This document shows positions 1 through 43,745 of a stretch of 43,745 nt of DNA, in pieces. The notes under the pieces were generated by a model that saw only the letters and a program-made list of their open reading frames with translations, did not search any database and had not been told where the DNA came from. Position numbers and translations under genes: made by a program. Positions within the stretch are counted from its first letter, which is position 1, and the number at the start of each line of letters is the position of its first letter. This DNA is from Nitrosomonas sp. (GTDB lineage: Bacteria > Pseudomonadota > Gammaproteobacteria > Burkholderiales > Nitrosomonadaceae). The DNA lies in contig NZ_JAMWZS010000026.1 of assembly GCF_024282095.1 (NCBI RefSeq), positions 1 through 43,745 of the forward strand, read 5' to 3'.

Positions 1-286
1 GGTATAGGAACCTCAATATTACGAGTTTGCCTCTTTCTATTAAATACTTATCTTCAATTGTCAACAGACCCTAGCATGCTTCACTTGTTCGATTGTTATC
101 ATTGCTCCAAATATATTGACCTTAGAAAATTCAAAAACCAATCATACATATTGTTTATATGCATGCTGAGACCGAAGGCCTGCTAAGTAAACTAGCAAAA
201 TACTTATTTTTGTCTAGGAATTTACTTAGTTGTGCATTGACACCCTGAATACATTACCCAGTTCTTCTGCCAAATTTAATAATCCA
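1..286. other. AT-rich stretch without a recognisable gene
   Basis: No open frame with family character and no RNA gene was recognised here. It lies beyond the terminal part of the IS3-family remnant that follows it and ends in a GC-rich motif at about 287. It may be ordinary intergenic DNA cut by the window edge. Confidence 0.5.
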
Positions 287-341
287 GGGCGCGCCCAATA
301 ATCAACCGCAACACCTAAGAGAGATTAAGGTGTTGGGATGG
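287..341. repeat. 55-base repeat, copy 1 (probable IS3-family right end)
   Basis: This stretch is nearly identical to 27782-27836. Each copy contains an interrupted palindrome (CAACACCT at 309-316 against AGGTGTTG at 328-335) and starts with a GGGCGCGC motif. Both copies adjoin IS3-family transposase fragments in the same orientation but at different points of the transposase genes, so the repeat is best read as the shared terminal region of one IS family, with the interior deleted differently in each copy. Its identity as an IS end is inference. Confidence 0.55.
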
Positions 342-355
342 AAAAAAGAGAAGAA

Positions 356-757
356 CGGTACAAGCAGTTGAACGCAGAAATCGGCATCCATCGTGTTGGA
401 TAAGCGCCAGCTCGGCACTTTGCGGGAATGCCAATCCATCATGGCGAGAAGAATAACCAAAGCCTTTCTCCATCGGCACATAGGTAATATCAGTGGCCCA
501 GACTTGATTGGGTCGATTGATTGCCTTACCTTTGAGCAGGTAAAGATATATTTTGTGTTGCTTGGCAGGAATACTGGCTCCCGGTTTGGGCGCGGTGCTG
601 ATTAATACCCGGAATCTTCAACATGGATGCCGCTTTCTTGCGACCAATCAGTATTCCCTGACGCAAAAATCACGTGGCGTAGCTGCGCGATCCATATTGC
701 GGTGTTTTTAGGTATTGCTCGTCCATCTTTCGTAGCAAAACCAGGTCAACTTCACTT
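356..757 (-). pseudogene. IS3-family transposase OrfB remnant (frameshifted, truncated)
   Basis: Reading the minus strand across three frames recovers the core of an IS3-family OrfB integrase: LLRKMDEQYLKTPQYGSR, then a broken middle with GRKKAASML, then LLKGKAINRPNQVWATDITY, VPMEKGFGY, and after another frameshift MMDWHSRKVPSW and LSNTMDADFC. The first catalytic Asp lies in ATDITY. At least three frameshifts or stops interrupt it. The C-terminal third with the last catalytic Glu is missing, and OrfA is not present. Its upstream end runs directly into a relic of an FGE-like coding end. It cannot make a functional transposase. The family call is firm and the exact ends are approximate. Confidence 0.8.
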
Positions 758-761
758 TCAG

Positions 762-850
762 AACATAATGCACGGAAGCCGATATTGTGTTACGCGCCGA
801 CGCGCGCACATTGTCTGATTATTATTCCAGGAATCACCGCGCAGTACGCG
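762..850 (-). other. Relic of FGE-type variable region with Asn codons (candidate DGR template repeat)
   Basis: On the minus strand this reads RVLRGDSW, then three AAT codons, then, after restoring one missing base, residues like P-D-N-V-R-A-S-A-R-N. A deletion of about 25 bases follows, then N-I-G-F-R-A-L-C. It aligns with the last codons of the FGE domains ending at 990, 5880 and 14446, but has AAT or AAC exactly where those three have assorted NNY codons. That is what the template repeat of a diversity-generating retroelement encodes. It lies just downstream of the target gene ending at 990, a usual place for a template. It is damaged and fused to an IS3 remnant. It could instead be the tail of an ordinary lost FGE gene. 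Confidence 0.45.
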
Positions 851-908
851 AGTCTCGTCTCAGGGAATCTCACAGAACCGCAATCTGCCAACTTGCTGTG
901 TGAGACGC

Positions 909-937
909 AAAAAAACAAAAGCGCCGCTGCGCGGCGC
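909..937 (-). terminator. GC hairpin plus T-run after the STAND/FGE gene
   Basis: On the minus strand a perfect 7-bp stem (GCGCCGC/GCGGCGC, 3-base loop, positions 921-937) is followed by TTTTGTTTTTTT, the form of a Rho-independent terminator. The same hairpin follows the paralogue ending at 14446 and its first half follows the one ending at 5880. It may therefore also be the post-VR hairpin that DGR targets carry. Confidence 0.65.
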
Positions 938-989
938 TATCAATGAACAGCAAACCAGCGCATCAACGCTCAGCGGCGCCGGTGATCCG
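938..989 (-). other. Conserved 3' block after variable region, copy A
   Basis: The roughly 52 bases between the stop codon and the hairpin are almost identical to those after the stops at 5880 and 14446, although the preceding coding sequence is divergent. In DGR target genes the segment after the variable region (IMH) is kept constant because it directs retrohoming. The block is seen directly; the IMH role is inferred. Confidence 0.5.
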
Positions 990-3176
990 CTATTCGATGG
1001 GAGACTCACATAACACCCGGAAGCCGATATCGCCGTAACGATTGACCGGATGAGCGCCGTGGCGGGCGGCCGAGCGTACGCCGTCTGGAAAATTAACCCA
1101 AGAACCACCGCGCACCACGCGGGCCTCGTAACTGCTTATATCATCGGGGCAGTGCTGTACCTTTGTATCAGATGAGCTATTGAAAATCGAGCAAGTCCAT
1201 TCCCAGACGTTGCCCGACATGTCGTGTAAGCCGAAGCGGTTGGCTGGGAAACTACCTGCCGGTGCAGTTTTTTCCCCATTCCATGCGCCGCCGCAATTTG
1301 TACAGTTGGCCAATCCCTTCCCTGCAATATCGTCGCTGCCGTCCGGCGCGGGCACGCCATATTCTTTTTTAGTACCACCGCGCGCAGCGTATCCCCACTC
1401 GGCTTCTGTGGGCAATCTGCATGATTGGCCTGTCATCGCGTTCAACCACTTGGCATAGGACCAGGCGTCAAACCAACTCACGTCGATGACTGGTTGGTCG
1501 CCACGGCCCCAGTCTCTATCATATGGGACATCGCGCCCGGTAGCCTGTTGGAATTTGTCGTACTGGGCAAAAGTGATCTCGGTGTTAGCAAGGTAGAAGG
1601 GCTGTGCGATCTTTATTGAATAGATCGGTTTATCGCTTCCGGACCCGCCAATCTCAAAGCTCCCAGCGGGTACTTTGACCAGTTTTGGCAGCGGTATCGC
1701 CTCGCCGAGTTTGAGCTTATACGCCCATCGCATGGTCAGGGCCTGCAGCGGATAGCTATGCTTGTTCGCCCAGTAAAGACCTTCAGCGAAGAAAGCGAGC
1801 AGCCCGATTGCAACGAACGCCAGCATGGCTAAAAAGAACGCTAGCCTGCGGCTTTTGCGCAGCCGCCTTTCCGCCTCCTGCGCAGCCTCCTGCGCCTGCT
1901 CGCGCGCTTCGCGTTCGCGCCGTTGATCGCGGCTGGCGCGCACCACATCGGTTAAGACATCATGAGTGAGCTCGAGACGCACGATGCCGCCGCGCTCCTC
2001 GCGGCGCACCAGTCGCTCGTCGATCAGCGTCTCGATCTGCGTATCGTCGACTCCGGCTTCGTGCGCGACTTCGAGCGCAACGCTGTCGCGCTGTCCGGAA
2101 GCCAGCAGTAGTTTGTCTTCGACGAAGCGGCGGGCGGTTGCGGAGACGCGGCCGATCGCTTTCTCGTAGAATTCGCCAAGGATGCCGGCGCGCACTTGCT
2201 CGGTCAGCATCGCGGCGCTGATCTGTGCGGCTCCGTCCTTGATGCGGCGCTTGTTCATCGCGCGGCAAAGCAGGCTGAGCAAAGCGGGATCGACCTCCTG
2301 CTCCGCCGCGGGGCGCAGTCGTTGCCTTGCGCCGACGACCGCGGTGACGATTTCCTCGGCCACAGCCTGTGTCACCAGGTCGCCGCCGGGCTTACGCACC
2401 ACGGTCATGGCCTGAGTGCCGCTCAACGGGCGCAGGCGCATGCGGTTTCCCATGCCGGGCATCAGGCGGCGCAGATCCTCGAGGTAGGCCAGATAGTCTT
2501 CGCGCAGCGACAGCAGCACGTGGCAGGCTTGGCGGTTGAAGTCGAAGCTGCGCGAGGCCTCAGCCGGTGAACGGTCGAGCCGCGCTTTGACCGCGCTCGG
2601 TGCGCGCCCCTCGGCGAGGTCGGCGATGGCTTCGAGAAAAGCCTTTGACTCATCCGCACGGCGGAATGCCCCGAGGGTGAAAATCTCTTCAAATTGATCG
2701 AAAACCAGCACCGGCGTCAGCAACCGGTTGCGCTGGCTCCAGAAAGCATTGCCCTGGCGCTGGAAGTATTCCCACAGCGTTTCGCCGTCTTGACGCGCCG
2801 GTATCTTCGCGCGCGCGGCCTGCGCCGCCGCTTCAATCGCAGCAAACACCTGATCGACCAGTGCCACCGCCTCCGGCGCGAAGTTGAAGCGCACGTAAAC
2901 CGGCAAACATTGATGCGTACGCAACATTGGGAACAAGCCCGCCTTAATCAGCGAGCTCTTACCCAGCCCCGATAGCCCATACAGCACGGTGAGCCGGTGT
3001 TGCAGCACCCGCTCCAGAAGCTCGTCGCGTTCGGACTCGCGTGCCGCGAAGTAGGCGGTATCTTCCTCGGCGTAGGACGCCAGGCCCGGCCAGGGCTCCT
3101 GCGCGCTCAGGGTCGAGGCTGAGGCGTGTGCCGGAACACTCGCGGATTCGGATTCCAGAGCGGGGATCTGATTCAT
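990..3176 (-). CDS. STAND NTPase with transmembrane segment and C-terminal FGE/lectin-like sensor
   Basis: A 728-residue protein. Residues 1-30 are a low-complexity lead. The STAND NTPase domain has a Walker A motif GLSGLGKSS at about 67-75 and a Walker B motif VLVFDQFEE at about 156-164. A charged coiled coil (about 414-443) leads into one transmembrane helix (about 444-469), and residues 497-728 form an FGE-sulfatase (SUMF1, C-type-lectin-like) domain with GNVWEW and RVVRGGSW motifs and the end GFRVLC. The paired catalytic cysteines of true formylglycine-generating enzymes are not in the usual place, so it is probably a binding domain. The ATG overlaps the stop of the SIR2/TIR gene upstream (ATGA), so the two are translationally coupled. 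The variable codons at 1029-1097 suggest a DGR target. Likely role (inference): ligand sensor and switch for the upstream TIR effector. Confidence 0.88.
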   Translation of the reverse strand: MNQIPALESESASVPAHASASTLSAQEPWPGLASYAEEDTAYFAARESERDELLERVLQHRLTVLYGLSGLGKSSLIKAGLFPMLRTHQCLPVYVRFNFAPEAVALVDQVFAAIEAAAQAARAKIPARQDGETLWEYFQRQGNAFWSQRNRLLTPVLVFDQFEEIFTLGAFRRADESKAFLEAIADLAEGRAPSAVKARLDRSPAEASRSFDFNRQACHVLLSLREDYLAYLEDLRRLMPGMGNRMRLRPLSGTQAMTVVRKPGGDLVTQAVAEEIVTAVVGARQRLRPAAEQEVDPALLSLLCRAMNKRRIKDGAAQISAAMLTEQVRAGILGEFYEKAIGRVSATARRFVEDKLLLASGQRDSVALEVAHEAGVDDTQIETLIDERLVRREERGGIVRLELTHDVLTDVVRASRDQRREREAREQAQEAAQEAERRLRKSRRLAFFLAMLAFVAIGLLAFFAEGLYWANKHSYPLQALTMRWAYKLKLGEAIPLPKLVKVPAGSFEIGGSGSDKPIYSIKIAQPFYLANTEITFAQYDKFQQATGRDVPYDRDWGRGDQPVIDVSWFDAWSYAKWLNAMTGQSCRLPTEAEWGYAARGGTKKEYGVPAPDGSDDIAGKGLANCTNCGGAWNGEKTAPAGSFPANRFGLHDMSGNVWEWTCSIFNSSSDTKVQHCPDDISSYEARVVRGGSWVNFPDGVRSAARHGAHPVNRYGDIGFRVLCESPIE
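1029..1097 (-). other. Candidate DGR variable region A
   Basis: These 23 codons lie between the conserved Ser-Trp and Ile-Gly-Phe of the FGE domain. At the 13 positions that vary among the three paralogues the codons are GTT AAT TTT, GGC, CAC GGC GCT CAT, GTC AAT and TAC GGC GAT, all ending in a pyrimidine. That is expected if adenines of AAC/AAT template codons were randomised at the first two positions. The intervening framework residues (P, R, A, R) are conserved. Confidence 0.6.
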
Positions 3177-4549
3177 GTCGCTGAATCGCGAGCGCGCAAC
3201 TGGGCTTGCTGGAACGCTGCCGTGATAAATTTGCGGAAGGCTGGCGTCACTTTTCCTCCAGGCAATCGCTTCCAGTCTGGTTTCTTAAGTTCGAGCGGCA
3301 GCGCCGGGTTGTTGGGCTGGATATCGTCGATGGCCACCGGGATCAGGAACTTGGCGTTGGCTGCAAAGCCGATGCTGCGCTTGAATGCCTCGTGCCACTC
3401 GTGGCGGAAGAAGCGATCCTGCTGTGTCAGCGTGTGACGCGATAGGATCAGCACAAACAGCGAACAGGCGTTGACGTTGCGGATGATTTTGCTCTCCCAG
3501 TCGTCACCGCCGATGAGTTGCTGACGGTCGAACCAGCAGTCGATGCCGTTGTGATCCAGCGCCTGCTGGATACGCTCGACGATCGCCCGGTCCTCGCTGG
3601 CGTAACTGAGGAATAGCCCGCCCTCCAGGATGTCACGTGCAAGCACGCGCGGGGCGGTTGTGAAGGTCAGATCGCGCGGCAGTTTTTCGGCGAAACGCGC
3701 AATAAATTCGACCGGGCCCAGCGAAAAGTGCTTGGTACTGCGACCGAAGTGATCGAGGAAGACAGCGAATTCGGAAGCGCTGGAGGCGCGTTCGATGAAC
3801 CAATCCGTCTTACCACCCGCGGCGCTCAGGCGGGTCGACACGCCCAGTCGAATGAAAAAGCGGGCGAGCCAATCAGCGAAGCCACACCCCACAATCAGCA
3901 GGTTCTTTTGCTGTAATAAACGAAATAGCTTCTCTGGCCTGCCCTCTTGAGACTGCAGCGCGTGCATGAACTCCAGCACGTCCTCTTCGGTGACCGCGTA
4001 CTCGGGCATCGATGTCGCCCGGCCGAACAGGTGGAACACCACCGGGGGGCCGTCGCTCAATTGGGTACTGTCGAGATCGTCCTTACGCACGGGCGAGTAC
4101 TCGATCTGACGGACTCTTCCAGCCCAGACCGGATGGCGCTGCTCAATGGCGCGCACAAGAAGATTGTCGAAAGTGGTGGTCACGAACAATTTGACCGGCA
4201 ATGCGGCCAGATCGTTGAGCGCCTTGGGGATGGGAACGCTTTGCTCCAGCTCTTCGACAACCCCCTTAACCACCGGATACAGCTCTTCGGCCCGGTTACG
4301 CCGATTGGCCAGATAACTGCAGGCCACTTCGTTGAGTGCGCGTTCACCGGTGTGCTGCGGCGCATCGACTTCCAGCCGCAGGGCAAGTTCCTCGGCCACG
4401 AGGGTGTAGAAGTTCTTCGACCCGCTTGCTGCGCTGGGAATCTCGAGCAGCTCGGATCCGGTAATCGGAATGAGCGCGCCTTCGCGAACAAACCGGGTCA
4501 GTTCCGACCAGAGGCGGTCTTCTTGGGCAATGCTGAGAACGGCGTTCAT
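3173..4549 (-). CDS. SIR2-like and TIR domain protein (NADase-type effector)
   Basis: About 458 residues from the ATG at 4549; a TTG at 4567 is an alternative start, and a GGAG lies between them. The N-terminal half resembles the SIR2_2 family, with FVTTTFDNLL, VFHLFG and LLIVGCGFADWL. The C-terminal half is a TIR domain beginning GLFLSYASEDRAIVE, with CWFDRQQL and GDDWESKI. The Glu in WESKI sits where the catalytic Glu of NAD-cleaving TIR domains lies. In the SIR2 part the usual TTN-Asn and LHG-His appear to be replaced (TTTFD, HLFG), so that half may be catalytically dead. The stop overlaps the next gene's start by 4 bases. Role as an NAD-depleting conflict effector controlled by the STAND partner is inferred from the family and the gene pairing. 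Confidence 0.82.
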   Translation of the reverse strand: MNAVLSIAQEDRLWSELTRFVREGALIPITGSELLEIPSAASGSKNFYTLVAEELALRLEVDAPQHTGERALNEVACSYLANRRNRAEELYPVVKGVVEELEQSVPIPKALNDLAALPVKLFVTTTFDNLLVRAIEQRHPVWAGRVRQIEYSPVRKDDLDSTQLSDGPPVVFHLFGRATSMPEYAVTEEDVLEFMHALQSQEGRPEKLFRLLQQKNLLIVGCGFADWLARFFIRLGVSTRLSAAGGKTDWFIERASSASEFAVFLDHFGRSTKHFSLGPVEFIARFAEKLPRDLTFTTAPRVLARDILEGGLFLSYASEDRAIVERIQQALDHNGIDCWFDRQQLIGGDDWESKIIRNVNACSLFVLILSRHTLTQQDRFFRHEWHEAFKRSIGFAANAKFLIPVAIDDIQPNNPALPLELKKPDWKRLPGGKVTPAFRKFITAAFQQAQLRARDSAT

Positions 4550-4724
4550 GGTTTTGCGTATCTCCAATACTGGCGTCGTAACATCGTGGTTGACGGGTCT
4601 CCGGTACGATGATTCGGGAAGGGTCGGCAGGCTGTCAGCCTGTCAAACCGACCCACTTGAAACAATACTGCTTGATCAATTTAAAAAAACCAATCATTGT
4701 TTTCTAATTGGGTTTTGATAACAC

Positions 4725-5642
4725 CTATTCGTTTTCAAAAACGAAAATCTTATTACCATTCCCCGCCTTAGCCTTTGCTCCGTTGAAATGTTCTAAATTC
4801 ACAGGATTACCGTTCAAAATTGCCTCATAGAACTTTTCCAGATAAGGATTGCCATCTTGCCCGCCTTTCAGAAAATAACGATGATTGACGTCAATTTTAC
4901 TAAAATCGACATAGTTAGCATTGTTTGCCAATAAAATATCTTTACCAAACATTGTTTCCAATTTCTGACCCAATCTTTTTTCTCTTTGTCGCTTGGCCGA
5001 TAGACCTAAAATGTTGTCATTCTTGTTAACCGTGATATAAATATTATCCGAAAAGTCAATCTTCTTAACCCACTGATCATGGTCTTTGGCATCAGCATCG
5101 GCTGAATTTAAAATTACAGTATCAAACAGATTCTTCTCAAGACTTTGCAGTTGATAAGATTCCAGCATTCTTGAAAAGACGATATTTCCCATGCTGTGGA
5201 CTAACAAGGTTGATTTTATTTTTGAAAATTTCTCAGGATGGTCTTTCTTAAATTTTTGAAATGAAGCCAATACATTCAGTAAATCCGGAGCAGCGGCCTT
5301 TGCTTCTTCATTCGGGTATCCTGCAGGCCCCTTGTAGGAAGGAAACCAGTGAAACATGATGACCTTGGCACTATATTCTTCTTCCAAATTCGGAATGACT
5401 TCATCCAGCGATTTTTTGGGTTCCTTCCCCCGGCCATGAACATAAAAAATAATGTTATCAGCGCCACGACCGCCAGCTTTCATATCCTTCTCAATCGCTT
5501 CTGCCATTTCTTTCACTTCATTGGAAAGGTTTTGGATATGGTACTGAGTACCATCACTGGTAAATAAGGATGCTCCAGCAAATGCATGAATGTTAAAAAA
5601 ACAGAAACCAAAGACCCAAAAGACATTTATTAGCGTTTTCAT
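4725..5642 (-). CDS. Secreted alpha/beta hydrolase-like protein
   Basis: About 305 residues from the ATG at 5642, which has a good AGGGAG site 7-8 bases upstream; a TTG six bases earlier is a weaker choice. It opens with a hydrophobic signal peptide ending near FAGA. The hydrolase features are a strand followed by FYVHGRGKEP (oxyanion-type His-Gly) and TLLVHSMGN, a nucleophile elbow in which the Ser would be catalytic. A His near NHRYFLKG could complete the triad. It resembles DUF900-type alpha/beta hydrolases, so esterase or lipase activity is plausible but the substrate is unknown. It stands alone between the DUF4062/STAND gene and the SIR2/TIR gene. Its AT-rich composition differs from the GC-richer SIR2/TIR-STAND pair, suggesting separate acquisition. 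Confidence 0.75.
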   Translation of the reverse strand: MKTLINVFWVFGFCFFNIHAFAGASLFTSDGTQYHIQNLSNEVKEMAEAIEKDMKAGGRGADNIIFYVHGRGKEPKKSLDEVIPNLEEEYSAKVIMFHWFPSYKGPAGYPNEEAKAAAPDLLNVLASFQKFKKDHPEKFSKIKSTLLVHSMGNIVFSRMLESYQLQSLEKNLFDTVILNSADADAKDHDQWVKKIDFSDNIYITVNKNDNILGLSAKRQREKRLGQKLETMFGKDILLANNANYVDFSKIDVNHRYFLKGGQDGNPYLEKFYEAILNGNPVNLEHFNGAKAKAGNGNKIFVFENE

Positions 5643-5818
5643 AAACAACTCCCTTCGGTTGAATAGGGTTACAAATTATGCATGATATTTGCACTGCCTA
5701 GATGACATAAATCAACCCGCAAACAACTGGCATGATATGCTTATTTCTTAATTCTCTTACCTTTTTAGAAGGCACTGAGTTCACGTTTCTCAGTTGAACC
5801 GTTCACTCAGAAACTTTC

Positions 5819-5879
5819 TGCGCGGCGCTATCAGTGAACAGCAAACCAGCGCATCAGCGTTCAGCGCGCCGGTGATCCG
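5819..5879 (-). other. Conserved 3' block after variable region, copy B (hairpin incomplete)
   Basis: It matches the blocks after the genes ending at 990 and 14446 up to GCGCCGCGCAG, then diverges, so only the first arm of the GC hairpin is present. This copy therefore lacks the stem-loop, either through a rearrangement at this point or through loss of its second arm. Confidence 0.5.
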
Positions 5880-8609
5880 CTATTCGATGGGGGACGAACA
5901 TAACACCCGGAATCCGTAAGCGTAGAATCTATAGTCCGGAGGGGCGTAGTAGCGCGCCGCTACTCTCTCGTAGTCAGGATCATAGTACCAGGAACCACCG
6001 CGCAACACGCGGTCCTCGCTCGTACTCAATGAAGTATCGCTCGGCTGATCGTATAAATTCAGGCACCACTCCCAGACATTGCCCGCCATATCGTCTACCC
6101 CGAACGGGCTGCGACCCAACGGATACAAGCCTACCGCAACTGTACGTCCAATGCCTGCCCCAATGCTGTTTGTGCGCTGCCCGTTCCACTCACCTGGCCA
6201 TGGGTAATCTTGCTGCGTACTTCCGGCGGCAGCCCATTGCCATTCCCATTCAGCGGGCAATCGGATCGGCAACTGCAGCCTTACGCTCAGCCAGCGGCAG
6301 TAGGCCAGCGCATCGTACCAAGAGACGTGGATTACCGGGTAATTGGCAAAAGACCAGAGCAGCGGACCGGATTTCTCCTCTCTCGGACTACCCTCCCACC
6401 AGGCTGAATTGCAGTAACCATCCTTAGCATTCACAAAAGCGCGGTATTGCGCCCAGGTGACCGGGTAGCGGGCCAGGCGAAAGGGGGGCACTGTAAAGCG
6501 TTCCCGGGATTCAGTTTCCAAGGTGACTTCACCTGCCGGAATGTTTATCCACGCAATATCGGGCAGACCATTGGCATTAAGTCCAACACCGCGCCGTGGA
6601 TCACCCAACTGATTGAGCCGCAGGCCGATTTCTTCCCGGCGGTGATGCGGTATATTGTCAGTGTTCAGCTCGTCAATCAGCGCGAGCGGTTCTGGGTACA
6701 GAAAGTGACGCAGGGGCTCAGGCAATTGGGGTTCGAGTGTCCGCCAAGTCGCGATGCTCGAATCAGAAAAATCCGCATCGGGAACAGGCGATGCAAGGTG
6801 GTTCAGCTTGCGCAATGCTTCAATAGCGGGTGATTGCCGTTCCCAGCCCCACTTCAAGACAGACCGCTGCTGATCTCCGCTCCTATACCAATCCCGTGCT
6901 GCCTGCTCGGCTTGACGACGCAGCGCCAGATCCGCTGCATAGCGCGCGTACCAGTCCTTGAAACGTTTCCAATGACTGAACACCGCCTCATGTCCTACTT
7001 CATAAACAGCCGGTTGTTCATCACTGCCTTCCCTGCTGACTAAGATGCGCTTATCGACAAGTTGCTGAGCCAAGATCAAAGTAGCTTCAGGCAGATCACC
7101 CTTGACTGCACGGCGGCGCACCACAGCCAACGCATCACCCGCTTCATTATCGCGCTGCTCCACGCTGGCGATGGCTAGAAACAAATGTGAAATGGCCTCC
7201 TCATCCAATACTTTCGCATCTTGCGAAAGTGTTTTCTCAGCCTGTGCAACTGCTTGTTCAGCCAAACCGTTGATAGCGCCGGCAACACCACCCATGGCAG
7301 TGTAAGCTGTTTCGGTAAGCGCATCGCCATCCTTCTTGTCATATAACAGAGACAAAGCAAACTCAGCCAGCGCCAATGCGCCCGGACCGGACCCGGTGTC
7401 ATCCAGAATGCGTTGCACCAAATGTTGTGAGATCGTCAGTCCCGCCGCTTGGGCTGGACCGGTGATCATTTTTTCCAACGCTGCTGGGCCCGGGACGGTC
7501 ACCGGAAAATGTCCCGAGCGCAGTAACACGATGCAGGAATCATCTTGCGGCCATTGGTTGTAAAAATCAGAGCGCATGGCGATCACCACGCGCACTAACG
7601 GACACTCTACCGCAGCAATAAGCAACTTAAAAAAGTTGCTCCGTGCACCATCCTCCACTTTACTGGCAAATACTTCTTCAAATTGATCGACGAAAAGGAG
7701 AATCTGGACGGTTGTGCCAGCTTGCCCCAGCGCATCACTCGCCACAGTGGCAATATCGGCTGGATGCGTTCGTAGCCGCTGCGTCAAATCCGGCACACGC
7801 CAGTTTTGGTCTGGAAATGATTTGCTCAAGGCAGCCGCCAGGGGTTGAAACGGATCATCGCCCAATTCGCGCGGGGAAAAGCTGACTGGAATCCAGCGAA
7901 CACCGCCTACGATAGGACTTTCCGTCAGGGTTGGAATCAGCCCTGCGTATACCAATGAGGATTTACCTGAGCCCGAAGGTCCGATCACAGCAAGAAAGCG
8001 TTCGCTGCGCGCAACGAAACGTTCAACCAATGCTTCGATTTCCGCATCACGACCGAAGAATCGATCTGACTCAGCGGTCAAAAAGGCGCGTAAGCCAGGG
8101 TATGGACGCCCTTCGATGCGTTTGGGTGGAATAATATTGCCCTGCCGTTGGGAATAATGCCAGAGAGCTTTCAGGACGTGTTCCTTGAGATCTTCTGAGG
8201 TTTTGAAGATTGCGGGACGCCCAGTCTTTTCAGTACCCTTATTGACGTGCTGCCGGAACGATTCGATCCGATCTGGTGAGTTCTCCTGAGTGACCGCGTC
8301 GTGAAATTGGCTCAAGATCGCGACATCGTCCTTGACGAAGATCAGTGTCGGTAGCTGATGTTCACGTGCCTGCTGGTATTCAAGCTCGGTAATAGAAAAG
8401 GGCTGACCTGGAGGGATGAATCCGTAACGGCGACCGATAATTCCGATATATAGATCGCATCCCGCCACGTCTGCCAGACAGCTCTCGCGGACACCGCGCT
8501 CGTCAGCCGTATAACTTTCAACAACCGTACAATCACCACCCAGTGCTTTACGGACTGCTTCCCGCTCAGGCCCCAGATCGTTCAATGTCGAGGAAAGATA
8601 GACTCTCAT
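5880..8609 (-). CDS. DUF4062 / STAND NTPase / FGE-like sensor protein (paralogue 1)
   Basis: 909 residues from the ATG at 8609, chosen because the paralogue at 14446-17142 starts at the equivalent MKVYLSSTL; the frame stays open to 8765. Residues 1-95 are a DUF4062 domain ([32 protein letters not shown]). A STAND NTPase follows, with [16 protein letters not shown], Walker [10 protein letters not shown] (210-218), Walker [12 protein letters not shown] and the VVIAMRSDF sensor. A helical segment around [12 protein letters not shown] leads to an FGE-sulfatase-like domain (from about 665; [27 protein letters not shown]). No cysteines occupy the FGE catalytic positions, so ligand binding is more likely than catalysis. 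No transmembrane segment is evident. The variable codons lie at 5916-5987. Confidence 0.87.
5916..5987 (-). other. Candidate DGR variable region B
   Basis: These 24 codons between the conserved Trp and Gly-Phe are rich in Tyr, Asp, Phe and Ala. The 13 aligned variable codons are TAC TAT GAT, TAC, TAC TAC GCC CCT, GAC TAT and TTC TAC GCT, all of NNY form. Outside this segment the protein is strongly similar to the paralogue at 14446-17142; inside it only the framework residues match. Confidence 0.6.
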
Positions 8610-8925
8610 GGTCAAACAGAAAGGAGAGGGGTAATCGGGTCCTGGCCGAAAATCGCCCAAAAGTTTATCAAAATAGATGGTTGTGAAAAAATCATTTAGA
8701 TTTAGATGTTGACGCTTGAGAAAATTATAGAAATAAACGTACTGTTGGTGGAATAACAGACTCAAATTTGATTTCTATGCAAAAAATATACGCTATACGT
8801 GTTTCGATGTCGATGATACGCAGCCCCATAGCTCAACATTGAACAAAGCGCGCACCAAGGTACCTCGCCTGTTATGTGACGCTGTTACCACAAAACCATA
8901 TATTCAGATCCTCTTAGGCAAGTAA
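8610..8925. other. Intergenic region upstream of the DUF4062/STAND gene
   Basis: The reading frame of the downstream gene stays open here to 8765 but the residues are not shared with its paralogue, so this is probably leader and promoter DNA. No clear sigma-70 boxes, operator or RNA gene was recognised. Confidence 0.35.
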
Positions 8926-10182
8926 CTAATCAGGTTTCTTTTTAAATAGCTGATCCAGTTTTGTATTGATTTCATCAATGGCAGTCATTGCACTTTGGGC
9001 CTTTGATTCCGCGACTTTTGCTGCATTCACTGCAGTCTTCGCTGCAGTAAGAATTGTGCTATCTGTTGCGCTACCTGGAGCTGCAGCAGTCGCGGATTGA
9101 GTGTTAGATACAGGCGGTGTTGATTGTGCCGCTGCACTTGTGGCAGGTTTTCCCGTTCCCTGGGTGGTTTGCCGAAGGTCGCGCTCCTCATCGTCTTTGT
9201 GCGCCAGTAGAGACCGCAATTGCAGCAACTTACCCAGGGCGCCGTACCAGAATGGCGCGCCTAGACTGAGAAGCAGGATTGAGAGGAGAACCCCGGCTGG
9301 ATTTATATTTTTCCAGCTATCTGACCACTCACCTATTTTGGGTACCGTCAGAATGCCCTCATTTGCCAAGGATTTATAAAGATCATTTACTACGGATACC
9401 GGTACAGTTGCAGCAGGTTGATCCGATGGATTTTCCGTGGGCTTATTATTATCCTTACGCTGTACCTCAATGGCTGCGTGCACAATTGCCGATCGCGTAG
9501 ATTCATCCATGGCTAAGCGGTTGACCAGCGTAATCGTATCAAGCTGCAACGCCACAGCAACCAAGGTGGCACTTAAAAAAGTCAAAATACGGGCATTGAA
9601 GGTGAATCGCTCACTGACACGATCGATGATCGAATCAAAGCGGCTATTAATTTTAGCCAGGAATTGGCTGGAGGCATGTCGCATTAACGCTATGTTGTGG
9701 CGAACATTGCTTGCCATTTCAGGGCTGGATTTCTCCAATTGGAGCGCAAATAGTCGCACATTATCCAGGGTTTGCTCAGGATTGGTGATTCCGTTGGCTG
9801 CCATGGTGTTTTTAAGGGCTTTCAATGCTTGCTGCTGGATCTTGGTCATTGCTTGATCCGGTGTTTCTGCTTTGGAAGCCAGTTCCAGAAGTATCTTGGT
9901 CAATTCTTCGCGGTGAATCACGTCACCGTATCGAACAATGCCAAATGAAGCGCCACCGTTGACAGCTTGGTGCGTCAGGATCATTTTTACAATTTCCTGC
10001 GCATGTCTTTTTGAAAATCCAGGATCAAGCTGTTCAATCATGCCAGCAAGTCCCGCCAGCAGATTCCGCCCCCGGCTTCCGGTTGCAGCAATGATTGCTT
10101 GCGTAATCATCGTCACAGCCATACTGGCAACCAGCATAATAACGGATAGCCCAATAAGAATATCGACTGATTTAAACATCAT
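8926..10182 (-). CDS. Unknown membrane protein with Ala-rich C-terminal tail
   Basis: 418 residues; the ATG at 10182 follows an AAGGAGA site at good spacing. A hydrophobic helix spans roughly residues 8-33. A soluble helical part follows (about 40-195). A second hydrophobic stretch lies at about 200-222 (ILTFLSATLVAVALQL) and a third at about 297-325 (GVLLSILLLSLGAPFWYGALGKLL). The last 90 residues are Ala/Thr/Pro rich and end in a coiled-coil-like segment and a Lys-rich terminus. I do not recognise the family. It is the most upstream gene of the minus-strand island that includes the STAND proteins, separated from the next gene by about 316 bases, so co-transcription is uncertain. Confidence 0.75.
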   Translation of the reverse strand: MMFKSVDILIGLSVIMLVASMAVTMITQAIIAATGSRGRNLLAGLAGMIEQLDPGFSKRHAQEIVKMILTHQAVNGGASFGIVRYGDVIHREELTKILLELASKAETPDQAMTKIQQQALKALKNTMAANGITNPEQTLDNVRLFALQLEKSSPEMASNVRHNIALMRHASSQFLAKINSRFDSIIDRVSERFTFNARILTFLSATLVAVALQLDTITLVNRLAMDESTRSAIVHAAIEVQRKDNNKPTENPSDQPAATVPVSVVNDLYKSLANEGILTVPKIGEWSDSWKNINPAGVLLSILLLSLGAPFWYGALGKLLQLRSLLAHKDDEERDLRQTTQGTGKPATSAAAQSTPPVSNTQSATAAAPGSATDSTILTAAKTAVNAAKVAESKAQSAMTAIDEINTKLDQLFKKKPD

Positions 10183-10685
10183 TATCTCTCCTTACCGAAA
10201 GTTGACGCCCTCGACTGTTTGGCTTCGGTACATCGCCAGACTTTTCCCGTTGCCTTCCTCTTTTTCTTCAAGAATATCATAGTCAAAAGAAAATTAGCCG
10301 ATCAGTGACCAATCATGCATTTTTCCCGTGAAATACCAGAAACTCGAGCACGTCTTGATATAGTAAGCAATTCTTCTCCAAATCGGAACTCGCAAAGCTT
10401 GCGAACCACTTCGAATACCTGAAATTCATTGATTATGTTACGGAAAAACACTTTGGTGCGATTTAAGCCGTATCGCGCAGTGGCAAAGATATGACAAACT
10501 GAAGAGCAATTACGAAAGTATGGTTACTATGGCTTGTGGATATCTGGGTTGCCTTTGTGAAATTTCAGAAGACCCTAGCGCTATTTTAGTGAGTTGTTGC
10601 GCTGATGGGGAAAGTTGTGTCGGAGTCTTTACAGTGGCTTGCCGGTATCTTGCGCAGGGCTGGTAAAGGCAGATAATTATAGTAA
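10183..10685. other. Stretch with short plausible frames but no intact gene
   Basis: The plus strand contains two short frames that look protein-like but have no proper start. One ends at about 10466 with a tail like KLANHFEYLKFIDYVTEKHF. Another around 10473-10664 contains RIAQWQRYDKLKSNYESM followed by a Cys-rich end. They are probably decayed gene pieces. The 5' leader of the membrane-protein gene also lies here. Confidence 0.3.
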
Positions 10686-10874
10686 GCTGACCCGTGTCAT
10701 GCCGCAGCCGCCGGAAATAAAACTTCCCGAAGCGCTAATTCCGGAACGACTGTGCCGGAATATATTCAGCAAGAGATTGCTGCCGGGCGCCGTGAACAAG
10801 TCGCGCAAGAATTTCTCGGTCACCCGGCATGTGAATCAGTGGAACAGGATCCAACGGTATACGGTTTTACGTGA
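10686..10874 (+). pseudogene. Possible decayed gene tail
   Basis: An open frame of 62 codons without an ATG ends in a protein-like helix (VPEYIQQEIAAGRREQVAQE) and then FLGHPACESVEQDP. The residue pattern looks more protein-like than the overlapping frame that begins at 10615. It is not a recognised family and has no ribosome binding site. It ends 14 bases before the stop of mtkB on the other strand. Confidence 0.25.
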
Positions 10875-10887
10875 TTTTATGGCTTGA

Positions 10888-11775
10888 TTACATCTTAGCC
10901 AAAACTTCCGCAACGGTTTGTCCCATCAGCGATGGCGTCGGACAAATCGTAACACCCAGTTCTTTCAATATCGCTACCTTTTCTGCTGCGCTTTCTCCGG
11001 CGGATGAAATGATCGCACCCGCATGTCCCATGCGCCGTCCTTCCGGTGCGGTCAGGCCGGCAATATAGGCAACCAGCGGTTTGGTCATGTGTTCTTTGGC
11101 GAATTTACCGGCTTCCACTTCCTGCGGGCCGCCAATCTCACCAATCATCAGTGCCACTTTGGTTTCAGGATCCTGCTCCAATCTTTCCAGAATATCCCGG
11201 TGTGAGCTGCCGGGAATCGGGTCACCGCCGATGCCGACAGAAGTCGAAATACCGATGCCTAATAGCCGCATTTGATCAGCGGCTTCATAACCCAGCGTGC
11301 CGGAGCGACCGACTACGCCGACATTGCCGCGGATATAGATGTGTCCGGGCATGATCCCCAGCATCGCGCGGCCTGGACTGATGGTACCAGCACAGTTGGG
11401 GCCGGTCAGCAGCATGCGTTCTTCCTTGTGGAAGCGACGCAGGAAATTCTTCACTGTCATCATGTCTTGCGTCGGTATACCATCGGTGATGGAGACGCAA
11501 TATTTGATGCCGGCATCAGCAGCTTCCATGATGGAATCCGCAGCAAATGCAGGTGGTACGAAAACAATGCTGGCTTCCGCGCCAACCTGCTTAACCGCTT
11601 CTTTGACGGTATTGAATACCGGCAATCCCAAGTGCGTTTGTCCACCTTTGCCTGGCGTTACGCCGCCGACCACATTGGAGCCGTAGTCGATCATTTCCTG
11701 CGCATGAAAGGTGCCAATTCTTCCGGTAAACCCTTGAACAATAATTCGTGTTTTTTCGTTGATTAATATCGCCAC
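10888..11775 (-). CDS. mtkB: Malate-CoA ligase, alpha subunit (succinyl-CoA ligase family)
   Basis: 295 residues with a GTG start at 11775, preceded by AGGAG at 6 bases. It has the succinyl-CoA synthetase alpha fold: an N-terminal CoA-binding Rossmann part (VQGFTGRIGTFHAQEMI, VGGVTPGKGG), then GPNCAGTI. GSSHRDIL contains the His that is phosphorylated during catalysis, and GEIGGPQE follows. With the beta subunit it would form malyl-CoA (or succinyl-CoA) at the cost of ATP. The malate-CoA ligase call rests on the beta subunit's closeness to MtkA and on the malyl-CoA lyase gene in the same cluster. It lies 9 bases after mtkA, so the two form one operon. Confidence 0.85.
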   Translation of the reverse strand: MAILINEKTRIIVQGFTGRIGTFHAQEMIDYGSNVVGGVTPGKGGQTHLGLPVFNTVKEAVKQVGAEASIVFVPPAFAADSIMEAADAGIKYCVSITDGIPTQDMMTVKNFLRRFHKEERMLLTGPNCAGTISPGRAMLGIMPGHIYIRGNVGVVGRSGTLGYEAADQMRLLGIGISTSVGIGGDPIPGSSHRDILERLEQDPETKVALMIGEIGGPQEVEAGKFAKEHMTKPLVAYIAGLTAPEGRRMGHAGAIISSAGESAAEKVAILKELGVTICPTPSLMGQTVAEVLAKM

Positions 11776-11784
11776 TTTGTACTC

Positions 11785-12966
11785 CTAGGCTTTTTGTACG
11801 ACGACTTCGTTACGTGCGCGAACCACTTTCTCCGCGGCATCCGCTAGCGTATCGGCTGTGATAATCGGTAGACCGCTGTTCGCGATAATGCGCCGGCCTT
11901 CTTCTACGTTGGTACCCGACAAACGCACTACCAATGGCAGTTTCATATCGATGTTCCTGACGGCTTGTACAACGCCTTCCGCAATCCAGTCGCAGCGGTT
12001 GATACCGGCGAAGATATTGACCAGCATCGCTTTCACATTGGCATCGGCCAACACCAGGCGAAAAGCCTTTTCGGTACGTTCGGCTGAAGCGCCGCCGCCG
12101 ACATCAAGAAAGTTGGCAGGCTCGCCACCGGCCAGTTTAATCATGTCCATCGTCGCCATCGCCAGGCCGGCGCCATTAATCATGCAGCCGATATCGCCAT
12201 CCAGTCCGACATAACTTAAGCCCGCTTCTGCGGCGGCGACTTCACGGCTATCCACCTGTGTATTGTCGCGCAGTTCCGCGACTTTATGGCGGCGGAACAG
12301 CGCATTCTCGTCAAATACCATTTTGGCGTCGAGCGCCATGATTTCGTTGTTGGTGGTCAGAACCAGCGGATTGATTTCCAGGATGTTGGCATCCAGATCG
12401 CGCAATGCACGGTAACAACCTTTAATGGTTTTAACCGCATGATTCAGTTGTGCGGGGTCGATATTCAACGCAAACGCCATTTTTCTCGCCTGAAAATCCT
12501 GCAATCCCACCGCCGGTTCGATATAAATCTTGATAATGGCTTCCGGATTGGTCACAGCCAGCTTCTCGATTTCCATGCCGCCCTGCGCGGAACCGATCAT
12601 GATGACTCGCTCGCTGCTGCGATCGAGCATGAATGACAGATACATTTCCTTGGCGATACTGGTGCCGGCCTCAATGTATAACCTGGAACAGATTTTTCCG
12701 GCAGGTCCGGTTTGATGCGTCACCAGTTTTTTGCCGAGCAGCTCTTCAGCCGCCTTTTCCACTTCAGCATGCGTTCTGCATACTTTGATGCCACCCGCTT
12801 TACCGCGTGCACCGGAATGGATTTGCGCTTTCACCACCCATACATCGCCATCAATCTCCCTGGCACGTTGCACGGCTTCCACCACGCTGTAGGCCAAGCC
12901 GCCATCAGCAATTTTTACGCCGTATCCCGCCAGGATTTCTTTTGCTTGATATTCGTGAATATTCAA
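11785..12966 (-). CDS. mtkA: Malate-CoA ligase, beta subunit
   Basis: 393 residues. The only sensible start is a TTG at 12966, with GAGGAA about 7 bases upstream; [10 protein letters not shown] is the standard N-terminus of the family. It has an ATP-grasp domain ([33 protein letters not shown]) and a C-terminal CoA-ligase domain ([49 protein letters not shown]). The residues NRCDWIAEG and the overall sequence resemble methylotroph MtkA more than SucC. It is the first gene of the mtkA-mtkB pair, downstream of mcl. Role: ATP-dependent activation of malate to malyl-CoA for cleavage to glyoxylate and acetyl-CoA. Confidence 0.88.
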
Positions 12967-13040
12967 TTCAATTTCCTCAACAATTGCATTAAATTCAATT
13001 CGATAGTTTTATAATTTCAACTTAAACAACGATAAAGATA

Positions 13041-13061
13041 AAGGCCGCTTAGCGCGGCCTT
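13041..13061. terminator. Hairpin between mcl and mtkA
   Basis: A perfect 8-bp stem (AAGGCCGC/GCGGCCTT) with a 5-base loop lies 10 bases after the mcl stop. On the minus strand it is followed by a T-rich but interrupted run (TATCTTTATC). It may partly terminate mcl transcripts ahead of mtkA, adjusting lyase to ligase levels, or stabilise the mcl 3' end. Confidence 0.55.
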
Positions 13062-13070
13062 ATCTGTTGA

Positions 13071-14018
13071 CTAGTTTTTTGCTGCAATAGCTTCAGCTAC
13101 TTTTACCACATTATTAGCCATTCTTTCAGAAGCCGCATCGATTAAACGGCCATCCAGCGCAGCGGCACCTTTACCTTGCGCCGCAGCGTCTTTGAGTGCC
13201 GCCAGAATACGTTTTGCTTTCTCAATTTCACGCGCAGGCGGTGTGAATACATCATTGGCCAGTTCTATTTGCGTTGGGTGAATCGCCCATTTTCCTTCAC
13301 ATCCCAACGCGGCGGCGCGTTTAGCCGCCAGTACGTAACCGTCGGGATCCTTGATATCGCCAAAAGGACCGTCGATCGGACGCAACCCGTACGCACGACA
13401 AGCCACGATCATGCGGCTGATGGCAAAATGCCATTGATCGCCGGGATAATCCGGGTTCAGGCCGCCGATATTGGTGGTTCTGGCGCGATTGCTGGCGGCA
13501 TAATCGGCAACACCGAAATGCAAGGCTTCCAGCCGTCCTGATGCGCCATTGCGCGCGATATCCTCCACATTGGCCATGCCCAGCGCGGTTTCGATCAGCG
13601 CTTCCAGACCGATGCGGTTTTTCAGACCTTGCTGCATTTCGAGCTGGGTCACCATCGCTTGCACCATGTAAATATCCGCATACACGCCCGCTTTCGGAAT
13701 CAGCAGTGTATCGATCTTGTGTCCGGCCTGTTCTACCAGATCAACCACATCGCGCACCATATATTGGGTATCGAGACCGTTGATGCGCACCGAAACCGTG
13801 ATGCCGTGGCCTTTCCAGTCCAGATCGTTGAGTGCTTGGATGACATTTTTACGTGCCTGAATTTTGTCATCAGGCGCGACTGCGTCTTCCAGATCGAGAA
13901 AAACAAAATCTACGCCGCTATTCAATGCTTTCTCAAACATTCCCGGATTAGAACCTGGAACTGCCAATTCGCAACGTTGTACCCGCTGAATAGTGGTTTC
14001 ATATAGCGTGTGACTCAT
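13071..14018 (-). CDS. mcl: Malyl-CoA lyase (HpcH/HpaI aldolase family)
   Basis: 315 residues; the ATG is preceded by GGAGGAAAC. Characteristic stretches are ELAVPGSNPGMFEKA, DFVFLDLEDAVAPDDK, SVRINGLDT, LIPKAG, LEALIETALGMANVE, HFGVADYAAS and ACRAYGLRPIDGPFGD, plus GKWAIHPTQI. Glu and Asp of the LEDAV and IETALG segments bind the metal. The sequence matches the L-malyl-CoA/beta-methylmalyl-CoA lyase type seen with mtkAB in serine-cycle organisms. Product use (acetyl-CoA plus glyoxylate) links it to C2/glyoxylate metabolism. In an autotroph this might serve glyoxylate handling (inference). Confidence 0.87.
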   Translation of the reverse strand: MSHTLYETTIQRVQRCELAVPGSNPGMFEKALNSGVDFVFLDLEDAVAPDDKIQARKNVIQALNDLDWKGHGITVSVRINGLDTQYMVRDVVDLVEQAGHKIDTLLIPKAGVYADIYMVQAMVTQLEMQQGLKNRIGLEALIETALGMANVEDIARNGASGRLEALHFGVADYAASNRARTTNIGGLNPDYPGDQWHFAISRMIVACRAYGLRPIDGPFGDIKDPDGYVLAAKRAAALGCEGKWAIHPTQIELANDVFTPPAREIEKAKRILAALKDAAAQGKGAAALDGRLIDAASERMANNVVKVAEAIAAKN

Positions 14019-14384
14019 GTTTCCTCCAGAATTAATAAATTTTTTAAGTGATCAATAGGGCTAATAGACGAACATGCCGGATGAGTGGTTTGTTTTTTTA
14101 ATATCATTTCACCTGATCTGCACTCAGTAGCAGGCATGGAATTAAGGCATTCTGTGTATCGTGGACTAGCAACGCAGGTAATCTTGATGAGGTGAATGGT
14201 TAGAATGAATGGTTTTCTGCTGGTTGTTTTAAAGACTAATTATTCAGCGGATTATATCCATTCTGCGGGAATTTATCTACTGACAAGCATTACCACTGTG
14301 GCGAACAAATAAACTGTCTGAGTTTGCAGCAAACGATCTGTCTGGGTTTTTTGGAATCCGTGCAGGATTCCAAAAAAATCGCAA
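14019..14384. other. Intergenic region between the DUF4062/STAND paralogue and mcl
   Basis: It holds the leader of mcl. It also holds a perfect 13-bp inverted repeat (TTTTTTGGAATCC at 14347-14359 against GGATTCCAAAAAA at 14365-14377). The A and T tracts lie on the wrong sides for a classical terminator. No gene or clear promoter boxes were recognised. Confidence 0.45.
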
Positions 14385-14445
14385 GCGCCGCTGCGCGGCG
14401 CTATCAATGCACAGCAAATCAGCGCTTCAGCGTTCAGCGCGCCGG
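14385..14445 (-). other. Conserved 3' block with GC hairpin, copy C
   Basis: It is nearly identical to the block after the gene ending at 990, including the GCGCCGC/GCGGCGC hairpin at 14385-14401, which is followed after five bases by seven Ts on the minus strand. It can act as a terminator. Sharing with two other FGE-ended genes suggests the constant 3' segment of DGR targets. Confidence 0.55.
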
Positions 14446-17142
14446 TTATCTGCTATTCGATGGGGACTCACATAACACCCGGAAGCCGATACTGCCGCTG
14501 CGATAGTTCGGAAGGTACCCGCGGTAGCGTGTCAACGAGTGCGCGAAGTGCGGACTTTCGCCCCAGCAACCACCGCGCAACACGCGGGCCCTGCCATCTA
14601 TATTTATAGCAATATCTTGAAGTAGCTCATAATGATTCAAACACCATTCCCAAGAGTTGCCAGCCATATCGTCAACACCGAAATGGCTGCGGCCCAATGG
14701 GTACATGCCTACCGCAACGGTACGCCCAATCCCGGCTTCTTGTTGATTGGCCCGTGCGGGATTCCATTCACCCCCCGGCCACGGATAATCCTGCTGCGTG
14801 GCAGCAACGGCTGCCCATTGCCATTCCCATTCGGCGGGTAATCGAATATCCAGCTTGGATTTTGCGCTGAGCCAGCGGCAAAATACTACCGCATCGTACC
14901 AGGAAACGTTGACCACCGGATAATCAGCAAAAGACCACAGCAATGGACCAGGTTTTTTTTCCTTTTGCAAATCCCGCCACCATGCCTCGTTGCGATAACC
15001 ATCCTCGGCATCGGCAAAAGCGCGATATTGAATCCAGGTGATTGGGTAGCAGGCGATACGAAAACGGGGCATCTGGAAATGATCTCCTGTTTCCAGCGTG
15101 ACTTCCCCGGCCGGTATATCAATCCAAGCGATGTCCGGTAAACCGTGTTGATCCAAACCGACGCCGTGGCGTGGGTCGCCAAATTGGTTGAGGCGCAAGC
15201 CGTTTTCTTCGCGCCGCTGGTGCGGCGTCTCATCGGTGTTGAGTTCTTCTAGCAGCGCCAGCGGTTCCGGGTGCAGAAATTGGCGCAGCGGTTCTTCCAA
15301 TTGCATTTCGAGCTGTTGCCACAGCGTAATCATCGGATCGCTGAAATCGGGGCCGCATGCCGGTACAGCCATTTGATTCAGTTTGGCCAGCGCTGCAATG
15401 ACCGGTCTTTGCCGCTCCCATCCCCATTTCAGCACCGACTGGCGTTGCTGCCGCGACCAGTCGCGCGCCGCCTGCTCGGCCTGGCGGCGCAATGCAAGAT
15501 CGTTGGCATAACGGGCATACCATTCCTGAAAACGTTTCCAATGGCTGAATACCGCTTCGTGCCCGACCTCGTAGATCACCGGCGAATCGCTGCTATCTTG
15601 CCTGCTGACCAGAATGCGCTGATCGACTAAATATTTGGCCAACAGCAATGCGGGCTCAGACAGTTCGTGCTGTGCGGCACGGCGGCGCACGACCGTCAGC
15701 GCTTCGTTCTTATCGCTGCTTTGCTGTTCCACGCTGGCGATGTTCAGAAATAAGCCTGAAAAAACCTTGTCGTCCAATGGGATGATTTCTTGTGCACGGG
15801 CCACCGCCTTTTCAGCCAAGCCTTCGATGGCACCAGCAACACCGCCGATGGCGGTGTAGGCGTCTTCGGTGAGTTCGTTGCCGCGCCTTTGCTGATACAA
15901 CTGCGCCAGCGTGAATTCCGCCAACGCCAATGCGCCGGGTGCGGTGCCGGTGTCATCCAAAATGCGTTGCACCAAGTGCCGTGCAATCGTGAGACCGGCT
16001 GCTTTGGCAGGCTCGACGATCATTTTCTCCAATGCTGCTTGGCCCGGAATACCCAGCGGAAAATGCCCGTTGCGTAGCAGTGTAATACTGTCTTCATCTT
16101 GCGGCCATTGGTTGTAGAAATCGGAACGCATGGCAATGACTACGCGCACTAATGGACTCCTTACGGCGGCTTGGAGCAATGCAAAAAATGCGCTACGCGT
16201 AGCCGCATCGACTTTTGCTGCAAACAATTCCTCGAACTGATCGGCAAACAACAGTAATTGCGCATTCGCACCCTGCGTTCTCAGCGCGTTTTCGGCCAGG
16301 ACAGCCATGTCAGCCGGGCGGTTGCGTAACTTCCCTGCAAGCTCCTGAACATGCCAACCTTGTGTTGGAAACGCCCTATCCAATGCATCCGCCAGCTGAC
16401 AGAATGGATCGTCACTCGTCCGGCGCGGGCTAAAGCTGACCGGAAACCAGCGCACACCGCCGCTAACGGCGGTGGTGGTGAGAACAGGAATCAAACCTGC
16501 ATAAACCAACGACGACTTGCCTGAACCGGAAGACCCAATCACGGCAAGAAAGCGCTCGCTGCGGACCAACAGGCGCTCAATCAGCGCTTCGATCTCGGCA
16601 TCACGCCCGAAGAATCGATCCGCTTCGCTCGTCAGAAAAGCACGCAATCCCGGATAGGGATCGCCCACGATGCGCTTCGGCGAGGGCTGAGTCTGTCGCT
16701 GGGAGTAGTGTAGATACGCTTTCAGAACATGCGCCTTTAAATCTTCCGGTGTTTTGAAAACGGCTGCACGGCTGGCAATGCGCTGTCTGAAAGCAACGAT
16801 CAATTCCGGCGGATTTTCATTGGTGACCGCATCGTAAAATGTGCCTTTGATTTCATGATCGTCCTTGATGAAAATCAAAGTCGGTAATGCACACTCTTCT
16901 GCACGACGGAATTCTTGCTCAGTGATGGATAGAGAATCTCCTTGGGGAATATGGCCATAGCGCCGTCCGATGATGCCAATATACAAATCACACTCAGCCA
17001 CATCACTCAAGCAACTCTCTCGCACACTGCGTTCGTCGGCGGTGTAACTTTCAACCACGATGCATTCGCCACCCAATGCGTCTTTGACAGCTTGCCGTTC
17101 TGGTAAAAGGTCACTCAAGGTTGACGAAAGATAGACTTTCAT
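14446..17142 (-). CDS. DUF4062 / STAND NTPase / FGE-like sensor protein (paralogue 2)
   Basis: 898 residues starting at MKVYLSSTL. Domains are DUF4062 (1-95; [13 protein letters not shown]), STAND NTPase (PYPGLRAF, Walker A GSSGSGKSS at about 203-211, Walker [21 protein letters not shown]), a helical linker ([12 protein letters not shown]) and an FGE/C-lectin domain (from about 655; GNSWEWC, RVLRGGCW, GFRVLCES). It is highly similar to the protein ending at 5880 except in the variable codons at 14491-14562. Near the end one C is missing compared with its two relatives, so the usual SPIE-stop becomes SPSNSR-stop. It begins 38 bases after an ADP-ribosylglycohydrolase-like gene. The proposed role in ligand sensing is inferred from domain order. 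Confidence 0.87.
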   Translation of the reverse strand: MKVYLSSTLSDLLPERQAVKDALGGECIVVESYTADERSVRESCLSDVAECDLYIGIIGRRYGHIPQGDSLSITEQEFRRAEECALPTLIFIKDDHEIKGTFYDAVTNENPPELIVAFRQRIASRAAVFKTPEDLKAHVLKAYLHYSQRQTQPSPKRIVGDPYPGLRAFLTSEADRFFGRDAEIEALIERLLVRSERFLAVIGSSGSGKSSLVYAGLIPVLTTTAVSGGVRWFPVSFSPRRTSDDPFCQLADALDRAFPTQGWHVQELAGKLRNRPADMAVLAENALRTQGANAQLLLFADQFEELFAAKVDAATRSAFFALLQAAVRSPLVRVVIAMRSDFYNQWPQDEDSITLLRNGHFPLGIPGQAALEKMIVEPAKAAGLTIARHLVQRILDDTGTAPGALALAEFTLAQLYQQRRGNELTEDAYTAIGGVAGAIEGLAEKAVARAQEIIPLDDKVFSGLFLNIASVEQQSSDKNEALTVVRRRAAQHELSEPALLLAKYLVDQRILVSRQDSSDSPVIYEVGHEAVFSHWKRFQEWYARYANDLALRRQAEQAARDWSRQQRQSVLKWGWERQRPVIAALAKLNQMAVPACGPDFSDPMITLWQQLEMQLEEPLRQFLHPEPLALLEELNTDETPHQRREENGLRLNQFGDPRHGVGLDQHGLPDIAWIDIPAGEVTLETGDHFQMPRFRIACYPITWIQYRAFADAEDGYRNEAWWRDLQKEKKPGPLLWSFADYPVVNVSWYDAVVFCRWLSAKSKLDIRLPAEWEWQWAAVAATQQDYPWPGGEWNPARANQQEAGIGRTVAVGMYPLGRSHFGVDDMAGNSWEWCLNHYELLQDIAINIDGRARVLRGGCWGESPHFAHSLTRYRGYLPNYRSGSIGFRVLCESPSNSR
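14491..14562 (-). other. Candidate DGR variable region C
   Basis: These 24 codons between the conserved Trp and Ile-Gly-Phe include one codon more than region A. Of the 13 aligned variable codons, 11 are NNY; GAA and GGG are the exceptions. The framework Pro and Arg residues are kept. Confidence 0.5.
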
Positions 17143-17180
17143 GGCGAACTCATCGGTAGAAAATTAAGGTGCTGACTTAA

Positions 17181-18146
17181 TCAAAGCCTCACTAGGCTAT
17201 TCGCAACGTGGGACAAATTCCGCAGTCGCGCCATCCATTCCAGCGGTATCGAATTGGAACTACTGCATTGCGAAGTATGCGCGGCCATGATGGCGCCAAG
17301 CATGATGGCACGGCCGCAACTATCACCGCCGATGCGGATATTTTCTTCGATCGCGGTGCGATAATCGGGTGCGTGCTGTGCGATATGCACGATGATCGGC
17401 AGGCCTTCCAGCACGTGGCAGGCTGAACCGAAGCGTTTAGCAATTGCGGCGCTGTCGAGCGTAGAGGATTGCATGGCTTCTTCCACCAGCGGTTTTAATT
17501 TTTCGTCCGCGTGCGGGAGTGCAGCAGTGAGCGCTTGGATAATGGATTTTCCGTTCAACACTTTAAACAAAACACAACCTGCATACTGCGCCGCTGCAAC
17601 TGCGGTGTCATTATTGTTGGTGATACGCACAATGCGTTCGATTTCGGTCTTCAGCGCGTCTTGCGGCCCGGCATGCGCCGCTACCACAGCCGGCAGCGTT
17701 GCCAGCGCGGCAAACTGATCGTCATCAGCACCCGAGTTTTCCGGAAATTCCTCCGGTTTGAGCGGTAGCAGTGTCTGTAATGTTAGTCGGGTAGGCGAGT
17801 CGACATAACCGATGTAAGCGCCGCCTGGGCCGAAATGACTGCGGTATTCCGTCTGGTACGCGACGCGATCAAATTGGCCATGCTGCACCAAATGCCGCAA
17901 CATCAGCAAGCATAACTCGCCATATCCCGATGAATCGCCCGCTGTTTTGCTGCCATGCGCAAAATAGCCTTTGGTTGCTGCATAATCATGGGCATCCGGT
18001 GGTAGAAAAACCAGCCCTTTGGTTGTCTCGATCTGTGCAATGCGTGCGGGGTCATACAGCCAGTGCAGTCCCAATGCAGCGGAATCCGCGATCAGTGCGC
18101 CTAAAACAGCCACCACTCGGGGTTCTAATTGAATACCTGAATTCAT
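17181..18146 (-). CDS. ADP-ribosylglycohydrolase (DraG) family protein
   Basis: About 321 residues from the ATG at 18146, 13 bases after the stop of the Trm112-like gene; the frame is open further upstream but that overlaps the preceding gene. Family features are VVAVLGALIADSAALGLHW near the N-terminus, GDSSGYGELCLLML, FGPGGAYIGY, ITNNNDTAVAAAQYAG and IRIGGDSCGRAIMLGAIMAA. The last is the region where the family normally has GGDxDT for metal binding; here the first Asp is kept and the second is not obvious, so activity is uncertain. The enzymes remove ADP-ribose from proteins or act on related compounds. Its position directly upstream of a STAND/FGE gene may be chance or functional. Confidence 0.75.
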   Translation of the reverse strand: MNSGIQLEPRVVAVLGALIADSAALGLHWLYDPARIAQIETTKGLVFLPPDAHDYAATKGYFAHGSKTAGDSSGYGELCLLMLRHLVQHGQFDRVAYQTEYRSHFGPGGAYIGYVDSPTRLTLQTLLPLKPEEFPENSGADDDQFAALATLPAVVAAHAGPQDALKTEIERIVRITNNNDTAVAAAQYAGCVLFKVLNGKSIIQALTAALPHADEKLKPLVEEAMQSSTLDSAAIAKRFGSACHVLEGLPIIVHIAQHAPDYRTAIEENIRIGGDSCGRAIMLGAIMAAHTSQCSSSNSIPLEWMARLRNLSHVANSLVRL

Positions 18147-18159
18147 CGTGTTTTCGGTG

Positions 18160-18342
18160 TTATTTAATTTCAACGGCATCGGGTATTCTGCGCGCTTCTT
18201 CTGCAAGCATGACGGGAATACCGTCTTTGATCGTAAAAGCCAGTCGATCCGGCTTGCAGATCAATTCCTTGTCGTCTTTTTTGTAAATGAGGGGCCCTTT
18301 ACACAAGGGGCAAACCAGAATATCCAACAATCGTGCATCCAT
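18160..18342 (-). CDS. Trm112 family protein (YcaR-like)
   Basis: 60 residues from the ATG at 18342, which has AAGGAAAA just upstream and matches the length of E. coli YcaR; a TTG 18 bases earlier is unlikely. It starts [18 protein letters not shown], with the CPxC pair, and continues with [21 protein letters not shown]. The fold is a zinc-ribbon-like small protein. In bacteria the precise role of stand-alone Trm112 proteins is not settled. It is followed closely by the DraG-like gene. Confidence 0.85.
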
Positions 18343-18393
18343 AAAATTTTCCTTGTTCAATCCAATTAACGTTGATGAGCCATAGCAGCCTAT

Positions 18394-19233
18394 CTACAGC
18401 TTGCCGAGAATATCATCCAACTGATCCAGACTGGTATAGTGAATCACAATATTACCCTGGCCGTTTTTCTTCGGCTTGATGGCAACCTGTGCGCCGAGCC
18501 GCTCCGACACATCTTCCTGTAATCGCATTAAATCTCTGTCGGGTTTTTTTACCTTTTTGGGCACTGGGTGTTCGATCTGGTTGACGAGTTTTTCCGTCTC
18601 GCGTACCGAAAGCTGCCTTTGCACGATCACGTTGGCAATTTTAATTTGCTGTGCAGGCACCAGTGACAGCAGGGCACGGCCATGTCCCATATCAATTTTA
18701 CCTTGCATCATCAAATCCTGCACCGGCGCAGACAAATTGAGCAGGCGCAGCAAATTGGAAATGGTGCTGCGCGAATTGCCCAGCGCTTCTCCTGCGGTTT
18801 GGTGCGTCATGCCAAATTCATTGATCAGACGCTGAATGCCCATGGCTTCTTCGAGCGGATTCAGATTTTCACGCTGGATATTTTCAATCAGCGACATGGC
18901 GAGCGCCGATTCATCGGCGACTTTGCGTATCAGCGCCGGTACTTCGGCAAGTCCAGCCAGTTGGGCCGCGCGCCATCTGCGTTCACCGGCGATGATTTCG
19001 TACTGATCCGCATTGATGGGTCGCACCAGAATCGGTTGCATGACGCCTTGCGCTTTGATGGATTCCGCCAGCTCCGCTAACGCTACCTGATCCATATTGG
19101 TTCTGGGCTGGTATTTACCGGGCTGCAACCTGGAGATTTCAAGGTTTTGCAACGACTCTTCCGCAATAGCGGCGCTGTCATCGCCCGACAATAACGCATC
19201 CAAGCCTCTTCCCAGTCCTTTTTGTTTTACCAT
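18394..19233 (-). CDS. parB: Chromosome partitioning protein ParB
   Basis: 279 residues with [15 protein letters not shown] at the start, typical of chromosomal ParB. AAGGAA lies 8 bases before the ATG. The N-terminal CTP-binding domain shows [35 protein letters not shown] and [17 protein letters not shown] helix-turn-helix follows ([24 protein letters not shown]), and the C-terminal dimerisation part ends the protein. It binds parS, one copy of which lies upstream of mnmG in this window, and works with ParA in origin segregation. It lies 42 bases after parA in one operon. Confidence 0.95.
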
Positions 19234-19275
19234 CGTGTCGGTTCCTTAATTTTACGTATCCAGGCCATTGATAAA

Positions 19276-20034
19276 TCAGGCATTCAGTATTTCTCTGGCA
19301 AGCTCAAGATAAGCTTGCGCGCCTTTTGATTGCTCATCATGATACAGAACCGGCAGGCCGAAGCCGGGCGCCTCCGCCAGGCGTACATTGCGTGGAATCA
19401 CGGTGCGATAGACTTTGTCGCCAAAGTGTTTCTGCAATTGCTCAGAAACCTGCTGCGCCAGGATGCTGCGCGGATCAAACATGGTGCGCAGCAAGCCTTC
19501 AATCCTCAGCACAGGATTAAAATTAGTACGCACGCGCTTAATGGTGTTGACCAGATCGCTCAAGCCCTCCAGTGCATAATATTCGCATTGCATCGGGATC
19601 ATCACTGCATGCGCTGCGCATAAGCCGTTGAGTGTCAAGAGATTTAATGCGGGCGGACAATCGATCAGAATATAATCGTAGTCGTGCTCGATTGCTTCGA
19701 GTGCGGATTTCAGGCGCGTTTCCCGCTGCGAAAAATCAACCATTTCCACTTCGGCACCGGCCAGATCCCGGTTGGCAGGAATCAAATCATACTTGCCCTG
19801 TGTGCTGGTTACGCGCGTTGCCTGGATCGCCGCATCGCCCAGCAAAACATGATACACCGTGGTTTTAACGGTTTGTTTGTTGGTGCCGCTGCCCATCGTG
19901 GCGTTGGCTTGCGGATCAAGATCGACCAATAACACGCGTTTTCCAGATACCGCCAAGCTTGCGGCCAAGTTGACGCTGGTTGTGGTTTTACCAACCCCGC
20001 CTTTTTGATTGGTGATGGCTAGAATTTTGGTCAC
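19276..20034 (-). CDS. parA: Chromosome partitioning ATPase ParA (Soj)
   Basis: 252 residues, GTG start at 20034 with AGGAG upstream. The deviant Walker A motif is KGGVGKTTTSVNLA, with VLLVDLDPQANATMG (A') and YILIDCPPALNLLTLN (Walker B) following. No N-terminal DNA-binding extension is present, as expected for the chromosomal type. It forms the gradient that moves ParB-parS complexes. It follows rsmG after 133 bases holding an inverted-repeat element. Confidence 0.95.
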   Translation of the reverse strand: MTKILAITNQKGGVGKTTTSVNLAASLAVSGKRVLLVDLDPQANATMGSGTNKQTVKTTVYHVLLGDAAIQATRVTSTQGKYDLIPANRDLAGAEVEMVDFSQRETRLKSALEAIEHDYDYILIDCPPALNLLTLNGLCAAHAVMIPMQCEYYALEGLSDLVNTIKRVRTNFNPVLRIEGLLRTMFDPRSILAQQVSEQLQKHFGDKVYRTVIPRNVRLAEAPGFGLPVLYHDEQSKGAQAYLELAREILNA

Positions 20035-20092
20035 GTTAGCTACTCCTAAATTCGTTGAGTCGAATCTAAGGAAACTTTGAATAATTCACATT

Positions 20093-20162
20093 TGTCATCC
20101 CGAACGTAGTGAGGAATCTTTATAAATGGCAGCATAGATTTCTCGCTGTGCTCAAAATGACA
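20093..20162. repeat. REP-like imperfect inverted repeat
   Basis: TGTCATCCCGAACGTAGTGA at the left end is matched by an inverted partner ending CTCAAAATGACA at the right; 19 of 27 bases pair. The pattern resembles the TGTCATnCCGAGCG-type palindromic repeats common between genes in many bacteria. It separates rsmG from parA and might weaken read-through or act as a transcript stabiliser. Confidence 0.6.
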
Positions 20163-20167
20163 GTTAT

Positions 20168-20821
20168 TCATAGGCTTCCCGAGCCGGTTTTAATAATAAT
20201 CAATTGCCTGGCCGCATCAAGTCCAGGCACATTCAGGTTTACGATCTTTTCAATTACAAAGGGATCACGCACCTGTTTTAGCTCTTTCTCCGAACAATCC
20301 GCTTTCATCGCAACCCAGCGGCAATCGGTATTTTCTTTCGTACCCCACTGCCGGGTTAGCGCCATGAATTCACCCAACTCGGAAAAGGCGCGCGTAATAA
20401 CGGTATCCACTGTTTTATCCACGCGGATATCCTCAATACGCTGCGCCATGACATCAACGTTGTGCAGCGCCAATTCAATTTTGACCTGCTGTAAAAACGC
20501 CGCTTTTTTCTGATTGCTTTCAACCAACGACACTTGCCAATCCGGCCTTGCCAACGCAATCGGAATACCCGGCAACCCCGCGCCACTGCCGACATCGATG
20601 ATGTGCGAACCGTCAATATGAGGCAGCACGGCCAGACTGTCCATGACATGCTGATAGAGCATGTCGCGTGGATTGCGGATGGCGGTTAAGTTATGGATTT
20701 TGTTCCATTTCTGGATGAGCAATACATAGCGCTCAATCAATCCGGGAAGCAGTTTTTCCTGCGCGCCAAAATCATAATCCAGCGCTTTTAAGCCTTGCGT
20801 AATCTCTTGTAGCAGACTCAT
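20168..20821 (-). CDS. rsmG: 16S rRNA (guanine527-N7)-methyltransferase RsmG
   Basis: 217 residues. The SAM-binding motif is [18 protein letters not shown], followed by [34 protein letters not shown] precedes it and TRAFSEL lies further on, all typical of GidB/RsmG. The ATG overlaps the mnmG stop (ATGA), giving translational coupling in the classical gidA-gidB order. It methylates G527 of 16S rRNA. Confidence 0.95.
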
Positions 20822-22716
20822 GCGCGCTGTTGATTGTCATTCACCCCAAACCCGCGCTTCAAATGCACCAGCAATAGTGAAATGGCAGCCGGCGTCACGC
20901 CGGAAATCCTGGATGCCTGACCGATGGTTTCCGGTTTGTGCTGATTGAGTTTTTGCTGCACTTCATTGGATAACCCTTTCACCACGCCATAATCGATATC
21001 CTTAGGCAACAAGGTATTTTCATATTGCGACTGGCGCGACACTTCTTCCTGCTGGCGTTGAATGTAGCCGTGATACTTCGCCTGTATTTCAACTTGTTCA
21101 GCCACTTGCACATGGGCTACCGGTGTGCCTGCGCCGGGTAATGTCATCAGTGTGGCATACGTGACATCAGGGCGACGCAGCAACTCGGTTAGCGTATATT
21201 CCCGCTCGATGCCTTTACCCAACACGCGAACGGCTTCATTTTCCGGCAAAGTGTTCGGAAACAATCGCACTGAATCGAGTCGTCGCTGTTCTTTCTCGAT
21301 GGCTTCCTGCTTCGCGGTGAAAGCAGCCCAGCGTTGATCATCGATCAAACCAAGCCTTCTGCCGATTGCGGTCAAGCGCAAATCGGCGTTGTCTTCACGC
21401 AATTGCAAGCGATATTCCGCGCGGCTTGTAAACATGCGGTACGGTTCGGTCACCCCGGAAGTTACCAGATCATCGACGAGGACGCCCAAATAGGCTTCAT
21501 TTCTTTGCGGCAACCACGCCTCTTTTTCCTGAATTTTCAGTGCGGCATTGATGCCTGCCAATAAACCTTGTGCGGCGGCTTCTTCGTAACCGGTGGTGCC
21601 GTTGATTTGTCCGGCAAAGAACAGATTTTCGACGGTCTTGGTTTCCAGCGAGCGCTTCAAATTGCGCGGATCAAAATAATCATATTCGATGGCGTAGCCG
21701 GGCCGTGTGATATGGGCATGCTCAAGACCGGCGATGGAATGGATCAATTTGACCTGCACTTCAAACGACAAGCTGGTCGATATGCCGTTGGGATAGATTT
21801 CATGCGTGCCGAGTCCCTCCGGTTCGAGGAAAATCTGATGCGATTCCCGCGCGGAAAAACGCACCACTTTGTCTTCGATCGAAGGACAGTAGCGAGGGCC
21901 AACACCTTCAATTTTTCCGGTGTACAACGGTGAATCGACCAAACCATCACGAATAATGTCATGCGTTAACTCGTTGGTGCTGGTAATCCAGCACGAGATT
22001 TGCGCAGGATGCGGAACGCCTTCGCCGACGAATGAAAACACCGGAATCGGTTGATCGCCGGGCTGTTCCTGCAATTTGGCGTAATTCATGCTGCGACCGT
22101 CGATGCGCGGTGGTGTGCCGGTTTTTAACCGCCCCGCCGGAAATTCCATGTCGCGCAGTCGTTGCGCCAGCGTTATAGATGGCGGATCGCCGGCCCTGCC
22201 GGCTTTGAAATTGGTTTTGCCGATATGCGCCAATCCTGCCAGGAAAGTGCCGACGGTCAGTATCACTGCACGTGCGTAGATTCTGATGTTGAGCTGCGTA
22301 ATGACGCCAACCACCCGATCATTTTCAATAATCAGATCGTCCACACCTTGCTGCATCACCTGTAGATTCGGCTGGTTTTCGATGCGCTTGCGGATGGCTT
22401 GCCGATACAGCACCCGATCCGCTTGTGCGCGCGTTGCCCTGACGGCGGGGCCTTTACTGGAATTGAGAACGCGAAACTGAATGCCGGCCTCATCGGTGGC
22501 CAATCCCATCGCACCGCCCAATGCATCGATTTCCTTGACCAGATGGCTTTTTCCAATGCCGCCGATCGACGGATTGCACGACATCTGTCCAATCGTTTCG
22601 ATATTGTGCGTCAACAACAGCGCCTTATGTCCCATACGTGCAGCGGCCAGCGCTGCTTCAGTACCGGCATGCCCGCCACCAACAACAATGATTTCGAATT
22701 CTGTATGACTGCCCAT
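20818..22716 (-). CDS. mnmG: tRNA uridine 5-carboxymethylaminomethyl modification enzyme MnmG
   Basis: 632 residues from the ATG at 22716, which gives the family's length and the [18 protein letters not shown] start; an upstream in-frame ATG at 22833 would add residues encoded across the parS site and is unlikely. The FAD-binding [44 protein letters not shown] and [18 protein letters not shown] segments are all present. With MnmE it modifies the wobble uridine of several tRNAs. It is first in the mnmG-rsmG-parA-parB block. Confidence 0.95.
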
Positions 22717-22785
22717 AGTGCTTAAGCCTCTGATGTTACTGGAATAACTAAATTTCTTGATGGCAGAGAGGATTCTTGCCAGAGA

Positions 22786-22801
22786 TGTTTCACGTGAAAC
22801 C
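22786..22801. promoter_or_regulatory. parS centromere-like site
   Basis: TGTTTCACGTGAAACC differs from the parS consensus TGTTTCACGTGAAACA only in the last base. It sits 69 bases upstream of the mnmG start codon, just ahead of the operon that encodes its binding protein ParB, as in many bacteria near the replication origin. Confidence 0.9.
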
Positions 22802-22833
22802 TTTTTGCTATCTATATTCGCCAAAAGGTGCAA

Positions 22834-23040
22834 TTGCTAGGTTGCAATTATAGGTGGAGTGGAATAATTAGTGCAAGTTTATGCATTATAACCTTGAATA
22901 GCTGTCACTGACTGATGTTTCTAGTACTCCAAATACCAAATGGGGAAAACCAATATACAGCATAGATTCGGTAATGCTGCTTCATTTAGCGCCAAAATTC
23001 AAGAATTGGAACTGTCTAAATTAGATAGTTTATAAGTACC
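22834..23040. other. AT-rich intergenic DNA upstream of mnmG
   Basis: No DnaA-box cluster matching TTATCCACA and no gene were recognised, so this is not obviously the origin itself. The mnmG promoter is probably here or just downstream. Confidence 0.35.
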
Positions 23041-23292
23041 TTACGTCACATTTGTTGGTGGTAGAAGATCACCCCTCCAATCTCGATATTCTTGACCTTT
23101 TGGTGTAACAGTAATCATATTGGTTGATGCATCACATGTTATTAAGTGATGCATTTGTAATGCATTAATTATTGCTTGACGTTCGTTAGAAGATGGAATT
23201 AATGGCAACCAAAATGAATCATAATGAGCCAATGTTGTAGGTTGAGGGAGTCCGATCAGCCAATCTAAAACAACCTGAGTAGTACGCACCAA
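23041..23292 (-). CDS. Small hypothetical protein
   Basis: 83 residues starting at a TTG (23292) or the adjacent GTG. The sequence suggests a small winged-helix-like fold (helix-rich N-terminus, then ALQMHHLI, MITVTPKGQEY). I do not recognise a family. It starts 8 bases after the stop of the small membrane protein upstream, so the two are probably co-transcribed. Confidence 0.5.
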   Translation of the reverse strand: MVRTTQVVLDWLIGLPQPTTLAHYDSFWLPLIPSSNERQAIINALQMHHLITCDASTNMITVTPKGQEYRDWRGDLLPPTNVT

Positions 23293-23300
23293 GAAGTAGT

Positions 23301-23654
23301 TTAAGTACCATATTCCCAGAGATATGCAGTGGCTATGTGTGCCCTTATTAGCTGTTCAATCGTTTGTTTTTGCTCGGGTGTTAAAGTTGGGGGAATCCCT
23401 TGAACTGAAATTTCAGTTTTCTCAGGCAGAGCTTTTTTCTCTTCTTCTGCGATTCTGCTACGTTGCGTAGTAATAACTTCAGTTCCGCCCGGAAGTTTAA
23501 TTTTTGCTACTCGTAATAAAAGAGCCTTTATGTCTTCAGTAAATCTACAAATAAAAAAGATCGCAATTACAGAGAATAAAGCTGGGGAACTCAGTAGAAC
23601 TTTGAGATACTCGAGTATCAATTTTGCTATTTCCAAATTCTCTCCGTTGCTCAT
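23301..23654 (-). CDS. Small single-span membrane protein, unknown
   Basis: 117 residues, ATG at 23654. One transmembrane helix is seen at about residues 20-37 (SPALFSVIAIFFICRF), followed by a charged cytoplasmic part (RSRIAEEEKKALPEK) and a helix ending AYLWEYGT. No family recognised. It pairs with the small gene at 23041-23292. Confidence 0.55.
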   Translation of the reverse strand: MSNGENLEIAKLILEYLKVLLSSPALFSVIAIFFICRFTEDIKALLLRVAKIKLPGGTEVITTQRSRIAEEEKKALPEKTEISVQGIPPTLTPEQKQTIEQLIRAHIATAYLWEYGT

Positions 23655-23716
23655 TGTTAATTAGATTTTTGGGCTGTAGTAGACTAGCTTTGCTGCTAAG
23701 CTAATAGCCCTCTAAA

Positions 23717-26700
23717 TTACTTCAGCAAAAACTCCGCCCGATTCCCTTTCTTCTGCTCGTCTTCTTTGGTTTCGTGCGCACCTACTACAAAAACCCGTTC
23801 GTCGGGAATCTTGCCGTTTTCGACCAGCCAATTGCGGGCGGCGTTGGCGCGGCGTTCTGCCAGTGCCGCCAGATCATTGTCGTTGACTTGCGTATTGGTC
23901 AGTATGAGTTGCTCCATGTCGGCGCTCGGTAGGCTTTTAGCCAAACCTATCGCGTTTTTGGGCTTTTCGAAGGTTTCTTTTTTGTAGGCGACCTCAAGAT
24001 ATTTGCTGTATTCTTCCGGAGTGAGTGTCACGTCCGCTAAGGCGCCGCTGGCGATGCCTTTTTTGGTTTGTTCGGCAAGCTTTTGCGCTTTGACTTTATC
24101 CTGCAGCATAGCCACCTTGAGTCCTTCATAATCCTGCGCGGGGTCGATATGGCCGGAAATTTCCAGTTCGAGTGACGGGCGGTCGTTTAATATTTCCGCC
24201 AAGGCTTCCAGGCGCTTCGTTGCTTCTGCGTCGATTTCCGCAAAACCGGGCGCAAAAGTAATCTCCGATAATTCTTCCCCTCCTTCTAACACAGAACCCA
24301 ATAATGCGAACGGCGAAGTGATGGCCTTGGTGATCAGGTTCGTCAGCGCGGTGAAAATGATATCCGACAGACTGAATTGAGGGTCATCAAGCGAGCCTTT
24401 GATCGGCAAGTGAATATCAATTTCTCCGCGCCGATTCTTGAGGATTGAAATCGCCAGGCTGAGCGGCAGCGATACTGTATCTTCGCTCTCTATTTTCTCA
24501 CCCAGCGTAAATTGATCCAAAAATATTTTATTGTTGCCGGATAAAACACCTTTATCGATCTGATAGTTCACATCCGCAGATAATTTTCCTTTCTCTATTT
24601 CATAACCGATATATTTCACCGAGTAAGGACTGAATGGCGGCAGGTCAATATTCTTAACCTTTGCAACAAGATCAAGCGAGAGCTCTGAACTGAATGGATC
24701 GGTCGTGCCACGGATTTCTAACGGCGCTGTTTTGGCAACCATGCCATGGATATCGATTTTCCCTGGTTTGCCGGGATAAAGCGGACCGATCTGCCCGGCA
24801 AGTCCTGTCAAATTGGCGCGATAATTCGGTTTGATGAATTGGTCGCTGAAATTGATGTTGCCTTGCTGCAGGATGATTTTATCGATATGAACAGGCGTAT
24901 CTTTTTTTGCCTGCGTGGGTTGTTGCGTTGTTGCAGGTGTGGCGCTGGCAACAGTAGCCTGGGGTTCCAAGGGAACATCTTGCCGAACGATTTGCTTGAG
25001 ATTGAAGCTGCCATCCGGCAGTATCATCATGCGTGCAAAGAAATCGCTCAGACTGACGGTTTTGATAACAACGCGCAGCGGTTCATTGACAAAGTTCAGG
25101 TCGCTGATATCCAGTTTTTTCCAGCGCAGCAGATCCTGCGTGCTTTTTGGATCGAATACATTAAAGTTTCCCAGCTTTCCACTGCCATTCACGGCAATTT
25201 TCAACGGCTCGCCATGCGCTTTGATCTTGCCATCAAAGGAAATATCACCGCTGGTCAGCAGCGCAGCCAGCTTATCGCCGGCCCAGCCTTGCAACGACAC
25301 CACATCGACCGAGTCGAGATTCAGCGTTAAATCCGTTGCAAAGGGTGCCCATGCCAACGAACCATCGACTTTGAATTTGCCGCGTTGATTCACTTGCGCT
25401 TGTAGCGCCAGATTCAACGGCTTGACGCCGCTGAGGTCAATGCTATCCACGGTCAGATCCAACGGATCGACCACCATCGGCGCAATCTTCGTCAGCGTCA
25501 GATCTTCATAGTGCAGCTTAGCTGCTTTGAGTTTTATGCGTTTGATCTGCGTAGTCCAAGGTGCATCCGAGTTGGATGATTTTTCCTTGCTCACGCGTTC
25601 GGGTTCGCGCGATTCCGTTGGTTCCGTTTGTTTTTCAGCTGTCTTGATTTCGGCGGCGGAATAGACAGGTTTTCTGGTTGGGAGTGGAATGCGCGCCTGG
25701 ATTTTAGGCTGGGCTTTAGTTTTGGTCTGGGCTTGGGCTTGGGCTTGCGGTTTAGGTTCAGCGTGTTCACCTGAGGAATTGAACAATCGGGTTAAATCGA
25801 TTGCGCCGCTGGCATCCCGGCGCAAAGTGGTTTTCAATCGATCCAGTGTAATTTCTCCCAATGCAATCTGCCGGGCTGTCGCATTCACCGCGATCGAGTC
25901 GATGTCCAGTTGGGCGAGCGACAAGACAGGTTCTTTTTCACCTGCGCGCGTTAATGCAATTTGATCGATCGCCAGTTTGATTTGTGATGGTTTTTTGCCG
26001 GTCAAGTCAACTTGCGTCAGAGCAATCGCTAATTGCTTCAGATGGGCTTGGTATGGTACCTCTACGGCACTGTTTTTGATTGCCAATTGCCGCAATGTGG
26101 TGGTGCCGGTCAGGGTAATGTCGGGCGCTTTATCAGGTGCTTGTGTAAAGGTGACCAGCAACTCGCTGTCGTAAAGACCGGATAGCAGCTGAAGACCTTT
26201 AGGTAAAGCGGCATACTGATCGATTTCGGTTAAATCAAATTCACTCAGTTTTAATGTCAATGTCGCTTCCTGGCTCTCGGTAAAAGCACGCAGTTTGCCA
26301 TCCAGTGACAAGGGTGATCCGTTAATTTTTGCGCTGAAGTGCGGCTCTATCCAATTGGTGAGCGCACTATCGAAATTGGCGACAATCGGAATACCCAGAT
26401 TGATTTCGGTGATTTGATGATCGGCTTTCATATAGCGATCATCAAATTCAAAATGACCACCTTGGATCGTGATATTACTGATGGAGAATTGCGCGCCACC
26501 ACGATCTGCGTCCTTTTCATCTGCGGGTTGGCTGAATTGCTCTATCAGATCGGAAATATTGAATTGGTTTTCCGCCTCTCGTACCAAGCGTATTTTGGGT
26601 TCCACCAAGGAAATTGATGTGATCACCGGTGCACGGTGCTTGAGCGATTCAATGCTGAGATCGACATGCAGTTTGCTAAATGATAAAAGCGTTGTGCTTT

Positions 26701-26959
26701 TTTCACCAGCGTCAGCTTTTTCATCGATCCGAAACCCCTGTACGATCAGTTCAAGCGTATGCGGTTTGATTTCAATGGACGTCACACTGACAGGGCGCTG
26801 CAGCAGCTCCGACAGGCGCATCTCAAGCTGAGATTTTGCATAACCAGGTAGCCAGAAGTAGCTGAGAGCCCCCAACAGGGCAATCAGAGCGACTACTATG
26901 CCAAGACTGATACTCAGTCGTTTATATCGGGTAACACGTGGCTGTACGGTCGAAGTCAT
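23717..26959 (-). CDS. Large AsmA-like (DUF748) envelope protein with OmpA-like C-terminus
   Basis: 1080 residues. An N-terminal transmembrane anchor (about 15-37; LGIVVALIALLGALSYFW) is followed by repeated beta-rich AsmA/DUF748 stretches, for example ITIQGGHFEFDDRYMK and DKIILQQGNINFSDQF. A low-complexity linker rich in Gln, Lys and Pro lies near the middle. The last 160 residues resemble an OmpA-type peptidoglycan-associated domain (FAPGFAEIDAEATKRLEALA, LEISGHIDP, RRANAARNWLVENG). Such proteins bridge inner membrane and envelope and are thought to help lipid transport or envelope maintenance; the exact role is unknown. Confidence 0.8.
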   Translation of the reverse strand: MTSTVQPRVTRYKRLSISLGIVVALIALLGALSYFWLPGYAKSQLEMRLSELLQRPVSVTSIEIKPHTLELIVQGFRIDEKADAGEKSTTLLSFSKLHVDLSIESLKHRAPVITSISLVEPKIRLVREAENQFNISDLIEQFSQPADEKDADRGGAQFSISNITIQGGHFEFDDRYMKADHQITEINLGIPIVANFDSALTNWIEPHFSAKINGSPLSLDGKLRAFTESQEATLTLKLSEFDLTEIDQYAALPKGLQLLSGLYDSELLVTFTQAPDKAPDITLTGTTTLRQLAIKNSAVEVPYQAHLKQLAIALTQVDLTGKKPSQIKLAIDQIALTRAGEKEPVLSLAQLDIDSIAVNATARQIALGEITLDRLKTTLRRDASGAIDLTRLFNSSGEHAEPKPQAQAQAQTKTKAQPKIQARIPLPTRKPVYSAAEIKTAEKQTEPTESREPERVSKEKSSNSDAPWTTQIKRIKLKAAKLHYEDLTLTKIAPMVVDPLDLTVDSIDLSGVKPLNLALQAQVNQRGKFKVDGSLAWAPFATDLTLNLDSVDVVSLQGWAGDKLAALLTSGDISFDGKIKAHGEPLKIAVNGSGKLGNFNVFDPKSTQDLLRWKKLDISDLNFVNEPLRVVIKTVSLSDFFARMMILPDGSFNLKQIVRQDVPLEPQATVASATPATTQQPTQAKKDTPVHIDKIILQQGNINFSDQFIKPNYRANLTGLAGQIGPLYPGKPGKIDIHGMVAKTAPLEIRGTTDPFSSELSLDLVAKVKNIDLPPFSPYSVKYIGYEIEKGKLSADVNYQIDKGVLSGNNKIFLDQFTLGEKIESEDTVSLPLSLAISILKNRRGEIDIHLPIKGSLDDPQFSLSDIIFTALTNLITKAITSPFALLGSVLEGGEELSEITFAPGFAEIDAEATKRLEALAEILNDRPSLELEISGHIDPAQDYEGLKVAMLQDKVKAQKLAEQTKKGIASGALADVTLTPEEYSKYLEVAYKKETFEKPKNAIGLAKSLPSADMEQLILTNTQVNDNDLAALAERRANAARNWLVENGKIPDERVFVVGAHETKEDEQKKGNRAEFLLK

Positions 26960-27096
26960 AGTAGCGCCCTTTTAGTGTCTACAGCAGGTTAGCGGGATGC
27001 TAAAACATTTTAATCATATGATACTGGGTAATTAGCCTTGCGACAGGCAGATCGCGCTATTCAGGAGCCACAAAAAGCAATCCACTTAACGGCCTG

Positions 27097-27561
27097 TTAA
27101 TAGTGCGAGCCTGCTTTGAGGCCGACCAATTCAACATCAAAAATCAAAGTTGCATTCGGCGGAATAATATTGCCCGCGCCGCGTGCGCCATACGCCATGG
27201 AGGGTGGAATGATCAGCGTGCGTTGCCCGCCCACTTTCATGCCAGTGACGCCTTGATCCCAGCCTTTGATCACGCGCCCTGCGCCCAGCATGAATGAGAA
27301 ATGCTCTTTACGATCAAATGAACTGTCAAATTTCTTGCCTTTTTTATCCGGCGCGTTTTCGTCGTACAGCCAGCCGGTGTAGTGAACATTCACGGTTTTT
27401 CCTACCTCGGCCTCTTCTCCGTTGCCTACCTTGGTATCAATTTTTTGAAACTGCGGGCCATCAGCCGCTGCATGTTCTTTGTAGGCGAATGCTGCCTGGG
27501 GCAACATGACTAAAGCTAATAAAATGATACTGAAATGAAACAGGTTCTTTATGTTAGACAT
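27097..27561 (-). CDS. FKBP-type peptidyl-prolyl cis-trans isomerase, secreted
   Basis: 154 residues with a signal peptide (cleavage likely after QAAFA). The FKBP domain includes GKTVNVHYTGWLYD, KKFDSSFDR, FMLGAGRVIKGWDQGV, KVGGQRTLIIPPSMAYGARG and IPPNATLIFDVELV, the conserved set of active-site aromatics and the Gly-Trp-Asp turn. It acts in periplasmic protein folding. GAGGA lies just before the ATG. Confidence 0.93.
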   Translation of the reverse strand: MSNIKNLFHFSIILLALVMLPQAAFAYKEHAAADGPQFQKIDTKVGNGEEAEVGKTVNVHYTGWLYDENAPDKKGKKFDSSFDRKEHFSFMLGAGRVIKGWDQGVTGMKVGGQRTLIIPPSMAYGARGAGNIIPPNATLIFDVELVGLKAGSHY

Positions 27562-27599
27562 AGCATCCTCTAGAGAAAAAATTAAAGTCGGTTCATTCT

Positions 27600-27673
27600 A
27601 ACAGGCTGCTGAAAAACTATCTGCGTTGCGCCATGGTTTAAAAACAGACTCAAGCGTTTTTCAACGGCCTGTT
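27600..27673. repeat. Inverted repeat element with AACAGGC ends
   Basis: AACAGGCTGCTGAAAAA at 27600-27616 pairs with TTTTTCAACGGCCTGTT at 27657-27673, 15 of 17 positions. It resembles short mobile palindromes (MITE- or REP-like). A fragment of the same motif (AACAGGCTGCT) recurs near 33373. Confidence 0.5.
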
Positions 27674-27781
27674 GCAATCAACTCCAGGATATTATAACCG
27701 CTAAGCGCGATTCGTCATCAGTACAATCGGGGCAATGTTTTTCATGAACAGATTGATCGGGAACGCTTAACTATCGATACT

Positions 27782-27836
27782 GGGCGCGCTCAATCATCAA
27801 CCGCAACACCTAAGGGAGGTTAAGGTGTTGGGATGG
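27782..27836. repeat. 55-base repeat, copy 2 (probable IS3-family right end)
   Basis: Nearly identical to 287-341. The TG at 27781-27782 fits the outer end of an IS3-type inverted repeat. It adjoins the OrfA fragment on its right. Confidence 0.55.
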
Positions 27837-27902
27837 AGCTTTGAAAAACTTAACTGATTCCTTCCGAAATTCCTGACTATATTGTGTGCGGGGTAATTCC
27901 AT
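27810..27902 (-). pseudogene. IS3-family OrfA N-terminal fragment
   Basis: The minus strand reads MELPRTQYSQEFRKESVKFFKA, the start of an IS3-family OrfA helix-turn-helix protein. It then runs into the 55-base repeat and stops. Everything between the first 22 residues and the right end is missing, so this is an internally deleted, inactive copy related to the remnant at 356-757. Confidence 0.65.
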
Positions 27903-28095
27903 CTTCATCCTCCATTTCGTCTCTTCATGTTATGAAACTTCGAACTCCATGAAAATCAGCATACCTCACACTATTACTCCGCGATTGCCACGTAATTTAG
28001 TGCGCCTCAGCGGTACATTCTTACTCCGCTATTTAGAGATGCCATTCAGTGACAGAAAATCCTTACTCACAGGATAATATCCTAGGAGAACCAGG
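27903..28095. other. Leader region of the Calx-beta gene
   Basis: No gene was recognised. The matching left inverted repeat of the IS fragment was not found here. The promoter of the Calx-beta gene probably lies in this stretch but no convincing boxes were identified. Confidence 0.3.
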
Positions 28096-28146
28096 ATGAA
28101 ATTAACCATACGATTACATTGTCTTAATGGTTATCATAGTGAGTAA
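28096..28146 (+). CDS. Possible 16-residue leader peptide
   Basis: ATGAAATTAACC starts a 16-codon frame (MKLTIRLHCLNGYHSE) with AGGAGAACC just upstream, and ends 24 bases before the Calx-beta start. The good ribosome binding site is the only support. The inner sequence contains a short inverted repeat (AACCAT/ATGGTT). Confidence 0.25.
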   Translation: MKLTIRLHCLNGYHSE

Positions 28147-28170
28147 TCACATTTCAAATAGGGAGAAACC

Positions 28171-29697
28171 ATGAGTACTATTTCAGTAGATGATGTTTAT
28201 GTTGATGAAACTAATGCATCTGCAATTTTTACCGTGCGGTTGGATGTCGCTGATGCCGCGCCGGTGACGGTCAATTACGCCACTTCAGCCAATACCGCCG
28301 CGTTTAATTCAGATTACTTGCATACCACAGGCACTTTGACCTTCGCTCCCGGTGAGTTATCTAAAACCGTCAGCGTTTCTATCATCAACAATGCAATAGC
28401 CGAGGTAACCGAAAATTTCTTCCTGGTGTTGTCGTCACCCAGTGCCAATGCCACCATCGCCGACAGTTTCGGGCTTGCCACCATTATCGACAATGATGCA
28501 CCTTCGGGCATACCGGTGGTTTCGATCAATGACTTCGTCGTCGATGAAGCGAGCAAGGAAGCCGCATTTGTCATTACGCTGGATCGGCCTTCCACCAGCG
28601 CGGTTACCATGAACTACGCCACGCAGAACGGCACGGCAATTGCCGGTGCGGATTTTGTCGCCAAAACCGGTTCGCTCAGCTTCGCGCCCGGTGAGACCGC
28701 CAAAACCGTCAAAGTCACCGTCACCAACGACGCCGCATTTGAAAACGCCGAGGCCTTCAACCTGGCATTGTCCGCCCTTGTCAACGCTACCACGCTCGAC
28801 GGTGTGGGCACCGCCACTATTTTTGAAAACGATGCGGCACCCGTGGGTAATTCCAGGATTTCCGTCGACGATGTGGTGGTCGATGAATCGCAAACTTACG
28901 CCGATTTTCTGGTGCGCCTGGATGCGCCCAATACCGCTGCGGTGACTGTCAATTACGCCACCTCGGCCAATACCGCGGCATTTAATTCGGATTATCTGCA
29001 TCTCACCGGCAGCCTGATGTTTGCGCCCGGCGAGATGGTTAAAACCGTGCGTGTCAGTTTGCTCGGCGGCACAACCGCTGAGGTTGCTGAGAATCTTTTC
29101 CTGGTGTTGTCGTCACCCAGTGCCAATGCCACCATCGCCGACAGTTTCGGGCTTGCCACCATTATCGACAATGATGCACCTTCGGGCATACCGGTGGTTT
29201 CGATCAATGACTTCGTCGTCGATGAAGCGAGCAAGGAAGCCGCATTTGTCATTACGCTGGATCGGCCTTCCACCAGCGCGGTTACCATGAACTACGCCAC
29301 GCAGAACGGCACGGCAATTGCCGGTGCGGATTTTGTCGCCAAAACCGGTTCGCTCAGCTTCGCGCCCGGTGAGACCGCCAAAACCGTCAAAGTCACCGTC
29401 ACCAACGACGCCGCATTTGAAAACGCCGAGGCCTTCAACTTGGCATTGTCCGCCCTTACCAACGCCACCACGCTCGACGGTGTGGGCACCGCCACTATTT
29501 TTGAAAACGATGCGGCACCATGGGTAATTCCCAGGATTTCCGTCAACGATGTGGTGGTCGATGAATCGCCGCAAACTTACGCCGATTTTCTGGTGCGCCT
29601 GGATGCGCCCAATACCGCTGCGGTGACTGTCAATTACGCCACCTCGGCCAATACCGCGGCATTTAATTCGGATTATCTGCATCTCACGGCAGCCTGA
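28171..29697 (+). CDS. N-terminal open segment of the Calx-beta gene
   Basis: 508 residues covering the first four-plus Calx-beta domains. It ends prematurely at LTAA-stop because one C is missing in CACCGG at about 29686; all other copies read on as LTGSLMFAPGE. Confidence 0.6.
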   Translation: MSTISVDDVYVDETNASAIFTVRLDVADAAPVTVNYATSANTAAFNSDYLHTTGTLTFAPGELSKTVSVSIINNAIAEVTENFFLVLSSPSANATIADSFGLATIIDNDAPSGIPVVSINDFVVDEASKEAAFVITLDRPSTSAVTMNYATQNGTAIAGADFVAKTGSLSFAPGETAKTVKVTVTNDAAFENAEAFNLALSALVNATTLDGVGTATIFENDAAPVGNSRISVDDVVVDESQTYADFLVRLDAPNTAAVTVNYATSANTAAFNSDYLHLTGSLMFAPGEMVKTVRVSLLGGTTAEVAENLFLVLSSPSANATIADSFGLATIIDNDAPSGIPVVSINDFVVDEASKEAAFVITLDRPSTSAVTMNYATQNGTAIAGADFVAKTGSLSFAPGETAKTVKVTVTNDAAFENAEAFNLALSALTNATTLDGVGTATIFENDAAPWVIPRISVNDVVVDESPQTYADFLVRLDAPNTAAVTVNYATSANTAAFNSDYLHLTAA

Positions 29698-31800
29698 TGT
29701 TTGCGCCGGGCGAAGAATGGTTAAAACCATCTGTCAGTTTACTCGGCGGCACAACCGCTGAGGTTGCTGAGAATCTTTCCTGGTGTTGTCGTCACCCAGT
29801 GCCAATGCCACCATCGCCGACAGTTTCGGGCTTGCCACCATTATCGACAATGATGCACCTTCGGGCACGCCGGTGGTTTCGATCAATGACTTCGTCGTCG
29901 ATGAAGCGAGCAAGGAAGCCGCATTTGTCATTACGCTGGATCGGCCTTCCACCAGCGCGGTTACCATGAACTACGCCACGCAGAACGGCACGGCAATTGC
30001 CGGTGCGGATTTTGTCGCCAAAACCGGTTCGCTCAGCTTCGCGCCCGGTGAGACCGCCAAAACCGTCAAAGTCACCGTCACCAACGACGCCGCATTTGAA
30101 AACGCCGAGGCCTTTAACTTGGCATTGTCCGCCCTTACCAACGCTACCACGCTTGATGGCGTGGGCACCGCCACTATTTTTGAAAACGATGCGGCACCCG
30201 TGGGTAATTCCAGGATTTCCGTCGACGACGTGGTGGTCGATGAATCGCAAACTTACGCCGATTTTCTGGTGCGCCTGGATGCGCCCAATACCGCTGCGGT
30301 GACTGTCAATTACGCCACCTCGGCCAATACCGCGGCATTTAATCCAGATTATCCGCATTTCACCGGCAGCCTGATGTTTGCGCCCGGCGAGATGGTTAAA
30401 ACCGTGCGTGTCAGTTTGCTGGGCGGCACAACCGCTGAGGTTGCTGAGAATCTTTTCTGGTGTTGTCGTCACCCAGTGCCAATGCCACCATCGCCGACAG
30501 TTTCGGGCTTGCCACCATTATCGACAATGATGCACCTTCGGGCACGCCGGTGGTTTCGATCAATGACTTCGCCGTCGATGAAGCGAGCAAGGAAGCCGCA
30601 TTTGTCATTACGCTGGATCGGCCTTCCACCAGCGCAGTTACCATGAACTACGCCACGCAGAACGGCACGGCAATTGCCGGTGCGGATTTTGTCGCCAAAA
30701 CCGGTTCGCTCAGCTTCGCGCCCGGTGAGACCGCCAAAACCGTCAAAGTCACCATCACCAACGACGCCGCATTTGAAAACGCCGAGGCCTTTAACTTGGC
30801 ATTGTCCGCCCTTACCAACGCTACCACGCTTGATGGCGTGGGCACCGTACTATTTTTGAAAACGATGCGGCACCCGTGGGTAATTCCAGGATTTCCGTCG
30901 ACGATGTGGTGGTCGATGAATCGCAAACTTACGCCGATTTTCTGGTGCGCCTGGATGCGCCCAATACCGCTGCGGTGACTGTCAATTACGCCACTTCGGC
31001 CAATACCGCGGCATTTATTCGGATTATCTGCATCTCACCGGCAGCCTGATGTTTGCGCCCGGCGAGATGGTTAAAACCGTGCGTGTCAGTTTGCTGGGCG
31101 GCACAACCGCTGAGGTTGCTGAGAATCTTTTCCTGGTGTTGTCGTCACCCAGTGCCAATGCCACCATCGCCGACAGTTTCGGGCTTGCCACCATTATCGA
31201 CAATGATGCACCTTCGGGCACGCCGGTGGTTTCGATCAATGACTTCGTCGTCGATGAAGCGAGCAAGGAAGCCGCATTTGTCATTACGCTGGATCGGCCT
31301 TCCACCAGCGCGGTTACCATGAACTACGCCACGCAGAACGGCACGGCAATTGCCGGTGCGGATTTTTGTCGCCAAAACCGGTTCGCTGAGCTTCGCGCCC
31401 GGTGAGACCGCCAAAACCGTCAAACCCGCCGTCACCAACGATGCCGCATTTGAAAACGCCGAGGCCTTCAACCTGGCATTGTCCGCCCTTACCAACGCCA
31501 CCACGCTTGATGGCGTGGGCACCGCCACTATTTTTGAAAACGATGCGGCACCCGTGGGTAATTCCAGGATTTCCGTCGACGACGTGGTGGTCGATGAATC
31601 GCAAACTTACGCCGATTTTCTGGTGCGCCTGGATGCGCCCAATACCGCTGCGGTGACTGTCAATTACGCCACCTCGGCCAATACCGCGGCATTTAATTCG
31701 GATTATCTGCATCTCACCGGCAGCCTGATGTTTGCGCCCGGCGAGATGGTTAAAACCGTGCGTGTCAGTTTGCTCGGCGGCACAACCGCTGAGACCGCTG
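28424..31800 (+). repeat. Tandem array of five ~678-base units
   Basis: Equivalent points (GTGGTTTCGATCAATGAC) occur at 28516, 29194, 29873, 30550 and 31226, giving spacings of 678, 679, 677 and 676. A full unit is 226 codons, two Calx-beta domains. The copies differ by few substitutions, so they were recently duplicated or are homogenised by recombination. Confidence 0.9.
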
Positions 31801-33311
31801 AGAGTTTTCAGCTTGTCTTGTCCTCACCCAGCGCCAACGCCACGATTGCAGATGGCTCTGCGCTTGCCACTATCATCGATAACGACGCGCCTTCCGGTAC
31901 GCCGGTGGCATCTATTACAGACGCCATTGTAGACGAGGTTGACCAAACTGCCACCGTCACAGTGATTCTTAACAAACCCAGCACCAGCGGTGTTACGTTT
32001 GATGTGGCCGGGCAAAATGTCACAGCTGGCAATAACAGCGATTTCCGCAATTTGCAAATTGGTAAAATTGCATTTGCTCCGGGTGAAACTGCGAAAACAG
32101 TCATATTTGGATTACTGAACGATACCCGAGCCGAAGAAGCAGAACTGTTTGATGTGGCATTAACCAATCCTGTCGGGGCTACTTTGGGAGATGCGCGTGC
32201 GCATGCCATCATCGCCGGTAACGATAATGCTGCCGTTGCTTCGCCGGTATTGCATGTGGCCAATGTCGCAGCATCGGAAGACAAAGGATACATTGACTTT
32301 TTAGTGACGCTGACAGCACCGAGTATCAGTGGCACCAGCATAAACTACAGCACCTCCGCAGGTACTGCTGTCTTTAATTCGGATTATATCCACACCACCG
32401 GAACGTTGGCTTTCATTCCCGGTGAAGTATCCAAAACAATCCGGGTTACTTTGATCGATGATGCCGGCGCAGAAGCCTCGCTCGAGAACTTTACCCTCAA
32501 TTTAAGCGGCGCCGTCAATGCCACCATCGGCACAGCGTCGGCAACTGCGACCATCATTGATAATGAAAGCGCAGCACCAGTGGCACCGATTGCAATCACA
32601 GGCACTCCTGGAAACGATATTTTGCAAGGCACTCAGTTCGCTGATGCCATGACAGGCGCTGCTGGCAACGACACTTTTAACGGCGGTGAAGGCAACGACA
32701 GCATGGGCGGTGGCGGTGGAAACGATATTTACGTTGTTGAAAATGCTGGCGATACTTATACGGAAGGAGCCGGTGGCGGTAACGATCTGGTGATCAGCTA
32801 CTTAGCAACGCATACGTTGGGTGCCAATGTTGAAAGGCTGCAACTGGCAGGTACGGCAACCACGGGAATCGGAAATACGTTAAATAATACGGTGATTGGA
32901 AATGCCAGAGATAACACCCTCAATGGCGGTTCGGGCAACGATACGCTGGATGGGGTTGCAGGTTCCGATAGTATTTCCGGCGGTACCGGTGCTGATTTCT
33001 TCGCATTTAGTACCGCCCTGAATGCGGCTACCAATGTCGATATCGTGACTGACTTCAACGTCACTGATGATACTATCCAATTGGAAAATGCCATTTTTAC
33101 CCAATTTATAGCAACAGGCGCTATCCCGGCGGACACGTTTGTTTCCGGTGCAGGTGCGGTCGCCCTGGATAGTAATGATTTCCTGATCTACAACACGGTG
33201 AATGGTAATCTCTCGTACGATGCCGATGGCAATGGCGCCGGCGCTCAGGTAGTATTTGCAACCCTGACGGGAATACCGGTTCTGACTGCAGCAGATTTTG
33301 TAGTTATTTAA
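31350..33311 (+). CDS. C-terminal open segment of the Calx-beta/RTX gene
   Basis: 653 codons, but its first residues lie in a frame entered only because of an extra T at about 31363. The real frame comes from upstream. It carries the last Calx-beta domains, two of them diverged from the array, and the RTX Ca-binding tail ending TGIPVLTAADFVVI. Confidence 0.6.
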   Translation: MPVRIFVAKTGSLSFAPGETAKTVKPAVTNDAAFENAEAFNLALSALTNATTLDGVGTATIFENDAAPVGNSRISVDDVVVDESQTYADFLVRLDAPNTAAVTVNYATSANTAAFNSDYLHLTGSLMFAPGEMVKTVRVSLLGGTTAETAESFQLVLSSPSANATIADGSALATIIDNDAPSGTPVASITDAIVDEVDQTATVTVILNKPSTSGVTFDVAGQNVTAGNNSDFRNLQIGKIAFAPGETAKTVIFGLLNDTRAEEAELFDVALTNPVGATLGDARAHAIIAGNDNAAVASPVLHVANVAASEDKGYIDFLVTLTAPSISGTSINYSTSAGTAVFNSDYIHTTGTLAFIPGEVSKTIRVTLIDDAGAEASLENFTLNLSGAVNATIGTASATATIIDNESAAPVAPIAITGTPGNDILQGTQFADAMTGAAGNDTFNGGEGNDSMGGGGGNDIYVVENAGDTYTEGAGGGNDLVISYLATHTLGANVERLQLAGTATTGIGNTLNNTVIGNARDNTLNGGSGNDTLDGVAGSDSISGGTGADFFAFSTALNAATNVDIVTDFNVTDDTIQLENAIFTQFIATGAIPADTFVSGAGAVALDSNDFLIYNTVNGNLSYDADGNGAGAQVVFATLTGIPVLTAADFVVI

Positions 33312-33319
33312 CTTTACGC

Positions 33320-33352
33320 CCGTATCCCCGTAACAATTTTGCGGGGATACGG
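33320..33352 (+). terminator. Stem-loop just after the RTX gene
   Basis: A perfect 11-bp stem (CCGTATCCCCG/CGGGGATACGG) with an 11-base loop lies 9 bases after the stop. No T-run follows, so it may protect the 3' end while the next hairpin terminates. Confidence 0.5.
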
Positions 33353-33384
33353 TATGATTGCTGCATCTGCTTAACAGGCTGCTA

Positions 33385-33415
33385 AAGGGTATCTTCGGGT
33401 ACCCTTAATTTTTTT
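33385..33415 (+). terminator. Rho-independent terminator with TTCG loop
   Basis: AAGGGTATC, TTCG loop, GGTACCCTT (one G-T pair), then AATTTTTTT. This is a strong intrinsic terminator for the Calx-beta/RTX transcript. Confidence 0.85.
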
Positions 33416-33457
33416 AAACGCTTAGCATAAAATACTGCATCTTTAACCTTTAACCGG

Positions 33458-34102
33458 ATGGCTTTTGTAACGAATACTAATGATATGGAAAATAAAGAAC
33501 CTTCAAACAATAATTCTGCAAAGCGAATTCCTCCCGTAGCGCGCTTTCTTTTTCTCACACGCTGGTTACAGTTGCCTTTATATCTGGGACTGGTGCTGGC
33601 GCAATGTGTTTATGTGTTTCATTTCTGGGTTGAATTATCTGATTTGATCGGTGCGGTCATGGGCAATCAAACCGCATTACAGCATATCCTCGATATCGTT
33701 ACGATTGAAGGCGCAACCAGACCGGCCAAGTTGACTGAAACAACCATTATGCTGGTCGTCCTTGGCTTGATCGATGTGGTGATGATCTCCAATCTGCTGA
33801 TCATGGTGATTATCGGCGGCTACGAAACTTTCGTTTCACGCATGAATCTGGAGGGACATCCCGATCAACCGGAATGGTTATCGCATGTCAATGCTTCCGT
33901 ATTGAAAGTGAAACTGGCAACGGCCATTATCGGAATCTCATCCATACATTTGCTGAAAACCTTTATCAACGCCACTGCTTACGACGAAAAAACGCTCATC
34001 GCACAAACCGGCATTCACATGGCGTTCTTATTTTCAGCCATTGCCATTGCTTACTGCGACCGCATTATTACCCAGACCAGCCAACAGTCGGGTGAACACT
34101 GA
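33458..34102 (+). CDS. YqhA/UPF0114 family membrane protein
   Basis: Up to 214 residues from the ATG at 33458; an in-frame ATG at 33485 is also possible, and neither has a strong binding site. Residues FLFLTRWLQLPLYLGLVLAQ start the first helix. Further helices are around MLVVLGLIDVVMISNLLIMVIIGGYE and LATAIIGISSIHLLKTFINA, with a last one near IHMAFLFSAIAIAY. This arrangement and the ETFVSR stretch fit the YqhA family of inner-membrane proteins, whose function is unknown. Confidence 0.85.
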   Translation: MAFVTNTNDMENKEPSNNNSAKRIPPVARFLFLTRWLQLPLYLGLVLAQCVYVFHFWVELSDLIGAVMGNQTALQHILDIVTIEGATRPAKLTETTIMLVVLGLIDVVMISNLLIMVIIGGYETFVSRMNLEGHPDQPEWLSHVNASVLKVKLATAIIGISSIHLLKTFINATAYDEKTLIAQTGIHMAFLFSAIAIAYCDRIITQTSQQSGEH

Positions 34103-34119
34103 CCAATATTCGCTTGATC

Positions 34120-34662
34120 TCAGGCTACAGCCGTTGCATCACTCAATAAGTGCAGTATCCCCTGCAACGCTGTAGCCACCGACAGGCGCCTGATAGTTTC
34201 ACGATCGCCTTGAAAGCATTGGATCTCCTGCCGCACTGCGCCATCTTTAAGCGCCCAGGCAAAACAAACCATTCCCACGGGTTTTAGCGCAGTACCGCCA
34301 TCAGGGCCTGCAATACCCGTAATCGACACGCCAATCTGCGCATGGCTCCTGTTAAGCGCTCCGATAACCATTTCCTGTGCGGTTTGTGCCGATACTGCAC
34401 CATATCGATCCAGTGTAGTTTGCTGAACACCCAGCATTTCACATTTGGACGCGTTGCTATAGGTGATAAAGCCGCGTTCGTACCAAGCCGAGCTGCCTGC
34501 CACGGCAGTCACTGCCTGGCCTAGCCAGCCACCTGTGCAGGATTCGGCAGTCACAAGCTTCAACCCACACTGAGCAAGCCGCACTCCCACCTTTGCTGCC
34601 AAATCGAAAGAATTTTGATTGATATCAGAAATTTTGTGACTCCAATATTGCGATAATGTCAA
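34120..34662 (-). CDS. pncC: Nicotinamide-nucleotide amidase (CinA C-terminal domain protein)
   Basis: 180 residues if a TTG at 34662 is used; there is no ATG near the expected start. Conserved PncC segments are LVTAESCTGGWLGQAVTAVAGSS (catalytic Ser region), WYERGFITYSNASK, SVSITGIAGPDGGT and KPVGMVCFAW. It deamidates nicotinamide mononucleotide in pyridine nucleotide salvage. It converges on the YqhA-type gene. The start is uncertain; a GGAG at 34635-34640 would suit a start a few codons further in, where only an ATT is in frame. Confidence 0.85.
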   Translation of the reverse strand: MTLSQYWSHKISDINQNSFDLAAKVGVRLAQCGLKLVTAESCTGGWLGQAVTAVAGSSAWYERGFITYSNASKCEMLGVQQTTLDRYGAVSAQTAQEMVIGALNRSHAQIGVSITGIAGPDGGTALKPVGMVCFAWALKDGAVRQEIQCFQGDRETIRRLSVATALQGILHLLSDATAVA

Positions 34663-34731
34663 AATGACTAAAATAGTATTTTGATTTATTGCTATGCTAA
34701 TGCTGCGCTAATCTTTAAAAAATGCTTCTTG

Positions 34732-34737
34732 TATAAT
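34732..34737 (+). promoter_or_regulatory. TATAAT -10 element for the acyltransferase gene
   Basis: A perfect TATAAT preceded by TG lies 39 bases before the ATG at 34776. No good -35 box is seen. A start of transcription near 34744 would exclude the TTG at 34743 as the translation start. Confidence 0.35.
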
Positions 34738-34775
34738 TATATTTGAAACCGTCTTTACTTTCTGACGACAGGGAT

Positions 34776-35885
34776 ATGCAAGCCGATCATCCAGCAAGAA
34801 TGCCTTTTATTGATGCATTAAAAGCTGTCTGCTGCTTACTGATAGTCACGCATCATTTAGCAATTTACGGCCCCATGTCGGATATCGCCTATCCACTGAT
34901 CCCTACTTTAATTGATTGGCTTCGTGAATACGGAAGAATGGCGGTACAAATGTTTTTTGTCATCGCCGGTTTTCTCGTTGCTGCAAAGTTTGCGCCGCAG
35001 GGCTTATCACTAGTGGCAACACCAATCAGGCTAATCCATCAGCGTTATCTGAGATTGATCATGCCGTATCTTGCCGCGCTCACATTAGCGATTGGATGTG
35101 CCGCGCTGGCCAGAATGTGGATATACCATGAATCGATTCCTGCCGCACCCACTGTATCTCAACTACTGACACATATTTTTTTACTGCACGATCTGTTGAA
35201 TCAGGACGTTCTATCGGCAGGCATCTGGTACGTTGCGATTGATTTTCAATTATTTGTACTGACGATTTTGTTGCTATGGATTTCCAATCAAGTTCAGCAT
35301 CAATACCCAAGTCTATACATGCTAAGTCTGATTTTAATCATCAGTCTGACAGCGGCTTCTTTATTCTTTTTTAATCGAGATAGTTACTGGGATGAGACGG
35401 CTTTATATTTTTTCGGCGCTTATGGTCTTGGTATTCTGATTTATTGGGCTTCTGTCAGTAAACATCAGGTTCTCTGGTTTACTGTGCTGATCGCATTGAT
35501 TCTTGCAGCACTAGCCATAGATTTCCGCTCCCGCATCGCCGTAGCGGGCAGTGTCATGGTGATACTGGGATTGGCGCGATATTATGGGATCTTGGGAAGC
35601 AACTATATACCAGGTTATCTGACTTATGTCGGACGCGCATCCTATTCCATATTCCTGGTGCATTTTCCCATATCGCTGGTTGTCAACGCTGCATTCTTCA
35701 AATTTTTACCACACCAACCAGTCATCCAGCTATTCGGTCTGCTTGTGGCAATCGGTGCCAGTATTGCTGCCGGTATTCTGCTATTCAATTGGCTTGAAGC
35801 TCGTCCGGTAACCAATCGCACACGCATGCTACTGCCCACAGGATTTATCGCATGTGGCCTATTGATCATGCTTGGAAATAATTAG
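34776..35885 (+). CDS. Acyltransferase 3 family membrane protein
   Basis: About 369 residues from the ATG at 34776; a TTG at 34743 would extend it. It opens with RMPFIDALKAVCCLLIVTHH, the N-terminal signature of the family (first helix with the catalytic His), then YGRMAVQMFFVIAGFLVA. About ten transmembrane helices follow, including the last YVGRASYSIFLVHFPI region. Family members add acetyl or other acyl groups to surface sugars or lipids; the substrate cannot be told from the sequence. Confidence 0.85.
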   Translation: MQADHPARMPFIDALKAVCCLLIVTHHLAIYGPMSDIAYPLIPTLIDWLREYGRMAVQMFFVIAGFLVAAKFAPQGLSLVATPIRLIHQRYLRLIMPYLAALTLAIGCAALARMWIYHESIPAAPTVSQLLTHIFLLHDLLNQDVLSAGIWYVAIDFQLFVLTILLLWISNQVQHQYPSLYMLSLILIISLTAASLFFFNRDSYWDETALYFFGAYGLGILIYWASVSKHQVLWFTVLIALILAALAIDFRSRIAVAGSVMVILGLARYYGILGSNYIPGYLTYVGRASYSIFLVHFPISLVVNAAFFKFLPHQPVIQLFGLLVAIGASIAAGILLFNWLEARPVTNRTRMLLPTGFIACGLLIMLGNN

Positions 35886-35987
35886 AAGCAATAGTTTATT
35901 GAACAAAATTCGGTGTCACTTAGCTTCAGCAACAATATATTCATGCCGTTTGAAAGATTTCATTACCATCCAACAAGGAATTATCCT

Positions 35988-36557
35988 ATGAAATACTTTT
36001 TACTGGCAGCATTAATTTCATTCGCTGCAACACCCGCATTAGCCAATGATCTGGGAATTTCAATCAATATTGGTCAGCCTGGTTTTTATGGTCAGATTAA
36101 CTTGGGTAATCAATATCCCCGACCGCAATTGATTTATCCCAACCCTGTCCTGGCCATGTCGCCCGCTGTCGCCGTTCAGCAGCAGCCGATTTACCTCTAT
36201 GTACCACCAGGTCATGCCAAGAAATGGAGTAAGCACTGTCATCGCTATAACGCTTGCAACCAGCCTGTCTACTTTATCCAGGAGAATTGGTACAACGATG
36301 TCTATGTACCGCAATACCGCAGTCAGAGCAATTACTCCGGCGATCATTATGATTCGGGGCGGCGGCACGATGGCGATGATGATTCACGCAATCATTCGCA
36401 ACGATATGGAGAATCGCGTCGGGATTCCCATGAAAACCATCAAGGCAGACGCGACGACCGCGACAACCAAGGGCGTGGCAATGACAAGCACCGAGGTAAG
36501 CGTGATCACGGAGATAATGACAGAAAAGAACAGGATCGGGGTAATCGAAGAGATTAA
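35988..36557 (+). CDS. Small secreted protein with charged Arg/Asp-rich tail
   Basis: 189 residues from the ATG at 35988 (AAGGA 9 bases upstream); the frame is open to 35913 but an N-terminal signal peptide MKYFLLAALISFAATPALA begins here. The mature part has GISINIGQPGFYGQINLG and a Pro-rich stretch, then AKKWSKHCHRYNACNQPVYF with two cysteines. The last 60 residues are a highly hydrophilic run rich in Arg, Asp, His, Gly and Asn. It is probably periplasmic; family not recognised with confidence. Confidence 0.8.
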   Translation: MKYFLLAALISFAATPALANDLGISINIGQPGFYGQINLGNQYPRPQLIYPNPVLAMSPAVAVQQQPIYLYVPPGHAKKWSKHCHRYNACNQPVYFIQENWYNDVYVPQYRSQSNYSGDHYDSGRRHDGDDDSRNHSQRYGESRRDSHENHQGRRDDRDNQGRGNDKHRGKRDHGDNDRKEQDRGNRRD

Positions 36558-36585
36558 TGCAGCGATGCTAAAATAATCAGTCTAA

Positions 36586-36642
36586 GTGGTAAAGCGGGTA
36601 TGTTGGCAGGCTATACGCCGTCCCGCAATCAAGCTTTACCAC
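36586..36642. terminator. Long-armed hairpin between convergent genes
   Basis: GTGGTAAAGC at 36586-36595 pairs perfectly with GCTTTACCAC at 36633-36642, and GCGGG at 36594-36598 can pair with CCCGC at 36622-36626. Lying between two convergent genes, it probably serves as a two-way terminator, though T-runs are lacking. Confidence 0.45.
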
Positions 36643-36669
36643 ACGACAGGCATTCTCAACAAACAATGA

Positions 36670-37512
36670 TCATCTCACGATATTGAGCAATTCAATGACT
36701 TGTAGCTTAGCCACGGTAATTACCGACTCAATCAATTCCGGTGATAAGCTGAGCAGATTCCATGCCTCGAACGCGTGTGCAGGTATCGCTTTTTCAGAGT
36801 TAATTTTTTGATTTGTGCATGGCTGGATAAAGTTGGCGATATTGACGGCTGCACAAAGCGTACTGGCATCATATTTATGTGTTTCATCCTTCATCGGAGT
36901 AAATTGAAGTTCAACCATTTTCCAAATATTGAGAGGTAATCGCCATTGCCTCAAAAGCTCGGCGCCTAATTGGGCATGTGTAAAACCAAAAACCTTACGC
37001 TCCGCATCAATTACTGCGTCCACACCTTGATTCACACAACCTAATACTTTTGCGGATTCTTTCGGGAATTGACTGAAAAGTATCAATCTGCCGACACCAT
37101 GCAACAATCCAGCGATAAAAAAGCGTTCCCTGCTATCAACGCTAGAAGCTAATAAACGAGCGGTAACGCCACAGGTAACGCTGTGATACCAAAACGTATC
37201 CATGTTTACCAAATCGGAAGGAATACCTTTAAACGTTGCGGTGACTGACGATGCAATGACCATATTCCGTAACTCTTTATGTCCGATAATGGAAATGGCT
37301 CTTAAAACAGTTTCTACTTTCCCGGAAAGACCAAAATATGAGCTGTTCGCAAATCTCAATAATTTTGCTGTCAATGCAGGATCATTTAGAATTACCCGCT
37401 CCAACTCAGTATTGGTTGCTTCTCCTGAATCAATTAACTCATTGATACGGATCACCACATCAGGTAAGGAAAAAATTGAGCGAACATCAGTCACTATCGC
37501 ACATGGATCCAT
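36670..37512 (-). CDS. HDOD domain protein
   Basis: 280 residues, ATG at 37512. The HDOD pattern is clear: VVIRINELIDSGEATNTELE, VILNDPALTAKLLRFANSSYFGL and VLRAISIIGHKELRNMVIAS, then FWYHSVTCGVTARLLA, FIAGLLHGVGRLIL and GAELLRQWRLP. HDOD proteins are non-catalytic relatives of HD phosphohydrolases that serve in signalling, often with c-di-GMP or stress pathways. No additional output domain is attached. Function here is unknown. Confidence 0.88.
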   Translation of the reverse strand: MDPCAIVTDVRSIFSLPDVVIRINELIDSGEATNTELERVILNDPALTAKLLRFANSSYFGLSGKVETVLRAISIIGHKELRNMVIASSVTATFKGIPSDLVNMDTFWYHSVTCGVTARLLASSVDSRERFFIAGLLHGVGRLILFSQFPKESAKVLGCVNQGVDAVIDAERKVFGFTHAQLGAELLRQWRLPLNIWKMVELQFTPMKDETHKYDASTLCAAVNIANFIQPCTNQKINSEKAIPAHAFEAWNLLSLSPELIESVITVAKLQVIELLNIVR

Positions 37513-37936
37513 TTAAGCCTCACACAGTTAAGAAAATAAAATTCAACACTAACGCTAACTTTTACTCATACACCAAAGCTTCTTCTGAAATAGCATGACA
37601 ATCTTCAACAGATGAATGAATAACCCGGATTGTATTCAGAATTGAAAAAATCAGTGATGCATAAAATTCAGAAACTTGTTTACGGCACCATAATGATCAA
37701 ATTCAATCCCTCTAACATCATTTTCATTATTGTCATATCAATATCGGCTGTTATTCTCTGAATTTAAGGAATAAGATGCAGCTTAAGAAGAATTACCAGG
37801 ATAACGTGATGGTAAAAGCTGCACATGAACTACTGAGTAGTTGTTGAATAAAATTTTCTTTTACATTTCCCTGATCATCGTTTATTTGTTAAGCCTCTTC
37901 TAATTGTGGCAAACTTCGGGGATAAATTTATTACGG
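37513..37936. other. Divergent intergenic region between HDOD and lolC genes
   Basis: AT-rich with no gene or RNA recognised. It must hold the promoters of both divergent genes; no consensus boxes stand out. Confidence 0.35.
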
Positions 37937-39196
37937 GTGTATAAATTCGTGTCTCCATATGAGCTTTTCATCGGTTTGCGCTACACGCGTGCCAAAAAAC
38001 GCAATCATTTCATCTCGTTTATTTCATTAATCTCCCTGATGGGGATTACATTAGGGATGACCGCACTAATTACTGTCATGTCGGTTATGAACGGTTTTCA
38101 GAAAGAAGTGCGTACCCGCATTCTGGGCGTCGCTTCGCATGTTCAGATCGGTAGTCTGCATGGCAATCTGCGTCATTGGCAGCAAACTGCAGAAGAAGCA
38201 GCCAAGCATCCGGCCGTGGAAGCTGCTGCGCCTTATGTCAACGCACAGGGCATGCTGTCGCACAATCAAGTAGTGCAAGGCGTTGTTGTGCGTGGCATTT
38301 TACCGACGATGGAAGATAAGGTAGCCGATTTTACAAAAACAATGGTGAGTGGTGAGCTGGATCGTCTGGTGCCGGGTGAATTCGGTATCGTCATCGGCAT
38401 GGAATTAGCACGCACCATGGGTACTTTCCTCGGTGACAAGATTGTATTGATCTCACCGCAAGGGCAAGTTACGCCCGCAGGTATATTGCCACGACTGAAG
38501 CAGTTTACCGTGGTAGGCATCTTTGAAGTAGGGCATTTTGAATATGACTCCGGCCTGGTGCTGATTCACATGTTCGATGCACAAAAGCTGTATCGCATGG
38601 AAAATGATGATGTGTCGGGTGTGCGCTTGAAGCTCAAGGATTTATTTCAGGCACCCCAGGTGGTGCAAGAGTTACCTGCACTATTGACGATCGACAGTTA
38701 TATCAGTGACTGGACCAAGCAGCATGCCAATTATTTTCGTGCCATCCAGATCGAGAAACGCATGCTGTCACTGATTCTGGCATTGATCATCGCGGTTGCG
38801 GCATTCAATATTGTATCCACCTTGGTGATGGCGGTGACTGACAAGCAGGCGGATATTGCGATTCTACGTACGCTGGGTGCCAGTCCGCGCAGTATCATGA
38901 AGATATTCATTGTGCAGGGCACGTTTATTGGCGTCTTCGGTACGGTTCTCGGCGTCGTGGGTGGTATGCTGTTAGCCTACAACGTCGGTGAAGTGGTTGC
39001 CTTTATTGAAAGTTTGTTCAATGTGCAGTTTTTGTCGCGTGAAGTGTATTACATCAGCAAGATTCCTACGGACCCGCAAATGACGGATATCACAACGGTT
39101 GCTATCACTTCGTTTATTCTGACTTTATTGGCAACGATTTATCCCAGCTATCGTGCATCCAAGGTGAATCCTGCGGAGGCGTTGCGCTATGAATGA
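37937..39196 (+). CDS. lolC: Lipoprotein-releasing system permease LolC/LolE
   Basis: About 419 residues from a GTG at 37937; a GTG at 37949 and a TTG at 37904 are alternatives. The FtsX/MacB-type fold is evident: [20 protein letters not shown] and [24 protein letters not shown] form the first helix. A large periplasmic domain follows, then three helices near the end ([61 protein letters not shown]). It ends [13 protein letters not shown]. It releases outer-membrane lipoproteins from the inner membrane with LolD. It overlaps lolD by 8 bases. Confidence 0.93.
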
Positions 39197-39881
39197 TGTT
39201 GTGATTTCCTGCCGCGATCTGTTCAAGGAATTTTCTCAAGGCGATGTCGCGGTGTCGGTATTAAAGGGCGTAAATCTGACACTGAACAAAGGTGAAATGG
39301 TATCAATCGTCGGCGCATCCGGCTCGGGCAAAAGCACGTTACTGCACGTACTCGGCGGACTCGACGCACCCAGCAGCGGAGAAATCAAAATTCTCGGGCA
39401 GGATATCGCGAATATCAATGAAGAAGCACGGTGCCGTTTACGCAATGGTTCTCTGGGCTTCATTTACCAATTTCACCATTTGTTACCGGAATTCAGCGCG
39501 CTGGAAAATGTCGCCATGCCGCTGCTGATCCGCCGTTTGCCGAACCAGGAAGCGTATGACCGGGCGGCTGATATTTTGAAGCAAGTGGGTTTGAGTCACC
39601 GCCTGACACATACGCCCGGTGAATTATCCGGCGGTGAACGCCAACGCGCTGCCGTTGCCCGTGCTTTGGTAACACAACCCGCGTGCATTCTGGCGGATGA
39701 GCCCACGGGAAATCTTGATCGCCATACCGCTGAAGCGGTATTCGATTTAATGCTGGAGTTGAATCACAAAGTCAACGCCAGCCTGATCATCGTAACGCAC
39801 GATGCGCGACTGGCTAATCGCGCGCAACAGGTCAAGCAACTGATCGACGGCGTTTTATGTGATATTACGAATGTACCGTGA
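39189..39881 (+). CDS. lolD: Lipoprotein-releasing system ATPase LolD
   Basis: 230 residues. Walker [20 protein letters not shown]-loop region [19 protein letters not shown], signature [15 protein letters not shown], Walker [14 protein letters not shown] and switch His in IIVTHD are all present. The start overlaps lolC and has GGAGG 9 bases upstream. It powers lipoprotein release by LolC/E. Confidence 0.95.
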
Positions 39882-39970
39882 ATATAAAACCATCAAAATG
39901 ATATTTGTGATGCTGATGGAAACTCAACGTCTCAAATAATGATGTTACAACAATCCTAAAAAGGATAAAA

Positions 39971-41020
39971 ATGATGAACATTACGACTATACTGGGAAAT
40001 GAAAGCGACTTTCTGCTCAATCATGTCTGCAACACCATACCCAAGAGCAGCTTGCAGGTACCCGGAACTGATTTTGTCGATCGCGTGATGGCCTTGAGCG
40101 ATCGCAAACCCAGCGTATTACGCAATTTACAGATGCTGTATAACCACGGACGTTTGGCAGGCACAGGCTATTTATCACTGTTGCCCGTCGATCAAGGCGT
40201 TGAGCATTCAGCAGGCGCATCATTTGCGCCCAACCCGATGTTTTTTGACCCGCGGCACATTGTTGAGCTCGCGATTGCAGGGGGGTGCAATGGCGTGGCT
40301 TCCACACTGGGCGTGCTCGCCATCGTGGCACGACGCTATGCACATAAGATTCCGATGATTCTTAAAATTAATCATAATGAATTGCTAACCTATCCCAATC
40401 AATTCGACCAAACGCTTTTTGCCAGCGTCGATCAGGCTTTTGACATGGGTGCCTGTGCTGTCGGCGCGACGGTTTTTTTCGGCTCTGAAGAATCGCGCCG
40501 CCAAATTCAGGAAGTTTCTCAGGCATTCGAACATGCGCATAGTCTGGGCATGGTCACCATATTGTGGGCTTATACACGTAATAGCGCGTTTAAAACGGCT
40601 GATCAGGATTACCATGTGAGTGCCGACCTGACTGGTCAGGCCAATCACTTGGCAGTCACTATCGGCGCGGATATCGTCAAACAAAAAATGGCTACCAACA
40701 ATGGCGGTTATAACGCCATTAAATTCGGCAAAACGCATCCAAAAGTCTATAGCGAATTGACGACTGATCATCCGATCGATCTGGTGCGCTATCAGATCGC
40801 CAATTGTTATATGGGACGAATAGGGATGATTAATTCGGGTGGCGAATCTGGCAGCGACGATCTGCACCAGGCAATCCGGACTGCGGTCATTAACAAGCGT
40901 GCAGGTGGCATGGGACTCATTTCCGGACGCAAAGCATTTCAGAAACCATTTGCGGAAGGTGTCAAGCTCCTGAATGCAATTCAGGATGTTTATCTATCTG
41001 AAGCCGTAACGATTGCCTAA
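39971..41020 (+). CDS. fbaB: Class I fructose-bisphosphate aldolase FbaB
   Basis: 349 residues, the same length as E. coli FbaB to within one residue and closely similar throughout: [87 protein letters not shown] and [18 protein letters not shown]. It uses a Schiff-base Lys rather than zinc. It cleaves or forms fructose 1,6-bisphosphate in glycolysis, gluconeogenesis or the Calvin cycle. AAGGA lies 5 bases before ATGATG. Confidence 0.95.
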
Positions 41021-41104
41021 GTAATCCGGGCAACCTGTACCATGAACCCGAATTTATTTTCATCAACAACTCACTGATAGCTCATCGATTTTTCTAACTC
41101 GCCT

Positions 41105-42820
41105 ATGCGTACTTTATTTACGTACATTATGGTCTTTCCCCGGCGCAGTGCATTCGTTCTGATTGCATTGCTCATCGCCGGCATCGCTGAAGGACTGAGT
41201 TTAACTGCGTTACTGCCTTTATTATCGATCGCTGTGGGCGAATCCGGTGGCGCAAATGATTCCGGTATCGGTAAATTCATGGAAAAAGCGCTGCAAGATA
41301 TCGGTATTGAACCCACACTGGACACAATCCTGCTGATTATCGTCGGCGGAATGTTTTTCAAAGGGCTGGTGCTGCTGCTGGCCAACCGCCAAGTGGGTTA
41401 CACCGTCGCGCATGTCGCGACAGCACTGCGCCTGGATCTCATTGAAGCTTTATTGGCCAGTCGCTGGCAATATTATTTACGGCAACCCGCCGGTTCCCTG
41501 GCTAACTCGGTTGCGACGGAAGCCTATCGCGCGGCCAACGGTTTCGAGCACAGCGTGAATGTACTGGCGCTTGCCATTCAAGTGCTGGTGTATTCCATCG
41601 TGGCATTATTCATTTCATGGGAAGCGACACTGGCTTCATTAGTCATCGGCTTATTCTTATTGCTTGTATTGAATCGCTTAGTCAGCGCCACCCGCCGTGC
41701 AGGCACCAAACAAACCCATTTGCTGCGCGATTTATTGACCTACTTATCCGATGTACTGAGTTCGGTCAAATCACTGAAAGCGATGGCACGCGATAACGTT
41801 GCCGATGCCATTCTGCATGAACAAACCCAGCACCTGGAAAAAGCCACGCGTCGGGAAGTCATGAACAGAGCGGCATTGACTGCACTACAGGAGCCCATTC
41901 TCGCTGCTTTGACAGCCAGCGGTTTATATCTTGCGCTGGTGGTTTGGGAATTATCCTTGCCGGAAGTCATGCTGATGGTTTTTTTGCTCACGCGCATTCT
42001 GGGATTACTGAATAAAACACAGCGCCGACACCAGCAACTTGCCGCACAAGAAAGCGCTTACTGGGCTTTACGCAAAGCTGCCGATGATGCACGCGCGGCA
42101 GCGGAGAGAGCGACTGGAACGCTGCAACCCACACTGCAAAAAGGCATCACCTTGCAACATGTCAAATTTGATTATGATCAGAAAATCATTTTCAAGAACC
42201 TGAACATCGAAATACCGATCAACACATTTACCGCAGTCATGGGACCCTCCGGCGTCGGTAAAAGTACTTTGCTGGACTTACTCTGCGGACTGACCGAACC
42301 AAAGTCCGGCGAAGTGCAGATCGACGGCATATCCTTACACGACATCAATCTGCGCCAGTGGCGCCACATGATTGGTTATGTTTCGCAAGACACCGTGCTG
42401 CTGCATGACACCGTGATGAACAATATCCTGGTCGGAGAACCCGCATTAACCGCGGCCGATGCAGAACGGGCGCTACGCCAAGCCGGCGCGTGGGATTTCG
42501 TCAGCACCTTGCCGGAAGGGCTGCAAACCGTTGTAGGTGAGCGCGGTGGACTGCTTTCCGGCGGGCAGCGCCAGCGTATCGCTATCGCGCGTGCTCTGGC
42601 ACACAGCCCGTCATTCCTGATTCTGGATGAACCCACCAGCGCACTGGATCCGGAAAGCGAGCAAACCATCTGCGAAACGCTACAGAAACTCGCCAAGGAT
42701 TTGACAATTATTGCTGTTTCGCATCAACCAGCCGTCATCAACGCGGCGGATCGTGTCTTTATCCTTTCCAATGGCGTGGCGGAACTATTGTCGTCGCAAG
42801 GACCTGATCATCAGCACTGA
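41105..42820 (+). CDS. ABC exporter, fused membrane and ATPase domains
   Basis: 571 residues. The membrane part (about 1-310) starts FVLIALLIAGIAEGLSLTAL and has helices around 75, 145-180 and 255-290. The nucleotide-binding part has GPSGVGKSTLLDLLCGL (Walker A), IGYVSQDTVLLHDTVMNNI, LLSGGQRQRIAIARAL (signature) and FLILDEPTSALDPESE (Walker B), with AVSHQP as the His switch. It is an MsbA/lipid- or peptide-exporter-like half-transporter working as a homodimer. Substrate unknown. Confidence 0.9.
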   Translation: MRTLFTYIMVFPRRSAFVLIALLIAGIAEGLSLTALLPLLSIAVGESGGANDSGIGKFMEKALQDIGIEPTLDTILLIIVGGMFFKGLVLLLANRQVGYTVAHVATALRLDLIEALLASRWQYYLRQPAGSLANSVATEAYRAANGFEHSVNVLALAIQVLVYSIVALFISWEATLASLVIGLFLLLVLNRLVSATRRAGTKQTHLLRDLLTYLSDVLSSVKSLKAMARDNVADAILHEQTQHLEKATRREVMNRAALTALQEPILAALTASGLYLALVVWELSLPEVMLMVFLLTRILGLLNKTQRRHQQLAAQESAYWALRKAADDARAAAERATGTLQPTLQKGITLQHVKFDYDQKIIFKNLNIEIPINTFTAVMGPSGVGKSTLLDLLCGLTEPKSGEVQIDGISLHDINLRQWRHMIGYVSQDTVLLHDTVMNNILVGEPALTAADAERALRQAGAWDFVSTLPEGLQTVVGERGGLLSGGQRQRIAIARALAHSPSFLILDEPTSALDPESEQTICETLQKLAKDLTIIAVSHQPAVINAADRVFILSNGVAELLSSQGPDHQH

Positions 42821-42855
42821 CAAATTCATATTTGTCCTACGTTTTCAAAAGCATC

Positions 42856-43725
42856 TCACGCGACTTCTGTGATCAGCTTTTCGTAATAATTACCTTGTAC
42901 CCAATCAAATCCCGCAGAAACAGCAATATTCACTTGTTCTTTTTGTTCGATTTGTTGCAATATCGTTTGTCCTCCGGCCAATTTTTGTAATTCCATTAAT
43001 TTTTTTAAATCCGCTGGCCAGATGGCATTCGAATGTCGGATGGTTTCAATATTGGGCGTATTGATACGCAAATAATTCGCCGACATTTTAACAATCAGAT
43101 CCCAAAGCCCGGTCGCAGTGTACAACGAGCCGATATTGAGTGCGATTTGATAGCCGCGGCGGCGATAATTGTATAAACCGTCCAGCAGTTCTTTGTGATT
43201 TAAAGCATGAGAGCTGTTGATTGCCGTTGAAATGACCACATTCTTGGTCGTCAATCCGCATTTGAAAATAATTTTCTCAAAATAAGCACCATGTTCTTGC
43301 TGAACACTCAGTATATGTCTTGGATCAACATCCAGAAAAACGACGCCATCGTTATGCGGATGATTCAGATAATTCAGCATATGAACTGTTCTGCATAGGC
43401 GATCCAAGCTGATAATCGATTGAAAATTGGCAGGCTGCGTAACCGTATCGCTAATCAAATTGCCTATTTCTGCAGTCTGCTCGCTATGCACGTTACTATC
43501 ATAGGGTGTAACGGATAGTTGCGCGATATGACCGACAAGTCTTTCGTTATTATCCGCCTGTCGTACCGGCAAAAAAACACTGCTCACCCGAATGGGTCCA
43601 AAAATACCGCTGACCACACCCCTGTCCAGAATAAATGGACGAAAACTGGAATGATGTTCGTGCTCAAAACGATCGTTAAAATAATCGACTAATTGCTGTA
43701 AAGGTATTACTTGTTGTATAGGCAT
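42856..43725 (-). CDS. Degenerate EAL domain protein
   Basis: 289 residues, ATG at 43725 with GGAG upstream. The fold follows an EAL domain: VVFLDVDPRHIL in place of the FINxSP strand, RRRGYQIALNIGSLYTATGLWDLIVKMSANYLRIN in place of the DDFGTGYSSL-to-LKID region, and AVSAGFDWVQGNYYEK at the end in place of LGCDYVQGYLF. The EAL signature itself and the metal-binding Asp-Asp, Lys and EGVE residues are replaced, so it should not hydrolyse c-di-GMP and may be a binding or scaffold protein. It converges with the ABC exporter gene. Confidence 0.7.
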   Translation of the reverse strand: MPIQQVIPLQQLVDYFNDRFEHEHHSSFRPFILDRGVVSGIFGPIRVSSVFLPVRQADNNERLVGHIAQLSVTPYDSNVHSEQTAEIGNLISDTVTQPANFQSIISLDRLCRTVHMLNYLNHPHNDGVVFLDVDPRHILSVQQEHGAYFEKIIFKCGLTTKNVVISTAINSSHALNHKELLDGLYNYRRRGYQIALNIGSLYTATGLWDLIVKMSANYLRINTPNIETIRHSNAIWPADLKKLMELQKLAGGQTILQQIEQKEQVNIAVSAGFDWVQGNYYEKLITEVA

Positions 43726-43745
43726 AGTGACTCCATAGTTTAAGC

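Follow-up and report, generated by a model that had tools for sequence, protein, structure and literature searches.

The closest described counterparts of the genes reported here are targets of diversity-generating retroelements (DGRs) in Thiohalocapsa PB-PSB1 and its relatives, where proteins that combine nSTAND1 with a C-terminal FGE domain are varied (Dore et al. 2024, PMC10907252). The Nitrosomonas genes described below have several things in common with those systems as set out in the available part of that paper: the same architecture, TIR effectors in some cases, targets rewritten in trans, and degenerate loci in which mobile elements replace the reverse transcriptase (RT) or the template. 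DGR-varied STAND-FGE sensors, TIR effectors, transposon-damaged loci and trans targets are already published there, and Nitrosomonas is named as having multiple related DGRs. In Thiohalocapsa, populations were observed to diversify and complete copies occur alongside, whereas our locus retains a fossil template only; its effectors, DUF4062 or SIR2+TIR, also differ from those covered in that part of the paper.

Other known families overlap with ours in part. In the FGS-domain conflict systems, a DGR-varied FGE-type domain likewise belongs to multi-domain conflict proteins; as far as the available part describes them, they are vWA-MoxR ternary systems, unlike ours, and the terms DUF4062 and Nitrosomonas are absent from the main text (Kaur et al. 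2020, PMC7159879). The Swarozyc / DUF4062 NADases, for which the accessible part of a preprint reports anti-phage defence (PMC13174449), share the DUF4062 effector with two of our genes; the terms FGE, sulfatase and diversity-generating are absent from it. Avs and other antiviral STAND proteins, as outlined in part in PMC10907252, have the same order of N-terminal effector, central STAND and C-terminal sensor. Our genes differ from Avs in their FGE sensor domain and in PADLOC, where no Avs model matched them; genes 1 and 3 gave nothing there, and gene 2 gave only a 20-residue mad3 match (E 2.4e-4). No STAND-FGE model match was obtained with PADLOC for genes 1 and 3, and only a negligible one for gene 2. 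Literature searches on orphan or remnant DGR targets, on DGRs in Nitrosomonas or ammonia oxidisers, and on SIR2/NADase yielded nothing closer than PMC10907252 in the portions of sources available. What is added here is an identified fossil template, RT-less targets that outnumber live systems in one genus, and the link of DGR-varied sensors to DUF4062 and SIR2+TIR effectors.

Three Probable Sensor Genes and Their Neighbors

The window, by which we mean the whole 43,745-nucleotide stretch analyzed, is contig C75 of a 2.8-Mb Nitrosomonas genome in 81 contigs (completeness 99.97%). The protein ends that the first-pass annotation had placed at 990, 5880 and 14446 were confirmed as the ends of ORFs. 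The genes and their neighbors, identified by ORF and Pfam analysis, are as follows.

990 to 3176, minus strand: gene 1, an nSTAND1 + FGE sensor of 728 aa
3173 to 4567, minus strand: SIR2_2 + TIR_2 gene, overlapping the start of gene 1
5880 to 8765, minus strand: gene 2, DUF4062 + nSTAND1 + FGE
14446 to 17142, minus strand: gene 3, DUF4062 + nSTAND1 + FGE, 898 aa
17181 to 18206, minus strand: ADP-ribosylglycohydrolase gene, 38 bp upstream of gene 3

All three proteins match the FGE-sulfatase and nSTAND1 families (nSTAND1 E 3e-29, 5e-89 and 7e-92 for genes 1, 2 and 3), and the predicted link to DUF4062 or TIR partners was borne out by DUF4062 matches in genes 2 and 3 (E 8e-17 and 7e-20) and by the SIR2_2 + TIR_2 gene beside gene 1. 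The latter also adjoins the gene 1 orthologue in G076, where it is 90.9% identical, and it is the probable effector partner of gene 1. Gene 2 probably starts at the ATG at 8609, which gives the 911-codon form seen in its orthologue L066. Searching with the gene 3 protein returned 10 loci, the seven closest of them from Nitrosomonas. The ADP-ribosylglycohydrolase gene adjoins all three gene 3 orthologues found (L054/L063, L062, L065) and was not found in the examined loci of gene 2 type; its position beside gene 3 would fit a putative NAD+/ADP-ribose theme. One of those orthologues (L065:10001-12683) has a premature stop, with 683 codons to the first stop. A 418-aa ORF upstream of gene 2 (8926-10182) had no Pfam match at E ≤ 1e-3.

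Variable Repeats and Codon Signature

Each gene ends in a variable repeat (VR), located by alignment to a template of what we call lineage B, and is followed by a stretch found by sequence comparison to be common to lineage-B targets.

931 to 1004, minus strand: end of gene 1 and downstream stretch common to other lineage-B targets
1005 to 1121, minus strand: template-homologous VR of gene 1, 117 bp
5818 to 5894, minus strand: common downstream stretch after gene 2, its hairpin interrupted
5895 to 6011, minus strand: VR of gene 2
14374 to 14466, minus strand: common downstream stretch after gene 3
14467 to 14586, minus strand: VR of gene 3, with one extra codon

The common stretch may be only a terminator; a special fold was rejected, its folding energies lying within the range of shuffles.

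The first-pass annotation had counted 13 variable positions with NNY codons at all 13 in two of the genes. The excess of NNY held up (9, 9 and 8 of the 10 codon columns in which all three residues differ). The number of positions depends on the alignment, and we did not recover "13 of 13" exactly. We give counts for an independent codon set, the 11 AAC/AAT codons of the lineage-B template of a relative, G063, with the extra codon of gene 3 removed for both NNY and third-base counts. NNY stands at 11/11, 11/11 and 10/11 of these codons in the three genes, or 32/33, compared with a background rate of 0.52-0.56 for these genes (binomial p 4e-8). The third base is that of the G063 template in 30/33 (p 7e-7 against 0.5). 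With other templates, the third-base match was 27/30 (G033), 31/39 (G088) and 21/30 (G010, p only 0.02). Across 33 distinct B-type VRs of 117 bp from the stretches examined, window genes 1 and 2 included, NNY occupied 353/363 of the template AAC/AAT codons.

The Genome's Own DGR

The first-pass annotation had called for a search for a DGR RT elsewhere in the genome. There is one, though of a lineage that does not match the window VRs and that we call lineage A. The Pfam RVT_1 search hit a single place (C68:161950-162597), at a locus with an FGE target, a bAvd gene, the RT and a template coding SWNNNPQNLRSANRNRNNTDEANNN; a second FGE-like target there was read from the sequence. A 24-base lineage-A flank pattern found three repeats on C68 and one on C80, which ends a 416-aa ORF. 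Compared with its three VRs, the template was changed at 24/31, 22/32 and 17/32 adenines and at 2/85 other bases each time. Lineage A thus looks live. The first of its VRs (L001:658-773) has a 1-bp deletion, and the end of its target is frameshifted as a result.

That this RT diversified the window VRs in trans is highly improbable. Its reach to the remote VR on C80 (17/32 A, 2/85 other bases) speaks for such an origin, but the lineage-A template differs from the VRs of genes 1, 2 and 3 at 34, 39 and 37 of 85 non-A bases, which rules it out as their source, and the B template that would be needed instead is broken (see below). All RT and Avd matches in the genome belong to lineage A, and searches for lineage B turned up no RT, not even as a fragment, and no Avd.

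Intact Lineage-B Systems in Relatives

The fitting template came from relatives of the window genome. In G063, a different species, a template coding SWNNNPDNVRASARNNNHPDNRNNN lies after a TIR-nSTAND1-FGE target, with bAvd and RT present. The lineage-B RT of such relatives is about 37% identical to the lineage-A RT, and their bAvd gene lies on the opposite strand. The G063 template differs from its own VR at 15/26 A's and at 0/91 other bases. A-biased change was also seen between template and own VR in G033 (15/25 A against 4/92 other bases, and 13/25 against 3/92), G088 (16/30 against 4/87), G010 (17/30 against 5/87) and, for an altered template, G086 (19/31 against 10/86).

The window VRs show this bias relative to the G063 template as well: 16/26 A against 17/91 other bases for gene 1 (p 5e-5), 16/26 against 15/91 for gene 2 (p 2e-5) and 17/26 against 20/91 for gene 3 (p 6e-5). 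The 15-20 non-A differences per 91 are part species divergence and part drift. Template match and A-bias together support the earlier proposal that these ends of the FGE domain were made by adenine-directed DGR mutagenesis.

The lineage-B RT was less than 60% identical to all of 70 phage and 23 plasmid records, and a phage or plasmid origin was rejected on that basis. In an order-wide sample, 12/399 genomes matched it at E ≤ 1e-40, two of them being Nitrosomonas with lineage A; the best match in that sample was 52% identical and contained one stop.

A Fossil Template Beside Gene 1

The template repeat with A at the variable bases, the other item the first-pass annotation had asked for, exists intact in these relatives and, in the window itself, in decayed form near the left end.

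1 to 77, no strand assigned: repeat end at the contig end, present at nine places elsewhere in the genome (96-100% identity)
369 to 747, minus strand: truncated repeated element, found elsewhere in the genome as two 91% copies and a partial one
760 to 850, minus strand: decayed lineage-B template repeat (alignment to the G063 template)
854 to 891, minus strand: template-side leader, 86.8% identical to that of G033 (sequence match, E 1.2e-6)

Translated, the fossil gives RVLRGDSWNNN and, after pieces of B template whose frames are shifted, NIGFRALCS. It lies 154 bp downstream of the gene 1 VR; the corresponding cis gap in G063 is 167 bp. None of its 15 aligned A's is changed relative to the G063 template, against 13/76 other bases and 26 bp of gaps, and the G033 template gives the same 0/15 with 17/76. 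Five VRs retained template A's at a mean rate of 0.44; at that rate, a VR would retain all 15 with p of about 5e-6. From fossil to VR, the changes were 12/20 A against 14/71 other bases for gene 1 (p 9e-4), 13/20 against 17/71 for gene 3 (p 9e-4) and 10/20 against 15/71 for gene 2, where the A-bias is weak (p 0.014). Since the 26 bp of gaps are not a multiple of three, copying the fossil would break the target's frame.

We read the truncated element as IS3-type; a weak rve match (26.5 bits, below Pfam's cut-off) was obtained for a frame at 302-601. RT remnants were sought in window positions 1-1000 and none was found (best E 1.4). A genome search for the VR-end pattern returned the three VRs and places on C3 and C77 with two mismatches, against one match for a backwards control pattern. 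The C3 and C77 places were discarded as further templates because a scan of these loci gave no full repeat. A peptide search of the genome found only the three VRs, the lineage-A template and the C80 VR. A 56-bp repeat, 93% identical between copies, occurs at 287-342 and 27782-27837, the second copy directly upstream of Calx-beta ORFs (28171-33311).

The first-pass annotation described the sensors as diversifying. For the present this is unsupported: the template that fits these genes is broken, neither an RT nor an Avd of its lineage turned up, and the template of lineage A does not fit. On this sequence evidence, the three genes are DGR-made sensors whose tips are most likely no longer diversifying in this genome. 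For activity to continue, strain variants or the DNA beyond the contig end would have to carry a lineage-B RT and template that are both intact. The contig breaks off within a repeat, 760 bp beyond the fossil, which leaves room for an RT in an assembly gap. In Thiohalocapsa, according to the part of PMC10907252 available, intact variants exist alongside loci whose reference copy is broken. We nevertheless judge continued activity improbable in a genome so nearly complete that yielded neither a B-type RT, whole or fragmentary, nor a B-type Avd, where even the cis template is broken, and where the window VRs show non-A drift, unlike the 2/85 of lineage A.

We consider it probable that the three genes are lineage-B DGR targets that lost their machinery, have fixed tips and act as NLR-type NADase alarms. 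The left end of the window would once have carried a lineage-B DGR, whose error-prone RT copied the template RNA and randomized adenines. The mutated copy would have replaced the FGE-domain end of gene 1 in cis and those of genes 2 and 3 in trans, as their repeats and the intact systems of relatives suggest. A deletion and the truncated mobile element would then have cut the template and taken the place of spacer, Avd and RT. What remained of the template could write only a frame-broken end, which would have left the tips fixed. We infer complete loss of the machinery, as we do ligand sensing, NADase activity and defense.

Hypervariation among Orthologues

The VRs are far more divergent than the rest of the genes. 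In genes 2 and 3, 17-19 of 23-24 VR codons differ from those of orthologues, against 12-19% before the VR. Amino acid differences in and before the VR were:

gene 3 and L062: 18/24 and 106/859
gene 3 and L054: 17/24 and 133/859
gene 2 and L066: 18/24 and 117/874
gene 2 and L064: 17/23 and 166/881
gene 2 and L132: 19/24 and 82/508
gene 1 and L127: 15/24 and 147/487
L066 and L064: 16/23 and 158/872
L062 and L054, a milder case: 10/24 and 114/859
gene 2 and gene 3, paralogues: 18/24 and 275/858

Two further pairs with the truncated orthologue L065 were left out. In all nine pairs, third codon positions had the fewest changes within the VR and the most before it. The part before the FGE domain gave dN/dS values of 0.16-0.23 for genes 2 and 3 (five pairs) and of 0.38 for gene 1 and L127, where the boundary cuts into a swapped part. 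Within the VR, dN was 0.56-0.98 in six window-orthologue pairs and exceeded dS in only four, the exceptions being gene 2 with L064 and gene 1 with L127.

Ordinary positive selection, recombination or module swapping could be thought to produce such ends without a DGR. Module exchange does occur: amino acid identity of gene 1 to its G076 orthologue, measured in windows, is 0.83-0.98 up to residue 450 and 0.43-0.58 beyond, which indicates that the FGE module was exchanged from about that residue. Processes of this kind leave unexplained the NNY excess across the B-type VRs, the A-restricted change and a fossil template with its leader, and we regard them as an extremely improbable sole cause.

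Domains and Probable Function

The predicted fold of the gene 1 FGE domain matches PvdO, FGE and TvpA. Treponema TvpA (2y3c) is, like gene 1, a DGR variable protein with an FGE-type fold (E 3e-12 by sequence, 1e-9 by predicted fold), and PvdO and FGE enzymes outmatch it in both searches; to our knowledge, TvpA is not a STAND protein. The VR blocks of the predicted FGE model had pLDDT values of 44 and 42.

The DUF4062 model best matched a plant TIR domain (E 5e-5), followed by GIMAP GTPases, and two Glu residues were invariant in 6/6 aligned sequences. The available part of PMC13174449 reports that DUF4062 is a family of TIR-like NADases involved in anti-phage defense. The three sensors are linked to likely NADase-type effectors. 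Binding of a ligand by the FGE tip would let the STAND NTPase oligomerize and switch on the NAD+-consuming part. In genes 2 and 3 this part would be the DUF4062 domain fused to the sensor; in the case of gene 1 it would be the product of the overlapping SIR2+TIR gene. If so, such sensors would offer a simple biochemical read-out for finding ligands.

The immune role is our inference from these domains. The DGR origin and the freezing could both hold for proteins with another task, such as kin recognition or surface binding. Kin recognition is among the roles discussed for DGR-varied STAND proteins in the available part of PMC10907252, and gene 1 has, by eye, a hydrophobic stretch between STAND and FGE. 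With NADase-type effector domains beside or within all three proteins, we think a non-immune role unlikely, if worth keeping in mind.

Lineage B across Nitrosomonas

In a search with the lineage-B RT, 34/85 Nitrosomonas genomes matched some RT at E ≤ 1e-3. An open B-type RT, meaning an open frame covering most of the query, was present in 4/85 (G063, G033, G088 and G011; 77-100% identical). Short RT fragments, some with stops, lay beside targets in G002, G008, G019, G020, G086 and G101. The template peptide was matched in 45/85 genomes, with lineages mixed. B-type VRs occurred in at least 27/85, a lower bound set by a strict DNA pattern in the stretches examined; G004 and G029 had peptide matches and failed that pattern. 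No open lineage-B RT was seen in 23 of the 27. Because many genomes are fragmented, absence is firm only in those with few contigs, namely G006, G020 and G085 (one contig each) and G095 (two).

Templates in other genomes were in various states. In G010, an intact B template lies close to the end of a contig, and the lineage-B RT had no match. The template of G034 is decayed, cut after a few codons, and that of G086 is also decayed. In G022, the template place holds a diversified-looking body followed by foreign sequence; the repeat there (L058:8354-8437, contig C87) keeps the template position and leader, and perhaps a VR overwrote the template before the locus decayed. Beyond the cut template of G034 (L052:1-640, contig C4) lies what looks by eye like a VapBC-type toxin-antitoxin pair.

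One genus thus presents successive stages of one DGR family: live, with a fossil template, and with no machinery found. The fate of hypermutated receptors after loss of the mutator becomes testable, including whether they are retained for a useful tip. It is conceivable, and we put it forward tentatively as a doubtful generalization, that DGRs in Nitrosomonas are passing tenants that randomize NADase-linked STAND sensors and are then shed; the chosen tips would be inherited as a fixed innate repertoire, and most such receptors would be post-DGR. Further DGR lineages with SWNNNGRN-type templates were seen in Nitrosomonas at L043/L076 (G022, contig C2), L030/L080 (G084) and L092 (G105).
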